NCBI GenBank assembly: GCA_021740105.1
Contig: JAIPAM010000001.1
Coordinates: forward strand, 260,239 to 324,238
Direction of reading: 5' to 3'
DNA: 64,000 nucleotides
From: Flavobacterium sp.
Lineage (GTDB): Bacteria; Bacteroidota; Bacteroidia; Flavobacteriales; Flavobacteriaceae
The position numbers and the translations under genes were made by a program. The notes beneath the pieces were generated by a model, which saw nothing but the letters and a program-made list of their open reading frames with translations, was not told the origin of the DNA and did no database searches. Below, piece after piece: positions 1 to 64,000 of the stretch. The stretch's first letter is position 1. Every line of letters starts with the position of its first letter.

Positions 1-896
1 TCTGGATTTGGAGTAGTCAATAATTTATCACCAGCAAATATAGAATTGGCACCAGCAAAGAAACACATTGCTTGTCCTTCACGGCTCATGTTCATTCTAC
101 CTGCGGAAAGACGCACTTGAGTTTCTGGCATTACGATTCTTGTGGTGGCTACCATTCGAATCATTTCCCAAATTTCAACTGGTTTTTCTTCTTCTAATGG
201 CGTTCCTTCAACTGCAACTAATGCATTTATTGGCACCGATTCTGGTTGTGGATTTAAAGTAGAGAGTGCAACTAACATTCCAGCACGGTCTTCTATAGAT
301 TCTCCCATTCCAATAATTCCTCCGCTACAAACAGTAACATTGGTTTTACGAACATTTTCTATAGTTTGAATACGGTCTTCAAAACCTCGTGTAGAAATCA
401 CTTCTTTATAGTATTCTTCGGAGGTATCTAGATTGTGATTGTAGGCATATAAGCCTGCTTCAGCTAAACGATGGGCTTGATTTTCAGTGATCATTCCCAA
501 CGTACAACACACTTCCATATCTAATTTATTGATGGTACGAACCATCTCTAATACTTGGTCAAATTCGGGTCCGTCTTTCACATTTCTCCATGCTGCACCC
601 ATACAAACTCGGGAAGATCCGCTAGATTTTGCCCTTAAAGCTTGAGCTTTTACTTGGCTCACCGACATTAAATCGTTGCCTTCAATTTCAGTATGATAAC
701 GAGCTGCTTGAGGGCAATAACCACAATCTTCTGGACATCCACCTGTTTTTATAGACAATAAAGTAGAAACTTGGACTACGTTTGGATCGTGTGCTTTTCT
801 ATGAATAGAAGCTGCTTCAAAAAGCAAATCCATCATAGGTTTGTTGTATATAGCGATAATTTCTTCTTTTGTCCAATTGTGTTTAGCAATGCTCAT
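1..896 (-). CDS. bioB: Biotin synthase, 5' part (cut by left window edge)
   Basis: Radical SAM enzyme that inserts sulfur into dethiobiotin, the last step of biotin synthesis. The reading frame starts with ATG at 894-896 (MSIAKHNWTKEE) and stays open to base 1, giving about 298 residues; the C-terminal end lies outside the window. The radical-SAM cluster motif CPEDCGYC is at residues 54-61 (Cys54, Cys58, Cys61), followed by the family stretch around YHTEIEGNDLMSV and a later ARMNMSREGQAMC-like segment (here GRMNMSREGQAMC). A promoter of the TTG-N20-TActTTTG type lies just upstream. Cytoplasmic. Identification is firm. Confidence 0.96.
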   Translation of the reverse strand, partial: MSIAKHNWTKEEIIAIYNKPMMDLLFEAASIHRKAHDPNVVQVSTLLSIKTGGCPEDCGYCPQAARYHTEIEGNDLMSVSQVKAQALRAKSSGSSRVCMGAAWRNVKDGPEFDQVLEMVRTINKLDMEVCCTLGMITENQAHRLAEAGLYAYNHNLDTSEEYYKEVISTRGFEDRIQTIENVRKTNVTVCSGGIIGMGESIEDRAGMLVALSTLNPQPESVPINALVAVEGTPLEEEKPVEIWEMIRMVATTRIVMPETQVRLSAGRMNMSREGQAMCFFAGANSIFAGDKLLTTPNP

Positions 897-917
897 AATA
901 CCTTTTTTATATTGCTT

Positions 918-948
918 CAAAAGTAATCAAATTGTTACAAAGAAGCAA
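918..948 (-). promoter_or_regulatory. Probable bioB promoter
   Basis: On the minus strand TTG (946-948) and TACTTTTG (918-925) are 20 nt apart, matching the Bacteroidota housekeeping promoter. The -7 element ends 21 nt before the bioB start codon. Confidence 0.5.
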
Positions 949-979
949 TTTTGTAAATTTTATATCGGGGGTAAAGTCG

Positions 980-3703
980 TTATAAATTATATTTTAAACT
1001 AAAAATAATATACCTCGGTTGAATAGTATATTGTGATGTTCTAGTAGAAAACTGGGTGAAACTATCGTCGTTAAGAATATTTGTATTTAAAAGGTTGGTA
1101 ACTGCAACTTTATATTCTAGCTTACTCTCTTTCTTTTTCTGATAAATCAAACTTGCGCTTAAAAAGTCATACTCATTATTAACCGTTTTATTGTTATTGG
1201 TGTAATGATAATATTCATATTCTGAAACAAAAGAGAAGCTTTTTAAAAAGAAATAATCCAATCTAGCAGAAGGGGTGTCCGTATAAAACTTAGTTCCGAT
1301 GTAGTCATTTATTGTTCTAGAATAACCTAATTCCAAGTTCGGTAAATCTTTATAATTGGTCGAAACTTTTACGGTGTAATTTTGAGTTAGTGATTCTGTG
1401 GTTACAAAAAGACCGTTTTGAATATTATTGAATATAGAACGGTTCGCCGACATATTCATTGAAGCTTTATAATTTTTAGCAAATGATCTGCCGTAGTTGG
1501 CATTTCCAGAAAGAGTTTCATCGGCAAAATTTGAATTTATAGCAGACGAAACTTGGTTAATCCCTGTGAAAAAAGCACTTGATTTAATCGCATTCAATCG
1601 TTTTGTATAATTGATATTTGCAGAAATGTTCTCAAAATTGAACATGTTGTATTTAAAATAACGCAAGGAATGACTTTCAGACATTGCATTTTCTAAATAC
1701 CTATTTCCTTGAAATAAAGAGTTATAATTTGTGAATGTATAACCCGCAGTAAACCTATTAATATCTGTAAAATCAGTATTTATGGAGTAGTTATAGGTTA
1801 AGGTTTCCGCTTTTTTAATTTGATACAAAGCATAGACGTCCGGTAAAACTCGATAAAAATTATCGTTCACTTTGTTGCCTAATTGCTCATTATACGTTTT
1901 GTAGTAATGCGCAGAAAACCCTGGATTAAAAGTAAATTTACCAGTAATAAATTTGTAATGTAATCCTAAAAAAGCATCATTAAAAAAATACGAAACGTCG
2001 TTATTTTTATCTGCAGTATTCAAGTCATTTTTAGTTCCATTGTCCAAAATTTGGAAAATATGAGAATTAAAATTTTGCAGTGAGTACGTATTTCCAAAAG
2101 TAAAATTAATATTGCTTTTTGGAGTTACCATATAATAGTAATCCACCTTAGCGTCCAATTTATTGGTTTTAATAAATCGGGTTTGATTGATATTGTATCT
2201 ATTTTGTGTTTGCAACCCTAAAATTGGAAACGGATTCTGACCTAAATTGGCATTATAAAATGGGTCTTCATCTTGGTATAAATGTTGGATTCCTATATCG
2301 AAAACACTTTTATCGCTTTTGGTATAATACAAACTCAAATTCTGAGTTAAAGTAACCGGATCTTGCTGCTTGAAAGAGGCAATGTTTTGGTCCGGAATAG
2401 CTGGTGGTGTTCCATTGGTTGCTGTTGCAAATGATTGAGTAAATAAACTATTGTTCTCGTCTTGTTTAGAATTTTTTAGCAACGCATCATAATCAAATTG
2501 AAGATTAGAATTCGGTTTGTAGCTGGAGCTTAATTTAAAAAGGCCCAAGCTACTAATTTGATTCGCGGCTTCTTTGGTTTTTTGAGTAGTATTTACGGTT
2601 CCCAAAGTGCTTATTTGATCTGTTCTATTGTTTTGAGAAGCTGTTTCTAGATCAGTAAGTGTTGACGAAACAATTGCAAATCCACTTAAACTCCAAGCTT
2701 TGGTGACATTATAAGAGAAATTGGTTGCGCCAAATTTGGTTTCAATTTCCTTAGCTCTGTTATTTCTTAGCAAAGAAATCCCTAAATCATTGGAAGACAC
2801 ATTGAAGTTGGTTCCGCCTTTTCTCATCATACTTCTAAATCCACCGGTGAATTTGAAATAATCCTGAATCGTGAAAGGCAATTCTCCAATATTATTATAA
2901 TTGGCAATAAAGTTAACACTGTATTTTGGACTGTAATAAAACAGCTTTGGATTAACATTATATCGCGTGTTTTGATTCTCTTTTCCTCCACCAGCATTTA
3001 TATCCCCAAACCAAAAATTCTTTTTCCCTGATTTTAATTTGATGTTCATGGCAATATTTTCATTGCCGTTTTCCAAACCTTTTAATGCAGAAACATCGTT
3101 AAAATTTCTTAGTACTTGGATTTTATCAATGGCATCAGCGGGAATATTTTTAACTCCTAATTTAGTATCACCATCAAAAAAGTCTTTTCCTTCCACCATT
3201 AATTTGGTCACTTTTTTCCCTTCCACTTCTATTTCACCATCGGCATTTACTTCTACTCCTGGTAATTTTTTTAATACGTCTTCTAATTTTCTTTCGGTTC
3301 CTGATTTAAAGGAATCGGCATTATAAACTATGGTATCTCCTTTTATAGAAACTGGCATTTCCCGAACAATTTCAACTCCTTCAAGTTCAATTCCTCCCGA
3401 TTCCAAAGTAATATTTTGATTCATATTTAAAGTGGACGTAGAAATAAAAAGCTCTTTGGTTTGCATTCCTAAATAACTGACTTTAATGGAATAACTGGAA
3501 TTCGGTTTCAAATTCAATAAATATTTACCTTTGTCATTGGTAATCGCATAGGAATCCATTGCTTTGGTAACGGTGTTTACCGCCATAACGTTGGCCATTT
3601 CAAGTGGGGATTTCCCAACATCTTGAATAACACCCTCAAATTTTACAGATTGTGAAAATGAAACAGAAGAAATTAATAAAAATAATAATAGCAGTTTTTT
3701 CAT
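980..3703 (-). CDS. Outer-membrane beta-barrel protein, TonB-receptor-like
   Basis: A 907-residue exported protein with a signal peptide (MKKLLLLFLLISSVSFSQ), a carboxypeptidase-regulatory-like beta-sandwich at about residues 22-105, a plug-like stretch at about 115-215 (VMVEGKDFF-type segment with KLMVEGKDFFDGD), then about 680 residues of alternating strands ending in an aromatic/basic terminus (YIIFSLKYNL). This is the usual build of Bacteroidota outer-membrane receptors of the TonB-dependent superfamily. The substrate cannot be read from the sequence. It is the last gene of a cluster with two GLPGLI-family genes, 21 nt after the nearer one, so it is probably co-transcribed with them and may act with them in the envelope. 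Confidence 0.85.
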   Translation of the reverse strand: MKKLLLLFLLISSVSFSQSVKFEGVIQDVGKSPLEMANVMAVNTVTKAMDSYAITNDKGKYLLNLKPNSSYSIKVSYLGMQTKELFISTSTLNMNQNITLESGGIELEGVEIVREMPVSIKGDTIVYNADSFKSGTERKLEDVLKKLPGVEVNADGEIEVEGKKVTKLMVEGKDFFDGDTKLGVKNIPADAIDKIQVLRNFNDVSALKGLENGNENIAMNIKLKSGKKNFWFGDINAGGGKENQNTRYNVNPKLFYYSPKYSVNFIANYNNIGELPFTIQDYFKFTGGFRSMMRKGGTNFNVSSNDLGISLLRNNRAKEIETKFGATNFSYNVTKAWSLSGFAIVSSTLTDLETASQNNRTDQISTLGTVNTTQKTKEAANQISSLGLFKLSSSYKPNSNLQFDYDALLKNSKQDENNSLFTQSFATATNGTPPAIPDQNIASFKQQDPVTLTQNLSLYYTKSDKSVFDIGIQHLYQDEDPFYNANLGQNPFPILGLQTQNRYNINQTRFIKTNKLDAKVDYYYMVTPKSNINFTFGNTYSLQNFNSHIFQILDNGTKNDLNTADKNNDVSYFFNDAFLGLHYKFITGKFTFNPGFSAHYYKTYNEQLGNKVNDNFYRVLPDVYALYQIKKAETLTYNYSINTDFTDINRFTAGYTFTNYNSLFQGNRYLENAMSESHSLRYFKYNMFNFENISANINYTKRLNAIKSSAFFTGINQVSSAINSNFADETLSGNANYGRSFAKNYKASMNMSANRSIFNNIQNGLFVTTESLTQNYTVKVSTNYKDLPNLELGYSRTINDYIGTKFYTDTPSARLDYFFLKSFSFVSEYEYYHYTNNNKTVNNEYDFLSASLIYQKKKESKLEYKVAVTNLLNTNILNDDSFTQFSTRTSQYTIQPRYIIFSLKYNL

Positions 3704-3724
3704 TGAATTTATTTAGAGTATTAT

Positions 3725-4561
3725 TTAGTTTGTTGATTTAAATATAATTACGCCATCTTCATTTTTCATGCTGTCGTATTTCTTTTTTTGAATGGCATCA
3801 AATTCCTTTTGAGACACCTTTTTTCCTTTATTTGGCACTTTAATTGTGGCGCCTTTAGTGTTTAAAACCACTTTAGAACAAAGGATAATTAGTTCTGGTT
3901 CATTAATTTCTAGAATTAATCCCGGTAAACCCCAATAATTATCAGGACCAAAACTCACCGGAATTTCTGGAGTGTACCAAGCGGTAATCGTTTTATCTTT
4001 CGGCTCTTGCATTTTGAATAAAGACGGTTTTATTTCTTCTTTTTTAAGAAATTCCTCGTATTCTTTTTTCTGCTTATCTGAAACTGGAACCAGTAATTTG
4101 GCCTTGAAGCAAGTGTAATCTCCTATTTTTTTGGACTCATCAACCAATTCCCAATTTGGTTTTTCAATGGGTTCTACTATTAAGAATTCTTTACCAAAAA
4201 TAGCGTCTTCAGTACTACTTGTTTTGTCTTTGGCATTTATATATTTTTTCCCCTCACTTGATGAAATACTAACTGATATTGACATTTCGCCAGCAGCACT
4301 TTTAGGTTTTTCAAGTTGCTGTTCTTGCTCATAAATGCATTCTGATTTATTAAAAGTTAACAAATAGTTTTTTTCGGATGCTTTTTTTAAGGCTTCTTGA
4401 AATAATTTTTCCATTTCTGGATCGATCTCCTCCTTTAATCCGCTATCCTCAACTTGTAATTTACCATTTAAAATTGTTTTAGAGAAATAATACGCTTTTC
4501 CTTGAAACTCTTGGGCGAAAGAGAAAGTGGTAACAAATAATAATAGAAGGATTTTTTTCAT
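3725..4561 (-). CDS. GLPGLI family protein (first paralogue)
   Basis: 278 residues with a signal peptide (MKKILLLLFVTTFSFAQ). The defining family motif is present as YWGLPGLILEIN near residue 210, preceded by ITAWYTPEIPVSFGP. The family is restricted to Bacteroidota and its biochemical role is not known; members are exported and often sit beside TonB-type receptors. This copy is a paralogue of the next gene upstream (22-nt gap) and precedes the beta-barrel gene by 21 nt, so the three form one likely operon. The C-terminal part is lysine-rich (QKEFDAIQKKKYDSM). Confidence 0.9.
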   Translation of the reverse strand: MKKILLLLFVTTFSFAQEFQGKAYYFSKTILNGKLQVEDSGLKEEIDPEMEKLFQEALKKASEKNYLLTFNKSECIYEQEQQLEKPKSAAGEMSISVSISSSEGKKYINAKDKTSSTEDAIFGKEFLIVEPIEKPNWELVDESKKIGDYTCFKAKLLVPVSDKQKKEYEEFLKKEEIKPSLFKMQEPKDKTITAWYTPEIPVSFGPDNYWGLPGLILEINEPELIILCSKVVLNTKGATIKVPNKGKKVSQKEFDAIQKKKYDSMKNEDGVIIFKSTN

Positions 4562-4583
4562 TATGTTTTTTGTTTATGGAGAA

Positions 4584-5504
4584 TTAACGCCCCATTCGGA
4601 TTTGCATGGTTCCATTTCCGCCTCTACCTTGATTCATTTGTCTGAACTCTTCCATTTTCTTAGTTACGGTTTCATCGTAATCTTTTTGAGAAATTTCTTT
4701 ACCTTTTGAAGGTGCTTTAATTTCTGCTTTCTCTTTAGAATTCATTACAATTTTAGAGCACAAAATAACTGTTTTGCCGTCATTTACCTCTAAAATTAAT
4801 CCTGGTAATCCCCAGTAATTTTCTGGCCCTTGGCTAATTGGAATTTCAGGAGTATACCATGCAGTGATGGTAACTTCTTTTGGTAATTCAAAATCTTCCA
4901 TGAAGTTGGTTTTTTTCGCTTCGCCCTCAGGCTTCTTCGTTTCGTCTGTAGCTTCTTCTTTTTTCTTTTCTTCCTTTTTTGGTCTGAAATTTCTAAAATC
5001 AGTTTGGCTAACTGGTTGAACTGTCGTCGCTTTAAAACAAGTGTAGCCTCCAATTAACCTTGATTCGCCTTCCAATTTCCATTTATAATTAGGCAATGAA
5101 TCTTTCACCAAAAATTCTTTTCCCATGAATTCTTTATCTACAGCATAGGTCTTTTCCTTCACGTTTTTAAAATTGGTTCCGCCACCGCCTGTCATAGAGC
5201 TCATCCATCTCATTCCACCGCCCTGTCCACCTTGGCCTGGAGCATCTAATTTTTCTTCTTCTTTATAAATGGAGGTTGTTTTAGAGAAATTCAAGATAAA
5301 TGTTTTTTCAAACATTTTTTTCATTCGATCTTCAATCATTTTTTGCATGTCGGGAGTCATGTCTTTATTCCCTTCAAAACGGCTTTTAAAATCAGAAGTG
5401 CTTGTTTTTGATTCATATACAGCCATTCCTTGAAAATCTTGCGCTTGGATATTTGCAAATGCTAAAACACTAAATACAAATGATACTACTACTTTTCTTA
5501 ACAT
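4584..5504 (-). CDS. GLPGLI family protein (second paralogue, Gly/Lys-rich insertions)
   Basis: 306 residues, signal peptide MLRKVVVSFVFSVLAFANIQAQ. The family motif YWGLPGLILEVN is present, with WYTPEIPISQGP before it. Compared with the downstream paralogue it carries a Gly-rich loop (GQGGQGGG, then TGGGGTNF) near residues 93-112, a Lys/Glu-rich insertion (KKEEKKKEEATDETKKPEG) near 175-195, and a Gly/Arg/Met tail. First gene of the presumed three-gene operon with the other GLPGLI protein and the beta-barrel protein. Function unknown for the family. Confidence 0.9.
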   Translation of the reverse strand: MLRKVVVSFVFSVLAFANIQAQDFQGMAVYESKTSTSDFKSRFEGNKDMTPDMQKMIEDRMKKMFEKTFILNFSKTTSIYKEEEKLDAPGQGGQGGGMRWMSSMTGGGGTNFKNVKEKTYAVDKEFMGKEFLVKDSLPNYKWKLEGESRLIGGYTCFKATTVQPVSQTDFRNFRPKKEEKKKEEATDETKKPEGEAKKTNFMEDFELPKEVTITAWYTPEIPISQGPENYWGLPGLILEVNDGKTVILCSKIVMNSKEKAEIKAPSKGKEISQKDYDETVTKKMEEFRQMNQGRGGNGTMQIRMGR

Positions 5505-5678
5505 AAATTGGTTTTTTATATATTCTAAATTCAGATTTTTACTCTAATTAATTTATAAAAATAGACATTTTTAACGTGCAAATATGAAGAATTAGAATGT
5601 TTAATGTTACAAAATTTATGTTAAAATAAAATTATTAAAACAGAAGATCTATAAACTATTATCGTAATTTAGCGTTCA

Positions 5679-6473
5679 ATGAAAATATTTATTCAAATAC
5701 TTAGCTTGTTTATCTTAGTGATTTCCCCATGTAAAGGGCAGATTACCTCGACCACTTTATTATCAACTGAATCCATTTCAGCAAATCGGTTTTTGGGCAT
5801 TGATGTTTTATCCAATCGCTATTATGAAGAAAATGGAGTGTTATTCAAGAGTAATGATGAACAAATTTGGCAATACAAAAACCTTGCTTTAGGGAAAATA
5901 CTAAAAATTGATACCCAAAATCCGCTAAAAATTGCTGTTTTCTTTGAACGATTCAATGCCGTGGTTTTATTAGACAATCAGTTAAATGAAATTAAAAGAA
6001 TAGCCTTCTCAGATAGTAATAAAATTTCCATAATATCTAGTGCTATTGGTATTGCTGCCCAAAATAAACTATGGTTTTACGATACTATTTCTCAAAAAAT
6101 AGGGCTTTACAATTATATAAATGACGATTTTAAATGGATTTCCACCTCTTTTCCTGGAAACTTCAAACATTACGAATCTGATTTTAATTATTTTCAATGG
6201 ATTGACGCCGAGTTAAACTGGTACACTTGTAATTTATTTGGAGAAATAAAATTGATTCGACAAGTTCCCGATTTTAATACTATCCAAATAATTAATTCCA
6301 ATTTGATACTCTATTCTAAAGGAGAACACTTGTATTTTCTAGATTTTAAATCAAATAAAACCCAAGAAGTGCAAAATGTTGATAAAAGCTTTGAATATTT
6401 TATTTACAAAGACCAAATTTTATCTATTTTTACCAATCGTCAAATTAAGAATTATAAAATAATAATACCATAA
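5679..6473 (+). CDS. Exported protein of unknown function, propeller-like
   Basis: 264 residues with a signal peptide (MKIFIQILSLFILVISPCKGQ). I do not recognise a named family. The mature part shows short repeating beta-rich units (for example GVLFKSNDEQIWQYKN, KLWFYDTISQKIGLYN, HLYFLDFKSNKTQEV), as expected of a small beta-propeller. Its stop codon overlaps the start of the deoxynucleoside kinase gene (TAATG, one shared base), so the two are translationally coupled. A Cys near the signal-peptide end (SPCKGQ) could be a lipid attachment site, but the cleavage after KGQ looks at least as likely. Confidence 0.75.
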   Translation: MKIFIQILSLFILVISPCKGQITSTTLLSTESISANRFLGIDVLSNRYYEENGVLFKSNDEQIWQYKNLALGKILKIDTQNPLKIAVFFERFNAVVLLDNQLNEIKRIAFSDSNKISIISSAIGIAAQNKLWFYDTISQKIGLYNYINDDFKWISTSFPGNFKHYESDFNYFQWIDAELNWYTCNLFGEIKLIRQVPDFNTIQIINSNLILYSKGEHLYFLDFKSNKTQEVQNVDKSFEYFIYKDQILSIFTNRQIKNYKIIIP

Positions 6474-7087
6474 TGCACATAGCTATAGCAGGAAATATTG
6501 GAGCGGGTAAAACATCATTAACGCGCTTGTTAGCAAAGCATTTCAAGTGGGACCCTCATTTTGAAGACGTAGTTGACAACCCTTACCTAGATGATTTTTA
6601 CCATCAAATGGAACGCTGGTCGTTCAATTTACAAATCTATTTCTTAAATAGTCGTTTCAGACAAGTGCTTCAAATTCGCGAAAGCGGAAAAAAAATAATT
6701 CAAGATAGAACCATCTATGAAGATGCTCATATTTTTGCTCCCAACCTTCACGCTATGGGGTTGATGACCAATAGAGATTTTCAAAATTATAGTTCTCTTT
6801 TTGATTTAATGGAAGGACTCGTTGCTCCACCAGATGTACTTATTTATTTGAGAAGTTCTATCCCAAATTTGGTTTCACAAATTCACAAGCGCGGTCGCGA
6901 GTATGAGAATTCAATTTCTATTGAATATTTAAATCGTTTAAACGAAAGATACGAAGCTTGGGTTTCTTCCTATACTAAAGGGAAGTTAGTAATTATTGAC
7001 GTTGATACTATCGATTTTGTGAATAATCCTGAAGATTTAGGCATGATAATTAACAAAATAGACGCGGAATTAAACGGTTTGTTTTAG
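6473..7087 (+). CDS. Deoxynucleoside kinase
   Basis: 204-residue cytoplasmic nucleoside salvage enzyme that phosphorylates deoxynucleosides. The P-loop GNIGAGKTS is at residues 7-15. Other family marks are the ERWSFNLQIYFL segment, the DRTIYED motif (DRS/ERS-like Arg motif), and the lid stretch IHKRGREYENSI with arginines. Length matches bacterial dNK-family enzymes. The substrate base (dA, dG or dC) cannot be told from sequence. The start overlaps the stop of the upstream exported-protein gene. Confidence 0.92.
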   Translation: MHIAIAGNIGAGKTSLTRLLAKHFKWDPHFEDVVDNPYLDDFYHQMERWSFNLQIYFLNSRFRQVLQIRESGKKIIQDRTIYEDAHIFAPNLHAMGLMTNRDFQNYSSLFDLMEGLVAPPDVLIYLRSSIPNLVSQIHKRGREYENSISIEYLNRLNERYEAWVSSYTKGKLVIIDVDTIDFVNNPEDLGMIINKIDAELNGLF

Positions 7088-7088
7088 T

Positions 7089-7451
7089 CTAATAATTATT
7101 TCTAAACCATACTTTCATCCATTCTCTTTTTAATATCAAAAAAGAAACTTGCTCGGATAAAATTACTAAATCTGAGCCGTCTAATTTTTTAATTTGATCT
7201 TCCGGAACATCAATTATATATAGCAAATTGAGGTATTCTGCAAATTTATATTGTATCAATCGGTAAATTTTCTCATGCAATTCCCCTTTTAATTCTTCCG
7301 CTGTAATTGACATTGGAAAATCGATAGGTTCATTGGCTAAATTGAAATCTTTATTGATTTGCTCAATTAATTTATAATATAAATTGACGTTTGAAGCTTC
7401 GCTCAGTAATAAATCTGAATTTATTGGTGCAATAAATGTTTTTGAACTCAT
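7089..7451 (-). CDS. Conserved-looking hypothetical protein, 120 aa
   Basis: No family recognised. A soluble, acidic/amphipathic helical protein without signal peptide or membrane segment. It ends in an aromatic/basic segment (LKREWMKVWFRNNY). It lies 5 nt after the polyprenyl synthetase gene in the same direction, so it is probably translated from the same mRNA; it converges with the deoxynucleoside kinase gene with one base between the stop codons. The tight coupling argues that it is a real gene. Confidence 0.7.
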   Translation of the reverse strand: MSSKTFIAPINSDLLLSEASNVNLYYKLIEQINKDFNLANEPIDFPMSITAEELKGELHEKIYRLIQYKFAEYLNLLYIIDVPEDQIKKLDGSDLVILSEQVSFLILKREWMKVWFRNNY

Positions 7452-7456
7452 TAAAA

Positions 7457-8431
7457 TTATACTTTTCGCCCCATTAAATTTTCACCAAAAGTTCTAAGCA
7501 TTTCCTTTTTATCATTGTCAATGCTAATATTCTGTAAGGTATCAAAGGCCTTAAAAGTAAAATCTTGAATCGCATTTTGAGTTTTCTGAGCGGCCCCAGA
7601 GGCAACGAATATTTCTTTAACGGCAGCAATTTTAGCGGTATTGTCTTGAGGACGAATTGAAAATAACTGGGTTAATTTCTGGACTTGATCAGTTGAAGCA
7701 AATTCAAGAGCTTTTAAATACAAATAGGTTTTTTTGTTTTCGATAATATCGCCACCAACTTGTTTTCCAAAAGTCTCAGGGTTTCCAAAAGCGTCTAAAT
7801 AATCGTCTTGCAATTGGAAGGCGAGTCCTAAATTCAAGCCAAAATCATAAATTAAATTGGCGTTTTCTTCAGATGTTTCTGCGATGATAGCACCCATTTT
7901 CATTGCTGCAGCTACCAATACGGCTGTTTTGTACTGAATCATTTTCAGGTACTCTGGAATTGAAACATCGGATCGCGTTTCAAAATCTACATCCCATTGT
8001 TGGCCTTCACAAACTTCCAAAGCGGTTTTGCTAAAAAGTTTTGCCAATTCCCTGAAGATTGCTGGTTCGTATTTTTCAAAATATTGATAGGCTAAAATTA
8101 ACATGGCATCTCCGGAAAGAATTCCAGTATTGATATCCCACTTTTCATGCACGGTTACATTTCCTCTTCGCAAAGGGGCGTCATCCATAATGTCATCATG
8201 AATTAGAGAAAAATTATGGAAAACCTCAACAGCAAGAGCCGCTGGCAATGCTTTTTTATAATCGGCATCAAAGACTTCGGCACTCATTAAGGTTAAAACC
8301 GGACGCATTCTTTTTCCGCCTAATCCTAAAATATAATGAATAGGATCGTAAAGATTTTTTGGCTCTTTAGTCTCATATTGAGATTCTAAATAGTCCGCAA
8401 TAAATTCTTGATACTGATTTATAGAATGCAT
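7457..8431 (-). CDS. Polyprenyl (short-chain isoprenyl) diphosphate synthase
   Basis: 324 residues. Condenses isopentenyl diphosphate units onto an allylic diphosphate. Both Asp-rich motifs are intact: DDIMD at residues 79-83 and DDYLD at 209-213, with the GGKRMRP substrate-binding stretch at 38-44 and the QLQDDYLDAFG context. A Phe (Phe74) lies five residues before the first Asp motif, and bulky residues there usually limit chain length, so a C15-C20 product is more likely than a long quinone tail; this is inference. Followed directly by a 120-aa orphan gene. Confidence 0.93.
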   Translation of the reverse strand: MHSINQYQEFIADYLESQYETKEPKNLYDPIHYILGLGGKRMRPVLTLMSAEVFDADYKKALPAALAVEVFHNFSLIHDDIMDDAPLRRGNVTVHEKWDINTGILSGDAMLILAYQYFEKYEPAIFRELAKLFSKTALEVCEGQQWDVDFETRSDVSIPEYLKMIQYKTAVLVAAAMKMGAIIAETSEENANLIYDFGLNLGLAFQLQDDYLDAFGNPETFGKQVGGDIIENKKTYLYLKALEFASTDQVQKLTQLFSIRPQDNTAKIAAVKEIFVASGAAQKTQNAIQDFTFKAFDTLQNISIDNDKKEMLRTFGENLMGRKV

Positions 8432-8566
8432 TCTTCTTAATTTGTTATAATTTTTAATAATAGAATTGGCAGTGAATTTACTATTTGGACCTTACAAAGA
8501 AACTCAAAAAAGTTTGAACTATAAACTTTCTTAAATGTTAAATAATTGTAAATACTAGGAAACTGT

Positions 8567-8597
8567 TTTGGTATTCAAAGTTTCCGTCGTAAGTTTG
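8567..8597 (+). promoter_or_regulatory. Promoter of the RND efflux operon
   Basis: TTTG at 8567-8570 and TAAGTTTG at 8590-8597, separated by 19 nt, a full match to the Bacteroidota sigma consensus. It ends 28 nt before the TetR-family start codon, so the regulator heads the operon. Confidence 0.7.
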
Positions 8598-8625
8598 CGC
8601 CAAATTTAAAAATTTCCCCCATCAA

Positions 8626-9225
8626 ATGAGAGAGAAAATTATGTCTAAAGCCAGTGATTTGTTCATGAAACTAGGTTTCAAGAGCGTTACTATGGATGAT
8701 ATAGCGGGGGAAATGTGCATTTCTAAAAAAACCATCTACAAGTTTTTTAGTAATAAAGAGATTCTGATTGAGGAAATAACCGATATGATTCACTCTGAAA
8801 TTCACGAGATTGTTGATCAAATTATTGATCAAGATTACAATGCAATTGAAGAAAACTATCAAATTAGAAAGATGTTCAAAGAAATGTTTAAATCGGCGGA
8901 TACTTCTCCTGTTTATCAATTAAAAAAACACTATCCTTCCATTTTTGAAAAAGTTATGGCAAAAGAAATTAATGAATGCAACACTTTATTCAAAAATAAT
9001 ATTGAAAAAGGAATTGCCCAAGGCCTTTACAGAAAAGAAATTCCAGTGGAAACCTTTGTTAAATTTTACTACAATTTGATATTTAGTATAAAAGAGCAAA
9101 CCGTTTCTGAAAAAGAAGGCCAACAATTAGAATTACAAATTTTAGAATACCACACCAGAGCAATTGCTACACCAGTAGGAATTGCAGAATTAGAAAAACA
9201 ATTATTGAACATCGAAAAACAATGA
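8626..9225 (+). CDS. TetR/AcrR family transcriptional regulator
   Basis: 199 residues. The N-terminal helix-turn-helix is clear: a conserved FMKLGFKSVTMDDIAGEMCI block followed by SKKTIYKFFSNKEIL at about residues 30-50. The C-terminal ligand-binding half is helical and not similar to one that reveals the effector. First gene of a four-gene efflux operon; it overlaps the next gene by 4 nt (ATGA). Presumably represses its own operon from the 8567-8597 promoter; no clear palindrome was picked out there by eye. Confidence 0.92.
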   Translation: MREKIMSKASDLFMKLGFKSVTMDDIAGEMCISKKTIYKFFSNKEILIEEITDMIHSEIHEIVDQIIDQDYNAIEENYQIRKMFKEMFKSADTSPVYQLKKHYPSIFEKVMAKEINECNTLFKNNIEKGIAQGLYRKEIPVETFVKFYYNLIFSIKEQTVSEKEGQQLELQILEYHTRAIATPVGIAELEKQLLNIEKQ

Positions 9226-10562
9226 AAAAATTAATTTTTATTAGTGTCTTGTCTTTTGCCTTTATTGCAAATGCCCAAGAAAAACCCAAAAGCAATTCGT
9301 TTAGTTTAGACGAAGCAATTAATTATGCGTTAAGCAATAATTATGAAGCATTAAATGCCAAGAGAGATATTGCATCGGCAAAAAGTAAAAAATGGGAAAC
9401 AACCGCTATGGGGCTTCCGCAAATTAATGCTAGTTTAGACTATCAAAACAACTTTGAATTACAAAAATCACTTATTCCAGCGCAATTTTTTGGGGGGAAT
9501 CCAGGTGAATTTGCAGAAGTAGCCTTCGGAACCAAACACAACATGAATGCCAGAACCACTTTAAGTCAGCTGTTATTTGATGGTTCTTATATTGTTGCCC
9601 TTCAAGCTTCCAAAACCTATTTGAAATTTTATCAAAATTCGAAAGAAAAAACAGATCTGGAAGTTAAAGAAATGGTAATCAATGCCTATGGAAATGTATT
9701 ACTAGCTGAAGAGAGCATTTTAATTTTAGAAAAAAATAAAGGAATACTAGAAAAAACCTTGTTTGATACTAAAGAAACTTTTAAAAATGGTTTAATAGAA
9801 GAGGAGAATGTAGAACAACTTCAAATTACACTTTCAACCATAAATAGTAATTTAAATAATGTAAAAAGACTTAGAGAAATAGCCTTAAATATGTTGAAAA
9901 TTTCTTTAGGTTTAAACATGGAAGAGGAGTTAAAACTAAAAGACAAACTGGATAATCTAGCGATAAAGAATCTAGATGCGGCATTTTCTCAAGTAGAATT
10001 CAACCCTGCTCAAAACATCTATTACCAAATGGCGTTGAATTTTCAAGAGCAGCGCAGTTTGGAATTAAAATTACAAAAAACAAAGGCTTTACCATCATTA
10101 GCGGCAGTTGTAAATGTAGGTTACAATGCATTTGGAAACCAATTTCAATTTTTTACTAGCAATCAAAAATGGTTGAATTATTCCAATATGGGAATTAGTT
10201 TAAGTGTGCCAATATTCAGCAGTTTTGCCAGAACAGCCAGAACGCAACAAGCGAAAATCGCTTTTGAAAAAGCCAAAACGCAACTTACAGAAACAGAACA
10301 AAAATTAAAATTACAATATGCAAATGCGAAAAGTGAATATGAATTTAGCATCGAAGCATTTGCAACAGCAAAAACCAATTTGAATTTAGCCGAGCGCATA
10401 GAAAAAAAGCAAGGGGTTAAATTTAAAGAAGGACTGTCGTCTAGTTTCGACTTTAGTGAAGCGCAACGACAATTGTATGCTGCACAACAAAATTACCTTC
10501 AATCGATGGTGAATGTGATCAATAAAAAAGCAAGTTTAGAAAAAGTAATTAATAAAAAATAA
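9222..10562 (+). CDS. TolC family outer-membrane efflux protein
   Basis: 446 residues, signal peptide MKKLIFISVLSFAFIANAQ. Two related halves of long coiled-coil helices with the family's periodic pattern (FSLDEAINYALSNNYEAL near the start of the first repeat, YANAKSEYEFSIEAFATAK in the second). Forms the trimeric outer-membrane channel of the tripartite RND pump encoded by the next two genes. Start overlaps the regulator's stop, and the adaptor gene follows after 20 nt. Confidence 0.93.
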   Translation: MKKLIFISVLSFAFIANAQEKPKSNSFSLDEAINYALSNNYEALNAKRDIASAKSKKWETTAMGLPQINASLDYQNNFELQKSLIPAQFFGGNPGEFAEVAFGTKHNMNARTTLSQLLFDGSYIVALQASKTYLKFYQNSKEKTDLEVKEMVINAYGNVLLAEESILILEKNKGILEKTLFDTKETFKNGLIEEENVEQLQITLSTINSNLNNVKRLREIALNMLKISLGLNMEEELKLKDKLDNLAIKNLDAAFSQVEFNPAQNIYYQMALNFQEQRSLELKLQKTKALPSLAAVVNVGYNAFGNQFQFFTSNQKWLNYSNMGISLSVPIFSSFARTARTQQAKIAFEKAKTQLTETEQKLKLQYANAKSEYEFSIEAFATAKTNLNLAERIEKKQGVKFKEGLSSSFDFSEAQRQLYAAQQNYLQSMVNVINKKASLEKVINKK

Positions 10563-10582
10563 TCAAGAAAAAACCTTTAAAA

Positions 10583-11722
10583 ATGAAAAAAATAATTTTA
10601 ATCGCAACCATTTCCGCATTGCTATTCTCTTGTGGAAAGAAAGAAGAAAACGCCAATATTGATTCGTTAATTGCTTCAAAAAACTTGGTTTCCATAAAAG
10701 CAAAAAGAGCGGAATTACAAACGCAATTAACACAACTTGACGATGCAATAGCTGAGTTAGATGTTAAAAAAACAGAAGTAGCCTTGGTTTCTGTTGAAAC
10801 AGTTATAGATACTGTTTTCAGTCATTATTTAGAAGTTCAGGGAAATGTGAACACCAAAGAAAATTTAATTATTTACCCTCAATTTGCTGGAATTCTAAAT
10901 ACAGTTAATGTAATTGCAGGACAAAAGGTAACTAAAGGTCAAGTATTAGGAACTATCGACGACGGTGGTTTAAGTCAGCAATTGGGGCAGTTAGAAAACC
11001 AATTGGCTTTGGCAAAAACCACTTTCGAAAGACAAAAGCGTTTGTGGGATCAAAAAATTGGTTCTGAAATCCAATATTTACAAGCGCAAACCAATATGAT
11101 AAGCCAACAAAAAGCGGTTTCTCAAATGAAAGCCCAAATGGCAAAAACAAGAATTATCGCTCCATTTAATGGCGTAATTGATGAGTTAATTGCGGAGAGA
11201 GGACAAGTAGTTGGTCCTGGTCAAGGATTAATGAGAATTGTAAATTTAAACAACATGTTCGTTTCAACAACAGTTCCTGAAAGTTATATTGGAAAATTAA
11301 AAGTAGGAACTGAAGTAAGTGTTTATTTGGCTTCTTTAGGAAAATCATTTAATGGTAAAATTCGTCAAGTAGGAAATAACATCAACCCAAATAATAGAAG
11401 TTTTGGAATTGAAGTTTCAGTGCCTAATACCGATAATTTATTGCGCCCTAACCAAGTGGCAAAACTTAAAATTACCGATTACACTAGTGCAAAAGCCGTG
11501 GTGGTTCCATCGAAAGTGATTCAAGAAGATGCTGAAGGAAACCAATTTGTTTTCGAAATAGCTTCATTGAAAGATAAAACAGGAATTGCTAAAAAGGTAA
11601 TTGTGAAAACAGGAAAAACGTCTGACAATTTCACAGAAATTTTAAGCGGATTAGAGCCAAAAACATTGGTTGTTGGTGACGGAGTAAAAACAGTATCAGA
11701 AGGAATGAAACTTAATTTTTAA
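10583..11722 (+). CDS. RND efflux periplasmic adaptor (membrane fusion protein)
   Basis: 379 residues. Lipoprotein-type signal with LLFSCGKK, Cys17 being the likely acylated residue. A coiled coil follows at about 30-60, then a biotinyl-lipoyl-like half (GILNTVNVIAGQKVTKGQVLGTID), an alpha-hairpin (about 130-185), the second lipoyl half (IIAPFNGVIDELIAERGQVVGPGQ) and a beta-barrel domain. Links the inner-membrane pump to the TolC channel. The RND gene starts 5 nt after its stop codon. Confidence 0.93.
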   Translation: MKKIILIATISALLFSCGKKEENANIDSLIASKNLVSIKAKRAELQTQLTQLDDAIAELDVKKTEVALVSVETVIDTVFSHYLEVQGNVNTKENLIIYPQFAGILNTVNVIAGQKVTKGQVLGTIDDGGLSQQLGQLENQLALAKTTFERQKRLWDQKIGSEIQYLQAQTNMISQQKAVSQMKAQMAKTRIIAPFNGVIDELIAERGQVVGPGQGLMRIVNLNNMFVSTTVPESYIGKLKVGTEVSVYLASLGKSFNGKIRQVGNNINPNNRSFGIEVSVPNTDNLLRPNQVAKLKITDYTSAKAVVVPSKVIQEDAEGNQFVFEIASLKDKTGIAKKVIVKTGKTSDNFTEILSGLEPKTLVVGDGVKTVSEGMKLNF

Positions 11723-11727
11723 TTAAA

Positions 11728-14700
11728 ATGAGTCATCAAAAAAAAGAATTTAGCATTTCAAGTTGGGCGGTAGACAACCGAATTACGGTTTACATTCTGA
11801 CTTTTATTATTATCGTAATGGGAACGATGGCGTATATCAATATGCCGCGTGAAAATTTCCCTGAGATTTTAGAAAACAAAATTTACATCTCCTCTGTTTT
11901 CCCGGGAAACTCTTCTGAAGATGTTGAAAAACTGGTAGTTAAACCACTGGAAGATCAGTTTAAAAATATTTCTGGTGTAACCAAAGTGACTTCCAGTTCT
12001 TTTCAAGATTACGGAATTGTAGTCGTAGAATTTGAACAAAGTATATCTATTGAAGAGGCTAAAATCCGGATTAAAGACAAAACGGATATGGCGAAAGCCG
12101 ATACCGATTGGCCGAATATAGACAACGGAAGCAAAGTAGAACCAAGTATTTTTAATATCAATATATCGGAAGAAGTGCCGATTCTAAATATTAACTTGAA
12201 AGGGAATTATACTACACAACAACTTAAAAAATACGGTGAGTACTTAAAAGACGAGATTGAAAATGTCCCTGAAGTTAAAAAAGTAGACATCTTAGGTGTG
12301 GATGATAAAGAGGTTGAAATTGCTATTGATGTGTTTAAAATGAACGCTGCAAAGGTGAGTTTTGACGACATTCAAAATGCAGTGAAATATGAAAATATGA
12401 CGCTGTCAGGAGGAAATTTAATTTCTCAAGGATCGCGAAATAACATCCGAATTGTAGGGGAAATCAAAAATCCTAAAGACCTTGAAAACGTAGTGGTGAA
12501 ATCTTACGGAGGAACAGTATACCTTAAAGACATTGCCGTTATCAATTTCAAAGAAAAAGAAAAAACAACTTTTGCTCGTGAAAGTGGTCAAGAAGTGGTG
12601 ATGCTAAATGTGAAAAAACGTTCCGGTCAAAATATGATTTCCGCTTTGGACCAGGTGAAAGAAATTGTAGCAAAAGCGCAAGAAAATGTCTTGCCGAAAG
12701 ATTTGAGTGTTAAAATGACCAACGATCAATCTAGCAAGGTAGAGCACCAAGTAAGCGAATTGTCCAACCATATTATTTTTGGAATTATCCTGGTAATGAT
12801 TGTATTAATGTTTACCATGGGATTACGAAATTCCTTATTTGTAGGAGCTGCAATACCACTTTCCATGTTGATGGCTTTTGCTATTTTATCTGCTTTTGGA
12901 TATACTTTGAACACGATGGTATTATTTGGATTGGTAATGGGATTGGGATTACTGGTAGACGATGGAATTGTGGTAGTGGATAACGTTTTTGCTAACATGA
13001 AAAAAGGTTTAGGGCGAATTGAAGCTTCTAAAATTGGTATTGGCGAAATCGCTTGGCCAGTAATTTCATCAACGGCAACCACTTTAGCGGCCTTTATTCC
13101 ATTGGCTTTATGGCCTGGAACCGTGGGTAAATTTATGGTTTATTTCCCGATTACTTTATCTTGTGTATTAGGCGCTTCCTTATTCGTGGCGATGGTAATT
13201 AATGCTGCTATGACTGGTGGTTTTATGGATATTGAAGATAGAAATATCTCTAAAAAAGCGCTGAAAAAATACACTATAATTTTCATTGTTTCAGGGTTGT
13301 TATTTGTGATTCCTGGGAATATTTCCGATACCGTTTGGATGAAAGCCATTGGGCATTTAATCATTATTGCTTTGGTATTAATGTGGGCGTATCATTTGTT
13401 TATTTTCAAATGGACACAAGATTTCCAACACAGTTTCTTCCCGGGATTAGAGAAAAAATACCAAGTTTTCCTGGGTAAAATACTAACTGGCAAAAAATCT
13501 TTAATTGCTTTAGTAGGAATTATTGCTTTGTTAATCTTCTCTGTGGTATTGTTAGGCTTTTTCCCTAGAAATGTATTGTTTTTCCCAAAAAACATTCCAA
13601 ATCAAGCAATCGTTTATATAGAATATCCGCAAGGAACAGAAATTGAAAAAACCAATAAAGCCAATTTATTTGTTGAAAAACAAGTGATTGCCATTTTATC
13701 AAAATACGTTGAAAATGACGAAAATTATTTGGCTGAAAGCATCGTTTCACAAGTTGGAAAAGGCGCAGGAAATCCAAATGTAGATTCTGGAAATCAATCG
13801 GAAACACCTTATAAAGGAAAAGTGACGGTTAATTTTACCGAATATAAATTCAGAAAAGACGTAAATACAAGTGACATTTTAGAAGAAATTCGTTCGAAAG
13901 TAAAAGCGATTGCTGGAGCAAAAATCATCGTGGAGAAAGATTCAAATGGACCACCTTCTGGATATCCAATCAGTTTACAATTGTCAGGAACTAACTATGA
14001 TGAAATTTTGGTAGAAGCCAATAAAGTAATTGCATTCATCAATTCGAAAAACATCGAAGGAATCGAAAAGTTAAATATCGATGTTAACAAAGAAAGTCCT
14101 GAAATGGAAGTAAATGTGGATCGAGTAAGCATTGGAAGTTTAGGTGCAACCACCGGTCAACTTGGATTTACTATGCGTAGAGCAATTTATGGACAAGAAA
14201 TTTCAACTTATAAAGAAGGAAAAGACGATTACAATATTGTGATGCGTTTACAAGAAGACCAACGCAAAAACGAAAGCGTATTATTCAATCAGCCGGTGAC
14301 TTTTAGAAATCAAAACAACGGTCAAATCCTTCAAGTTCCAATTTCTTCTTTGGCAACAACAGAGAAAAAATTCACGTTCAACCAAATAAAACGTAAAAAT
14401 TCAAAACGAATAATGACGATTTATTCTAATGTTATTACCGGATATAATGGTGACGGAATTACAAAACAAATTGAAGCTTCATTAAAAGGAGCCAATTATA
14501 AAATGGCAGGCGACATTACCTACTCTTTCTCTGGAGAACAAGAACAACAGAAAAAAGATTCTGGATTCTTATTTGGCGCCTTACTTTTAGCGTTAGCAAG
14601 TATCACGATTATCATTGTGTTGCAGTTTAATTCTATTTCGAAAACGGCCATTATCATGTTCACTGTTTTACTAAGTTTCAGTGGTGTTTTCTACGGATAT

Positions 14701-15186
14701 GTATTTGCTGGAATGGATTTCGTAATCTTAATGACGATGATGGGAATTATTGCCCTTTCCGGAATTGTGGTGAAAAACGGAATCGTATTAATGGATTTCT
14801 TTGTGTTATTGATGGATGAAAAAGTGAGTGAAAACAAGCAAACATCGCACGATGATTTAACCATAGCTGAAATTAAAGACGTAATTATCCAATCAGGAAA
14901 ATCTCGTTTACGACCAGTTCTGTTAACGGCATTAACGGCAATTTTAGGATTGATTCCTTTGGCAATCGGTTTGAATTTTGACTTCTTCTCGTTGGTAACC
15001 AATTTAAATCCGCACATTTATGTAGGAGGTGACAACGTGGTTTTCTGGGGCCCATTGGCATGGACCATTATCTTCGGATTGACATACGCTACGGTACTAA
15101 CTTTAGTGATGGTTCCTGTGATGTTCTACTTAGTGAAAAGAACTAAGTATTGGTTGCGCGACAGAAGAGTAGCCAACGGAAATTAA
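11728..15186 (+). CDS. RND family efflux permease
   Basis: 1152 residues, slightly longer than AcrB-type pumps (about 1,030-1,050). Twelve membrane segments in two groups (one at about 15-35, then 340-560; and near 600, then 955-1140). The proton-relay pair is present in TM4 as DDGIVVVDN, Asp411-Asp412, the equivalent of Asp407-Asp408 of AcrB. Extra membrane-type sequence between about residues 510 and 575 (IIFIVSGLLFVIPG, IIIALVLMWAYHLFI) accounts for the added length. Multidrug (HAE-like) use is likely but the substrate is not shown. Last gene of the operon; followed by a strong terminator. Confidence 0.94.
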   Translation: MSHQKKEFSISSWAVDNRITVYILTFIIIVMGTMAYINMPRENFPEILENKIYISSVFPGNSSEDVEKLVVKPLEDQFKNISGVTKVTSSSFQDYGIVVVEFEQSISIEEAKIRIKDKTDMAKADTDWPNIDNGSKVEPSIFNINISEEVPILNINLKGNYTTQQLKKYGEYLKDEIENVPEVKKVDILGVDDKEVEIAIDVFKMNAAKVSFDDIQNAVKYENMTLSGGNLISQGSRNNIRIVGEIKNPKDLENVVVKSYGGTVYLKDIAVINFKEKEKTTFARESGQEVVMLNVKKRSGQNMISALDQVKEIVAKAQENVLPKDLSVKMTNDQSSKVEHQVSELSNHIIFGIILVMIVLMFTMGLRNSLFVGAAIPLSMLMAFAILSAFGYTLNTMVLFGLVMGLGLLVDDGIVVVDNVFANMKKGLGRIEASKIGIGEIAWPVISSTATTLAAFIPLALWPGTVGKFMVYFPITLSCVLGASLFVAMVINAAMTGGFMDIEDRNISKKALKKYTIIFIVSGLLFVIPGNISDTVWMKAIGHLIIIALVLMWAYHLFIFKWTQDFQHSFFPGLEKKYQVFLGKILTGKKSLIALVGIIALLIFSVVLLGFFPRNVLFFPKNIPNQAIVYIEYPQGTEIEKTNKANLFVEKQVIAILSKYVENDENYLAESIVSQVGKGAGNPNVDSGNQSETPYKGKVTVNFTEYKFRKDVNTSDILEEIRSKVKAIAGAKIIVEKDSNGPPSGYPISLQLSGTNYDEILVEANKVIAFINSKNIEGIEKLNIDVNKESPEMEVNVDRVSIGSLGATTGQLGFTMRRAIYGQEISTYKEGKDDYNIVMRLQEDQRKNESVLFNQPVTFRNQNNGQILQVPISSLATTEKKFTFNQIKRKNSKRIMTIYSNVITGYNGDGITKQIEASLKGANYKMAGDITYSFSGEQEQQKKDSGFLFGALLLALASITIIIVLQFNSISKTAIIMFTVLLSFSGVFYGYVFAGMDFVILMTMMGIIALSGIVVKNGIVLMDFFVLLMDEKVSENKQTSHDDLTIAEIKDVIIQSGKSRLRPVLLTALTAILGLIPLAIGLNFDFFSLVTNLNPHIYVGGDNVVFWGPLAWTIIFGLTYATVLTLVMVPVMFYLVKRTKYWLRDRRVANGN

Positions 15187-15199
15187 ATATAAATGAATC

Positions 15200-15230
15200 A
15201 AATCCCTGTTGAAAAACGGGGATTTTTTTT
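15200..15230 (+). terminator. Terminator of the RND efflux operon
   Basis: An 11-bp stem AAATCCCTGTT / AACGGGGATTT (one G-T pair) with a GAAA loop, followed by a run of T, 13 nt after the permease stop codon. Confidence 0.85.
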
Positions 15231-15239
15231 GGTTTTTTA

Positions 15240-15309
15240 TAGCCCGGATAGAAGGGAAAATCCCGCGCTTTTTAGCGAGGATTTGGAAGGATAGCCGGAA
15301 GAGCTCCTA
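15240..15309 (+). repeat. Interspersed structured repeat, copy A
   Basis: Begins TAGCCCGGAT and ends GCCGGAAGAGCTCC. The core can fold as AAATCC .. CGCT-TTTT-AGCG .. GGATTT. Very similar to 59645-59713 and, in reverse orientation, to 48931-48999. Lies between the RND terminator and the Ig-like lipoprotein gene. Confidence 0.75.
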
Positions 15310-15378
15310 ATAAAAAGTCAAAAGATTTCGAATACAGAAAATATAATTGTTAATTTGTGTCATCAAATTTAGAAACGC

Positions 15379-16977
15379 ATGTTGAAAAACAAAATCAGGT
15401 ATATTTTTATTTTATTAGCGCTGACGGTTATTGGTTGCGCTAAACGCGGCTATATTACCGGCGGATTAAAAGATACTATTGCCCCTGTTTTGAAAGCGAG
15501 TTTTCCGAAAAATTTAAGCGTAAATTTTAAAGGGAAGGAAATAAATTTGACGTTTGACGAATATGTAAAATTGAAAAACCTAAACAAACAGCTGATTGTT
15601 TCGCCTCCCATGAAATACAATCCTGAGGTTTCACCAATGACTCCAAGCAAAATAATAAACATCAAAATTAAAGATACCTTACAAGAAAATACGACTTATA
15701 GTTTCAATTTTGGACAGAGTATTGAAGACAATAATGAAGGGAATCCCTACAACCAATTCAAGTATATTTTTTCTACGGGCAGCTACATCGACTCGTTGAA
15801 AGTAGGCGGAACAATTAAAGATGCGTTGAATAAAAAAGAAGATTCGTTTGTATCGGTGATGTTGTATGAGGTGAATGATAAATTTACTGATTCGGTGGTT
15901 TATAAAAGTGTTCCAAGGTATATTACCAATACATTGGACAGTTTGAAAACCTTTAAAATTGAGAATGTAAAAGCGGGGAAATACCTTTTGGTGGCAATGA
16001 AAGACGCCAATAGTAACAACAAATTTAATCCTAAAGACGATAAAATTGGGTTCAGAAAAAAGTTGGTTACTCTACCAAATGACAGCCTATTTGAATTGAA
16101 ATTATTCAAGGAAGTTTTGGCTTTTAAAACGGTAAAACCTTTTCAAACGACCGGAAATAAATTGATTTTGGGTTATGAAGGGGATCTGAAAAACATGAAA
16201 GTGGTACTTAAAAAAGGGAATGAAGTTATTCCAACTATTGTAACCCAATTTCCAACTAAAGATTCCGTACAAGTTTGGTATAAACCTATAAAAGCCGATT
16301 CTTTAAGTTTGGCTGTTGCCAATGGGAATTACAATAAATCGTATACTTTCAAGAAAACGGAACAAAAGAAAGACTCCTTGAGTTTTTCTCCAAAAACAAG
16401 CTTGGGGTTGTCGAAATTAGATCAATTTACAATTTCTTCCTCTCGCCCTTTAGTGAAATTTGACCAATCAAAAATTAGGGTTACCGATAAAGATTCTGTG
16501 AATGTAAAGTTCACTACAAGTTATGATATTAACTCGCAAGAATTAAAATTTGATATTCCAAAAGAGCCATTGCAAACGTATCAATTTCATTTACTGCCCG
16601 GCGCTTTAACCGATTATATCGATCAGAAAAACGATACGTTATCCTATAAAGTAACTACTAGAAATACTACCGATTACGGAAACTTACGAGTGAATTTAAC
16701 CAATGTAAAACAGTTTCCGGTTATTGTGCAATTGACCAATGAAAAAGGGGATGTTATTGCTTCAGAATTTTTAGACAAAGTCAATTTCGTAGATTTTATG
16801 TTTTTAGAACCCTCAAAATATACCCTTCGCGTGATTTATGATGCCAATGGAAATAAGGAATGGGATTCCGGGAATTTCTTAGAAAGACGACAACCCGAAG
16901 AAGTCATTTATTTCCCAAAAGAAATTGATGTTCGCAGCAATTGGGATGTAGATCAATCTTTTGATTTATCCAGATAA
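15379..16977 (+). CDS. Ig-like (Big_5/SbsA-type) lipoprotein
   Basis: 532 residues with a lipoprotein signal (LALTVIGCAKRG, Cys20). The first domain, about residues 30-130, is the bacterial Ig-like fold seen in many Bacteroidota lipoproteins (GLKDTIAPVLKASFPKNLSV, NLTFDEYVKLKN, LQENTTYSFNFGQSIEDNNEGN). Middle and C-terminal parts are beta-rich; DANSNNKFNPKDDKIGF and DANGNKEWDSG look like EF-hand-like calcium loops. Probably exposed in the periplasm or at the cell surface; function unknown. Ends one base from the convergent nitrilase-family gene. Confidence 0.82.
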   Translation: MLKNKIRYIFILLALTVIGCAKRGYITGGLKDTIAPVLKASFPKNLSVNFKGKEINLTFDEYVKLKNLNKQLIVSPPMKYNPEVSPMTPSKIINIKIKDTLQENTTYSFNFGQSIEDNNEGNPYNQFKYIFSTGSYIDSLKVGGTIKDALNKKEDSFVSVMLYEVNDKFTDSVVYKSVPRYITNTLDSLKTFKIENVKAGKYLLVAMKDANSNNKFNPKDDKIGFRKKLVTLPNDSLFELKLFKEVLAFKTVKPFQTTGNKLILGYEGDLKNMKVVLKKGNEVIPTIVTQFPTKDSVQVWYKPIKADSLSLAVANGNYNKSYTFKKTEQKKDSLSFSPKTSLGLSKLDQFTISSSRPLVKFDQSKIRVTDKDSVNVKFTTSYDINSQELKFDIPKEPLQTYQFHLLPGALTDYIDQKNDTLSYKVTTRNTTDYGNLRVNLTNVKQFPVIVQLTNEKGDVIASEFLDKVNFVDFMFLEPSKYTLRVIYDANGNKEWDSGNFLERRQPEEVIYFPKEIDVRSNWDVDQSFDLSR

Positions 16978-16978
16978 G

Positions 16979-17740
16979 CTACATTGTAAAGGCATCACGA
17001 TCGTTCAAAAAACCAAACTTTTGACGCGTTGCTTCTAAAGTGTTTTTGTTTAAAGTGGTAATAAATACCCCTTCGATTTCTTGAGGTGCAATCAGGTAAT
17101 TTCCTAATTCATCAATCACTTGAGAATGTCCCGGATAATCGTGTTTGTTGGGATCTTCGCCCATTCTATTTACTCCAATAGTATAACACATGTTTTCAAT
17201 TGCGCGTGCTTTGAGTAGTGCGTCCCAAGCGTTGATTCTAGGTTTTGGCCAATTGGCAACATAAATTAATACATCATACTCTTCTGTATTTCTTGCAAAT
17301 ACTGGAAAGCGCAAATCGTAGCAAATAAGGGTACAAATTTTAAGCCCTTGGTATTCGAATACAAGCTTTTGGGTTCCCGAAGTGTAGGCTTTATCTTCAC
17401 CCGCTAGGGTAAACAAGTGTTTTTTATCGTAGGTTTTAATTGCTCCAGAGGGGAAAACAAACACCAACCGATTATAGAAATTTCCCTTTTCTTCAATCAC
17501 CAAACTTCCGGTAATGGCAGCGTTTTTGGCTTTCGCCAATACTTGTAACCACAAAACGGTTTCCCCTTGCATCGATTCGGCAACGGCTTTTGGATTCATG
17601 GTAAACCCGGAGGTAAACATTTCAGGAAGGACAATCAAATCGATAGTTTCTTTAATGGAATTGATTTTGTCTTCGAAATAATTCCGATTTTGTTTTGGGT
17701 TTTCCCAAACTAACGGCGCTTGGATTAAGGCAACTTTCAT
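16979..17740 (-). CDS. Nitrilase-superfamily amidohydrolase, omega-amidase type
   Basis: 253 residues, cytoplasmic. The Glu-Lys-Cys triad of the nitrilase fold is visible: Glu40 in VLPEMF, Lys106 in YDKKHLF, Cys140 in LICYDLRFP. Length and the GFTMNP and RINAWDALLKARAIENM stretches fit the YafV/Nit2 omega-amidase branch, which removes ammonia from 2-oxoglutaramate or 2-oxosuccinamate. The substrate is inferred from family resemblance. Its start lies 7 nt after the GH92 gene, so the two are probably co-transcribed. Confidence 0.9.
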   Translation of the reverse strand: MKVALIQAPLVWENPKQNRNYFEDKINSIKETIDLIVLPEMFTSGFTMNPKAVAESMQGETVLWLQVLAKAKNAAITGSLVIEEKGNFYNRLVFVFPSGAIKTYDKKHLFTLAGEDKAYTSGTQKLVFEYQGLKICTLICYDLRFPVFARNTEEYDVLIYVANWPKPRINAWDALLKARAIENMCYTIGVNRMGEDPNKHDYPGHSQVIDELGNYLIAPQEIEGVFITTLNKNTLEATRQKFGFLNDRDAFTM

Positions 17741-17747
17741 GGTTGAT

Positions 17748-20555
17748 TTACTTAATCGTTATTTCATCGATGAAAATAAACGCATCACCACCAGCACCGA
17801 GATGCCAATCGGGAAGTTTTCCAAAATTGTAGGCTTTCACTTTAATGTATTTTGCTTTAAGTTCTTGAGGCGATTGGTATTCGAAATTTTCAATTTTGTT
17901 CCCTTCGGTTTTTGGACTAATGGAATTATTTACACTTCCTACCAAGGTGAAATTCACGTTATCATTCGACACATAATAGTCGACTTTCGTTGGCATTAAA
18001 ATCCACGAGCCCGAATCTTGCAGAAAAGTGGCGCTGAAATTCGAAACGTTTTTCTCGGTTTGCAAATTAATTATCGCTTCAAAATCTTGACTTTGATACC
18101 CTTGCCACTCGCCTTTTCTCCAGTTTTCAGTTCCGTTAATCCCGTCTATAATTCCTTCATCGCCACCGGCAGTATATTGCGGATTGTATTTCGATTTTAT
18201 CTCGATGGAAAAATTGGACGGTTTTTTGTAGAATTGGGCGGAGACGATGGCACTATTGCCGTTTTCATTCTGAGATTTGGCCAGAATCTCCGTATTGGAT
18301 TCAATAATTATTTGTCCTTTATATGCTTCCCAAATTTTAGCCGATTTGGATTCATTATTTCTTTCAATATAATAGTATAATTTATCTGTTGGATTTTGTG
18401 ATACAATATCAATCGCCATTTTATCTTTAAACGCTTTGCCTTCGGCTTGAATTAATGGAACAGGAACGATTTCATTATAGGAATATCCAACTGCAACATC
18501 CTTATAATTGCTATTTATTCCAAAATTATCCATCGCTCTAACAGGCATTTTTTTGAAAATTTCTTGAGTTGTTTTGTCTTCAAAATTAACTTTGATAGAA
18601 TCAAAACTAGATTGCGTTACGCTCCATTCAGGTATTCCAGGGGTTACGGCATAAATTCCCATAGAACTCAACACATACCAAGCGCTCATTTGTCCGCAAT
18701 CTTCATTTCCTATTAATCCGTCTGGGGCATTTTTATAGAAATTATCTAAAATGAAATGTACTTTTTCAGTGGTTTTTTCTGGCTTCCCAACGTAATTGTA
18801 CAAATACGCCATGTGATGACTCGGCTCGTTTCCGTGAGCATATTGACCAATTAATCCCGTAACATCGGCTTGCTCGCGACCCGTAGTTTTACTTTCGCTG
18901 TTGAACATTTCGTCGAGCTTGGCTTCAAATTTTGCTGCTCCGCCATAGGCTTCAATCATCCCAGGAATGTCTTGAGGTACGAAAAACGAATATTGCCACG
19001 AATTGCCTTCGGTAAAATTATTATTGATTTCTCTTGGATCGAAGGGCTTGTTCCAACCTCCATTTTTCTTTGGTCGCATGAAACCGGTATTCCAATCGAA
19101 GACATTTTTCCAACTTTGAGATCGTTTCATGTAATAATTGTGTGCCTCTTTTTTATTCAAAATTTCAGCCATTTGGGCAATACACCAATCGTCATAAGCA
19201 TATTCCAATGTTTTTGAAACGCTTTCGTGTTCGTCGTCCATCGAAATAAAACCTTGTTTTTTATAGGCGTCCAATCCTAAATGGTCCAATGTTGCCGAAT
19301 GATGAGCCGCTTCAAAACATTTTTCGTAGTCAAATCCTTTGATGCCTTTTGCCATCGCATCAGCCATCACTGAAACGGAGTGGTAGCCAATCATACAATC
19401 GGTTTCATTGGAGGCCAATTCCCAAACGGGTAACCTGCCACCTTGTTCATATTGTTTTAAAAACGTATTGATAAAATCGGCAGTCCGTTTTTTGTCAATC
19501 AACGTGTAAAGTGGATGTGCGGCACGAAACGTATCCCAAAGTGAAAACACTGAATAGTAATCAAATCCTTCGGCAACGTGAATTTTGTTGTCTCTTCCTC
19601 GGTATTTTTTATCCAAATCCTGCGCAATATTGGGCTGCATCATCGTGTGATACAAGGCAGTGTAGAAAACCGTTTTTTTATCTTTATTGTCGGATTTAAT
19701 TTGGATTTTCGACAATTCTGAATCCCATTTTTGCTCCGCTTCCTTTTTAACTTTTTCAAAATCCCAGCCTTTAATTTCGGAACTGTTTAGTTTTGCTCCT
19801 TCAAATCCGGTTGGCGATAGCGCTACTTTCACAAGGATTTTATCGCCTTTTTTAACCTGTTTAGAAAAGGAACAAGCCAAAATTTCTCCAGTCATAAATC
19901 CATTTCTACCACTAATAGCATTGCTTTTTGAAATTTCCATTGGCACATTAAACTCAATTCGGGCATACACATATTGGTCTTTGGCCCAGGCTTCACTTCT
20001 TCTCAAGATTTCGATGGTTTTGTTGTCTATGATTTTCACCTCGCCATAAAGTAATTTATCACGGTGATTTAAATCCAGGACCACATTGGCTTGACCGGCA
20101 GAATTAAAAGTATATTCGTGGAAACCAACACGGGTTGAGGCCGTTAACCGCACCTCTATATTGTGTTTATCTAATTTCACAGCATAAAATCCTGCGCTTG
20201 CTTTTTCATTTTGATGAGAAAATTTCGAAGAATAGACTTTACTATCCAAATACGGATTTCCCATTGTTGGCATAATCATGATATCGCCAAAATCCGAACA
20301 ACCCGTTCCGTTTAAATGGGTGTGGGAGAAACCGTAAATGGTTGTATCTGAATAATGGTAGCCTGAACAACCGTCCCAACTGCCATCAATTCGGGTGTCG
20401 GGGGACAATTGCACCATCCCAAAGGGAAGTGTTGCGCCGGGAAACGTGTGTCCATGACCGCCAGTTCCTATAAATGGGTTTACGTATTGATTGAGATTTT
20501 GTCCTAAAACAAAGGAGGAAATTAGAAGAATTACAAAAGAAAATGCTGCTTTCAT
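17748..20555 (-). CDS. GH92 family glycosidase (alpha-mannosidase-like)
   Basis: 935 residues with signal peptide (MKAAFSFVILLISSFVLGQ). The glycoside hydrolase family 92 pattern is complete: N-terminal beta-sandwich beginning YVNPFIGTGGHGHTFPGA and PFGMVQLSPDT, then the (alpha/alpha)6 barrel with DTFRAAHPLYTL, GNEPSHHMAYLYN and GNEDCGQMSAWYV, which contribute calcium and active-site residues. The last 140 residues or so (IDGINGTENWRKGEWQGY onwards) form an extra F5/8-type discoidin-like module that may bind carbohydrate. Exported exo-mannosidase acting on alpha-mannosides of glycoproteins or yeast mannan is the family role. Preceded by a TATATTTG -7 element. Confidence 0.93.
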   Translation of the reverse strand: MKAAFSFVILLISSFVLGQNLNQYVNPFIGTGGHGHTFPGATLPFGMVQLSPDTRIDGSWDGCSGYHYSDTTIYGFSHTHLNGTGCSDFGDIMIMPTMGNPYLDSKVYSSKFSHQNEKASAGFYAVKLDKHNIEVRLTASTRVGFHEYTFNSAGQANVVLDLNHRDKLLYGEVKIIDNKTIEILRRSEAWAKDQYVYARIEFNVPMEISKSNAISGRNGFMTGEILACSFSKQVKKGDKILVKVALSPTGFEGAKLNSSEIKGWDFEKVKKEAEQKWDSELSKIQIKSDNKDKKTVFYTALYHTMMQPNIAQDLDKKYRGRDNKIHVAEGFDYYSVFSLWDTFRAAHPLYTLIDKKRTADFINTFLKQYEQGGRLPVWELASNETDCMIGYHSVSVMADAMAKGIKGFDYEKCFEAAHHSATLDHLGLDAYKKQGFISMDDEHESVSKTLEYAYDDWCIAQMAEILNKKEAHNYYMKRSQSWKNVFDWNTGFMRPKKNGGWNKPFDPREINNNFTEGNSWQYSFFVPQDIPGMIEAYGGAAKFEAKLDEMFNSESKTTGREQADVTGLIGQYAHGNEPSHHMAYLYNYVGKPEKTTEKVHFILDNFYKNAPDGLIGNEDCGQMSAWYVLSSMGIYAVTPGIPEWSVTQSSFDSIKVNFEDKTTQEIFKKMPVRAMDNFGINSNYKDVAVGYSYNEIVPVPLIQAEGKAFKDKMAIDIVSQNPTDKLYYYIERNNESKSAKIWEAYKGQIIIESNTEILAKSQNENGNSAIVSAQFYKKPSNFSIEIKSKYNPQYTAGGDEGIIDGINGTENWRKGEWQGYQSQDFEAIINLQTEKNVSNFSATFLQDSGSWILMPTKVDYYVSNDNVNFTLVGSVNNSISPKTEGNKIENFEYQSPQELKAKYIKVKAYNFGKLPDWHLGAGGDAFIFIDEITIK

Positions 20556-20571
20556 TAAAATGATTTTACTT

Positions 20572-20579
20572 CAAATATA
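20572..20579 (-). promoter_or_regulatory. Probable -7 element for the GH92 gene
   Basis: TATATTTG on the minus strand, 16 nt before the start codon. No convincing -33 TTTG was found at the right distance. Confidence 0.45.
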
Positions 20580-20641
20580 GAAAAATATTGTAAGAGTTGG
20601 AATAGGGTTCAATTTGGTATGTTATTTTGTAAAAATTAGGT

Positions 20642-20690
20642 GCAAACTATTTAAACAAAAAAGACCTCACATTAGAGTGAAGTCTTTCAA
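20642..20690 (-). terminator. Terminator of the lysine-rich gene, near-copy of the one at 28990-29036
   Basis: On the minus strand the stem AAGACTTCAC / GTGAGGTCTT with a T run forms a standard terminator 36 nt or so after the lysine-rich gene. The stem, the T run and the flank GCAAACTA-TTAAACAAAAAA recur almost unchanged at 28990-29036, inside the element next to the intact tRNA. Confidence 0.8.
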
Positions 20691-20725
20691 TAATTTATAG
20701 CAATACTAAAATTTGCTAGACTTTT

Positions 20726-21271
20726 TTATTTTTTCTTTGATTTTGCTTTTGCTTTTTTCTTTTTTGCAGCCGCTTTTTTCTTAGCCGTTTTTTCTTTTAA
20801 TTTCTTTTTGGCTTTTTCTTTCTTCGCTTTTTCTTTTTTATTTTTCTTTGCTTTTTTCTCTTTTTGCTTTTGTTTTTCTTTAGCTACAGCTAATTTCTCT
20901 TTTTTCTTCGCTTTCTCTTTCTTTTCTTTTTCTGTAAGTTTGTTACTCATCTTTTTGGATTTTTTGTTTTTGTTACTACTTAAATCTTTTTTTTCCGTAA
21001 TTTCAGTTTCCTCTACAACAACACTATTTTCTGGAGCTTCCATTGGAGTTTCATTTTCTATTGAGACAGTAATTTCTGCAATTGGTTTTTTTGCTACCGC
21101 CACTCTTCTCCTTGGTTGTGGAGTAGTTGCTGGCAATTCAGTCCCTTTTTTAACTGCGGGTTTTCTTGTAACAGTTCTTCTAATAGGTGCAGCAGGTTTT
21201 GGCTCCTGAACACTATTTGTATCTACTTGCTCTTCTTTATTGGTTTCACCCATTTGGTTGTTTTCTTCCAT
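20726..21271 (-). CDS. Lysine-rich low-complexity basic protein
   Basis: 181 residues. The N-terminal third is acidic/neutral (MEENNQMGETNKEEQVDTNS), then comes a Pro/Arg/Thr region with RRTVTRKPAVKK and RRRVAVAKKP, and the last 80 residues are almost all Lys, Glu and Ala (KAKKKEKLAVAKEKQKQKEK and similar), ending AKSKKK. The composition resembles histone-H1-like or AlgP-like nucleic-acid-binding tails. No folded domain is recognised. The antisense frame is only the Phe/Ser-rich mirror of this sequence. It has its own terminator and is immediately to the left of the tRNA remnant. Confidence 0.75.
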   Translation of the reverse strand: MEENNQMGETNKEEQVDTNSVQEPKPAAPIRRTVTRKPAVKKGTELPATTPQPRRRVAVAKKPIAEITVSIENETPMEAPENSVVVEETEITEKKDLSSNKNKKSKKMSNKLTEKEKKEKAKKKEKLAVAKEKQKQKEKKAKKNKKEKAKKEKAKKKLKEKTAKKKAAAKKKKAKAKSKKK

Positions 21272-21424
21272 GACAGCTTGTTGTTTTAATTCAATGTTAA
21301 TTAATTGTTATGTAATTGTTAGGCAAAGGTAAACTAATTGACGGTATTCCAATGTTAAGTTTTCAATTGAGGTTAAAATTTAACATATAAAATGAGGTTT
21401 CAAAACTTCCGTTTAAAGCAAACA

Positions 21425-21498
21425 AAAAAGTTGAGCACGGGGTTTTGCTCAACTTTTTAATAAGAAACCCTTGTAAATACTGATACTTACAAGGGTTT
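21425..21498 (-). terminator. Two hairpins downstream of the left tRNA copy
   Basis: 21425-21458 holds AAAAAGTTGAGC / GCTCAACTTTTT (12 bp, works in either direction). 21465-21498 holds AAACCCTTGTAA / TTACAAGGGTTT (12 bp, 10-nt loop). On the minus strand they follow the tRNA-Met 3' end and are probably the original transcription stop of that tRNA before the element inserted. Confidence 0.75.
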
Positions 21499-21500
21499 TG

Positions 21501-21577
21501 TGGTGGTCCCACTTGGAATCGAACCAAGCACCTACTGATTATGAGTCAGTTGCTCTAACCGAATGAGCTATAGGAAC
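21501..21577 (-). pseudogene. tRNA-Met(CAT) left copy, probable non-functional att-site duplicate
   Basis: Full-length tRNA sequence with anticodon CAT (complement at 21541-21543) and an encoded 3' CCA (complement at 21501-21503). It differs from the right copy in one place: acceptor-stem base 2 is T instead of G, giving a T-C mismatch with the 3' strand. Upstream sequence is element DNA with no clear promoter, while the two terminators downstream look native. I read it as the displaced copy left by integration. It could still be a working gene if a promoter exists in the element. Confidence 0.75.
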
Positions 21578-22332
21578 GACAGGATGTTTAAAAGTCTTTC
21601 ACCGATTGTACAAACTATGTGCAAACCAAAACCTGGTTTTAAAATAGGTTTGTTTTACTTGATCCAAATGTATTACATTTTTCAAAACAAAAAAAGAGAA
21701 AAAAGAAAGTGCTACAAATTGAGGTAATGACTTACGAGAATGGAGAGAAGAATGATCGACTGAAGTAAGGAATGCACTCTAAATTTGCCACCTTTTTTCT
21801 GTTATGCAAAAACGTTCTTGTTAGTTAAACACCCAGCTGTACCGCAGAAAAATGGAATTTATGGAATTTTTCGAGGAACAAGATGCGGTGTTGCGGCAAA
21901 TGACTAGCAGCCTAAGGATGGGAACAAAACGTAGCTTTAGCGAAGTGATGTGGAATACTTAGAGCGTTTCGTTGGGGAATGAATAAAAATCAGCGTAGCG
22001 TTCCTTATTTGAGTGCAAAACGATAGTGGAGCAAATCCCCAACTGCTAGGCATAGGAGCAACCGCTGAAAAATCATAGAGCGAGAGACAACAATACTGCT
22101 GAATGCAGAGCAACGAAATGAAGCTGTATGTTGGATTAAGTAGCTCTAACGAACGTAATGAGTGCGTGTGTGAAGATTGGGAGCGTAGAAAGCAAAAAAG
22201 GGCTGTTATTTTTCATAACTGCCCTTAGTTTTGGTTTCAAGTGGTCTTTGGAACGGAGCTTGTTAAAGCGACTGGAAAAGCCCAACGTAACAAAGCAAAC
22301 GATTGGAGTGAGACCGCTTGATTGCCCTTAAA
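21578..22332. other. Gene-free segment at the element's left end with RNA-like pairing
   Basis: About 750 bp with no convincing reading frame. It looks visibly richer in G and C than its neighbours. Complementary segments: GTTGGGGA (21971-21978) with TCCCCAAC (22036-22043); TCAAGTGGTCT (22237-22247) with AGACCGCTTGA (22311-22321, one G-T); and a hairpin at 22199-22225 (AGGGCTGTTAT / ATAACTGCCCT, one T-T mismatch) that may terminate transcription. It could be a non-coding RNA, a replication or transfer site, or decayed sequence. Integrase-type repeat caaactatgtgcaaac is at 21611-21626. Confidence 0.5.
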
Positions 22333-22902
22333 TTATAATATTAAAATTAAAACCAACCACACTCCAGAGGTAATACCAAAAGTTTTCCAAACTTTTTTGT
22401 TTTTTATTTTATGAGCCTCATCAACATATGCTTTATTGTAATCTGCATTTTTCATTAAGCTAGGATTTGGATATTTAAGATTTTCATCATTTGGATCTGC
22501 TGAAGCACATAGAGCAGCTGGTAAAACTCCAATAAGTGGACTTGTTAATATTGTTGTTACAGCAGTCCAAGCAGCTCCAGAATTTTGTCCTCTGTAAAAT
22601 GATTTAGCATCTGCTTTTCCCTTTGATAACATGTCATCATCATTTTTTTTATCAGAAACTGTTGTTTCACTAAAAACATCTTTACTACCATTTTTATATC
22701 TAATTAATAATACATCAGATTTTAATATGCTAAAAATTGGACCTTCTAAATTATCCGTTCTTTTATATTTTATTTCTGAATTGGTAACTTCCAAAATTTT
22801 TGCATTAATATCCTCACCTGTTTTCTTGGTAATCATATCTTGTGAAAAGCTGTTGGTTAATGTGCAGATTGTAATTAATGTGTAAAAAATTATTTTTTTC
22901 AT
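22333..22902 (-). CDS. Exported/membrane hypothetical protein, 189 aa
   Basis: Signal peptide MKKIIFYTLITICTLTNSFSQ, then a small beta-rich domain (DMITKKTGEDINAKILEVTNSEIKYKR.., LLIRYKNGSKDVFSE) of a kind common in Bacteroidota envelope proteins. Two hydrophobic segments follow: about residues 108-130 (AAWTAVTTILTSPLIGVLPAALCA) and the extreme C-terminus (FGITSGVWLVLILIL). No catalytic residues are evident. Role unknown. It is the leftmost coding gene of the element, with no close neighbour on its strand. Confidence 0.75.
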   Translation of the reverse strand: MKKIIFYTLITICTLTNSFSQDMITKKTGEDINAKILEVTNSEIKYKRTDNLEGPIFSILKSDVLLIRYKNGSKDVFSETTVSDKKNDDDMLSKGKADAKSFYRGQNSGAAWTAVTTILTSPLIGVLPAALCASADPNDENLKYPNPSLMKNADYNKAYVDEAHKIKNKKVWKTFGITSGVWLVLILIL

Positions 22903-23141
22903 GTTGTTGTTTTTTGTTTCCTACTCGTTTGGTTTTTCGGTTTCACCTCGTTTTTAATGGTTTCTGTTCTCCATGGTTTTAATAAATTGAATTCTATTAT
23001 TTCTTTTATTTAATAATTTTAAATGTTGGTTCTCTAGTGTGTAGCATTTCATCAAGTTATTTATAATTGATTTCATTTATTATTATTTTTCAAAAGTAAT
23101 AAAAAATCAGTTACATACAACTTATTGAATACAATCACATA

Positions 23142-23155
23142 CATCTAATTAGATG
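23142..23155. promoter_or_regulatory. Perfect 14-bp palindrome before the XRE gene
   Basis: CATCTAATTAGATG is a perfect inverted repeat ending 16 nt before the XRE-family start codon. Its position suits an autoregulatory operator. No matching copy was noticed before the nuclease operon, which has a different palindrome. Confidence 0.45.
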
Positions 23156-23171
23156 AAAGTAATTTTCCATT

Positions 23172-23411
23172 ATGGAAAAAAGAGTTCGTAAATCACCACT
23201 TACCCCAGATATCATTAATCTTGGGAAGCAAATAGAAGAGATAATAAAACTAAAAGGCTTGAAAACTAGAGAGGTAGCTCATGATGCAGACCTTGATGTT
23301 GAGAACTTAAGAAAATACATTAAAGGCAAGCAAGAGATGAAAGTTTCAACCATGCTTAAAATCACTAAATCTTTAGGGGTGTCAGTAGCTGAGTTATTTA
23401 AATTTCTATAA
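23172..23411 (+). CDS. Small XRE-family (Cro/CI-type) DNA-binding protein
   Basis: 79 residues, almost all of it a helix-turn-helix domain: IINLGKQIEEIIKLKGLKTREVAHDADLDVENLRKYIKGKQEMKVSTMLKITKSLGVSVAELFKFL, with the recognition helix near DVENLRKYIKG. Such one-domain proteins usually repress promoters of mobile elements or of defence and toxin genes. It is the only recognisable regulator in the element. A perfect palindrome lies just upstream. Whether it controls the nuclease operon at 24.2-26.9 kb is inference from location. Confidence 0.88.
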   Translation: MEKRVRKSPLTPDIINLGKQIEEIIKLKGLKTREVAHDADLDVENLRKYIKGKQEMKVSTMLKITKSLGVSVAELFKFL

Positions 23412-23423
23412 TTGAATAACATT

Positions 23424-23486
23424 GGGGGGTACCTCCAACTTAAAATTTGTCACCAGGGGTTTTGGTGGGGAGGATGCTTTTTATTG
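23424..23486. repeat. Degenerate direct repeat, copy 1 (partner 24121-24180)
   Basis: About 60 nt that align imperfectly with 24121-24180: both begin with a G run and CCAAC, share TGGTGG, AGGATGCTT and TTAT. The pair brackets the secreted orphan gene at 23501-23992. Confidence 0.45.
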
Positions 23487-23500
23487 ATACACAGGTAAAA

Positions 23501-23992
23501 TTAAAACTTCTCTGGGGCAAAAGAACCTCCATAAAGCTTTATTAAGTTTGTAAAGGCGTTATCCATTCGATTTGTCATATCGTCTTCTAAAACTGATTTT
23601 TCAAGCAATATTTCTACATGATTTGTCATCTCATTATTTACCTTGATTGAATTAGTCTTTGTTTTTAGATAGAGCCAAACATTGAATACTTTTGATTCAA
23701 ATCGAATTTTATACAAATCTTTAATTGGGACATAATAAGTAATATCTGATGTACTATCTAATTTTGTAGCTCCTGTTCCTGTCCCACTACCCATTCCAGT
23801 TACTGTTCTACAGTTACTATTTATAATCATGTTTGATTCATCAAATGTGATTGTGTAGTTATGAAACACTTTTACATCATCTGAATAGGAATAATAGTTG
23901 ATCTTCTCACTGATCCATTCTTGGGTTTCTTCTTTAGTTTGAGCGTAACAAGTATTTATAAAAATTAGAAATACAATTAATAGATTTTTCAT
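23501..23992 (-). CDS. Exported hypothetical protein, 163 aa
   Basis: Signal peptide MKNLLIVFLIFINTCYAQ and a mature domain of about 145 residues with alternating strands (VKVFHNYTITFDESNMII, ISYYVPIKDLYKIRFE-like pattern, FNVWLYLKTKTNSIKVNN). No family recognised. It is flanked by the imperfect direct repeats at 23424-23486 and 24121-24180, which may mean it arrived as a small cassette. It does not overlap the nuclease operon (244-nt gap). Confidence 0.7.
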   Translation of the reverse strand: MKNLLIVFLIFINTCYAQTKEETQEWISEKINYYSYSDDVKVFHNYTITFDESNMIINSNCRTVTGMGSGTGTGATKLDSTSDITYYVPIKDLYKIRFESKVFNVWLYLKTKTNSIKVNNEMTNHVEILLEKSVLEDDMTNRMDNAFTNLIKLYGGSFAPEKF

Positions 23993-24120
23993 GATTTTTT
24001 GTTTGATGATGGAACAGACTAAGCAATAACGTTACTATCTTGATTCTAAAGCATTAACTAGCAGTAGACAATACAAATTTAATAAAAAATTCTAAACGGT
24101 TGAATATTAGATGCAAAATA

Positions 24121-24180
24121 GGGGGATGTGCCCAACATGAAAATCAATACTGGGTTTCTGGTGGTAAGGATGCTTCTTAT
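24121..24180. repeat. Degenerate direct repeat, copy 2 (partner 23424-23486)
   Basis: Counterpart of the copy at 23424-23486; roughly two thirds of positions agree by eye. It sits between the start of the secreted orphan gene and the 3' end of the zinc-finger nuclease gene. Confidence 0.45.
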
Positions 24181-24236
24181 GTGGGCATATGATAATGAAT
24201 TACTTGGCGAACTTGATTTTGTTACTATCTGCTTTT

Positions 24237-25490
24237 CTAATTCAATAATTTATGCTCTTCTATCAAACGCAATATGTATAGCATCAAGTTATTTACATGG
24301 ATTATTTTATAGCTTACATTTCCAGAAAAAGGTTCTACTATATCGAAATGATACTTCTTATTAAAATACTCATCGTTATCAATAACATAAATCATTTTAA
24401 TACCATGTGACAAACATTTCTTTAGTTTAATATCATCTCTTTTTTTTACTTCTTCAAATGCTTTATTTGCCCATTCAACTCCTTTTCCCGCAAAATCAAC
24501 TGGTTTAAAGTGCTGAGCACCTTGACATTCAATCGCAATATCATATTCAGGAACATAGAAATCTAATGATTGTTTACCCAGCCATTTAAACTTTTTTTGT
24601 CTTACATAAACAACCTTTAGTTCTTCTAAAACAAACGCAAGTTTTCTTTCCAATTTAGATTCATTGCATATGGGACATCCACTTTTTTTGGATAAATGAT
24701 TGTTTGGACTCACTTCAAAGTCTCCATGAGTTATACACTTGAGTATAACATTTGTTTGGCCATTAATATATTCTACTTTACTATATTCAAATTTATCTCC
24801 AAATAACTCTTTTGACTTAAGTATGAAATTCTCTTTACCCATTGATCTATCTGATGCCATTTGGTCAAAATTACACTTAGGACAACCATGCCCTTGTAAG
24901 TGTTGATTTGCTGGTTGTGGGAATACTCCATGAATTGGACATTCTATTTCTACTTTGTCTGTTGAATTATAACATTTGCTATTTACATAGCTATACTTGT
25001 CACCATGTACTTTAATGGCGTTTTCTATAAAATATTCAGTATTGTATTTACTCAGCTTTGATTTAGTTATTTCTCTTCCGCATTTTCTACATCCACATTT
25101 AAGCCTGATATGATTTTGAGGTATTTGAGAAAACTCACCATGGATTGGACAAATAATGGTTATCTTAGTGTAAGTGTTCTTCCATTCTACTTTGGAATAA
25201 TCATAGTTATCTAGATGGATTTGTTTGGCTTGTTCAAGAAATGTTTCTAATGTAGTTAATCGATATTTACCACGAAAATATTTTGCTGCACATTTTGGGC
25301 ATCCATTTCCAGTTAAGTGACCTGTAGGTGCTTGATTAAACTCCCTATGTTCAGGGCATATTATGCAAACTTTAGTATGTGCACCACTATATTCTACCCT
25401 CGAATAATCATACTTATCTCCATGCTTTTTCTTAGCTTTTTCTATGAATTCTGAAGTACGACTTAAAAGATTATTACTCATCTTAACCAT
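24237..25490 (-). CDS. Putative nuclease: four treble-clef-like zinc repeats plus Vsr-like PD-(D/E)XK domain
   Basis: 417 residues, soluble. Residues 15-275 are four repeats of about 60-70 residues, each of the form F(I/L)xxAKxxHGDKYDYSxVxY...CPxHGxF...HL..GCPKC; paired Cys are at 45/64/67, 114/134/137, 184/203/206 and 252/272/275. The C-terminal domain (280-375) has the Vsr/restriction-like signature SLDFYVPEYDIAIECQGAQH with Asp310, Glu321, Gln323, His327, then a RDDIKLKKC helix. Repeats of this type are seen with nuclease domains in phage and mobile proteins. DNA recognition by the repeats and cleavage by the C-terminus are inferred. Starts 6 nt after the HIT gene; Met4 is an alternative start. 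Confidence 0.82.
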   Translation of the reverse strand: MVKMSNNLLSRTSEFIEKAKKKHGDKYDYSRVEYSGAHTKVCIICPEHREFNQAPTGHLTGNGCPKCAAKYFRGKYRLTTLETFLEQAKQIHLDNYDYSKVEWKNTYTKITIICPIHGEFSQIPQNHIRLKCGCRKCGREITKSKLSKYNTEYFIENAIKVHGDKYSYVNSKCYNSTDKVEIECPIHGVFPQPANQHLQGHGCPKCNFDQMASDRSMGKENFILKSKELFGDKFEYSKVEYINGQTNVILKCITHGDFEVSPNNHLSKKSGCPICNESKLERKLAFVLEELKVVYVRQKKFKWLGKQSLDFYVPEYDIAIECQGAQHFKPVDFAGKGVEWANKAFEEVKKRDDIKLKKCLSHGIKMIYVIDNDEYFNKKYHFDIVEPFSGNVSYKIIHVNNLMLYILRLIEEHKLLN

Positions 25491-25496
25491 TTAACT

Positions 25497-25862
25497 TTAA
25501 TAATACCCTTTACCCTCAACACAATGTCTTATACCTCCTCTAGGGTTTTCCATATCACCTTTGTACCTTGGTATAATGTGACAATGGAAGTGCATAACAG
25601 TTTGCCCAGCATCTTCACCACAGTTCATTCCAATGTTGTACCCAGAAGGAGAATGTTGCTTTTCAACCACTTCTTTACCGCATTTAATAGCTATATTAAG
25701 GTCGTTTTTCTCTTTTTCATCCAGTCCAAAGTAATCATGTTTTAAGGCCTTAGAAATGATTAATAGATGTCCTGGAGAAACAGGAAACCTATCATAGATT
25801 GCAAAGAAATAGTCTGTTTCAAAAACATAGTGCTGTGGTTCTATTTGTTGAAAGACACTCAT
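25497..25862 (-). CDS. HIT family protein (nucleotide hydrolase/transferase fold)
   Basis: 121 residues. The histidine-triad active site HFHCHII is at residues 91-97 (His91, His93, His95), followed by PRYKGD; the upstream core VSPGHLLIISKALKHDYFGLDE and the NIGMNCGEDAGQTVMH strand are typical of the branch related to Hint/Ap4A hydrolases. Such enzymes hydrolyse or transfer nucleoside monophosphates from dinucleotides or AMP-conjugates. Here it is locked between two nuclease-like genes: start overlaps the HNH stop by 4 nt (ATGA) and the next gene starts 6 nt after its stop. That suggests a role in the same system, not housekeeping. Confidence 0.92.
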   Translation of the reverse strand: MSVFQQIEPQHYVFETDYFFAIYDRFPVSPGHLLIISKALKHDYFGLDEKEKNDLNIAIKCGKEVVEKQHSPSGYNIGMNCGEDAGQTVMHFHCHIIPRYKGDMENPRGGIRHCVEGKGYY

Positions 25863-26863
25863 CTGTTATTCAGTTTGGTTATTAATCTTTTAAAGAAGGG
25901 ATCTGTTTCTCTGTTGTAATTAGGAGAGTTCTCCCAGTAATTGTTCTTAAGGACAATCTTTGCGTTCTCATAATGATACAGCATTGATTTATTTCTTTTA
26001 ATTGGGTTGTCTCCTAGAGCATCAGCTATTTTCTTTTTCCAGGGATGATTACTCCCCATGATGTTCTCATTACGTGCTACAAGCTTCTCAAAGTAGTGCT
26101 TTCCTATTAATGCATCATTTTTGTTCATGTTGCAGATGCTATGACTCAACACAAGGTTCCATATTTCATCATGTTGGATGAATTGCCTTGGTAAAACATG
26201 ATCCACATGAACATCTTTATCCCCGATCCTTTCACCACAATAGAAACACGTGTTTCCCTGATATCCTTGTAAGAATGGAATGTTGCCTGTTATATTAGTC
26301 CTGGTGTAACTATTCTCCAGGTAAACATCTCTAACATCATTAGACAGCTTAAAATCACCGTGTGCTAAAGAGAAAGCCCCTTCTAATAAACTCCATCTAG
26401 CATCAAGCTCATCTGTGAGCTCTTGTTTTGATGTTTCATTGATTTGGAAGGTAGCATCATGCAAATAGAGCTTTTTTCCAAAATCAAAGTGATAGAACTT
26501 CTCCCCAACAATATCTTTATCTGTTCCTATGGTCTGAAACCTTGGCACAACATCATTAAAAGCATCAGTACCCACTGAATAAATTGCTCCCTCATAATCA
26601 ATCAATCCTTTGTTTAGAGAATCAATAATCCTCTCCATTTTGGTTTTCCTGGATGGATTGCTTTGTTGTGGGTTGTAGTTTGTTTTTAGCCTCTCCATGT
26701 AGGTTTCCAAATAGATTTTAGATAGATGATCCCATTCTACAGCCTCTTTATCTTGAGAAGCTAATTCAAGGATGGTTTTGCCTAATGCAATCTTGTAAGT
26801 GGCTTGATTTAAGCCATAAAGTACTATTCCTTTCCAATAGTCTACATCTTCAAATTTATCCAT
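25859..26863 (-). CDS. HNH endonuclease-domain protein
   Basis: 334 residues. The HNH core occupies about residues 204-250: CFYCG (Cys206, Cys209), DKDVHVDHVLPRQF (Asp221-His222), Asn236 in EIWNLVL, and SICNMNKND (Cys244, Asn245, Lys248). This is a complete HNH zinc-type site. The first 200 residues form a separate, mostly helical domain with no family I can name; it begins VDYWKGIVLYGLNQATYK and may sense or bind a partner. First gene of the HNH-HIT-zinc-repeat-nuclease operon, behind a TATGTTTG promoter element and a palindrome. Confidence 0.88.
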   Translation of the reverse strand: MDKFEDVDYWKGIVLYGLNQATYKIALGKTILELASQDKEAVEWDHLSKIYLETYMERLKTNYNPQQSNPSRKTKMERIIDSLNKGLIDYEGAIYSVGTDAFNDVVPRFQTIGTDKDIVGEKFYHFDFGKKLYLHDATFQINETSKQELTDELDARWSLLEGAFSLAHGDFKLSNDVRDVYLENSYTRTNITGNIPFLQGYQGNTCFYCGERIGDKDVHVDHVLPRQFIQHDEIWNLVLSHSICNMNKNDALIGKHYFEKLVARNENIMGSNHPWKKKIADALGDNPIKRNKSMLYHYENAKIVLKNNYWENSPNYNRETDPFFKRLITKLNNR

Positions 26864-26895
26864 TAGCTATCCTGTATTGATGTGTTAGATTGATA

Positions 26896-26903
26896 CAAAC
26901 ATA
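26896..26903 (-). promoter_or_regulatory. -7 element of the nuclease operon
   Basis: TATGTTTG on the minus strand, 32 nt before the HNH start codon. No TTTG is found at the expected -33 position; a palindrome lies there instead. Confidence 0.5.
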
Positions 26904-26912
26904 AGAATATTT

Positions 26913-26929
26913 TGTCTTATAATAAGACA
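26913..26929. promoter_or_regulatory. Palindromic putative operator of the nuclease operon
   Basis: TGTCTTAT-A-ATAAGACA: 8-bp arms around one central base, with no mismatch. It begins 9 bp upstream of the -7 element, where it would block polymerase binding, and so is well placed for a repressor. Confidence 0.6.
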
Positions 26930-27284
26930 GCTCTTGTTTCTGTTTGAAGGCGGGAGTACTCCAGGGTAATTATTTGAGACAGGGTTGTTAGTGGGAGTGA
27001 GCAAGCTATTAACATACAGGTCAAAATAACTTTACAGGTTAGAAATTTTGGAAAATAATATTTTTGGTTAAGTAGAAAAATCAATCCATTTTTAGCTACG
27101 AATCGCTATATATATTATTTTATGTTAAGAAAAACAAGTTTTTGCTTTAGAAGGGTGAATTAGCGGGTGATGTGCATGCAGCTCATCATTTGTGTATAAA
27201 TATTTTTTGAAGAATCATTTGTCCCATTTGTCCCATTTTTGTTAAAAACATCAACATTTTGTTTATAAAATGAGGGTTAAAAAA

Positions 27285-27315
27285 TTGTGTATTTAAAAAG
27301 GCAGTATTACCTTTG
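27285..27315 (+). promoter_or_regulatory. Promoter of the 109-aa orphan gene
   Basis: TTG (27285-27287) and TACCTTTG (27308-27315) with 20 nt between them, ending 31 nt before the start codon. Confidence 0.6.
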
Positions 27316-27346
27316 GGCTTCCCATAACATATAGATATACAACAAG

Positions 27347-27676
27347 ATGAGTAGAAGATTAGATGCTTTCTGTATCACAAGTAGGCTTAGGCTTCAAGAC
27401 AGCATTAAACTAGATAACGAATACATAACTATTCACAAGCTAATGGATACTGACCCTGTTAAACTATGGAACTTAATTCATTCTAAAGGCAGTAATATTC
27501 ATTTAGTAAGTACCGATCATTACAAACTGAAGCAACTAATAACAAAAGTAGCACCTGAACTTATAGCTATTAATGATGTGAAGCGTGAGCTTCGCAAGAG
27601 TAAGATGAAACTTTCCAATGCAATCTCATCTGGTACTATTGGAACTGAAAAGAGCTCCTACAAAAGACTTAATTAA
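27347..27676 (+). CDS. Orphan 109-aa protein of the element
   Basis: No family recognised. Basic, probably helical and soluble, with a C-terminal Lys/Arg-rich stretch (NDVKRELRKSKMKLSNAI). No signal peptide or membrane segment. A consensus promoter lies just upstream, which supports the gene being real. It converges on the integrase gene with 67 nt between the two ends. By position and charge it could be an excisionase-like or DNA-binding accessory protein, but no helix-turn-helix is convincing; this is a guess. Confidence 0.6.
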   Translation: MSRRLDAFCITSRLRLQDSIKLDNEYITIHKLMDTDPVKLWNLIHSKGSNIHLVSTDHYKLKQLITKVAPELIAINDVKRELRKSKMKLSNAISSGTIGTEKSSYKRLN

Positions 27677-27743
27677 TCTAGTTCTTCTGTAGAAGCATAA
27701 ATCATGTTCATCCTTTTTCAATTCATCCTTTACAGATAGACAG

Positions 27744-28943
27744 TTACATAATTACATGTTGATGCATTTCATCGATCACCTTAGTTTCAAAAGTGTCTAG
27801 ATAGATGTTAGTTATCTTATTTCCATGCTGATGACCAAGTGCTTCTGCAATTAGTTCATTTGAATATCCCATGCGTTTAGCAATAGTAGCAAATGAATGT
27901 CTACTTGAATAGGTTGTTACAGAAGAACCTAGACCAACCTCTGCAGATAACCGGTTCAAATATTTATTGGTTGTTTTGATACATTGCTGGATGATTCTTT
28001 TAGCTCTTACATTGTCTTCTGTAACACCAAATGGAATAATAGGCAGTAGGTAATCACTTCCAGGAGCATGCATCTGATTGATTATAGATTCTGCCTCAGG
28101 AAACAGCTTTACACTATAGTTTTGATGTGTTTTTCTTCGCTTGTATTCAATTCTACCATCGATGATATTTGAATGCTTTAAATAGGCTAAATCGGTGAAA
28201 GAAATACCTCTCAAAAAGAAGCTCAACATGAAGTAATTTAAAGACCTCCAACAGGTTGAATTCTTCTCTACATGAATTTGTAAGAGCTTGGCAATATCAT
28301 CCTTCAAAATGGCTCTTTTTGCTGTCTTTTCACTCTTTATACTGATGTCATGGAAGGGATAAAAAGACCTATCAACCACCTTCATCTTAATAGCCTTATT
28401 GTAGATAGCTCGAATGGATCTAAAATAGTTAGACACACTGTTTATTTTGAGTCCTGAGGTGGTTAAATGATGGCTAAATTGGTCTAAGAGCTTGTAATTA
28501 ACCTCTTCAAAAGTAACATCCTTCCCACAATAGGTAATAAGCCTGTTAACTGCTGTTCGATAGACTATTGCATTACCAACTCTGTTAGCTTCCAACATTT
28601 GTTGAATGACTTTATCTGCAAAAATTTGGAATGTTTCAGGAGTTTCAACTTGTGGCTTCCCAGAGAGCATTGCTTTGAGCTTATCAATAGAGAATTCATC
28701 ATCTAATGAAAGAACAGCTTGTTCGATTTTAAAGAAGTGCTTAGAGAGTTTGATGTTTAGAAGCTTCGCATTTGGATATTCTTTTACCACTTGCCCTTTT
28801 CTTTCATCCCAATAATGTTGTTGAAGTGCTACCCCTGAATTAATGGTGTAGACTTTCTTAAAATCAATGATTCTAAAGATGATGTTGAATGTTCCATCTG
28901 ATTTTGCTCTACGAAGGTCTAAGAGCGTTTTAATGTTTGCCAT
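27744..28943 (-). CDS. Tyrosine recombinase (site-specific integrase)
   Basis: 399 residues from the ATG at 28941-28943; the frame also extends to a TTG at 28982, less likely because it would lie inside the terminal repeats. N-terminal arm-binding region (MANIKTLLDLRRAKSDGT), core-binding helices at about 105-195, catalytic domain from 210. Catalytic residues: Arg245 (FFLRGIS), Lys271 (KRRKTHQ), Arg348 in SSRHSF (the first His of HxxR is Tyr345), His371 (GHQHG) and nucleophile Tyr381 (NIYLDTF). Typical Bacteroidota element integrase. Its 5' end is about 100 bp from the intact tRNA, as expected for the enzyme that recombines that site. Confidence 0.93.
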   Translation of the reverse strand: MANIKTLLDLRRAKSDGTFNIIFRIIDFKKVYTINSGVALQQHYWDERKGQVVKEYPNAKLLNIKLSKHFFKIEQAVLSLDDEFSIDKLKAMLSGKPQVETPETFQIFADKVIQQMLEANRVGNAIVYRTAVNRLITYCGKDVTFEEVNYKLLDQFSHHLTTSGLKINSVSNYFRSIRAIYNKAIKMKVVDRSFYPFHDISIKSEKTAKRAILKDDIAKLLQIHVEKNSTCWRSLNYFMLSFFLRGISFTDLAYLKHSNIIDGRIEYKRRKTHQNYSVKLFPEAESIINQMHAPGSDYLLPIIPFGVTEDNVRAKRIIQQCIKTTNKYLNRLSAEVGLGSSVTTYSSRHSFATIAKRMGYSNELIAEALGHQHGNKITNIYLDTFETKVIDEMHQHVIM

Positions 28944-28989
28944 AAAGATTGATTTATGGTCTTGGAAAGCAATTTTGTGCAAACTATGT

Positions 28990-29036
28990 GCAAACTAATT
29001 AAACAAAAAAGACCTCACATTACTGTGAAGTCTTTT
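28990..29036 (-). terminator. Element-borne terminator after the intact tRNA-Met
   Basis: On the minus strand AAGACTTCAC / GTGAGGTCTT (10 bp, one G-T) with a T run follows the tRNA 3' end by about 9 nt. It nearly duplicates 20642-20690. Confidence 0.8.
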
Positions 29037-29044
29037 GATTATTG

Positions 29045-29118
29045 TGGTCCCACTTGGAATCGAACCAAGCACCTACTGATTATGAGTCAGTTGCTCTAAC
29101 CGAATGAGCTATAGGACC
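29045..29118 (-). tRNA. tRNA-Met (anticodon CAT), intact copy
   Basis: 74 nt on the minus strand. Acceptor stem GGTCCTA / TGGGACC pairs throughout (one T-G). Anticodon loop ACTCATAAT with CAT complement at 29082-29084; T-arm GGTTCGATTCC. The loop context is that of elongator Met; a lysidine-modified Ile tRNA is less likely. No CCA is encoded (the discriminator A is followed by CAA). The 5' flank has a promoter of its own, so this is the expressed copy, rebuilt at its 3' end by the inserted element. Confidence 0.92.
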
Positions 29119-29130
29119 TTTAACGAGGTG

Positions 29131-29162
29131 CAATATTACTACTATTTTTGATTCTCTGCAAA
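29131..29162 (-). promoter_or_regulatory. Promoter of the intact tRNA-Met
   Basis: TTTG (29159-29162) and TAATATTG (29131-29138) on the minus strand, 20 nt apart, 12 nt before the tRNA 5' end. Confidence 0.55.
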
Positions 29163-29218
29163 TCTTTTTGAAAGGGATTCCGGATTCCTTTTCGAATAAA
29201 AATAAACCTTAAAGCCAT

Positions 29219-29620
29219 TTACTTCATTTCCTGACACAGCTCGATCAAAACGCCATTGGTGGTTTTTGGATGAAGAAAAGCCACTAATTTATTGTCGGCC
29301 CCTCTCTTGGGAACTTCGTTTAAAACCACAAAACCCTCCGCTTTTAATCGCGCGATTTCCGAAACAATATCTTCTACATCAAAAGCGATGTGGTGAATTC
29401 CCTCGCCTTTTTTTTCCAGGAATTTAGCAATTGGACTCTCCGGATTCTTCGCTTCCAATAATTCAATTTTATTAGGGCCATTCATAAAAAAGGAAGTTTT
29501 AACTCCTTCGCTTTCTACCAATTCCGATTTATAGGCTGGGGCACCAAATAGTTTTTCGAAAACCAAATTCGAAACTTCAAGGCTGTTTACCGCAATTCCA
29601 ATGTGTTCAATTTTTCTCAT
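29219..29620 (-). CDS. mce: Methylmalonyl-CoA epimerase
   Basis: 133 residues from ATG 29618-29620 (MRKIEHIGIAVNSLE); an upstream TTG in frame is less likely. Two betaalphabetabetabeta modules of the glyoxalase/vicinal-oxygen-chelate fold, with metal ligands in HIGIAV (His5), HHIAFDV near residue 78 and a late Glu in LIELCQ. Interconverts the 2R and 2S forms of methylmalonyl-CoA in propionate/odd-chain metabolism. The mutase genes are not in the window. Divergent from rbfA; a TATCTTTG -7 element lies at 29643-29650. Confidence 0.92.
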   Translation of the reverse strand: MRKIEHIGIAVNSLEVSNLVFEKLFGAPAYKSELVESEGVKTSFFMNGPNKIELLEAKNPESPIAKFLEKKGEGIHHIAFDVEDIVSEIARLKAEGFVVLNEVPKRGADNKLVAFLHPKTTNGVLIELCQEMK

Positions 29621-29642
29621 TTTTAGCTGCAATTAGTTGGGA

Positions 29643-29650
29643 CAAAGATA
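29643..29650 (-). promoter_or_regulatory. Probable -7 element for mce
   Basis: TATCTTTG on the minus strand, 22 nt before the mce start. No -33 match found. Confidence 0.4.
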
Positions 29651-29700
29651 AAAAACTTTATTGCTTTGCACCTTTGAAACGCTAGAACTCAAAAAAATTG

Positions 29701-29708
29701 TATTTTTG
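29701..29708 (+). promoter_or_regulatory. -7 element abutting the rbfA start codon
   Basis: TATTTTTG ends 4 nt before the ATG at 29713. Transcription starting about 5-7 nt downstream would begin at or next to the start codon. Confidence 0.45.
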
Positions 29709-29712
29709 CACC

Positions 29713-30105
29713 ATGGAAACAAATAGACAGAAAAAAATAGGTGGCGTAATCCAAAACGATTTGGTGGATATTTTACAAGGTGAAGTTCGTAAAAATGGAA
29801 TTTCCAATTTGATTATTTCCGTGTCAAAAGTGGTGGTAACTTCTGATTTATCGGTTGCAACGGTGCATTTAAGTATTTTCCCTCAAGAAAAAGCCGCAGA
29901 AACTTTGGTCGCTATTAAATCCAATACCAAATTAATAAAACACGATTTATCTCAACGCGTACGACTTCAATTGAGAAAAGTACCTAACCTAACTTTCTTC
30001 ATTGACGATTCCCTAGACTATATCGAGAAGATTGATAATGCCTTAGCGGCAAAAGAAAATCCAATCGAAAACCGCGATCTTTTAGAAAAACGAAGAGCAA
30101 CCTAA
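29713..30105 (+). CDS. rbfA: Ribosome-binding factor A
   Basis: 130 residues from ATG at 29713 (METNRQKKIGGVIQNDLVDIL). KH-like fold with the family pattern ISVSKVVVTSDLSVATVHLSIFP and HDLSQRVRLQLRKVPNLTFFIDDSLDY, including the PxLxFxxDxS signature. Acts in 30S subunit maturation, binding 16S rRNA. A TTG fifteen bases upstream is in frame but overlaps the -7 element. The stop codon is followed one base later by the TTG start of a permease gene. Confidence 0.94.
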   Translation: METNRQKKIGGVIQNDLVDILQGEVRKNGISNLIISVSKVVVTSDLSVATVHLSIFPQEKAAETLVAIKSNTKLIKHDLSQRVRLQLRKVPNLTFFIDDSLDYIEKIDNALAAKENPIENRDLLEKRRAT

Positions 30106-30106
30106 A

Positions 30107-31306
30107 TTGAACTTCCCTTATTACATAGCCAAGCGCTACCTGAAAAGTGCCAATAAAAATAATGCAATCAACATTATTAATGGCATTGCTTCGCTTGGAA
30201 TTATTGTAAGCTCTATGGTTTTATTTGTAGTATTATCTATTTTTAGTGGGTTGGTGAATTTCAGTTTGTCGTTCAGTAATGACTTCGACCCCGATTTAAA
30301 AATCAACAGCACTTTAGGTAAATCCTATACTATTTCACCAACTCAAGAGCAAAAAATAAAAGCTATTGAAGGCGTAACTTCTTACAGTAAGATAGTCGAA
30401 GAACGCGCCTTATTTATGTTTGATGGCAAAGAGCAATTTTCTTATTTGAAAGGGGTTGATTCTACGTTTACCAAAGTGAGCAACGTTCAAAAAAGCTTGT
30501 TCAACGGACAATGGCTAAGTCCAAATACTTCGCAAGTAGTCGTGGGGTATGGAATTTCTCAAAAGTTATCGCTTGGCATATTCGATTTCAATAATCCGTT
30601 TGAGGTATTTGCTCCAAAACCAGGTAAAGGAACGATAGAAAATCCGGACGATGCATTTGTAAAAATTGGTTTAATTCCTGTTGGTATTTATGCCGTAAGC
30701 GAAGATTTAGATTCTAAATATGTATTTGCAGATATTGATGTAGCAAGAGAATTACTGGGATTTCAATCCAACCAAATCACCACTCTGGAATTAAAATTAA
30801 AACCCAATGCCGACGAAAATAAAGTAAAAGAGCAACTACAAAATATATTCGATAATAAAATCACCATTAAAAACAGAGCGCAACTCAATGACGCTTTGTA
30901 CAAAATGCTCAATACCGAAAATACCGCCATTTATTTGTTGTTTACCCTTGTGATTATCCTAACCCTATTTACCCTAGCTGGAGCTATTATCATGATGATT
31001 TTAGACAAACGAGGGAATTTAAAAACGCTTTATAATTTAGGAACAGAAGTGAAAGATTTGAGAAAAATATTCTTGCTTCAAGGGACTTTATTAAGTGTTT
31101 TGGGTGGGCTTTTTGGACTTTCAATTGGGGTGGTGTTGGTGTTAATCCAGCAGCAATTTGAAGTCATCATGATTACGCCTTCCTTGGCTTATCCGGTGGA
31201 TTTCCTATTTAAAAATGTAGTAATTGTTTTAGGAACCATTATCTCGTTGGGCTTTATCGCTTCGTTGATTGCGAGTAACCGCGTGAGCAAGAAGTTATTG
31301 GAATAG
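30107..31306 (+). CDS. FtsX-like ABC transporter permease (LolC/LolE type)
   Basis: 399 residues. Start TTG at 30107, one base after the rbfA stop; the protein begins MNFPYYIAKRYLKSANKNNAINIINGIA, the usual start of this family in Bacteroidota, so TTG seems right. One membrane segment near 25-50, a large periplasmic MacB-like domain (about 55-265), and three more segments (272-297, 320-345, 360-385), the FtsX layout. Probably part of lipoprotein release from the inner membrane; the partner ATPase is not adjacent. Confidence 0.87.
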   Translation: MNFPYYIAKRYLKSANKNNAINIINGIASLGIIVSSMVLFVVLSIFSGLVNFSLSFSNDFDPDLKINSTLGKSYTISPTQEQKIKAIEGVTSYSKIVEERALFMFDGKEQFSYLKGVDSTFTKVSNVQKSLFNGQWLSPNTSQVVVGYGISQKLSLGIFDFNNPFEVFAPKPGKGTIENPDDAFVKIGLIPVGIYAVSEDLDSKYVFADIDVARELLGFQSNQITTLELKLKPNADENKVKEQLQNIFDNKITIKNRAQLNDALYKMLNTENTAIYLLFTLVIILTLFTLAGAIIMMILDKRGNLKTLYNLGTEVKDLRKIFLLQGTLLSVLGGLFGLSIGVVLVLIQQQFEVIMITPSLAYPVDFLFKNVVIVLGTIISLGFIASLIASNRVSKKLLE

Positions 31307-31307
31307 T

Positions 31308-32297
31308 TTAAAACTGATATTCTGCATACACTTCTTCAATTTCATTTAATGCGGCGAATAACTCCTCTGGAGTGCTCAGCGTTACTAATTTTTGACGGTG
31401 TTCTTTAAACGATTGTATTCCTTTGAAATAATTGGCATAATGCGGTCGAGTTTCCACAATTCCGAGTCTTTCGCCTTTCCAATCCATCGCCCAAGTAAGG
31501 TGATTCCGGACTGCTTCTACTCGGTTAATCACAGTTGGTTTAGCTAAATGCTCTCCTGTTTTAAAATAGTGTTTTATTTCGTTGAAAATCCATGGATAAC
31601 CAATGGCAGCGCGACCAATCATAATGCCATCAATACCATATTCATTTTTATATTTGAGGGCTTTTTCAGGAGAATCGATATCGCCGTTACCGAATATCGG
31701 CATGGTAATTCTAGGATTATTTTTTACTCTGGCAATGTGTGACCAGTCGGAATGACCTTTGTACATTTGGGCGCGAGTTCTAGCATGAATGCTTAAAGCT
31801 GCCACGCCAATGTCTTGTAAGCGTTCCGCAACCTCATCGATATTTATCGAAGAATCGTCCCAACCCAGACGCGTTTTTACGGTTACTGGTAAATCGGTGC
31901 TATCGATAACAGCTTGCGTTAATCGAATCATCAAATCGACATCTTTTAGAACCCCCGCTCCGGCACCTTTACAAACTACTTTTTTTACGGGACAACCAAA
32001 ATTAATATCAATAATATCGGGATTTACAGTACTGACAATTTTTGAGGAAAGCGCCATAGCTTCTTCGTCGCCACCAAAAATTTGAATTCCAACGGGGCGT
32101 TCATAATCAAAAATATCCAATTTCATGCGGCTTTTAATGGCATCGCGAATCAATCCTTCGGAAGAAATAAATTCAGAATACATTAAATCGGCACCATGCT
32201 GCTTGCACAATCTACGAAATGGCGGATCGCTAACGTCTTCCATTGGAGCGAGAAGCAAAGGAAAATCGGGTAATATTATGTTGCCTATTTTTGGCAT
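31308..32297 (-). CDS. dusB: tRNA-dihydrouridine synthase, DusB type
   Basis: 329 residues from ATG at 32295-32297 (MPKIGNIILPDFPLLLAPMEDVSDPPFRRL); the frame is open further upstream but that part is not family-like. FMN-dependent TIM barrel: APMEDVSD binds flavin, IDINFGCPVKKVVCKGAGAGVL contains the catalytic Cys, and GNGDI and MIGRAAIGYPWIF are the phosphate-binding loops. Reduces uridines in the tRNA D-loop. Divergent from lepA. Confidence 0.93.
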   Translation of the reverse strand: MPKIGNIILPDFPLLLAPMEDVSDPPFRRLCKQHGADLMYSEFISSEGLIRDAIKSRMKLDIFDYERPVGIQIFGGDEEAMALSSKIVSTVNPDIIDINFGCPVKKVVCKGAGAGVLKDVDLMIRLTQAVIDSTDLPVTVKTRLGWDDSSINIDEVAERLQDIGVAALSIHARTRAQMYKGHSDWSHIARVKNNPRITMPIFGNGDIDSPEKALKYKNEYGIDGIMIGRAAIGYPWIFNEIKHYFKTGEHLAKPTVINRVEAVRNHLTWAMDWKGERLGIVETRPHYANYFKGIQSFKEHRQKLVTLSTPEELFAALNEIEEVYAEYQF

Positions 32298-32313
32298 ATT
32301 TGAAATATTTTTG

Positions 32314-32321
32314 CAAAGATA
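32314..32321 (-). promoter_or_regulatory. Probable -7 element for dusB
   Basis: TATCTTTG on the minus strand, 16 nt before the ATG at 32297; it supports the shorter start. Confidence 0.45.
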
Positions 32322-32374
32322 ACGGTTTTGTGAGAATAGAAAATAGAATATATCATAAAGACCCATTTGAGCTA

Positions 32375-32404
32375 TTTGAAAGTGCTGAATTTAAACTATA
32401 TTTG
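32375..32404 (+). promoter_or_regulatory. Probable lepA promoter
   Basis: TTTG (32375-32378) and TATATTTG (32397-32404) with 18 nt between. It would give a leader of about 135 nt that contains the structured repeat at 32417-32502. Confidence 0.55.
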
Positions 32405-32416
32405 CAAATTAATTGC

Positions 32417-32502
32417 GTGAGGGATAGCAGCGGCATCCTTTTGTGGAGCGAAAGCGGAACAAAAGATAGAGCGAAAAGCCCGACCCTTGTGGTCACGCCC
32501 AG
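32417..32502 (+). repeat. Structured GC-richer element in the lepA leader (related repeat, copy C)
   Basis: Stem CTTTTGT (32438-32444) / ACAAAAG (32459-32465) closes over GC-GAAA-GC (32448-32455). The tail ends in ...CCCGACCCTTGTGGTCACGCCC. From general knowledge, very similar sequences recur between genes in Flavobacterium genomes. It resembles the other three copies in layout rather than letter by letter. Confidence 0.6.
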
Positions 32503-32546
32503 AAATAAATTCAGGGTAAGCCAAATAAAATTGACACTGACAAAGC

Positions 32547-34343
32547 ATGAAACACATAAGAAATTTTTGCATTATTGCACACATCGACCACGGGAAAAGT
32601 ACGCTTGCTGACCGATTATTGGGGGCTACGCAAACGGTTACGGCTCGTGAGGAGAAGGCGCAATTGCTAGATAATATGGACTTGGAGCGCGAGCGTGGGA
32701 TTACTATTAAAAGTCACGCGATTCAAATGGAGTACAAATACAAAGGTGAAGATTACATTTTGAATTTGATTGATACTCCCGGCCACGTTGATTTTTCATA
32801 TGAAGTTTCTCGATCTATTGCGGCTTGTGAAGGCGCGCTTTTGATTGTAGATGCTGCCCAAAGTATTCAGGCACAAACGATATCTAATTTGTATTTAGCC
32901 TTGGAAAACGACCTAGAAATTATTCCTGTTTTAAATAAAGTAGATTTACCAAGTGCTAATCCTGAAGAGGTTAGCGATGATATTGTGGATTTATTAGGTT
33001 GCAAAATAGACGAAATTATTCATGCTTCGGGTAAAACGGGTCTGGGGGTCGAAAATATTTTAGCCGCCATTATCGAAAGAATTCCTCCTCCAAAAGGAAA
33101 TGTAGACGAACCTTTACAAGCATTAATTTTTGACTCCCACTACAATCCGTTTCGTGGTATTGAAGTTATTTTCCGTGTGAAAAACGGACAAATTAAAAAA
33201 GGGCAGAAAATTAAATTCATGGCTACTGGAAACGAATATTTTGCCGATGAGATTGGTACTTTAAAATTAAATCAAGTGCCAAAACAAGTCATTTCTGCAG
33301 GTGATGTGGGCTATTTAATTTCTGGGATAAAAGAGGCGAAAGAGGTAAAAGTAGGTGATACTTTAACCGATGCAAAAACGCCAACTACCAATATGATTAC
33401 CGGATTTGAAGATGTAAAACCGATGGTTTTTGCGGGAATTTATCCTGTAGATAATGATGATTTTGAAGAGTTGCGGAACTCTATGGAAAAATTACAGTTG
33501 AACGATGCTTCATTGGTTTTTACTGCTGAAAGTTCTGCCGCCTTAGGATTTGGTTTCCGTTGCGGATTCTTAGGAATGTTGCACATGGAAATTATTCAAG
33601 AACGCTTGGAACGCGAGTTTGATATGACCGTGATTACCACTGTTCCTAACGTGTCTTACTTGGCTTACTCCAAAAAAGAGCCGGAAACCGCTATTATAGT
33701 TAACAATCCTTCGGACTTGCCGGAGCCTTCTAAATTAGAACGCGTTGAAGAGCCGTACATCAAAGCAACTATTATTACCAAAGCTGATTTTGTGGGTAAT
33801 GTAATGAGTTTGTGTATTGAAAAAAGAGGGGTGATTACCAATCAAACGTACTTGACTACGGAACGAGTAGAATTGAATTTTGATATGCCATTGGCAGAAA
33901 TTGTATTTGATTTTTACGACCGATTGAAAACCGTTTCTAAAGGATATGCGTCTTTTGATTATTCGCCAATTGGAATGCGAACTTCAAAATTAGTTAAATT
34001 GGATGTGTTGTTAAACGCACAATCTGTGGATGCCCTTTCGGCATTAATTCATGAGAGTAATGCGTACAACATTGGTAAAAAAATGTGTGAAAAGTTACGT
34101 GAATTGATCCCAAGACAGCAATTTGACATTCCTATTCAAGCAGCAATTGGAGCCAAAATTATTGCTCGTGAAACGATAAAAGCCTTGCGTAAAGATGTTA
34201 CTGCCAAATGTTACGGTGGAGATATTTCTCGTAAGCGTAAATTATTGGAAAAACAGAAAAAAGGTAAAAAACGCATGCGATTGGTTGGAAATGTAGAGAT
34301 TCCTCAAGAGGCATTTATGGCGGTGTTAAAGTTGAATGACTAG
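32547..34343 (+). CDS. lepA: Elongation factor 4 (LepA)
   Basis: 598 residues, the normal length. GTPase domain at the N-terminus: AHIDHGKST (G1), RGITIKSH (G2), DTPGHVD (G3), NKVDLP (G4). Then the EF-G-like domains II, III and V, and the LepA-specific C-terminal domain ([38 protein letters not shown]). Ribosome-associated GTPase that remodels stalled or initiating ribosomes. The predicted long leader with a structured repeat is unusual. Confidence 0.97.
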
Positions 34344-34362
34344 CATTTATCTTTTCCGATAA

Positions 34363-34803
34363 CTACAATTTCTTTATCACATAGGTTACCATTCCCCAAA
34401 TAATCAATTGGTTTTCTTCAGTCACTTTTATAGGAGAATAACTAGGATTTTCTGGCATGAGATACAAGCAATCTTCCTCTACAAGAATTCGTTTTACAGT
34501 AAATTCACCATCTATAAAACAAATGGCTATTTTATTGTTTTGAGGTTCCAAACTTCGGTCGACAACTAAAACATCTTTGTCGTTTATACCTGCATCAATC
34601 ATAGAATTCCCTTTCACTTTTATGTAAAAAGTAGCCAGTGGATTCTCGCTTAATTCTTTATTTAAGTCGATACTGGTTTCCATGAAATCGGCGGCTGGAG
34701 ATGGGAATCCTGCCGAAACGCCTTCTTTCACAAAAGGAATTCTTAAATCACTTTCGAAATTGGGAAGGAAAAAAGTAAGTTTGTTGTTTTTCTTTATTGA
34801 CAT
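34363..34803 (-). CDS. umuD: UmuD-like self-cleaving polymerase V subunit
   Basis: 146 residues. LexA/UmuD-type peptidase S24: cleavage site Ala31-Gly32 in SAGFPSPAADF, nucleophile Ser67 in VKGNSMIDAGI, and Lys104 in FTVKRI. No DNA-binding domain, so UmuD and not LexA. After RecA-stimulated cleavage it would bind the UmuC-type polymerase encoded just upstream. Its start lies inside the end of the umuC gene (10-nt overlap), so the pair is translationally coupled in the order umuC-umuD. Confidence 0.92.
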   Translation of the reverse strand: MSIKKNNKLTFFLPNFESDLRIPFVKEGVSAGFPSPAADFMETSIDLNKELSENPLATFYIKVKGNSMIDAGINDKDVLVVDRSLEPQNNKIAICFIDGEFTVKRILVEEDCLYLMPENPSYSPIKVTEENQLIIWGMVTYVIKKL

Positions 34804-36068
34804 TTTACCTCAAGAATATCGTTGAAATTAGTAGTGTATTTTTTTGACAAATGATTTTGTCGCATGTTCCAGGTCAGATTCAAATTTTGCGATGCCAACT
34901 TGACTTTTTTATCGCCCATCTTTTTATTTAGAAAATCCATCGATCGCATTAACGCCAAATGCTTTGGGTTTTCTTCTTCAAATAATTGATATTGCTTTTG
35001 ATCTTCGGGGATAAATTCCGTTACTATTACACCCGCTTTTTTAAACTTGACGTTTTCATTTCCGTGAAGTAATTTTTTTAATATATCTATTGCAATATTT
35101 GAAATAGTTATGGTAGAATTGGTTGCAAATGGCAAAGTAACCGCCATATTAAAATAGTATTTTGACGTTTTAACGGTGTACCTATCGATAACCAACATCA
35201 CAATAATAGTGTGGCAACAGGAATTTTGTTTCCGTAATTTTTCGGCACAAATAGCGGCAAAAGTAGCTACTCGTTCTCGTAATAAATCGAAATCGGCAAT
35301 TTGTTTTGGGAAACTTCTTGTTGTGGCAATGCTTTTCTTAGCATTGGGAATAGGCTCTAAATCCAATACCGATTTCCCTTCCAATTCGTATTTTAAACGA
35401 AGCCCTACCACGCCCAGCTCTTTTCGAATCCAAGGCTCTTGATGGGGCTGAATAAAATCGAAAGCGGTATGGATATTTCGAAGTTTCGCCTTCTTAGTCG
35501 TTCTATTTCCAATGCCCCAAACATCTTCAATTTTAGTCCATTTCAGGGCTTTAATTCTCTTTTCGTCGGTATCGATGGTGTACACTCCCGAAGTACGATC
35601 TTGGAATTTTTTGGCAATTTTGTTGGCTACTTTCGCCAATGCTTTTGTAGGTGCAAAACCAACGCAAACAGGAATTCCCACCCATTTTTGAATTCTGCCT
35701 TTCATCTCAATTCCATAGGAATTATAATTTGAAATTGCCATTCCGTCAAAATTGAGAAACGCTTCGTCAATGCTATAAATTTCTAAATTGGGTGAAAACT
35801 GCGCTAATATTTTCATCACCCGATTACTTAAATCACCGTAGAGCACATAATTTGAAGAAAAAACTTCGATGTTTTTTTCTTTTACTACGTCTTTAATTTG
35901 AAATAATGGAGCGCCCATTGGAACGCCAGCAGCCTTTGCTTCGTTACTTCTGGAAATTACACATCCGTCATTATTGGATAATATCACAACCGGTTTTCTG
36001 TTGAGTTTCGGTTGGAAAACACGTTCGCAGGAAGCATAAAAATTATTACAATCGACTAAAGCATACAT
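34794..36068 (-). CDS. umuC: Y-family DNA polymerase, UmuC type
   Basis: 424 residues. Catalytic carboxylates in ALVDCNNFYASCERVF (Asp6) and in YSIDEAFLNFD (the S-I-D-E motif). IEDVWGIGNRTTKKAKL is the helix-hairpin-helix of the thumb. The C-terminal tail has the UmuC layout. Error-prone translesion synthesis during SOS response is the family role. A LexA box was not identified upstream by eye. Confidence 0.94.
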   Translation of the reverse strand: MYALVDCNNFYASCERVFQPKLNRKPVVILSNNDGCVISRSNEAKAAGVPMGAPLFQIKDVVKEKNIEVFSSNYVLYGDLSNRVMKILAQFSPNLEIYSIDEAFLNFDGMAISNYNSYGIEMKGRIQKWVGIPVCVGFAPTKALAKVANKIAKKFQDRTSGVYTIDTDEKRIKALKWTKIEDVWGIGNRTTKKAKLRNIHTAFDFIQPHQEPWIRKELGVVGLRLKYELEGKSVLDLEPIPNAKKSIATTRSFPKQIADFDLLRERVATFAAICAEKLRKQNSCCHTIIVMLVIDRYTVKTSKYYFNMAVTLPFATNSTITISNIAIDILKKLLHGNENVKFKKAGVIVTEFIPEDQKQYQLFEEENPKHLALMRSMDFLNKKMGDKKVKLASQNLNLTWNMRQNHLSKKYTTNFNDILEVKCQ

Positions 36069-36142
36069 CCTACAAACTTACAGAATAAGTTGTTTTTGAA
36101 TGCCTTCAAAAAAGAGAATTTTTCGGATTGTTAATAAAAAAA

Positions 36143-36265
36143 TTAAGAACAGCCACAATCGTTTGGACCGCACTTTTTGGAAGTATTTTTCTTGAAAAAG
36201 AATTTCTTTGTCAAATAACCCAGTGCCAATCCTAAAGTAATAAAAGCTATTATTTCTTGTGTCAT
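36143..36265 (-). CDS. FeoB-associated small Cys-rich membrane protein
   Basis: 40 residues: MTQEIIAFITLGLALGYLTK then a basic stretch and a Cys-rich end KKCGPNDCGCS. One membrane helix (about residues 4-19) and three Cys. Small proteins of this kind are found beside feoB in many bacteria and are described as FeoB-associated Cys-rich membrane proteins. It starts 7 nt after the feoB stop on the same strand, so it is the last gene of the feo operon. The frame is too short to be detected by length alone; the position and the composition identify it. Confidence 0.85.
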   Translation of the reverse strand: MTQEIIAFITLGLALGYLTKKFFFKKNTSKKCGPNDCGCS

Positions 36266-36272
36266 TTTGGAG

Positions 36273-38372
36273 TTATTTTAGAATTTGAAAGGCGACTAAA
36301 GCTACAATGTAAGCCAGTCCGCTCATGAAAACAAGTTGCGCTAAAGGCCATTTCCAAGTGTTGGTTTCTTTTTTAGTTATTGCCAAAGTACTCGCACATT
36401 GCATGGCAAAAGCATAAAAAAGCAATAACGATATTCCGGTTGCAAAATTGAAGATTTTAGCCCCTGTTTCGGGATTAATTTCTGCGGCCATTTTGTTTTT
36501 GATGGTATTGTCATTGTCATTATCCCCAACGCTGTAAATAGTAGCTAAAGTGCCTACAAAAACTTCCCTTGCAGCAAAGGAACTAATAATGGCAATTCCA
36601 ATTTTCCAATCGTAACCCAAAGGGGAAATGGCAGGCTCTATAGCTTTCCCCATAATTCCGATATAAGAATTTTCTAATTTATAGGCAGCTACTTTATCCT
36701 TAAATTCTACTTTTGATAAGGCGACATTGTTAATGTTAGCGGTAATTATCGCCTCTGCCTCATTGAATTTTTTTCCAGGACCATAGGAGGCCAAAAACCA
36801 TAAAACAATTGAAATGGCAAGAATTATTTTCCCAGCTCCAAAAATAAACGATCGCGTTTTTTCAATCACATTGAAAGCGACATTCTTGAACATAGGCAAT
36901 TTATAATTGGGCATTTCAACCACAAAGAATGTTTTCCCTTTAATTTTTAAAATTTTATTTAAAACATAGGCCGAGAAAATCGCCATTCCAAATCCCAAAA
37001 GATAAAGCAACATCAATGTTAATCCTTGCAAATTAAATACCCCAAAAACTCTAGTGTCCGGGATTACCAATGCAATAATAATAGCATAAACCGGTAATCT
37101 TGCAGAACAGGTAGTGAATGGCGTAACGAGAATGGTAATTAATCTTTCCTTCCAATTTTCGATATTTCTAGAAGCCATAATAGCAGGAATTGCACAGGCA
37201 GTTCCAGAAATTAATGGGATCACACTTTTACCCGAGAGACCAAATTTCCGCATTAATTTATCCATCAAAAAAACCACTCGGCTCATGTACCCGCTTTCTT
37301 CTAAAACAGAAATAAATAAAAATAAAAAGGCTATTTGTGGAATAAAAATTAATATTCCCCCAATTCCGGGGATGATTCCTTGGGAAATTAAATTGGTTAA
37401 AACCCCTGAGGGTAGCAATTCACTTGCCAACACACTTAAATCAGCGAAAGTAGCATCTATAAATTCCATAGGTGCTTTTGACCATTCGAAAATAGACTGA
37501 AAGATGAAAAACAAAATGGCAAAAAAGAAACAATAACCCCAGATTCTATGGGTTAAAATACGGTCTAATTTACTTCGGAAATCTTTTGCAATTGAGGAGT
37601 CAATTTTATGACCTACTTTTAAAATATCGTTAATAAATTGGTATCTCTTGATGGTTTCCTTTTGCTGCAATCTCTTTAAATCGGAATGTGACTTGGTATA
37701 GGAATTTTGAATTTCATTTCTCTCCAAATTCAAAAAGTTGACATCCTGAGTAATTACCAACCATAATTTGTAAAGTAATTGCGTTGGAAAAGTTTTTTGC
37801 AAGGTTTCGAAATAGTCGGGATCTATACTTGATGCATTCAAACAAGGCCGAGTAGAAAGTGATTTGTAATTAACAATTAGCTCTTTTAATTTCTCAATTC
37901 CGTTTCCTTTTCTGGTGCTAATCAATGCGATTTTTGTCTTAAAATGCTCTTCCAAATAAGGAATATCCAATGAAATTCCTTTGAATTTCATTCTATCTGC
38001 CATATTTATGACTAATATAGTTGGTATCTCAAGGTCTTTTATTTGAGTGAAAAGCAATAAATTACGTTTCAAATTTTCTACATCCGCAACAACTATTGCA
38101 ACATCAGGATATAATTTATCATTTTTATTTAATAGCAATTCAATCACCACATTTTCATCAATAGAACTAGCATTTAAACTATAAGTTCCAGGTAAATCGA
38201 GAATATTGGCTTTAATTTTAGAATTTAATTTACAAAATCCGATCTTTTTTTCAACTGTAATTCCTGGGTAGTTTCCCACTTGCTGGTTCAATCCAGTCAA
38301 TTCGTTAAAAACAGAAGTTTTCCCCGTATTTGGATTTCCAATTAAAGCAACATTTATAGTATTACTGCTCAT
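36273..38372 (-). CDS. feoB: Ferrous iron transport protein B
   Basis: 699 residues. N-terminal G domain: GNPNTGKTS at residues 12-20 (G1), GNYPGITVEKK (G2 switch), DLPGTYSL (G3), INMAD (G4). A helical GDI-like stretch follows, then the membrane domain from about residue 280 with two Gate motifs (SGTACAIPAIMASR and SSFAAREVFVGTLATIYSVG). Inner-membrane Fe(II) importer. The start overlaps the feoA stop by one base. The operon is feoA-feoB-small Cys-rich protein. Confidence 0.97.
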   Translation of the reverse strand: MSSNTINVALIGNPNTGKTSVFNELTGLNQQVGNYPGITVEKKIGFCKLNSKIKANILDLPGTYSLNASSIDENVVIELLLNKNDKLYPDVAIVVADVENLKRNLLLFTQIKDLEIPTILVINMADRMKFKGISLDIPYLEEHFKTKIALISTRKGNGIEKLKELIVNYKSLSTRPCLNASSIDPDYFETLQKTFPTQLLYKLWLVITQDVNFLNLERNEIQNSYTKSHSDLKRLQQKETIKRYQFINDILKVGHKIDSSIAKDFRSKLDRILTHRIWGYCFFFAILFFIFQSIFEWSKAPMEFIDATFADLSVLASELLPSGVLTNLISQGIIPGIGGILIFIPQIAFLFLFISVLEESGYMSRVVFLMDKLMRKFGLSGKSVIPLISGTACAIPAIMASRNIENWKERLITILVTPFTTCSARLPVYAIIIALVIPDTRVFGVFNLQGLTLMLLYLLGFGMAIFSAYVLNKILKIKGKTFFVVEMPNYKLPMFKNVAFNVIEKTRSFIFGAGKIILAISIVLWFLASYGPGKKFNEAEAIITANINNVALSKVEFKDKVAAYKLENSYIGIMGKAIEPAISPLGYDWKIGIAIISSFAAREVFVGTLATIYSVGDNDNDNTIKNKMAAEINPETGAKIFNFATGISLLLFYAFAMQCASTLAITKKETNTWKWPLAQLVFMSGLAYIVALVAFQILK

Positions 38373-38611
38373 TATGAGTTGGATTTTAGAATTTCAACCT
38401 CAATTTCATTTGCAGTTTCTATGCGAATTGCGAGATGTGAGCCGTTAATGTTTAAATAAAGGGGATCCCCAAAAGGAGCAATCTGAAGTAATTGAACCGT
38501 ATTCCCAGGCAAACAGCCCATTTCCAATAGCTTTAATGGAATAGAGTCAATATCAAATTCTTTGATTATTGCCGTTTCGCCTTTTTTGAGAGAATTTATT
38601 GTAGTTCGCAA
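38372..38611 (-). CDS. feoA: Ferrous iron transport protein A
   Basis: 79 residues, SH3-like fold (LKKGETAIIKEFDIDSIPLKLLEMGCLPGNTVQLLQIAPFGDPLYL). The start is TTG (38609-38611); no ATG fits and the N-terminus is the usual one, so TTG is the probable real start. Cytosolic partner of FeoB. Confidence 0.93.
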   Translation of the reverse strand: MRTTINSLKKGETAIIKEFDIDSIPLKLLEMGCLPGNTVQLLQIAPFGDPLYLNINGSHLAIRIETANEIEVEILKSNS

Positions 38612-38715
38612 ACCTTATTTAGATTGAATTTAGATTGCAAAAGTAAATATAATATTATTCAATCAAATGATAATTATCAGTTTTATGACATTTTTAGGTT
38701 TTAAAAATGATCACA

Positions 38716-39381
38716 CTATTGGGTACACAAAAAAGTGATGTCTTCAATTAATCGCGCAATATCTTCCTTTTTGGTTCCGTCATAAAATCCTCGAACGCGT
38801 CTTTTTGAATCAACCAATACAAAATTTTCAGTATGAACCATATCGTATAACTCTTCTGGTTTTCCCAATTTTACAGCCAAGTACGATTTTCTCGCCAGGC
38901 TATAAATTTGCTTTTTATCACCAGTAACCAAATTCCATTTGCTGTCAATTACCCCATTTTTAATCGCATATTTTTTTAAAACGGAAACGCTATCTGTTTC
39001 TGGAAAAACAGTATGCGAAAGCAGCATTACTTTAGGATTGTTGATAATTGCTTTTTGGACCTCTACTAAATTGGTGGTCATTTTAGGACAGATAGAACCG
39101 CAGGTAGTAAAGAAAAAATCGGCTACATAAATTTTCCCTTCATAGTCTTTTTGGGTAATAGTTTTTCCATTTTGATTGGTAAATGAAAAATCAGCAATAC
39201 TGTGATATTTACTGATGTATTGAATGGTAGAATCTACTAATTCCGGATTTACCATCGACGGATTATATATTGGAAGGGTTTTTTTAGGTTTTAACGCTGA
39301 ATAAAATAACGTTAAAATTATTGTAGAAAGGGCCGTTACAATAACCAAAAACCATTTGTATTTTTTTATAATCGAGAGCAT
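38716..39381 (-). CDS. SCO1/SenC family copper-binding protein
   Basis: 221 residues, anchored by one N-terminal membrane helix (about 11-30). Thioredoxin fold with the copper motif CGSIC (Cys94, Cys98) and the distal His183 in MVHTENFVLVD. Delivers copper to the Cu-A centre of cytochrome c oxidase or acts as a thiol reductase; the oxidase genes are not here. Confidence 0.92.
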   Translation of the reverse strand: MLSIIKKYKWFLVIVTALSTIILTLFYSALKPKKTLPIYNPSMVNPELVDSTIQYISKYHSIADFSFTNQNGKTITQKDYEGKIYVADFFFTTCGSICPKMTTNLVEVQKAIINNPKVMLLSHTVFPETDSVSVLKKYAIKNGVIDSKWNLVTGDKKQIYSLARKSYLAVKLGKPEELYDMVHTENFVLVDSKRRVRGFYDGTKKEDIARLIEDITFLCTQ

Positions 39382-39533
39382 TTAAATTTTTTTACAAATT
39401 TACAAAAGTTAAAGAGGAAGCTGTAAAATTTCTGATTTAATTTTAAGAAAATGAATAGACTATATACCTGATTCATTTGAGGCTATTTGTATTTGAAAAT
39501 GTTAAATGCTAATTTTTTTACTTCATTTAATTA

Positions 39534-39562
39534 TTTGAAAAATATAAAAAAAACTATCTTTG
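39534..39562 (+). promoter_or_regulatory. Promoter of the first T9SS gene
   Basis: TTTG (39534-39537) and TATCTTTG (39555-39562), 17 nt apart. The block AATTATTTGAAAAA is shared with the second T9SS gene's promoter. Confidence 0.65.
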
Positions 39563-39579
39563 AATAAATTTCAAAATAA

Positions 39580-42117
39580 ATGAAAAAAACATACCTTTTC
39601 CTAGTTTTATTATATACTTCTTTAGGATTTTCACAATTTAATTCGTTCGCTCCTTGGATGAATAGTGAGGCTGAAAATAGAAATGATAACGAAAAGACTT
39701 TAGCAGAATTAGTAAACTCATTTAACACTTTTTGGTCTTTTCACGACAAAAACACAAAAGGAAGTGGACACAAGCCATTTATGCGCTGGGTAGAACATTG
39801 GAAAAACGCAACCAATGACCAAGGATATGTCATTTCACCTCAAGAACTGTGGGCTGCTTGGGAACAAAAAAATCTAGCGAAATCAAATAATAAAAACTTA
39901 TACAGATCGCTTCCACCCTGCAATTGGCAACCTATTGGGCCAACACAAAATGCTTCTCCAGGATCTACACAAGGTCGAGGAAGAATAAATGTTGTTTGTG
40001 TAGACCCCTCAAACCCAAATACCATCTACTTTGGTGCACCTGCAGGTGGAATTTGGAAATCAATAAATGCTGGAAATTCTTGGACTCCACTAGCAGATTA
40101 TTTACCTCAAATTGGTGTTTCAGGAATCGCTATTGATCCAAACAATTCAAATATTATTTATATTTCTACCGGAGATAAAGACGCCTCAGATAGCCCGTCT
40201 GTTGGAGTACTAAAGTCAATTAATGGAGGTGTCACCTGGTCAACTACTGGATTAACGTTTAATAATTCCAATAAAGGCGCAGGAGATTTATTGATTAATC
40301 CAACCAATAGTCAAATGTTATGGTGTGCAACCAGCACCGGATTGTATAGAACCCTTAATGGAGGATCTACTTGGACCAACCAATTTGCAGGGAACTTTAC
40401 TCAAGGAACGTTAAGAATAAAACCAAATGACCCAACGGTTGTTTATGTTAGCTCTCGTAATAAATTTTATATCTCTACCGATTCAGGTAACACTTTTTCA
40501 AATACAGGAATTACAGGATTGCCAACCAACTCTGGAAGGTTGATTTTTGATGTTACAGCAGCCGATTCAAATATTGTTTATTGTCTCTCAGCTGGGATAA
40601 GTCCAAGTTACTCATTTCAGGGTATCTTTAAGTCTACAAATGGAGGTATTACCTTTGTCAATACTGGTTTAACATCAGATGTTTTTGAAAACACTCAAGC
40701 TTGGTATGATTTGGCTTTTTGTGTGTCTCAAACAAATGCCAATGAACTTTACACGGGATGCCTTAATGTTTGGAAATCTTCAGACGGCGGGGCAACTGCA
40801 ACAAAATTAAACAGCTGGAGTTCTTACTCGGGGAGCTTTACACATGCTGACATTCACTTTCTAAAATTCATGAATAATAAATTGTATTGCGGAAGCGATG
40901 GCGGAATTTACATTTCTGAGGATGGTGGATTGGTATTTAATGATATTATTGGACAAGCACAAATCAGTCAGTTTTATAAAATATCGGTTTCAAAACAAAC
41001 GTCTTCAAAAATAACTGGCGGACTTCAAGACAATGGAGGTTTTGCTTTCAGCAATGATACTTGGAGAAGCTATCATGGTGGTGACGGGATGGATAATGCT
41101 ATAGACCCTTCCAATAGTAATAAGGCTTATGGCTTTGTTCAATATGGATTGGCTTTTTATGGAATTACCTCCTTAAGTAATCCTGTTGTTCGATATACTG
41201 CGCCTCCAAGAGTTAATGGAGTAGCATTAGAAGGCGAATGGGTATCTCCTTTAAGAGTGAATAGCGTAGGAGAAGTTTTTGCTGGATATAACGATTTATA
41301 TAAATTAACAAACAATGTTTGGATTTTAAGAAACACATCCAGTATTGGAGATGCAGCAGTAAATCTAAATCTAATTTCAGTTGATCCAAGCAATAATGAT
41401 ATTATGTATGTTTCTAAAACAAATCAAATGTATGTAAGTACAGACCGAGGAATTTCTTTTTCACTTCTCTATACGGCATTGTCAAGAATTACTTCCATAA
41501 CAGTTCATTCGTCAAATAGTACTATTATTTATATAACCACTTCGGGAACCTCTGGAAATGCTTTTATATCAACCGATGGGGGAAGCTCATTTGAAGTAAT
41601 TGCCTCGGGATTACCCGCAATTGGGAAAAACATAATTGTACACCAAGGACAAAATTCATTAAATCCACTTTATGTTGGAACAACACTTGGTGTATTTTAC
41701 AAAGATGATTCTATGACGAATTGGGCAAACTTTGATGATAATTTACCAAATGTATCCGTAACCGATTTAGAAATTAATTTAGTAGATAATAAAATAATTG
41801 CCGGAACCTATGGAAGAGGCGCATGGCAATGTAGTATTCCAACTCAAAGTAGTCTAGCAAATGAACCTTTTGAAATGGAAAATATAGCCATTCATCCAAA
41901 TCCATCTAAAGGTATTTTTAATGTTTCTTTAGGGACAATTACTCCAAAAGCAATACTTGTTTATGATATAATTGGTAAAATAGTCTATTCTAAATCCGAA
42001 TTTGAAAATAATCAAAGCAACACTCTATTTGACATTTCAGAAGTGTCCGCTGGTGTTTATTTTGTGAAAATAATTTCAGAAAATAAAAGTGTAACGAGAA
42101 GAATTATTAAAAACTAA
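39580..42117 (+). CDS. T9SS-secreted beta-propeller protein (sortilin/BNR-repeat type)
   Basis: 845 residues. Signal peptide MKKTYLFLVLLYTSLGFSQ. The body is a series of Asp-box/sialidase-like blades (WKSINAGNSWTPL, YRTLNGGSTWTNQF, ISTDSGNTFSNTG, KSTNGGITFVNTG, KSSDGGATATKL, ISEDGGLVFND, VSTDRGISFSLL, ISTDGGSSFEVIASG) that would form one or two propellers. The last 75 residues are the type A C-terminal domain for type IX secretion (NPSKGIFNVSLG, YDIIGKIVYSK, GVYFVKIISENKSVTRRIIKN). Secreted or attached at the cell surface; the ligand is unknown. Paralogue of 53992-57243. Confidence 0.9.
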   Translation: MKKTYLFLVLLYTSLGFSQFNSFAPWMNSEAENRNDNEKTLAELVNSFNTFWSFHDKNTKGSGHKPFMRWVEHWKNATNDQGYVISPQELWAAWEQKNLAKSNNKNLYRSLPPCNWQPIGPTQNASPGSTQGRGRINVVCVDPSNPNTIYFGAPAGGIWKSINAGNSWTPLADYLPQIGVSGIAIDPNNSNIIYISTGDKDASDSPSVGVLKSINGGVTWSTTGLTFNNSNKGAGDLLINPTNSQMLWCATSTGLYRTLNGGSTWTNQFAGNFTQGTLRIKPNDPTVVYVSSRNKFYISTDSGNTFSNTGITGLPTNSGRLIFDVTAADSNIVYCLSAGISPSYSFQGIFKSTNGGITFVNTGLTSDVFENTQAWYDLAFCVSQTNANELYTGCLNVWKSSDGGATATKLNSWSSYSGSFTHADIHFLKFMNNKLYCGSDGGIYISEDGGLVFNDIIGQAQISQFYKISVSKQTSSKITGGLQDNGGFAFSNDTWRSYHGGDGMDNAIDPSNSNKAYGFVQYGLAFYGITSLSNPVVRYTAPPRVNGVALEGEWVSPLRVNSVGEVFAGYNDLYKLTNNVWILRNTSSIGDAAVNLNLISVDPSNNDIMYVSKTNQMYVSTDRGISFSLLYTALSRITSITVHSSNSTIIYITTSGTSGNAFISTDGGSSFEVIASGLPAIGKNIIVHQGQNSLNPLYVGTTLGVFYKDDSMTNWANFDDNLPNVSVTDLEINLVDNKIIAGTYGRGAWQCSIPTQSSLANEPFEMENIAIHPNPSKGIFNVSLGTITPKAILVYDIIGKIVYSKSEFENNQSNTLFDISEVSAGVYFVKIISENKSVTRRIIKN

Positions 42118-42140
42118 AGATTTCTATAACAAAATATTAT

Positions 42141-42175
42141 ATCCCTTTCGACCCTAAATCGAAAGGGATTTTTTA
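42141..42175 (+). terminator. Terminator after the first T9SS gene
   Basis: ATCCCTTTCGA / TCGAAAGGGAT, 11-bp stem, then a T run. Confidence 0.85.
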
Positions 42176-42212
42176 TTTATTCTCTTTTAACATTAATTAA
42201 AAAAATAATTAA

Positions 42213-42220
42213 TATTTTTG
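42213..42220 (+). promoter_or_regulatory. Probable -7 element for the M13 protease
   Basis: TATTTTTG 26 nt before the start codon; no clear -33 partner. Confidence 0.4.
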
Positions 42221-42246
42221 AAGTCTAACAAAAAAAGTAACTAATT

Positions 42247-44310
42247 ATGAAACTTAGATTAAATAAGACATTGCTGTACCTAATTCCTGCATTAATTGGA
42301 TTTTCAGCAAATGCGCAAAAAGAGGCTGCCGCAAAAACGCCTGGAATTAACGTCCCATTTATGGATAAATCGGTAAAACCAAGTGACGATTTTTTTAAAT
42401 TTGTAAATGGAACCTGGTTAAAAAATACTGAAATTCCAGCAGACAAAACGCGTTGGGGAAGTTTTGATGAATTACGCCAAAATACAGATAAAGATGCCTT
42501 GGCAATTTTAAAAGAAGCTGCAAATAATCCAAAATACAAATCAAATACCGATCAAGGAAAAGCGATTATCATGTATAAAGCAGCTATGGATACTGTGGCA
42601 AGAAACAAACAAGGAATCGCGCCAATAACTCCATACCTAGCAAAAATAAATGCAGTTAAAAACGTCAAAGATTTACAAAAATTGATGATGGAAACGGAAG
42701 CTCAAGGCGGAGGCGTTGGGTTTTTTGGAATTGGAATTGGTGCCGATGAAAAAAACAGTAATAGAAATGTAGTTAGCGTAGGCCCAGGAAGTTTAGGTTT
42801 GCCAGACCGAGATTATTACGTATCTGAAGATAAAGATTCTAAAGAAAAACGAGAGAAATATGTTGTCCACCTTGCAAAAATGTTACAATTTTTAAATGAA
42901 ACTCCGGAACAAGCAAAAGCCAATGCTGAAAAAATTCTTGCTTTAGAAATCCAAATGTCTAAGCCAAGATTGGATCGTGTGGAACGAAGAGATAGTAAAA
43001 AACAATACAATCCAACTGCCATTGCAGACATGCAAAAAATGCTTCCTTCAATAGATTGGAATACTTATATCAAAGGTATTGGTATTACTAAAATCGATAC
43101 CATAATTGTTTCTCAACCAAGATACATGAGTTCGTTACAGACATTATTTACAGAAAATAAAGTAGACGATTGGAAAGCCTATATGCGTTGGATGCTGTTA
43201 AGAGGAGCTTCAAGCCAATTATCTACTTCTATTGAAACTGCAAATTGGGAGTTTTACGGAAAAACATTAACAGGTGCATTGAAGCAAAGACCTCGTCACG
43301 AAAAAGCATTACAAGTAGTTAATGGAACTGTTGGAGAGGCTTTAGGAAAATTATACGTTGAAAAAATGTTCCCTGCAGAAGCGAAAGCTAAAGCGATGAA
43401 AATGATCAAAAACGTAATGAGAGCCTATGAAATTAGAATTAATAATTTGACTTGGATGTCGGCCGAAACTAAAACAAAAGCAATTGAGAAGTTAAATAAA
43501 TTAACTATCAAAATAGGTTATCCAGACAAATGGGAAGATTACTCTGCTTTAGCAGTTAAAAGTCCTGAAGAAGGAGGAAGCTATTTTCAAAATGTAAGAA
43601 ATATTTCTAACTGGCGTTGGACGAAAGAATTAGATAAATTAGGAAAACCCGTTGATAAAACAGAATGGGGAATGTCACCTCAAACGGTTAATGCCTACTA
43701 CAATCCATCTTACAACGAAATTGTATTCCCAGCAGCAATCTTACAACCGCCATTTTACAATTACCAAGCGGATGAAGCTGTAAATTATGGAGGAATTGGT
43801 GGAGTAATTGGTCATGAAATTTCTCATGGATTTGACGATCAAGGGGCAACTTATAATGCCGATGGAAATTTAATTGACTGGTGGACAGCCGAAGATCTAA
43901 CTAAATTTACCTCATTAGGTGATGCACTAGCTGATCAATATTCTGCATTAGAGCCATTACCAGGAACTCACGTAGATGGTAAATTTACATTAGGAGAAAA
44001 CATCGGAGATTTAGGTGGAGTAAATGCTGCTTACGATGGATTACAATTGTACTTAAAAGAAAATGGCAATCCAGGTTTAATTGATGGTTACACTCCTGAG
44101 CAACGATTTTTTATCTCTTGGTCTACCATTTGGAGATCAAAAATGAGAGACGAAGCTTTGAAAAATCAAGTAAAAACTGATCCGCATTCTCCGGGAATGT
44201 ACCGCGCTTATGTGCCAATTCAAAACGTAGATTCATTCTATTCTGCGTTTAATATTAAGGAAGGTGACGGAATGTTTGTAGCTCCTGAAAAAAGAGTAAA
44301 AATTTGGTAA
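42247..44310 (+). CDS. M13 family metallopeptidase (neprilysin/PepO-like)
   Basis: 687 residues with signal peptide MKLRLNKTLLYLIPALIGFSANAQ. Zinc site: HEISH at residues 523-527 and the third ligand Glu584 in GENIGDLGG. The first 500 residues are the helical M13 N domain (DDFFKFVNGTWLKNTEIP, VGPGSLGLPDRDYYV, NAYYNPSYNEIVFPAAILQPPFY). C-terminal YRAYVPIQNVDSFYSAFNI closes the fold. Exported endopeptidase acting on short peptides. Convergent with the EamA gene across a shared terminator. Confidence 0.95.
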   Translation: MKLRLNKTLLYLIPALIGFSANAQKEAAAKTPGINVPFMDKSVKPSDDFFKFVNGTWLKNTEIPADKTRWGSFDELRQNTDKDALAILKEAANNPKYKSNTDQGKAIIMYKAAMDTVARNKQGIAPITPYLAKINAVKNVKDLQKLMMETEAQGGGVGFFGIGIGADEKNSNRNVVSVGPGSLGLPDRDYYVSEDKDSKEKREKYVVHLAKMLQFLNETPEQAKANAEKILALEIQMSKPRLDRVERRDSKKQYNPTAIADMQKMLPSIDWNTYIKGIGITKIDTIIVSQPRYMSSLQTLFTENKVDDWKAYMRWMLLRGASSQLSTSIETANWEFYGKTLTGALKQRPRHEKALQVVNGTVGEALGKLYVEKMFPAEAKAKAMKMIKNVMRAYEIRINNLTWMSAETKTKAIEKLNKLTIKIGYPDKWEDYSALAVKSPEEGGSYFQNVRNISNWRWTKELDKLGKPVDKTEWGMSPQTVNAYYNPSYNEIVFPAAILQPPFYNYQADEAVNYGGIGGVIGHEISHGFDDQGATYNADGNLIDWWTAEDLTKFTSLGDALADQYSALEPLPGTHVDGKFTLGENIGDLGGVNAAYDGLQLYLKENGNPGLIDGYTPEQRFFISWSTIWRSKMRDEALKNQVKTDPHSPGMYRAYVPIQNVDSFYSAFNIKEGDGMFVAPEKRVKIW

Positions 44311-44333
44311 TAACCGATTCTAAATAAATTTAA

Positions 44334-44368
44334 AAATCCCATTTTGTATTTCAAAATGGGATTTTTTT
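44334..44368. terminator. Bidirectional terminator between the M13 and EamA genes
   Basis: AAATCCCATTTTG / CAAAATGGGATTT with T runs, placed between two converging genes. Confidence 0.85.
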
Positions 44369-45293
44369 ATGCCTTCTTCGATTTTTGAAAAGATCTATTT
44401 ACCAAATAAAGTCCAAATAAAGTGATTGTACCTCCTATAGCAATTGCTAATGATAAAGGTTCTCCAAAAATATAAGCGCCTAAAAGAACTGCAATTATTG
44501 GATTGATATAAGCATAAATACTGTTTATTTCTGCCGGTAGATGTTGCAATGCATAAATATAAGCTATGAAGGTTAAAACCGATCCGAAAATTACTAAATA
44601 ACCTATTGAAACCCATGAAATTACTGGAATAGTTGATAAACTCACCGCCGATCCCGTGGCTCCTAAATAGGTAAAAAGAAAAATACTTGAAATAAACATT
44701 TGGATTCCTAAACTAAAATAAGGATTAAAGCTAGCCGCTTTTTTCTTGGTATATAAGGTGGCAAACGCCCAGGTTAAAGTAGAAATTATTGATATTATTA
44801 TGCCAAATCGGAAATCAAAAATCAAGAAATCACTTAAATGTTCGTAGAAAATTACACATACTCCAGCAAACCCAATAACCAATCCTACAATTGCTAATTT
44901 AACTAATTTTTCACCTCTAAACAAACTGATAATTACCACCCAAAGCGGAACCAAAGCGCCTATAATTGCGCCTAAACCACTGCTGATATATTTTACTCCC
45001 CAAGTACTCAGTCCGTTGCTTAATACAAAATTCAAAATACTCAAAATGATAATGGTTTTCCATTGTTTGCCTTTAGGCCAAGGAGTTTTCTTAAACAAGA
45101 AATAGGATAAGTATAAAGTGGCACCTAAAAATTGTCGTATTGCCGCAAGTTGTAACGCTGGCATGTACTTCACCCCTTCTTTTGAGGCGATCCAGGTGGT
45201 CCCCCAAAAAAAGCTCACCCAGCAAAGTGCCAAAATTGGTAATCCAACGGAGGAGATTTTCGATTGAATTATAGATTTTAATTTTTGTATCAA
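44367..45293 (-). CDS. EamA/DMT family transporter
   Basis: 308 residues, ten hydrophobic segments in two EamA repeats (ILALCWVSFFWGTTWIASKEG starts the first; FGIIISIISTLTWAFATLYTKK starts the second; typical PINAVLLGA-like IYAYINPIIAVLLGAYIFGEPL). The start codon is TTG (45291-45293), one base after the SDR-like gene's stop, with no ATG that leaves the first helix intact. Metabolite or drug exporter; substrate unknown. Third gene of a run with the M28 and SDR-like genes. Confidence 0.9.
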   Translation of the reverse strand: MIQKLKSIIQSKISSVGLPILALCWVSFFWGTTWIASKEGVKYMPALQLAAIRQFLGATLYLSYFLFKKTPWPKGKQWKTIIILSILNFVLSNGLSTWGVKYISSGLGAIIGALVPLWVVIISLFRGEKLVKLAIVGLVIGFAGVCVIFYEHLSDFLIFDFRFGIIISIISTLTWAFATLYTKKKAASFNPYFSLGIQMFISSIFLFTYLGATGSAVSLSTIPVISWVSIGYLVIFGSVLTFIAYIYALQHLPAEINSIYAYINPIIAVLLGAYIFGEPLSLAIAIGGTITLFGLYLVNRSFQKSKKA

Positions 45294-46097
45294 CTATAAA
45301 CTTCCTTTTATGAATTTGTATTTCAAAACGGATTCTAATTTATTGGAAGCTATGGTTTTCCCAATGGACGGTTTTGAATGGTCAAAGATAGGCAGATCCA
45401 AATTAAATTCTTTGGCTTTTTGAGAATAATACTCTTCCCTACTTGGATGAAAAGGCGCAACAGCATTGAACGTTTCGTCCCAACTATTACTATCAATAAT
45501 TTTCAAAATAATTTCAATACAATCCTCTTGATGAATCAAATTTATTGGCGCAACCGGGTTTTCAATATTGGTTCGTCCAGCAAGAAAATAAATGGGATGA
45601 CGGTCTTCGCCAATGAGTCCTCCAAAACGTATAATGGTCGTTTCAAAATGAGAATTTTCTTGCAATAGTTTCTCACATTCGAATAATTGCTTGCCACTTT
45701 CGGTGTCTGGATTTGGAATGGTTTCTTCAGTCACCAGTAGGTCTTTATCGGAAAAAACAGAGGTAGAACTTACAAAAAGCACTTTTTTAATTTCCGATTT
45801 TTCAATAAATGGAAGGATGTTTTCTATTTTAGAAACAAAATTTTCAGAGGAATTCCCTCTTAATTTAGGCGGAATATTAATTATTAAAACCTGGCTTTGT
45901 TCCAAGAATTGATCTGCATTTCCTTTGATTTCATTTTCCCCTATTTCTAGCAAATAAGGAATTATTTCTACCTGTTCAAGTCCCGAAATTTTTTCATAAG
46001 AAGTAGTAGAACCTTTAACCGAAAATCCATTTCCTATCAAGGCTTTAGCCAAAGGCAATCCCAACCAACCACAACCAAGAATGCTAATTTTTGTCAT
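45294..46097 (-). CDS. NAD(P)-binding SDR-like protein (YeeZ type)
   Basis: 267 residues. Rossmann dinucleotide-binding motif SILGCGWLGLPLAKAL near the start, then LFVSSTSVF and a later RFGGLIGEDRHP. It lacks the common YxxxK pair in an obvious form, as in the atypical/extended SDR branch. No substrate inferred. Overlaps the stop of the M28 gene by one base (TAATG) and touches the EamA start. Confidence 0.85.
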   Translation of the reverse strand: MTKISILGCGWLGLPLAKALIGNGFSVKGSTTSYEKISGLEQVEIIPYLLEIGENEIKGNADQFLEQSQVLIINIPPKLRGNSSENFVSKIENILPFIEKSEIKKVLFVSSTSVFSDKDLLVTEETIPNPDTESGKQLFECEKLLQENSHFETTIIRFGGLIGEDRHPIYFLAGRTNIENPVAPINLIHQEDCIEIILKIIDSNSWDETFNAVAPFHPSREEYYSQKAKEFNLDLPIFDHSKPSIGKTIASNKLESVLKYKFIKGSL

Positions 46098-48490
46098 TAT
46101 TGAATGCCTTTTAAAGTATCAATACTAACAGTCAAACTATCTTTCGAATTCGATTTTCTGGATTTGAGATTATCTGATTTTCGAACCACATAAGATGGAA
46201 CAATTTTCTTTTGAATTACTACCGCATCATTTAATACAAATGGCTTTGGCATCATCCAGGTCAATCTTTTGGTGATTTTGAATTTTGGATTGCTTATTAA
46301 ATCAAATGAACTTTCCATTAAATCCATATCAAAAACAGCAGTTGCTGGAATAGAAAATTGCAATTCCAACGGCTCATTATCAACCACATAATAGCTTATT
46401 AATTTCTTCCCTCTTCGTTTATACAAACTTCCTTTTTGGTCTAAAGCCGAAGCGCCGTTTGCCTTTAAATTATAGAAAGTCATTTTTTCATTTGCAAAAA
46501 CATCGTATCGATTGACTGATCGATTTGGCGTGATTTTAATTTTATAATAATGCTGTGAACCCGCAATACTATCCTGTAAAAACGAAATTTTAGGTTCGCT
46601 TAGCTTTTTTACCTCCGCCTTTGCAGAATAGGTAAACTCCGAATTGTATTTGCTAAACAATGGATTCTTATTTAGCTCAACTGCGCTTTTTGGATTTTCT
46701 CCCAAGTAAAATTTGGTCCAGCTATCTAAATTTACATCATAAGTGGTCCAAACCGCTTTCTTGGAATCGGCATTGTAAACATAAAGCAAGCTATTTGGTT
46801 TTGCAGTTCCTATAGCATACCCTGAATTAAAACTAGCCTTGATAAAAAACCCAATAGAGATTAATAATAAAACCAAGGCCCAAAATCCTTTTCTAGGAAA
46901 TGACCCAAATATTGGCAACAACAATCCGAAGACTAATACAGTTAATACAGCGCTTCCTGTTAAAATTTTTAATCCTAATCCTATTGGAAACATCGTAATA
47001 AATGGAACTAAAATAATTAATGAGGGGATACTCAAAATTAAATTCAATATTGGTTTTGTTTTTTGGGTGGTGACAAAATAAGCCAACATGAACAAACTAA
47101 AAAACAATGGAATAATAATAAATCCTGCTCCGGGCAAATAAAATGCAATAGCAAAATTGATTAAAATCCAAATGAATAATGGCGCTATAGAATAATTTTC
47201 CGTTTTATTTTCCGAATTCGAATGGGAATAAAACAACAACGAAATCGCCAAACTCAAAAACACAAAAGCACCTATATAATCGTGACCATTATAGGTAAAA
47301 CCATGAAGAATATCATGGTATTGTGGATAAATTTTAAGCAACAATTTCCAACCAAAAAAGGTGGTAATTCCCGAAACTAGTAGTGCCCCTAGGAAAATTA
47401 AAAACCCTTTACCCATTTCCGAAAACACTAAAACTCGTTTACCAAGTCCTATAAATATTAAAAATAGAAAAAGAAAAGCCGCTATCAAAACCATTGGAAA
47501 AACCCAAGAAAAGGGATAACTCACAAAATTAATTGGCGTATTAAAATAAACATAATCGTCACTCGATTGAAGAGAAGTCAAATCGGAATTAGCAAAATAA
47601 TTCAACAATGGGACCAAATAAGTTCCTTGGTGTTCCATTGTTTTCGTACTCAAGTGATTGAAGTCGTCTTGCGCCGTATGGTAATTGAAATGATTATCGA
47701 TAAACGCAAAATTGAACCCTTGTATTTTCCCTTGCTCTCTAAAAACCATCAAATCGGTGTCGTTCGGTAACATTTTATAAATGCTGTACATTAAAGAATT
47801 TGAAACTGGATAACTTGGGTTGGCAGCTGTAAATTCCTTAACCATATTCGCATTTCCCTTATTCACTTCCATCAACATATAGCTTGGTCCAGCACTACCT
47901 CGGGCTTCGAAATTCAAAACCAAACCCACTTCTTTCGCCCAATTACTTTTGGTTACAAAAAGTGCCGCTCCATTCAATCCCAATTCTTCCGAATCAGAGA
48001 ACAGGATGATAATGTCATTTTTATGGGTTGTTTTATTTTCTAAAAAAGCTCGAACACCTTCCAATATAGTTGCAATTCCCGAGGCATCATCGCTCGCACC
48101 ATGGGAATAGGAATGCGGTGCGCTGTCATAATGAGATAGCAACAATAACGCTTTTGAACTATCTGACCCTTTAATTCTCGCTAATATATTTATAGGTTTA
48201 GTCAAGTTTCCCCAGTCAGTAAGCGAGGTCCCTTCCTGAATTTGGGTTTCTAATCCCATTTTTTGAAGTTCTTTAACCAAATAATCTCCTACTATTTTAT
48301 GATTATTGGAGCCTATAAAATGAGGATTCTCTGAAATGACTTTTACTTTTTCCAATGCTCTTTTTGTGGAATATTCGGAAAGCAATGAATCATCCGATGA
48401 AACCCATTGAGGCATCATTAATAAATAAATTAACCCTATGGTCACCACAAAAAATAGTATCGATAAAATGGCTAAGAATCTGTTTTTCAT
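46097..48490 (-). CDS. M28 family membrane-bound aminopeptidase
   Basis: 797 residues. First membrane helix about 5-25; peptidase domain about 40-310 with zinc ligands His120 and Asp135 (in HYDSAPHSYSHGASDDASG), Glu168/Glu169 (FSDSEELGL), and further ligand candidates in NFEARGSAG and HTAQDD. Eight or so membrane helices follow (about 335-560), then a C-terminal periplasmic beta-rich domain. The layout is that of Bacteroidota M28 proteins fused to a membrane domain. Periplasmic peptide or amino-acid trimming is inferred. Confidence 0.9.
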   Translation of the reverse strand: MKNRFLAILSILFFVVTIGLIYLLMMPQWVSSDDSLLSEYSTKRALEKVKVISENPHFIGSNNHKIVGDYLVKELQKMGLETQIQEGTSLTDWGNLTKPINILARIKGSDSSKALLLLSHYDSAPHSYSHGASDDASGIATILEGVRAFLENKTTHKNDIIILFSDSEELGLNGAALFVTKSNWAKEVGLVLNFEARGSAGPSYMLMEVNKGNANMVKEFTAANPSYPVSNSLMYSIYKMLPNDTDLMVFREQGKIQGFNFAFIDNHFNYHTAQDDFNHLSTKTMEHQGTYLVPLLNYFANSDLTSLQSSDDYVYFNTPINFVSYPFSWVFPMVLIAAFLFLFLIFIGLGKRVLVFSEMGKGFLIFLGALLVSGITTFFGWKLLLKIYPQYHDILHGFTYNGHDYIGAFVFLSLAISLLFYSHSNSENKTENYSIAPLFIWILINFAIAFYLPGAGFIIIPLFFSLFMLAYFVTTQKTKPILNLILSIPSLIILVPFITMFPIGLGLKILTGSAVLTVLVFGLLLPIFGSFPRKGFWALVLLLISIGFFIKASFNSGYAIGTAKPNSLLYVYNADSKKAVWTTYDVNLDSWTKFYLGENPKSAVELNKNPLFSKYNSEFTYSAKAEVKKLSEPKISFLQDSIAGSQHYYKIKITPNRSVNRYDVFANEKMTFYNLKANGASALDQKGSLYKRRGKKLISYYVVDNEPLELQFSIPATAVFDMDLMESSFDLISNPKFKITKRLTWMMPKPFVLNDAVVIQKKIVPSYVVRKSDNLKSRKSNSKDSLTVSIDTLKGIQ

Positions 48491-48506
48491 TTGAATTAAT
48501 TTTAAA

Positions 48507-48857
48507 TTAAATGTCTTTTTTGACTAACATAAAATAATCGTTTTCCAATACCATATAGCCTTGGTCGTAAATAAAATAATAGGTATTCCCGGTTTTGGTA
48601 TTCAAGATATTGGTGACAAATTCAAAATCGAATCCCTTACTTAATAATTTTGCCCGAGTGGTTTTCGATTTTCCTTCACTATTTAATGCCCCCAAAATCC
48701 GATAATTTTTTCGCAATTTGTTGTTCACATTGCGCATAAAATTAGTGCTGTCCTTATTGATTTTGTTGTTATAAGAATTCCTACAACCGTCGCTGCAAAA
48801 CTTTTTGTCTTCACGCCCCACAATTTTATCGTTGCATTCTAAACACGTTTTGTCCAT
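48507..48857 (-). CDS. Small zinc-ribbon protein, 116 aa
   Basis: N-terminal zinc-finger (CLEC at 5-8 and CSDGC at 21-25, like the start of DUF2116-type ribbons), then a helix (FMRNVNNKLRKNYRILGAL) and a small beta domain (FDFEFVTNILNTKTGNTYYFIYDQGYMVLEND). Cytoplasmic. Function not known to me. The M28 gene starts 16 nt after its stop, so it may be the first gene of that run. Confidence 0.78.
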   Translation of the reverse strand: MDKTCLECNDKIVGREDKKFCSDGCRNSYNNKINKDSTNFMRNVNNKLRKNYRILGALNSEGKSKTTRAKLLSKGFDFEFVTNILNTKTGNTYYFIYDQGYMVLENDYFMLVKKDI

Positions 48858-49256
48858 TTTTTTGTTGTTGCGAGGTTCGAAGAACTCCTATTAATAATTA
48901 CTTTTTCAAGCGAATTGCCAGTCTGTATTAACTAATCCTATTCCCGCTGCTCGTTTCAATCCATGTAAAAACATGGGATTTTCTCTGCCATCGGGGCTAA
49001 AGAGGAATTGTGTTTTATGTTTTTAATGTCTTTTAAAAAATTAATTTATCAATTGGAATTGGTTGATAATAAACCAAATATACTTATTATTTTCCAATTA
49101 CAAACGCTTACAAACAACTACAACCGAAAGTAAACAGTTAACAACCGAATAAATTTTGAAAGTCACCACATCTTTGCAATGTCGAAATCAAACAAGTATC
49201 GGCAAAACTTAGAATCTGAAACGAGTTCAGATCAAACCATTTAAATAGTAAACGCC
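48858..49256. other. Intergenic segment before ssb
   Basis: Nearly 400 bp without a supportable gene. It contains repeat copy D (48931-48999, minus) and otherwise AT-rich sequence leading to ssb. No full promoter consensus was found before ssb; CATCTTTG at 49169-49176 is a near match. Confidence 0.6.
48931..48999 (-). repeat. Interspersed structured repeat, copy D
   Basis: Read on the minus strand it begins TAGCCCCGATGG and folds as AAT(C)CCATGT-TTTT-ACATGGATT. It aligns with copies A and B along its length, with compensated changes in the inner stem. Confidence 0.65.
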
Positions 49257-49592
49257 ATGAGCACATTAAGAAACAAAGTACAGTTAATCGGTCACGTTGG
49301 TAATGATCCAGAAATCAAAACATTCGATGGAGGAAAAAAATTAGCCAAGTTAAACGTTGCTACCAACGAAAGTTACAAAAACGAAAAAGGGGAAAAAGTA
49401 GAAGAAACCCAATGGCACAGTTTGATTGCCTGGGGGAAAACCGCCGATATCATTGAAAAATTTGTCTTAAAAGGCAAAGAGATTGCCATCGAAGGAAAAT
49501 TGACCCACAGAAGTTACGAAGACAAAACAGGTGAAAAACGTTACGTTACTGAAGTCGTAATTGATGAATTATTGCTATTGGGAAGTAAGTAA
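49257..49592 (+). CDS. ssb: Single-stranded DNA-binding protein (short form)
   Basis: 111 residues, one OB fold: LRNKVQLIGHVGNDPEIKTF, WHSLIAWGKTADIIEKFVLKG, YVTEVVIDELLLLGSK. It lacks the flexible linker and acidic tail with a terminal Phe that recruits partner proteins in the main bacterial SSB (usually about 140-180 residues), so it may be a second, special-purpose SSB. Single gene followed by a terminator. Confidence 0.93.
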   Translation: MSTLRNKVQLIGHVGNDPEIKTFDGGKKLAKLNVATNESYKNEKGEKVEETQWHSLIAWGKTADIIEKFVLKGKEIAIEGKLTHRSYEDKTGEKRYVTEVVIDELLLLGSK

Positions 49593-49609
49593 AAGAGAGA
49601 CCGCAGTTT

Positions 49610-49639
49610 TCAATTTTCTGTCAACTGCGGTTTTTTTTA
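49610..49639 (+). terminator. ssb terminator
   Basis: ACCGCAGTT / AACTGCGGT with a T run, 17 nt after the ssb stop. Confidence 0.8.
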
Positions 49640-50323
49640 TTTTAGAAGCGACAAGACTTCTGTAATATTTTCAAAGGAATAAAAATTGTCGTGTTCAATC
49701 TCAAAATCAATTTTTTCGTATTCCCAGGTGGTATGATACGGAATATGGACTCCATAACCTCCAATATTTAAAATCGGTAAAACATCTGATTTTAGAGAAT
49801 TTCCAATCATTAAAAAAGCTGTGGGATCGCAATCCAATCGCCCTAACATTTTTTGATAATCCAATTCGGTTTTATCACTCATCACCTCAATGTGATGAAA
49901 ATATCCGCCAATTCCTGAATCGTGAAGTTTCCGATGTTGGTCTTTTAAATCTCCTTTGGTAGCAACAACCAATTTGTACTTTCCTTGCAATTCAATCAAA
50001 ACCTTTTCTACATTTGGCATTAATTCCACTGGCTTTTGTAATAAATCCTTTCCAATTGTAATTATTTTTTCAATCCCACTTCCTGAAATAGTATGATTGG
50101 TTAACTCCAAAGCGGTTTCAATCATAGAAAGCGTAAATGCCTTAATTCCAAATCCGTACAAAGATAAATTGGCAATTTGATGATTTAATATCAACCCTAA
50201 GATTTCTTGCTTCGAAGCGTAATCTTGAAACAATACACAAAAACGCTCTTGGGCTTCGTCGAAATAAGGTTCGTTGTGCCACAATGTATCGTCGGCATCA
50301 AAAGCGATAATTTTTGGATTCAT
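49637..50323 (-). CDS. HAD family hydrolase
   Basis: 228 residues. Motif I DADDT (Asp9, Asp11) and motif III/IV MIGNSLKSDVLPI with the Lys in VVATKGD. The cap is of the small C1 type. A phosphatase on a phosphorylated metabolite; the substrate is not known. It starts right next to the metG stop codon, and the two probably share a transcript. Confidence 0.9.
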   Translation of the reverse strand: MNPKIIAFDADDTLWHNEPYFDEAQERFCVLFQDYASKQEILGLILNHQIANLSLYGFGIKAFTLSMIETALELTNHTISGSGIEKIITIGKDLLQKPVELMPNVEKVLIELQGKYKLVVATKGDLKDQHRKLHDSGIGGYFHHIEVMSDKTELDYQKMLGRLDCDPTAFLMIGNSLKSDVLPILNIGGYGVHIPYHTTWEYEKIDFEIEHDNFYSFENITEVLSLLK

Positions 50324-52384
50324 TTAGTTTATTGTTTCGCCATTAGCAACTCCATCGGCATCCGGATTTACAAAAACCAATTTCCCTTCTGAATTGGTTG
50401 TCATCAAAATCATTCCCTCACTGTCAACTCCGCGAAGGTTTCTTGGAGCTAAGTTCACTAAAACAGTAACGCGTTTCCCAATAATTTCTTCAGGAGAAAA
50501 ACTCTCTGCAATACCGGAAACAATCGTGCGAACATCAATTCCTGTGTCGATTTTTAAGATTAGCAATTTATTTGCTTTGGGCATTTTTTCTGCTTCTAGA
50601 ATAGTTCCAACACGCAAATCTATTTTAGCAAAATCATCGTATTGAATTGTTTCTTTTTGAGGTTCCGCCATTTTGTTATCCGCTTTATTTGCCACTTTGG
50701 TAGCTTCTAATTTGTCAATTTGTTTTTGTATTTCTTCGTCTTCAATTTTTGCAAAAAGTAATTCTGCTTCTCCAATTTGGTGTCCTTCAGGGATTAACTC
50801 CGAAGTTTGAGCTACTGTTTTCCAATCAATTTTGTTCTCTATTTTTAGAATTCTAGAAAGTTTTGCTGCCGTAAAAGGTAAAAAGGGTTCGCAAAGGGAA
50901 CTCAAAGCGGCAGCAATTTGCAATGCAACATACATTTGTGTTTGCACGCGCTCTGGATTGTCTTTAATTACTTTCCAAGGTTCTTCGTCGGCTAAGTATT
51001 TATTTCCTAAACGGGCCACATTCATCAATTCCCCCAATGCTTCTCTAAAACGGTAGCGCTCCACAGAGCTAGAAATTACCGCTGGATAGGCTTTTAATTC
51101 AGTTAATGTTGCGTTATCTACCTCTAAAAATTCAGTCGGAGTTGGAACAGTTCCGTTGTAAAATTTATTGGTTAATACCACCACCCGATTGATAAAATTC
51201 CCAAAAATGGCAACCAATTCATTGTTATTTCTTGCCTGAAAATCTTTCCAAGTGAAATCGTTATCCTTTGTTTCTGGCGCATTAGACGTCAACGCATATC
51301 TCAAAACATCCTGTTGATTAGGAAAATCAACTAAGTATTCGTGCAACCAAACCGCCCAGTTTTTTGAGGTCGATAATTTATCTCCTTCCAAATTCAAGAA
51401 TTCATTTGCTGGAACATTATCCGGCATAATATAACTTCCTTCCGCTTTTAACATCGCAGGAAAAATAATACAATGAAATACAATATTGTCTTTTCCAATG
51501 AAGTGAACCAACTTAGTGTCTTCACTTTTCCAATACGGTTCCCAATCTTTTCCTTCCCTCGAAGCCCATTCTTTGGAAGCTGAAATATATCCAATTGGGG
51601 CGTCAAACCAAACGTATAATTTTTTCCCTTCGGCACCTTCAACAGGCACATCAATTCCCCAATCTAAATCACGGGTTACCGCACGAGGCTCTAGACCACT
51701 ATCGATCCAGGATTTTACTTGTCCGTAAACATTGGGCTTCCAATCGTTTTTATGTCCCACTAAAATCCATTCTCTCAAAAAAGCATCGTATCGATCCAAA
51801 GGTAAAAACCAATGTTTTGTAGATTTTAAAACGGGTATTTCCCCTGTAATTGTTGATTTTGGATTTATTAAATCAGTAGCATTTAATGTAGAACCACATT
51901 TTTCACATTGGTCGCCATAAGCTTCTTCATGACCGCATTTTGGGCAAGTTCCAGTTACAAATCGATCTGCCAAAAATTGATTGGCTTTAGCGTCATACAA
52001 CTGTTCGGTTACTTGCTCAATAAAGTCTCCCTTATCATATAATTTTTTGAAAAATTCAGAAGCGGTATCGTGGTGAATTTTCGATGATGTTCTTGAATAA
52101 TTATCAAAAGAAATTCCAAAATCTATAAACGACTGACGAATTATTCCGTCGTATTTATCAATAATTTCCTGAGGCGTTACCCCTTCTTTTTTGGCTTTCA
52201 TTGAAATGGCAACTCCGTGTTCGTCGCTTCCGCAAACAAACAAAACGTCTTTATCTTGTAATCTTAAGTAACGGGAATATATATCGGAAGGCACGTAAAC
52301 GCCCGCCAAATGACCAATATGGATTGGACCGTTGGTATAAGGCAACGCCGCTGTTATGGTATATCTTTTAGGATTTTGTATCAT
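50324..52384 (-). CDS. metG: Methionyl-tRNA synthetase
   Basis: 686 residues from ATG at 52382-52384 ([28 protein letters not shown]); an in-frame upstream extension is not conserved-looking. Class I signature PIHIGHLAG, zinc knuckle [18 protein letters not shown], and KMSKS-type loop [11 protein letters not shown]-terminal Trbp111-like tRNA-binding domain ([18 protein letters not shown]) for dimer formation. Confidence 0.96.
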
Positions 52385-52564
52385 AATTATAATTTTGAAA
52401 TCCTTGAAACTAGCCAAGAATAGATGCAAAAATAAGATATTTTATGTTAGGGACAAGTAGCTCTATTTATGGAATCACTTTTTTATTTTTTATTAATATA
52501 AATAGCAATTAGGAACTTCAATCCTATTTTGTATATTCGTGAATTGAACCAAAGCTATCTAAAA

Positions 52565-53908
52565 ATGAAGTGGGAAGAATTATTATCGCTAAAAAGACAA
52601 GGAGACAATTTTAAGCGTTTACGCAAAGAACAAGACGACACCCGTCTAGGATTTGAAGTCGATTACGACCGAATTATTTTTTCATCGGCATTTCGAAGTT
52701 TACAAGATAAAACGCAAGTAATCCCAATGTCTAAAACAGATTTTGTTCACACAAGGTTAACCCATAGCCTAGAAGTTTCGGTAGTTGGACGTTCCATAGG
52801 TAGACTTGTAGGAAAGAAAATAATAGAAAAATATCCCTATTTAAATGAAATTCATGGTTTTGAAATGAATGATTTTGGAGCAATTGTAGCCGCCGCTTCT
52901 CTTGCACACGACATTGGAAATCCTCCTTTTGGTCATTCAGGAGAAAAAGCAATTGGCGAGTATTTTTCAATTGGAAACGGACAAAAATACAAAGCTAAAT
53001 TAACTGATAAACAATGGCAAGACTTAATTGATTTTGAAGGAAATGCCAATGGCTTTTCTGTTTTAACTAGCTCAAGACCAGGAAATGATGGTGGTTTAAG
53101 AATTTCCTACGCTACCTTAGGTGCTTTTATGAAATACCCAAAAGAAAGTTTGCCTAAAAAACCAACCTCAGCAATTGCCGATAAAAAATATGGGTTTTTC
53201 CAATCGGATGTGGCATTTTTTAAAGAAGTTGCGGCTGAACTAGGTATGATACCAAACAAGTCGGGAAAAGATGTCGGTTTTGAAAGACACCCTTTAGCTT
53301 ATTTGGTAGAAGCTGCAGATGATATTTGCTACACCATAATTGATTTTGAAGATGGTATCAATCTAGGTTTAGTTTCTGAAGATTATGCTTTGGAATACCT
53401 AATTAATTTGGTGAAAGACAGTATTGACAGTAATAAATACAACACTTTAACTTCTAAAGAAGATCGAATTAGTTATTTGCGAGCCATTGCAATTGGTAGT
53501 TTAATAAATGATGCCGTTAATGTATTTATTGAAAATGAGGAAGCCATTCTAAATGGAAAATTTCCATATGCGCTAACGGATAAAAGTAAATACAAAGCTC
53601 AAATGGATGATATTATCAAATTGAGTGTGAAAAAGATTTATAGAAGCCGTGAAGTAATTGAAAAAGAACTTACTGGTTATCAAATAATTAATACGCTTTT
53701 AGATAAATTTACTACCGCTTTCAATAATAATTATGAAGGCAAAGCATCTAATTTTGATAGCCTCGTTTTACAATTACTTCCAGAAAAATTCAGAGTTGAA
53801 AAAGACAATTTATACGACAGATTACTTCATATTTGTCACTTTATTTCTCTGCTAACTGACGGAAATGCCTATATCTTATTTAATACAATTAATGCGTCAA
53901 AAAGTTAA
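52565..53908 (+). CDS. dgt: Deoxyguanosinetriphosphate triphosphohydrolase
   Basis: 447 residues from ATG at 52565 (MKWEELLSLKRQGDNFKRL); a TTG 36 nt upstream is in frame but less likely. HD-domain metal site: first His in FVHTRLTHSLEV, His115-Asp116 in LAHDIGNPPFGHSGE, then a distal Asp in EAADDICYTIIDFEDG. Hydrolyses dGTP (and other dNTPs) to nucleoside and triphosphate, limiting dNTP pools. Confidence 0.94.
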   Translation: MKWEELLSLKRQGDNFKRLRKEQDDTRLGFEVDYDRIIFSSAFRSLQDKTQVIPMSKTDFVHTRLTHSLEVSVVGRSIGRLVGKKIIEKYPYLNEIHGFEMNDFGAIVAAASLAHDIGNPPFGHSGEKAIGEYFSIGNGQKYKAKLTDKQWQDLIDFEGNANGFSVLTSSRPGNDGGLRISYATLGAFMKYPKESLPKKPTSAIADKKYGFFQSDVAFFKEVAAELGMIPNKSGKDVGFERHPLAYLVEAADDICYTIIDFEDGINLGLVSEDYALEYLINLVKDSIDSNKYNTLTSKEDRISYLRAIAIGSLINDAVNVFIENEEAILNGKFPYALTDKSKYKAQMDDIIKLSVKKIYRSREVIEKELTGYQIINTLLDKFTTAFNNNYEGKASNFDSLVLQLLPEKFRVEKDNLYDRLLHICHFISLLTDGNAYILFNTINASKS

Positions 53909-53933
53909 ATATTAATCTATTACAATTCAATTA

Positions 53934-53965
53934 TTTGAAAAAATAAATGATATCCCTTATCTTTA
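53934..53965 (+). promoter_or_regulatory. Promoter of the second T9SS gene
   Basis: TTTG (53934-53937) and TATCTTTA (53958-53965), 20 nt apart. Shares the block AATTATTTGAAAAA with the promoter at 39534-39562. Confidence 0.6.
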
Positions 53966-53991
53966 CAATCTAAAAAATTCAAATTCCCATT

Positions 53992-56900
53992 ATGAAAAAT
54001 AAACTACTAGTTTCAATTCTATCACTTTTGTTTGTCGCGTCAGGTTTTTCTCAATCAGAAAAAAAAGTTACGGAAATAAATGCTTCAATTAAAAAAAACA
54101 AAAAAGAGAAGCCTAGCAAAAAAATAGTTGAATTAAGAAAAAAATTGGCCTATTATCAAGACCATAGTCCCTTTTTAAAAACAAAAAACGCAACACAACC
54201 AAACGACAGACCTAATGGTGTTCCTCCAAACAAATATTATGAAAATGAATGGGAATTAACAATGAATCCATTGTTAGGGAGGCCTACCCCAGAAAATTTA
54301 GAAATAATTAGAAAAGAATTATTAGAAGAAAGACAACGTCTGCTTGCTTCTGGAAGAGTTCCTGGAGATGCGGTAGATAATAGCTGGGTTGAAAGAGGAC
54401 CAACCAATGTTGGAGGACGTACCCGAGCAATTATGTTTGATCCAAACGATCCAACTCGTGAAACAGTTTTTGCTGGTGGTGTAAGTGGTGGTTTGTGGAA
54501 AAATACCGCGATTTCAAATGCAGGATCTATTTGGACTAGAGTCAACATTGCAGATAATTTAAATGTTTCTTGCCTAGCTTTCGATCCTAACAATACCAAT
54601 GTTTTTTATGTTGGAACTGGAGAATCTTACACCGCTGGAGACGTGGGTGGAAATGGAGTGTGGAAATCTATTAACAGAGGAGTAACTTGGACTAGGGTTC
54701 TTGGAGGAGTTTCAGGCGCTACCACTTTTGAGTCAGCAAGTAATGTAACGGTTAACAGTCCGTCTGGTGCGGCAGGAAATTATCCTTGTTTCCCCAATTT
54801 ATCTTTTGGTCCAACGATCACAGCGCCATTAACATCAAATATCGTTTTAGTATCCGACGGTTCAGCTACTCCAACCATTGGATGTGTTGGATTTACAAAT
54901 GCAGCTGCCGTTAATGGAAAAATAGCGTTAATTAGAAGGGGGTCATGTACCTTTGCGGTTAAAGTATTAAATGCCCAAACTGCAGGTGCTATTGCCGTAA
55001 TTATTATGAATAATGTTCCTGGACCACCAGCGGCAATTGGTGGTACCGATACTTCTATTACCATCCCATCGGTAATGATTTCTCAAGCTGATGGCGATCG
55101 TTTAGAAGCTGCTTTAGCTTCTGGTGCTGTCAATGTAACTTTAAATCCAAGTACTAATGGATCGATAACCGGTAGTTTAGTCCCTGGAATTCAGCATATA
55201 AATAAAATTGTAGTTAGAAATAATGGTGGCGTTTCCGAGGTGTTAGTAGCTGCAGCCGATTCTTATTATGGAGCAGCGAATTCAACTACTTATATGGGTT
55301 CTGATACTTTTGGTCTTTATAAGTCTATCAACGAAGGTTCTACTTGGGCATCATTAAATATGCCGCTTACGTCAAATCAAAATAAATATTGTCCTAATGA
55401 TATTGAAATTAGTGCTGATAATAAAATATGGGTTTCTACCAAAAATAGCTTTGCTTTTTCTGAAGGTGGTGGGAAAGTTTTTTGTTCATCAGATGGAGGT
55501 GCAACATTTATTGAAAAATATACTGTAACTGGAAATGGCGGTGGCGAAAGGGTTGAAATTGAGACTTCCGCAACAAACCCAAACCTTATTTATGTGTTAG
55601 CGCAATTGAACCAAGCAACTTCAACTGATGGAGTTGAGGTACAAATAATTAAAACAACCGACGCCTTTTCATCATCAACCATTATGCCTTTGCCTGTTGG
55701 AAATGAAACAAGAGAAACAACCTATGGCTTTACAGGAGGTCAAGCGTGGTATAACTTAATGATTGAATGTGATCCTAGTAATGACCAAATGGTATATATT
55801 GGCGGAATCGATTTGTACAGATCAAACGACGGAGGAAATTCATGGACCACAATTTCAAATTGGACCACCAATGTTCACTCGGATCAACATGGAATGACAT
55901 TCAAACCAGGAAATTCGAATATCGCTGTTTTTGGAAATGATGGTGGTGTTTATTATAGTGGAAGTTTATCTACCGCAACCATTAGCTCTGGAATTGATTC
56001 TAGAAATAATGGGTTTAATGTCACTCAGTTTTATACCGTTGGTGTAGGTCCAACTAGTATTGGCAGCGGAGATTATTTTGTTGCTGGTGCGCAAGATAAT
56101 GGTTCACAGTATTTTGGTGGGGTTTCTACAGGTGAAAATGCAAGTATAGAAGTTCAAGGTGGAGATGGTGCTGCTTCAATGTTTGATCAAGGAACAGATA
56201 ATTATTACATTACCAACTATGTCTACAACCAAAGAATTAATTACAGAACAACCGCTGGGGCAACTAGAGTAATTAATACCGAATCTACTTCCAACGGTGC
56301 ATTTATTTCTCCGATGGCATTAGATACCAATAGAGATATATTATTTTCCGACTATACTGTGCCCGGAGCAACACCGGTTTATGGAATCAGAAGATATACT
56401 AATTTAAAATCTGGAACCGTTGGTAAAACAACATTAACAAATACCACTTTAATTACAAGTTCACCAACTGCATTAACGGTATCTAAATATTCTACTGCTG
56501 CTACCACTTTGTTAGTAGGTTTTAGAAACGGGAAAGTCTTAATTTCGGCCAATGCAAATGCTTCAACCGTTACTTGGACTGACATAACTGGGCCAAGTTT
56601 TGTAGGAAGTGTTTCAGATGTTGAGTTTGGCCAATCAGAAAATGATATTTTTGTAACTTTCCATAATTATAATGTGGTTAGCATATGGTATAGCGCCGAT
56701 CGTGGATTAACTTGGCAAAATAAAGAAGGTAACTTACCAGACTTGCCTGTTAAATGCATTTTACAAAACCCATTAAAACTTAATGAAGTAATTGTTGGAA
56801 CTGATCTTGGTGTATGGTACACCACTACATTCAATACCGCTTCTCCAGTGTGGTTCCAATCGTTCAACGGAATGAGTAATGTAAAAGTTACCGATATGGA

Positions 56901-57243
56901 TTTAAGAAATGACAATGCGGTTTATGCTTCAACTTATGGAAGAGGCGTTTTCTCTGGATTATTTACTTCAGGTACTTTGGCAAATGAAGATTTTTCAAAT
57001 AAAAAAGGGATGGTAATTTCTCCAAATCCTTCCAATGGTTTGTTTACTATAAACAGCATTCAATACGCTGGAAAAGTATCTATTCAAGTGGTTGATTTGA
57101 ACGGAAGAGAAGTTTATGCTGCTAAAAACGAATGGTTTAATTCAGAAAAAACTATTGATTTAAAAGCAGTGGAATCTGGAATTTATGTACTTAGAATATC
57201 CGGAGAGGACTTAAACTACTCCCAAAAAATAATCAAAAACTAG
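53992..57243 (+). CDS. T9SS-secreted propeller protein with PA domain
   Basis: 1083 residues with signal peptide (MKNKLLVSILSLLFVASGFSQ). Order: Lys/Arg-rich propeptide-like region to about 125; first propeller blades (WVERGPTNVGGRTRAIMFDPND, VWKSINRGVTWTRV); a PA (protease-associated) insertion at about 250-385 (LIRRGSCTFAVKVLNAQTAGAIAVIIMNN); more blades (YKSINEGSTWASL, FCSSDGGATFIEKY, YRSNDGGNSWTTI, YSADRGLTWQNKE); a C-terminal type A sorting domain (NPSNGLFTINSIQ, GIYVLRISGEDLNYSQKIIKN). Secreted; no protease catalytic residues seen. The PA insertion inside a propeller is characteristic of this large Bacteroidota family of VPS10-like proteins. Confidence 0.9.
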   Translation: MKNKLLVSILSLLFVASGFSQSEKKVTEINASIKKNKKEKPSKKIVELRKKLAYYQDHSPFLKTKNATQPNDRPNGVPPNKYYENEWELTMNPLLGRPTPENLEIIRKELLEERQRLLASGRVPGDAVDNSWVERGPTNVGGRTRAIMFDPNDPTRETVFAGGVSGGLWKNTAISNAGSIWTRVNIADNLNVSCLAFDPNNTNVFYVGTGESYTAGDVGGNGVWKSINRGVTWTRVLGGVSGATTFESASNVTVNSPSGAAGNYPCFPNLSFGPTITAPLTSNIVLVSDGSATPTIGCVGFTNAAAVNGKIALIRRGSCTFAVKVLNAQTAGAIAVIIMNNVPGPPAAIGGTDTSITIPSVMISQADGDRLEAALASGAVNVTLNPSTNGSITGSLVPGIQHINKIVVRNNGGVSEVLVAAADSYYGAANSTTYMGSDTFGLYKSINEGSTWASLNMPLTSNQNKYCPNDIEISADNKIWVSTKNSFAFSEGGGKVFCSSDGGATFIEKYTVTGNGGGERVEIETSATNPNLIYVLAQLNQATSTDGVEVQIIKTTDAFSSSTIMPLPVGNETRETTYGFTGGQAWYNLMIECDPSNDQMVYIGGIDLYRSNDGGNSWTTISNWTTNVHSDQHGMTFKPGNSNIAVFGNDGGVYYSGSLSTATISSGIDSRNNGFNVTQFYTVGVGPTSIGSGDYFVAGAQDNGSQYFGGVSTGENASIEVQGGDGAASMFDQGTDNYYITNYVYNQRINYRTTAGATRVINTESTSNGAFISPMALDTNRDILFSDYTVPGATPVYGIRRYTNLKSGTVGKTTLTNTTLITSSPTALTVSKYSTAATTLLVGFRNGKVLISANANASTVTWTDITGPSFVGSVSDVEFGQSENDIFVTFHNYNVVSIWYSADRGLTWQNKEGNLPDLPVKCILQNPLKLNEVIVGTDLGVWYTTTFNTASPVWFQSFNGMSNVKVTDMDLRNDNAVYASTYGRGVFSGLFTSGTLANEDFSNKKGMVISPNPSNGLFTINSIQYAGKVSIQVVDLNGREVYAAKNEWFNSEKTIDLKAVESGIYVLRISGEDLNYSQKIIKN

Positions 57244-57265
57244 ATTTAAAAGAATCTGTTGAAAA

Positions 57266-57296
57266 TCCAATCATGAAAATGGTTGGACTTTTTTTA
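57266..57296 (+). terminator. Terminator after the second T9SS gene
   Basis: TCCAATCAT / ATGGTTGGA (9 bp, one T-G), GAAA loop, T run. It touches the end of the convergent dxs gene. Confidence 0.75.
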
Positions 57297-59057
57297 TGAT
57301 AAAATGGAGATTAAACTATCCGCATCTATTTTACAATAGTGGTGTAATTCTTCAATTGTGCCTTGTTCGATAAATTCATCTGGAATCCCAAGATTAAGAA
57401 TTGGTTTTGAATACTTATTTTGAGATGCAAATTCTAAAATAGCGCTTCCAAAACCGCCTTTAATTACTCCGTCTTCAATAGTAATGATTTTTTCAAATTC
57501 ATTGAAAATAGTATGCAATGCATTTTCGTCTAATGGTTTTACAAATGCAAAATCAAAATGAGCAATTGTTTCTGGATTGTTCATTTTGGCTAAAGCCAAT
57601 GTAACCGAATTTCCTATTGGCCCATTTGATAATACAGCAGTAGTTGTTCCTTCTTTTAAATAATTGGCTTTGCCTATTTCTAATTTTTTAAAGGGTTTTT
57701 GCCAATTTACAGTTTCTCCTCTACCTCTTGGATAGCGAATTGCAATGGGGTGATTCAAACCCAATTGTGCGGTGTATAAAATATTTCTAAGCGCTACTTC
57801 ATTCATTGGCGAATACACCATCATGTTGGGAATGCATCGCAAATAGGCCAAATCAAAAACGCCATGATGTGTGGCGCCATCTTCTCCAACTAAACCGGCT
57901 CTGTCCAAACAGAAAATTACAGGAAGATTTTGCAAAGCGACGTCATGAATAACTTGGTCGTAAGCACGTTGTAAAAAGGTTGAGTAAATATTACAAAAAA
58001 CAATCATTCCTTGAGTAGCCATTCCAGCTGCTAATGTTACCGCATGTTGCTCAGCAATTCCAACATCGAAAGCGCGTTTTGGAAACTCCTCCATCATGAA
58101 TTTTAAGGAACTTCCTGAGGGCATTGCTGGTGTAATTCCAATTATTTTTTCATTTGCTTTCGCCAAATCTAGTACCGTTAATCCAAAAACATCTTGGTAT
58201 TTGGGAGGTAAATGCTGCTCCGATTTTGGAATAATATCTCCCGTAATTTTATCAAATTTGCCTGGTGCGTGGTATTGCACTTGGTTGTCTTCAGCTTGCT
58301 TAAGCCCTTTCCCTTTAGTGGTTATAATATGTAAGAATTTTGGGCCTTTTATTTTCTGTAATCGTTTTAATTCTTTTAAAACTGCAAATAGATCGTTGCC
58401 ATCAATTGGCCCAGAATAATCAAAATTCAAGGACTTGATCATGTTGTTTTCTCTTGGATTTTTTCCTTCTTTAACTGCGGTCAAATAGTTTTTTAGAGCG
58501 CCAACACTCGGATCAATTCCAATAGCATTATCGTTTAAAATCACCAATAAATTGGCATCAGTAACTCCGGCATGATTTAATCCTTCAAATGCCATTCCGG
58601 AGGCAATTGAAGCGTCTCCAATTACTGCTATATGTTGTTTGTTGAATTCGCCATTTAAATTGGAAGCAATTGCCATTCCTAATGCAGCTGATATTGAAGT
58701 TGAAGAATGACCTACGCCAAAAGTATCGTAATTACTTTCACTGCGTTTTGGAAATCCAGAAATTCCGTTCAGTTGTCGGTTGGTAGGAAAATTATCCCGT
58801 CTACCGGTAAGAATTTTGTGGCCGTAAGCTTGGTGCCCCACATCCCAAACCAATAAATCATTTGGGGTATCAAAGATATAATGTAAGGCGATAGTCAATT
58901 CTATAACGCCTAAGCTAGCACCTAAATGCCCTTCTTTTACTGCTACAATATCAATAATAAAATCGCGCAACTCTTGAGCCAATTGAGGAAGTTGTCCTTC
59001 GTCAAGCAGCCGTAAATCGGATGGGGAATTGATATTTGAAAGTAAATTATTCGACAT
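57294..59057 (-). CDS. dxs: 1-deoxy-D-xylulose-5-phosphate synthase
   Basis: 587 residues (a little shorter than the usual 620). First step of the MEP isoprenoid pathway. TPP motif GDASIASGMAFEGLNHAG...LNDN, catalytic Glu in VGIAEQHAV, His in HQAYGHKIL, and the second TPP-facing stretch VGEDGATHHGVFDLAY. With the polyprenyl synthetase at 7457-8431 it feeds isoprenoid synthesis, though not linked in the same operon. Confidence 0.96.
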   Translation of the reverse strand: MSNNLLSNINSPSDLRLLDEGQLPQLAQELRDFIIDIVAVKEGHLGASLGVIELTIALHYIFDTPNDLLVWDVGHQAYGHKILTGRRDNFPTNRQLNGISGFPKRSESNYDTFGVGHSSTSISAALGMAIASNLNGEFNKQHIAVIGDASIASGMAFEGLNHAGVTDANLLVILNDNAIGIDPSVGALKNYLTAVKEGKNPRENNMIKSLNFDYSGPIDGNDLFAVLKELKRLQKIKGPKFLHIITTKGKGLKQAEDNQVQYHAPGKFDKITGDIIPKSEQHLPPKYQDVFGLTVLDLAKANEKIIGITPAMPSGSSLKFMMEEFPKRAFDVGIAEQHAVTLAAGMATQGMIVFCNIYSTFLQRAYDQVIHDVALQNLPVIFCLDRAGLVGEDGATHHGVFDLAYLRCIPNMMVYSPMNEVALRNILYTAQLGLNHPIAIRYPRGRGETVNWQKPFKKLEIGKANYLKEGTTTAVLSNGPIGNSVTLALAKMNNPETIAHFDFAFVKPLDENALHTIFNEFEKIITIEDGVIKGGFGSAILEFASQNKYSKPILNLGIPDEFIEQGTIEELHHYCKIDADSLISILS

Positions 59058-59061
59058 AATG

Positions 59062-59069
59062 CAAATGTA
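59062..59069 (-). promoter_or_regulatory. -7 element abutting the dxs start codon
   Basis: TACATTTG on the minus strand ends 4 nt before the dxs ATG. A TTG lies about 21 nt further upstream. Transcription would begin at or near the start codon. Confidence 0.45.
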
Positions 59070-59181
59070 CGATTTGAAATTGTATTTTTACAATCGATAA
59101 AAAGTTGTTTCAAAAAGATTCACAAAAATAAAACGAAGATTCACAAAGTGCTAATGGTTTTGTGATTGAGTGCTTACTATT

Positions 59182-59625
59182 ATGGAAAATCCTTTCAGTG
59201 ACGAATATTTTATGAAAAAAGCTTTGCAGGAAGCAGAATTGGCTTTTGAAAAAGGCGAAATTCCTGTGGGCGCTTTGATTGTAGTTGATAATAAAATCAT
59301 TGCAAGAACCCATAATCTCACCGAACTCTTGAATGATGTAACCGCTCATGCAGAAATGCAGGCCATTACTTCGGCAGCAAATTTCCTTGGTGGAAAATAC
59401 CTAACGGGTTGTACTTTGTATGTTACCTTAGAACCTTGTCAAATGTGTGCTGGAGCATTGTATTGGAGTCAGATTTCGAAAATTGTTTTTGGCGCAAGCG
59501 ATGAAAATCGAGGTTTTGAGAAAATGGGAACACAATTGCATCCCAAAACAACAGTTGTTCGAGGCGTTTTAGCGGAGGAAGCTAGCGCATTGATGAAGTC
59601 CTTTTTTGCTGATAAAAGAAAATAA
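59182..59625 (+). CDS. tadA: tRNA adenosine deaminase (TadA-type nucleoside deaminase)
   Basis: 147 residues from ATG at 59182 (MENPFSDEYFMKKALQEA); a GTG at 59170 is in frame but adds nothing family-like. Cytidine-deaminase fold: His56-Ala-Glu58 (HAEMQAI) and Cys86, Cys89 (PCQMCAGA) as zinc ligands, proton-shuttle Glu58. Usual role is A34-to-I34 editing of tRNA-Arg. Distinction from guanine deaminase rests on overall resemblance. Confidence 0.92.
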   Translation: MENPFSDEYFMKKALQEAELAFEKGEIPVGALIVVDNKIIARTHNLTELLNDVTAHAEMQAITSAANFLGGKYLTGCTLYVTLEPCQMCAGALYWSQISKIVFGASDENRGFEKMGTQLHPKTTVVRGVLAEEASALMKSFFADKRK

Positions 59626-59644
59626 TCTTAAATTCGAGATTCAC

Positions 59645-59713
59645 TAGCCCGGATGGAAGGGAAAATCCCGAGCTTTTTTGCGAGGATTTGGAATGAGAGC
59701 CGGAAATAGCTCG
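59645..59713 (+). repeat. Interspersed structured repeat, copy B
   Basis: Begins TAGCCCGGATGG and ends GCCGGAAATAGCTCG; about 85-90% like copy A by eye. Lies after tadA and before a terminator. Confidence 0.75.
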
Positions 59714-59728
59714 AAAAAATTATAAATA

Positions 59729-59760
59729 AAAACCGCTACTCTTTCGAATAGCGGTTTTTT
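59729..59760. terminator. Terminator between tadA and the phosphatase-family gene
   Basis: AAAAACCGCTA / TAGCGGTTTTTT, stem of 10-11 bp, T run at the right and A run at the left, so it can serve both convergent genes. Confidence 0.8.
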
Positions 59761-59771
59761 AATTTAATTCA

Positions 59772-60881
59772 TTATTTTTCCTCTTTGATCAAATAAATAT
59801 AGACCGGAAAGTGATCGCTAAATCCTATTTCATTTATGGTATGCCGTAGTGGATATCCTTTGTACTGACCGGTGGTTTGAATCATAAACGGTTTGTTGTA
59901 AATTCCTGCTTTCCAATATCTGAAGGAGGAATAGTCTTTTTTAATTAATGTTTCGGATACCATTATTTGGTCAAAAATATCTCCTGCGTCTCTATAAAAA
60001 AGAGAGGCATTTCCTTCTTTTGCCATTTGCTCAAACGGGTTGTAAACTCCAAATGGTTTCACTTCTTCCTTTTTCAATTTGGCACCAATGCCTTCTTTTA
60101 CGCTTTTATTATACGTCCCATCATTTAAATCACCCATAGTAATTATTTTAGCATTTGGGTTTATTTTATAGATTGAATCCATAATTTTTCTATTCAATCT
60201 TCCAGCGGCTTCTCTAAAAGGGCTGCTCTTTTTTTCACCACCGGATCTAGAGGGCCAGTGATTTACAATGATATTAACCTCATCACCGTCTAACATTCCG
60301 GTTACTAATAGAACATCTCTTGTGTAAACTCGATTGTCAATTGCAACTTCATTTTTGTCGCTATCGGCTTTGTCTTCCGCGGTTTCACCTGAGTTTTTCT
60401 CAACAATTTTAGAATCGTTTCTGTAAATTAACAAGGGAATGTTTACGGAGCTTGTAGGTTTAAAGTGCTTTTTTTGGTATAAAAGTGCCACATCAATTCC
60501 CCGTTTATCAGGAGATTCATAATGTACAATTCCGTAATTGTTTATGGCCAATTTTGGTTGTTTTACTAAGTCCTCCAAAACCCCTCTATTTTCAATTTCT
60601 GAACCGCCAATAAGTGTTGGAGAATTTGGATTTTCTCCCGTACCAATCTCAGAAAGTACTCTTGCTAAATTTTCTAATTTTTTACTGTATTTTTCAGATG
60701 TCCAATTTTGCGCTCCATTGGGCAACCATTCTTCATCAAAATTTGGGTTATTAATGGTGTCAAATAAATTTTCTAGATTATAGAATGCGACCGTATGAAC
60801 TGAAAATTTCTTTTGCTGTGCATTGGTGCAAATGATCGTAAAAAACAGAAAAAGTAGCGTGATTTTATTTCTTAAGTTCAT
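59772..60881 (-). CDS. Endonuclease/exonuclease/phosphatase family protein
   Basis: 369 residues with a signal peptide (MNLRNKITLLFLFFTIICTNAQ). Fold motifs of the DNase I/APE-like superfamily: VAFYNLENLFDT, GGSEIENRGVLEDL, NHWPSRSGG, MGDLNDGTYN and the final GFSDHFPVYIYL. Catalytic residues of the superfamily (Asn, Glu, His, Asp-Asn pairs) are present. As an exported protein it could be a nuclease, phosphatase or lipid-directed enzyme; which is not determined. Confidence 0.88.
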   Translation of the reverse strand: MNLRNKITLLFLFFTIICTNAQQKKFSVHTVAFYNLENLFDTINNPNFDEEWLPNGAQNWTSEKYSKKLENLARVLSEIGTGENPNSPTLIGGSEIENRGVLEDLVKQPKLAINNYGIVHYESPDKRGIDVALLYQKKHFKPTSSVNIPLLIYRNDSKIVEKNSGETAEDKADSDKNEVAIDNRVYTRDVLLVTGMLDGDEVNIIVNHWPSRSGGEKKSSPFREAAGRLNRKIMDSIYKINPNAKIITMGDLNDGTYNKSVKEGIGAKLKKEEVKPFGVYNPFEQMAKEGNASLFYRDAGDIFDQIMVSETLIKKDYSSFRYWKAGIYNKPFMIQTTGQYKGYPLRHTINEIGFSDHFPVYIYLIKEEK

Positions 60882-60926
60882 AGAATTTTAGTTTTATTTA
60901 TCTTCAGCTTAAATACAGTAGGGCTA

Positions 60927-60958
60927 CAAATGTAAAATATTATTGCAGATTAATGCAA
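60927..60958 (-). promoter_or_regulatory. Promoter of the endonuclease/phosphatase gene
   Basis: TTG (60956-60958) and TACATTTG (60927-60934) on the minus strand, 21 nt apart, ending 45 nt before the start. Confidence 0.55.
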
Positions 60959-61116
60959 TTGTCGCATTAAGAAATTAATAATTGATTTTTATTTATTTTA
61001 TCTAATATTGTAATGATTATCAATAAAATACCATATTTGCTCCATTTTTTAAATACGCTGCGAAATTTAATGTAAATAAATTAACAATTTTAACATCTCA
61101 AATAGGAAAATTGAAT

Positions 61117-61143
61117 TTTGTAACTTAAATTCTTGTAAATTTG
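61117..61143 (+). promoter_or_regulatory. Probable promoter of the TonB-dependent receptor gene
   Basis: TAAATTTG at 61136-61143; TTTG at 61117-61120 (15-nt spacing) or TTG at 61111-61113 (22-nt spacing). About 50-nt leader. Confidence 0.5.
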
Positions 61144-61195
61144 TAAGCCCTATTTTTAAATAAATTAAAAAGCGGGGTTAATTTAATAATACTAC

Positions 61196-64000
61196 ATGAA
61201 AAAACTTGTTATTAGTACTTTATTTGTAATGCAAGTATTTTTTGTTTTTGCTCAAAATATTTCTGGAATTTCTGGGAAAGTAGTCGATGCTAAAACTAAA
61301 AAGCCGTTACAAAATGCAATTGCCTCTATTCAAAATTCAAATTTAACACAGCTTACCAATAGGGAAGGTAAATTTATTTTTGAAACGGTCGCGACTGGTA
61401 ATCAAATGGTTCAAATTAAAATTACCGGATACAAAGATCAGTTGCTTACCGTTGAAATTGTAGCTGGAAAAATTTTGGATCTTGGAAACATTAATTTAGA
61501 ATCTGACATCACAGAAGAAAAACAATTGAGTTTAATTACTATTACCGATACCGATTTAGGGGATGATAATAGTGGATCCGAAAGTACTTCTAGTTTGCTT
61601 CAAGCGTCAAGAGATGTGTTCCAACAAGCAGCCGCTTTTAACTGGGGTCAAGCTCGATTTAAAATGAGGGGTTTAGATAATGAATATGGAGTAACCATGA
61701 TTAATGGAATTTCTATGAACAAAATCTATGACGGTAGACCACAATTCAGTAATTGGGGTGGATTGAATGACGCCACACGTAATCAAGAGTTTACCAATGG
61801 TTCTGCGCCTTCTGATTATACTTTTGGGGGGGTTTTAGGGACTAATGAAATAAACACTAGAGCTTCTTTATACCGACCAGGAAATAGAATTTCATTTGGA
61901 GGAACGAACACCAATTATACTGGAAGAATAATGGGAACTGTGGCTTCTGGTATGCGAAGTGATGGATGGGCTTATACTATTTCTGCTTCTAGACGTTGGG
62001 CGCAAGAAGGCTATTTCCAAGGAACAAATTATAGTGCCAATTCCTTTTTTGCAACTGTTGAAAGAAAAATTACAAAAAATAACAGCCTGAATTTTACTGC
62101 TATATTCGGTCAAAATAGTAGAGGGAAAAACTCCCCAAATACGCAAGAGGTGACAAATCTTGGTGGAGAAACATACAATTCTTACTGGGGTTGGCAAAAT
62201 GGAGAGAAAAGAAATTCAAGAATGAAAACGGTTGAAGAGCCATTGTTTATTTTAAGTAATTATTGGAAATTATCTTCAAAAACCAATTTGAATATCAATG
62301 TTTCTTATCAAACAGGAAAAATTGGAAACAGTAGAATTGACTTTCAAGGAGCAAACAATCCTGATCCAACCTATTACAGAAATTTACCTAGTTATTATAC
62401 TTCATTATATGAAAATGACCCAGCTGCTGTAACACTTCAAAATCCAGCTGCCTATCTTCCGGGTGGTTTAGGAGGTATAAGTTTATATAACCCTAATGAT
62501 CCAACCAACCCAGCTTATATTGGATCGCTAAATGCCAACTTTTTTACTAATAAACAAATAGATTGGACGTCAATGTATCGTGCCAATTCTATTAGCGGAA
62601 CCAGTAAATACGTTCTATTTGAAGACCGTACCGATGACACTCAATATGTTGCAAACTCAATTTTAAGCTCTCAGCTTTCAGATAATATAATATTAAATGC
62701 AGGAGGAAGCTTTACTAAATTGAAATCGCATAATTTTAAAAACATGCTTGATTTATTAGGAGGTATTGGTTTCAACGACTTAAATTTATTTGGCGTTGGT
62801 GACCAACAACAATCTGATTTGAACAATCCAAATAGAGTGGTTGGAAAAGGAGATATTTATGGTTACAATTATAATTTGTTTACCACTAAAATTGATGCCT
62901 TTACCCAATTCAAATTTGTTTATAAAAAAGTTGACTTTTATTTAGCCCAATCTTTCTCTCGTTCGGAATATGAAAGAGAAGGTTTATTTAAAAATGGCTA
63001 CTACGCTTCCAATTCTTATGGCTATAGCTCGAAAAAAGCATTTGATAATTTTGGCTTTAAAGGAGGTTTAACCTACAAAATTTCAGGACGCCAGTACTTA
63101 ACTTTTAATGGTCTTTATATGTCTAAAGCGCCAAGTTTAAGAAATGTATTTAACAATGCCCGAGTGACCAATAATATAACCGATGGAGTTGCAAACGAGA
63201 CCGTTTCTAGTGCCGATGCGAGTTATATCATTTCTGCTCCAAAATTTAAAATGCGTTTGACCGCTTTTTATTCTAAAATAAAAAATCAAACGGAAACTTC
63301 TTTCTTTTTTGGAGACGGTGCAGGTATTGACGATCCGGCAACTGATGCAAATGAAAGTAATGTCTTCGTAGCTGAAACAGTTACTAATTTGGATAAAAGA
63401 AATGTAGGAATTGAATTTGGTGCTGAATACGCAGTTACTTCTACCATAAAAGTAACGACAAGTATTGCTTATGGAGATTATATTTTTGACAGTAATCCAA
63501 ATGTAAAAGTAAGTTCAGATGCTGCGGCAACTGTTGATAATCCAATGCCATTAAATGATTATGGTCAAGCCAAATTGAAAAATTACAAACAATCAGGTAT
63601 GCCACAAGCAGCAGCTTCTTTTGGAATTGAATATAGAGATCCTAAATTTTGGTGGGTGGGTGCTAATATAAATTACCTCGCCAACAGCTATATTGATGTG
63701 GCTCCAATTACAAGAACAGATCGCTTTTTTACTGATCCACTAGGGGTTAATAACAATCCATTCCCTGAGGCAACTCAAGCCAGAGCAAACGAACTGCTAA
63801 AACAAGAAAAATTTAATAATTTTGCTTTATTGAATTTAATTGGAGGAAAATCTTGGAAAGTAGGAGATAACACCTTTGGGTTCTTTGCAAGTGTGAATAA
63901 TGTTATGGATATTGTATACAAAACAGGTGGATTTGAACAAGCAAGAAACTCCAACTACAGACAATTAAACCAAGACGTTTCAAGTGGAACTCCGGCATTT
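61196..64000 (+). CDS. TonB-dependent receptor, 5' part (cut by right window edge)
   Basis: Open from ATG at 61196 to the last base, 935 residues so far. Signal peptide MKKLVISTLFVMQVFFVFAQ, carboxypeptidase-regulatory-like domain (GISGKVVDAKTKKPLQNAIASIQ, to about residue 100), a plug domain (ASRDVFQQAAAFNWGQARFKMRGLDNEYGVTMINGISMN) and then many barrel strands ending near YIDVAPITRTDRFFTDPLG. An outer-membrane transporter driven by TonB; the substrate is unknown. No SusD-type partner can be seen within the window. Confidence 0.93.
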   Translation, partial: MKKLVISTLFVMQVFFVFAQNISGISGKVVDAKTKKPLQNAIASIQNSNLTQLTNREGKFIFETVATGNQMVQIKITGYKDQLLTVEIVAGKILDLGNINLESDITEEKQLSLITITDTDLGDDNSGSESTSSLLQASRDVFQQAAAFNWGQARFKMRGLDNEYGVTMINGISMNKIYDGRPQFSNWGGLNDATRNQEFTNGSAPSDYTFGGVLGTNEINTRASLYRPGNRISFGGTNTNYTGRIMGTVASGMRSDGWAYTISASRRWAQEGYFQGTNYSANSFFATVERKITKNNSLNFTAIFGQNSRGKNSPNTQEVTNLGGETYNSYWGWQNGEKRNSRMKTVEEPLFILSNYWKLSSKTNLNINVSYQTGKIGNSRIDFQGANNPDPTYYRNLPSYYTSLYENDPAAVTLQNPAAYLPGGLGGISLYNPNDPTNPAYIGSLNANFFTNKQIDWTSMYRANSISGTSKYVLFEDRTDDTQYVANSILSSQLSDNIILNAGGSFTKLKSHNFKNMLDLLGGIGFNDLNLFGVGDQQQSDLNNPNRVVGKGDIYGYNYNLFTTKIDAFTQFKFVYKKVDFYLAQSFSRSEYEREGLFKNGYYASNSYGYSSKKAFDNFGFKGGLTYKISGRQYLTFNGLYMSKAPSLRNVFNNARVTNNITDGVANETVSSADASYIISAPKFKMRLTAFYSKIKNQTETSFFFGDGAGIDDPATDANESNVFVAETVTNLDKRNVGIEFGAEYAVTSTIKVTTSIAYGDYIFDSNPNVKVSSDAAATVDNPMPLNDYGQAKLKNYKQSGMPQAAASFGIEYRDPKFWWVGANINYLANSYIDVAPITRTDRFFTDPLGVNNNPFPEATQARANELLKQEKFNNFALLNLIGGKSWKVGDNTFGFFASVNNVMDIVYKTGGFEQARNSNYRQLNQDVSSGTPAF

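Follow-up and report, generated by a model that had tools for sequence, protein, structure and literature searches.

The described enzymes closest to the nuclease considered here are EcoWI, SprMcrA, ScoMcrA, and Hga, in which an N-terminal sulfur-binding domain (SBD), as found in phosphorothioate (PT)-dependent restriction enzymes, precedes a C-terminal HNH domain. In the passages cited here, the sulfur pocket of the SBD is characterized by H-R/K and Y-P motifs (PMC6224610, PMC7461809), and dnd clusters lie near known SBD-HNH enzymes in less than 3.6% of cases (PMC7461809). HNH nucleases have also been described in Dnd loci, with no mention of HIT proteins in the cited part of that work (PMC10853773), and an HNH domain is found in PtuB of the Septu and retron systems. 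The nearest report of a HIT gene in a defence system is that of ThsC, an accessory gene of type II Thoeris, present in 2.4% of Thoeris systems according to the cited section of the PADLOC paper (PMC8565338). Among the papers listed from the literature searched, which lay mostly outside subscription journals and bioRxiv, we recognized no description of an HNH-HIT pair, and neither these sources nor the profile libraries matched the locus to any named system, in agreement with its preliminary description.

The window, that is, the whole 64,000-nucleotide stretch of Flavobacterium DNA analysed here, encodes an HNH protein that shares with the SBD-HNH enzymes the C-terminal HNH domain and has an N-terminal domain of similar predicted fold, at middling scores; it is close in length to their short members and, likewise, comes from a genome without DndC. 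It differs from them in carrying "TYK" instead of "PHK", in an SBD that is undetectable by sequence, in an HNH_4 (Cas9-like) domain where the SBD-HNH proteins of our alignment A9 have HNH_2, and in its HIT or methyltransferase partner, which is missing from 29 of the 30 SBD-HNH matches opened. The HIT protein recalls ThsC, but its partner is an HNH nuclease, and Thoeris was rejected because neither a SIR2/Macro-type ThsA nor a TIR-domain ThsB was found by Pfam among the seven proteins of the element. PtuB shares the HNH domain (weak profile matches of 5e-6 to 1e-2), whereas the window protein has a different N-terminal domain besides its HIT partner; Septu was discarded since the PtuA ATPase is missing, with no ATPase domain among the seven element proteins, and type II restriction-modification since none of the seven is a cognate DNA methyltransferase. 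Dnd-associated systems are approached through relatives, namely a sister HNH family, some plasmid members of which belong to dnd-like sulfur loci, and a methyltransferase domain, fused to HIT, that resembles the dnd-associated TIGR04096; the window element, in contrast, has no sulfur genes.

The locus and its tRNA-Met element

The preliminary description had read three adjacent genes as a candidate defence-like operon carried by a tRNA-integrated element, and it had placed the genes, their spacing, and the HFHCHII triad of the HIT protein correctly. All three lie on the minus strand: the HNH nuclease gene (25859-26863, 334 aa), the HIT hydrolase gene (25497-25862, 121 aa), which overlaps the former by 4 nt, and, after a 6-nt gap, the gene of a 417-aa protein with zinc repeats and a PD-(D/E)xK-like domain (24237-25490). 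The integration also stands. A tyrosine integrase (27744-28982, minus strand) matches Phage_int_SAM_5 at 3.2e-20 together with Phage_integrase in Pfam; the tRNA-Met (CAT) at 29044-29118 (minus strand) is the insertion site, as the empty site of a relative shows; and a second copy of this tRNA (21501-21577, minus strand, 97% over 78 nt) marks the opposite end of the insert. In G035 (locus L074), the nearest relative and the closest among the 29 relatives' loci compared, the match to 21398-21575 continues directly into 29044-29625 and 29642-31053, with the outer flanks joining at a single tRNA. Because these flanks meet at one tRNA, the insert spans about 21578-29043 (~7.5 kb), and it is a mobile tRNA-Met element with its own integrase. 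The rest of the insert consists of a small gene read by eye as an HTH protein (Cro/antitoxin-like, 79 aa, 23172-23411, plus strand), and of two short proteins and a 109-aa ORF, these last three having no Pfam match above the cut-off. An 82-nt direct repeat (83%) has one copy outside the element (20614-20695), one inside it and just 3' of the tRNA (28962-29043), and a third, partial copy at 21606-21629, a pattern hinting that this site had taken up an earlier or nested insertion. The genome comprises 2.19 Mb in 15 contigs, and the nearest named relatives of the HNH protein are in Flavobacterium and other Flavobacteriaceae, so its class was taken to be Bacteroidia.

The HNH domain (Pfam HNH_4, 1.4e-9, residues 206-250) is of the Cas9-like DNA-nuclease type. 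Its catalytic and zinc region (26102-26254, minus strand) contains C206, C209, D221, H222, N236, H241, C244, and N245, all invariant in the 89 rows of alignment A8, so the nuclease domain is present with its catalytic residues D221-H222, N236, and N245 intact. The full length of the protein matches phrog_338 (2.8e-57), and its AlphaFold model reaches a pLDDT of 88.6; an earlier model from 20 sequences (pLDDT 64) was left out of the analysis. The N-terminal domain (residues 1-165; 26369-26863, minus strand) is SBD-like in its predicted fold, with a structural resemblance of middling scores to the SBDs of PT-dependent restriction enzymes. T22-Y23-K24 (26792-26800, minus strand) is invariant in 89/89 aligned rows; K24 aligns with the lysine of the SBD "PHK" motif, Y23 stands where SBDs have histidine, and the alignment shows no clear counterpart of the pocket proline. 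A profile of 20 relatives run against the PDB retrieved no SBD chain at E 0.1, and profile comparison of whole HNH proteins linked the families through the HNH part only; given that an SBD is not recognizable by sequence, we do not file the protein as a member of the SBD-HNH enzymes. Searching 50,697 phage records with the window protein gave no match at 1e-5, and a viral HNH relative used as query gave seven records, each covering at most 26% of it, in or near the HNH domain. A relative of the HNH protein (44%) lies in viral contig L029 (7989-8996), with no HIT gene beside it and just ahead of genes that resemble, by eye, those of a holin and a lysin.

HIT domains hydrolyse AMP conjugates, and we know of few bacterial HIT proteins with an established biological task. 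The window protein has the HxHxHxx triad and the family score of a HIT hydrolase (PF01230, 2.6e-21), its HFHCH motif (H91, H93, H95; 25578-25592, minus strand) being present in 17/17 aligned rows, and it also matches the PADLOC model of ThsC (2.7e-8). HIT genes are extremely common, occurring in 45/45 genomes of the class and 14/14 control genomes searched, and the genome of the window itself has a second, ordinary one.

The HNH gene and its partner across genomes

An HNH profile built from 20 sequences (A1) led to 27 loci in named genomes of Bacteroidota, Gamma- and Alphaproteobacteria, and Planctomycetota, and in 26 of them a HIT or SAM-methyltransferase gene adjoins the HNH gene. The partner is HIT in 13 loci (L002-L007, L009, where another gene intervenes, L019, L020, L021, L024, L026, and L028) and a class I SAM methyltransferase in another 13 (L008, L010-L018, L022, L023, and L027), leaving L025, which has neither. 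At no locus were both found as separate genes within 700 nt of HNH. The partner is encoded on the same strand, downstream of HNH in 18 cases and upstream in eight; taking simple ORF starts, the two genes overlap by 1-8 nt in 11 of the 26 and lie 0-2 nt apart in five. Three more distant HNH ORFs, from a search of 100 relatives, each have an adjoining HIT gene as well (L030, L031, L032). The methyltransferase labels come from visual reading of ORF lists and BLAST clusters, with Pfam applied to L008, L011, L012, and L033, whose methyltransferases belong to Methyltransf_23/25, TehB, or TIGR04096-like families and not to DNA methylase families; the free-standing ones scanned are of a general Methyltransf_23/25, TehB-like type. 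In L027, both ORFs are truncated, the HNH frames of L022 and L025 are broken, and the methyltransferase of L015 had no match in 296 genomes of the phylum to which the window belongs, an empty result that carries no weight in this search.

Other genes accompany some of these loci. In Hymenobacter busanensis (L009), a 163-aa protein without family matches sits between HNH and HIT (9051-9542); a gene that by eye is MazG-like (cluster c3) occurs within a few kb of HNH in L005, L007, and L015, and in two of these three a 562-aa protein without NCBIfam match stands beside it. The flanks were scanned with PADLOC over 100 proteins of at least 120 aa, taken from the 27 loci at no more than two per side of HNH and excluding the core clusters, yielding type IV and type I restriction enzymes, Zorya ZorB, an RmuC-type DRT protein, PD-T4-1, PD-T4-2, and others, mostly with one match per family (among the families listed, 25 of 42); these counts come from HNH loci alone, with no control set.

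The reverse test started from the HIT side of the pair. With the window HIT protein as query, an even sample of 395 genomes of its class (cut-off 1e-25) gave matches in 24 genomes including its own, with 24 matches outside its own genome. An HNH-type ORF adjoins HIT, or is fused to it, in 24/24 of these loci, neighbours being assigned by eye from ORF lists; the HNH partners fall by eye into at least five groups, and identity to the first alignment row ranges from 13 to 63%. HNH_4 was matched in 20 of the 24 partners at E 0.01, the other four being L056 (PF01844), L057 (HNH_2), L053 (HNH_4 at E 0.019), and L052, a broken gene homologous by eye to that of L053; in L052, L058, and L067, a break divides the HNH frame between two ORFs. 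HIT is free-standing in 14 loci, preceded by a fused N-terminal methyltransferase domain in eight (L054, L055, L057, L063-L067), and fused to HNH in two (L056, L072). With a methyltransferase-HIT fusion as query, the search returned the query gene (L041, identical with L033), two further fusions (L042, L043), and a truncated methyltransferase part (L044), each with an HNH ORF beside it. As a control, 28 ordinary HIT genes of the same class have greA (27/49) and ruvC (11/49) among the neighbouring proteins scanned, with no HNH family among the families listed (25 of 73); 49 of 54 neighbours were scanned, and L107 and L121 were set aside as members of the HIT subfamily. Since 22 of the 25 listed families match one protein each, no unlisted family can match more than one.

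On plasmids, HNH adjoins HIT in four of seven records (L135, where HNH is unannotated but was matched, L136, L138, and L140), and none was seen beside HIT in L137, L139, and L144. Among the best 80 of 167 viral HIT loci, five are HNH-HIT fusions and the other 75 have no match to the HNH profiles; eight of these 75, read by eye, are free-standing HIT genes. The tight HNH-HIT link therefore holds for the cellular genomes sampled and not for viruses, where HIT is mostly alone. The viral fusions (L202, L208, L210, L211, and L212; 308-343 aa) are phage or prophage one-chain versions of the pair, and the subfamily also has free-standing HIT genes (L186, L188-L192, L197) on viral contigs of up to 413 kb, where they could act in the nucleotide metabolism of the phage itself or against the bacterial pair.

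The third gene behaves otherwise. The zinc-repeat protein matches DUF723 and DUF4379 in Pfam (CapR below its cut-off), has four stretches matching phrog_4605, and matches phrog_559 at 7.7e-72. The "Vsr-like" label given to its C-terminal nuclease had a motif behind it and no Pfam match, and this part shows a weak PADLOC PD-(D/E)xK match (E 0.016). Relatives occur in 757 phage records, 70 of which cover at least 80% of its length. In contrast, the gene was found in 0/27 HNH loci (fetched stretches) and, in the relatives sample, in 1/149 other genomes; the four ORFs fetched with it there included no HNH match. The zinc-repeat nuclease is thus a phage-type passenger outside the conserved pair, and of the three-gene set only HNH and HIT (13/27 HNH loci; 24/24 HIT loci) were kept: the conserved unit is the HNH gene with its partner, a pairing that recurs across many bacterial genomes.

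A PT-related reading of the pair and its rivals

The HIT and methyltransferase folds are unrelated. Their swap beside one HNH family and their fusion beside another suggest one shared task on related substrates. Our best reading of HNH plus HIT or methyltransferase is a putative restriction pair resembling type IV, in which the partner would handle thio-nucleotides. The N-terminal domain of HNH would read the PT mark of incoming DNA, the HNH domain would then cut it, and degradation of the PT-DNA would yield thio-nucleotides; a HIT partner may hydrolyse their P-S bond with release of H2S, and a methyltransferase partner may instead cap sulfide or thiophosphate by S-methylation. Human HINT1 turns dGMPS into dGMP with formation of H2S, according to the cited part of that report (PMC8775712), and therefore a dedicated HIT protein could remove thio-nucleotides. 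Two unrelated enzymes could replace each other, or fuse, because both would handle sulfur products. That the window HNH protein works like a PT-dependent restriction enzyme is given not far short of an even chance; that it reads the PT mark through its SBD-like domain while HIT hydrolyses the resulting thio-nucleotides is a tentative proposal, somewhat below even; and the general scheme of a new type of two-enzyme restriction system, with a PT-DNA cutter genetically tied to a clean-up enzyme detoxifying sulfur products, by P-S splitting or sulfur capping, is rather doubtful.

PT recognition is suggested by the predicted fold, the one conserved lysine, one operon that includes a genuine SBD-HNH enzyme, and the dnd-type genes beside the sister family. 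In that operon, a methyltransferase-HIT fusion gene overlaps the SBD-HNH gene. The methyltransferase domain of the fusions matches TIGR04096 ("DNA phosphorothioation-associated putative methyltransferase") at 1.9e-17 over residues 7-95, a score well short of the model cut-off. Against the PT reading stand the sequence, which does not place the window protein among SBDs, Y23 in place of the SBD histidine, the lack of a clear counterpart of the pocket proline, and the mostly solitary HIT genes of viral contigs. SBD-HNH matches collected with alignment A9 in the 395-genome class sample carry a PHK/PHR-type motif near the N-terminus in 25 of the 30 opened (by pattern) and HIT at the L057 locus only; since SBD-HNH genes rarely carry HIT, a HIT partner is no general need of PT restriction. 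DndC is absent in 23 of the 24 HIT-bearing genomes, that of the window included, as a PT-dependent cutter would require of its own genome, but its rate elsewhere is as low (2/49, one below the cut-off), so that its distribution is uninformative. The sister family, of which 8 of 15 plasmid records were opened, has dnd-type sulfur genes alongside on some plasmids; a PT-dependent cutter should avoid sulfur writers, and this proximity counts against the PT reading unless the role of the family differs there. In Synechocystis pSYSM (L134/L149) and a Hymenobacter yonginensis plasmid (L145), DUF4007, a DndA-like cysteine desulfurase, a protein matching a BrxC-like P-loop weakly, and the sister HNH gene recur together; this cluster has the look of a sulfur-linked defence locus that is seldom described.

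Two further explanations for the partner are unlikely. If HIT acted as aprataxin does, it would strip AMP from 5'-adenylated ends, so that a phage ligase could not seal the HNH breaks or host ends would be rescued, with HNH as a defence or restriction nuclease against DNA that is unmodified or bears some other mark and the methyltransferase blocking ends in another way; the action of HIT domains on AMP conjugates, the union of both activities in one chain in the HNH-HIT fusions, and the Cas9-like type of the HNH domain would all fit, yet the 44 solved HIT relatives listed are HIT, Hint, Fhit, and Ap4A phosphorylase with no aprataxin, and the dnd-type neighbours and the SBD-HNH swap would be left unexplained. 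Nor do we consider it probable that the partner is an antidote or off-switch, protecting or regulating by modifying the nuclease, the host DNA, or an activating nucleotide signal. An idea of this kind was proposed for ThsC in the cited part of the PADLOC paper (PMC8565338), whose model the window HIT protein matches, and the tight gene overlaps and the position of the partner on either side of HNH agree with it; however, no recurring signal synthase stands beside the pair in the 27 loci (by eye and BLAST clusters), and the eight opened sister-family plasmid loci (one of them a record of hypothetical proteins only, with an incomplete gene table) have no annotated HIT gene. Because these loci and the viral HNH gene of L029 lack HIT, the partner is not an obligatory antidote of every such HNH. 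The sulfur-DNA reading also has more support than the suggestion in the preliminary description that HIT makes or destroys a nucleotide signal.

It is still less probable that these genes are selfish cargo, homing-type nucleases of mobile elements or phages with no defence role. The phage homing type of the zinc-repeat protein, the full-length phrog_338 match of HNH, and its HIT-less viral relative point that way, but homing needs no hydrolase or methyltransferase partner, which 26 of the 27 loci have, and restriction and other defence genes stand in the flanks (from HNH loci alone, with no control set). The three-gene defence operon has very little left in its favour beyond the gene spacing in the window and, by eye, a viral contig (L186) where a zinc-repeat ORF (346 aa) lies one gene from HIT (2950-3348 and 3756-4796); we rejected it on the distribution of the zinc-repeat gene, found in none of the 27 HNH loci and in one of 149 relatives, there with no adjoining HNH match.

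In summary, a HIT subfamily is tied to an HNH-type ORF in all 24 cellular loci sampled and swaps or fuses with methyltransferases, which points to a common substrate of the two enzymes. If the sulfur reading is true, the pair would bear on the fate of PT-DNA after it has been cut, a step unaddressed in the passages cited here.
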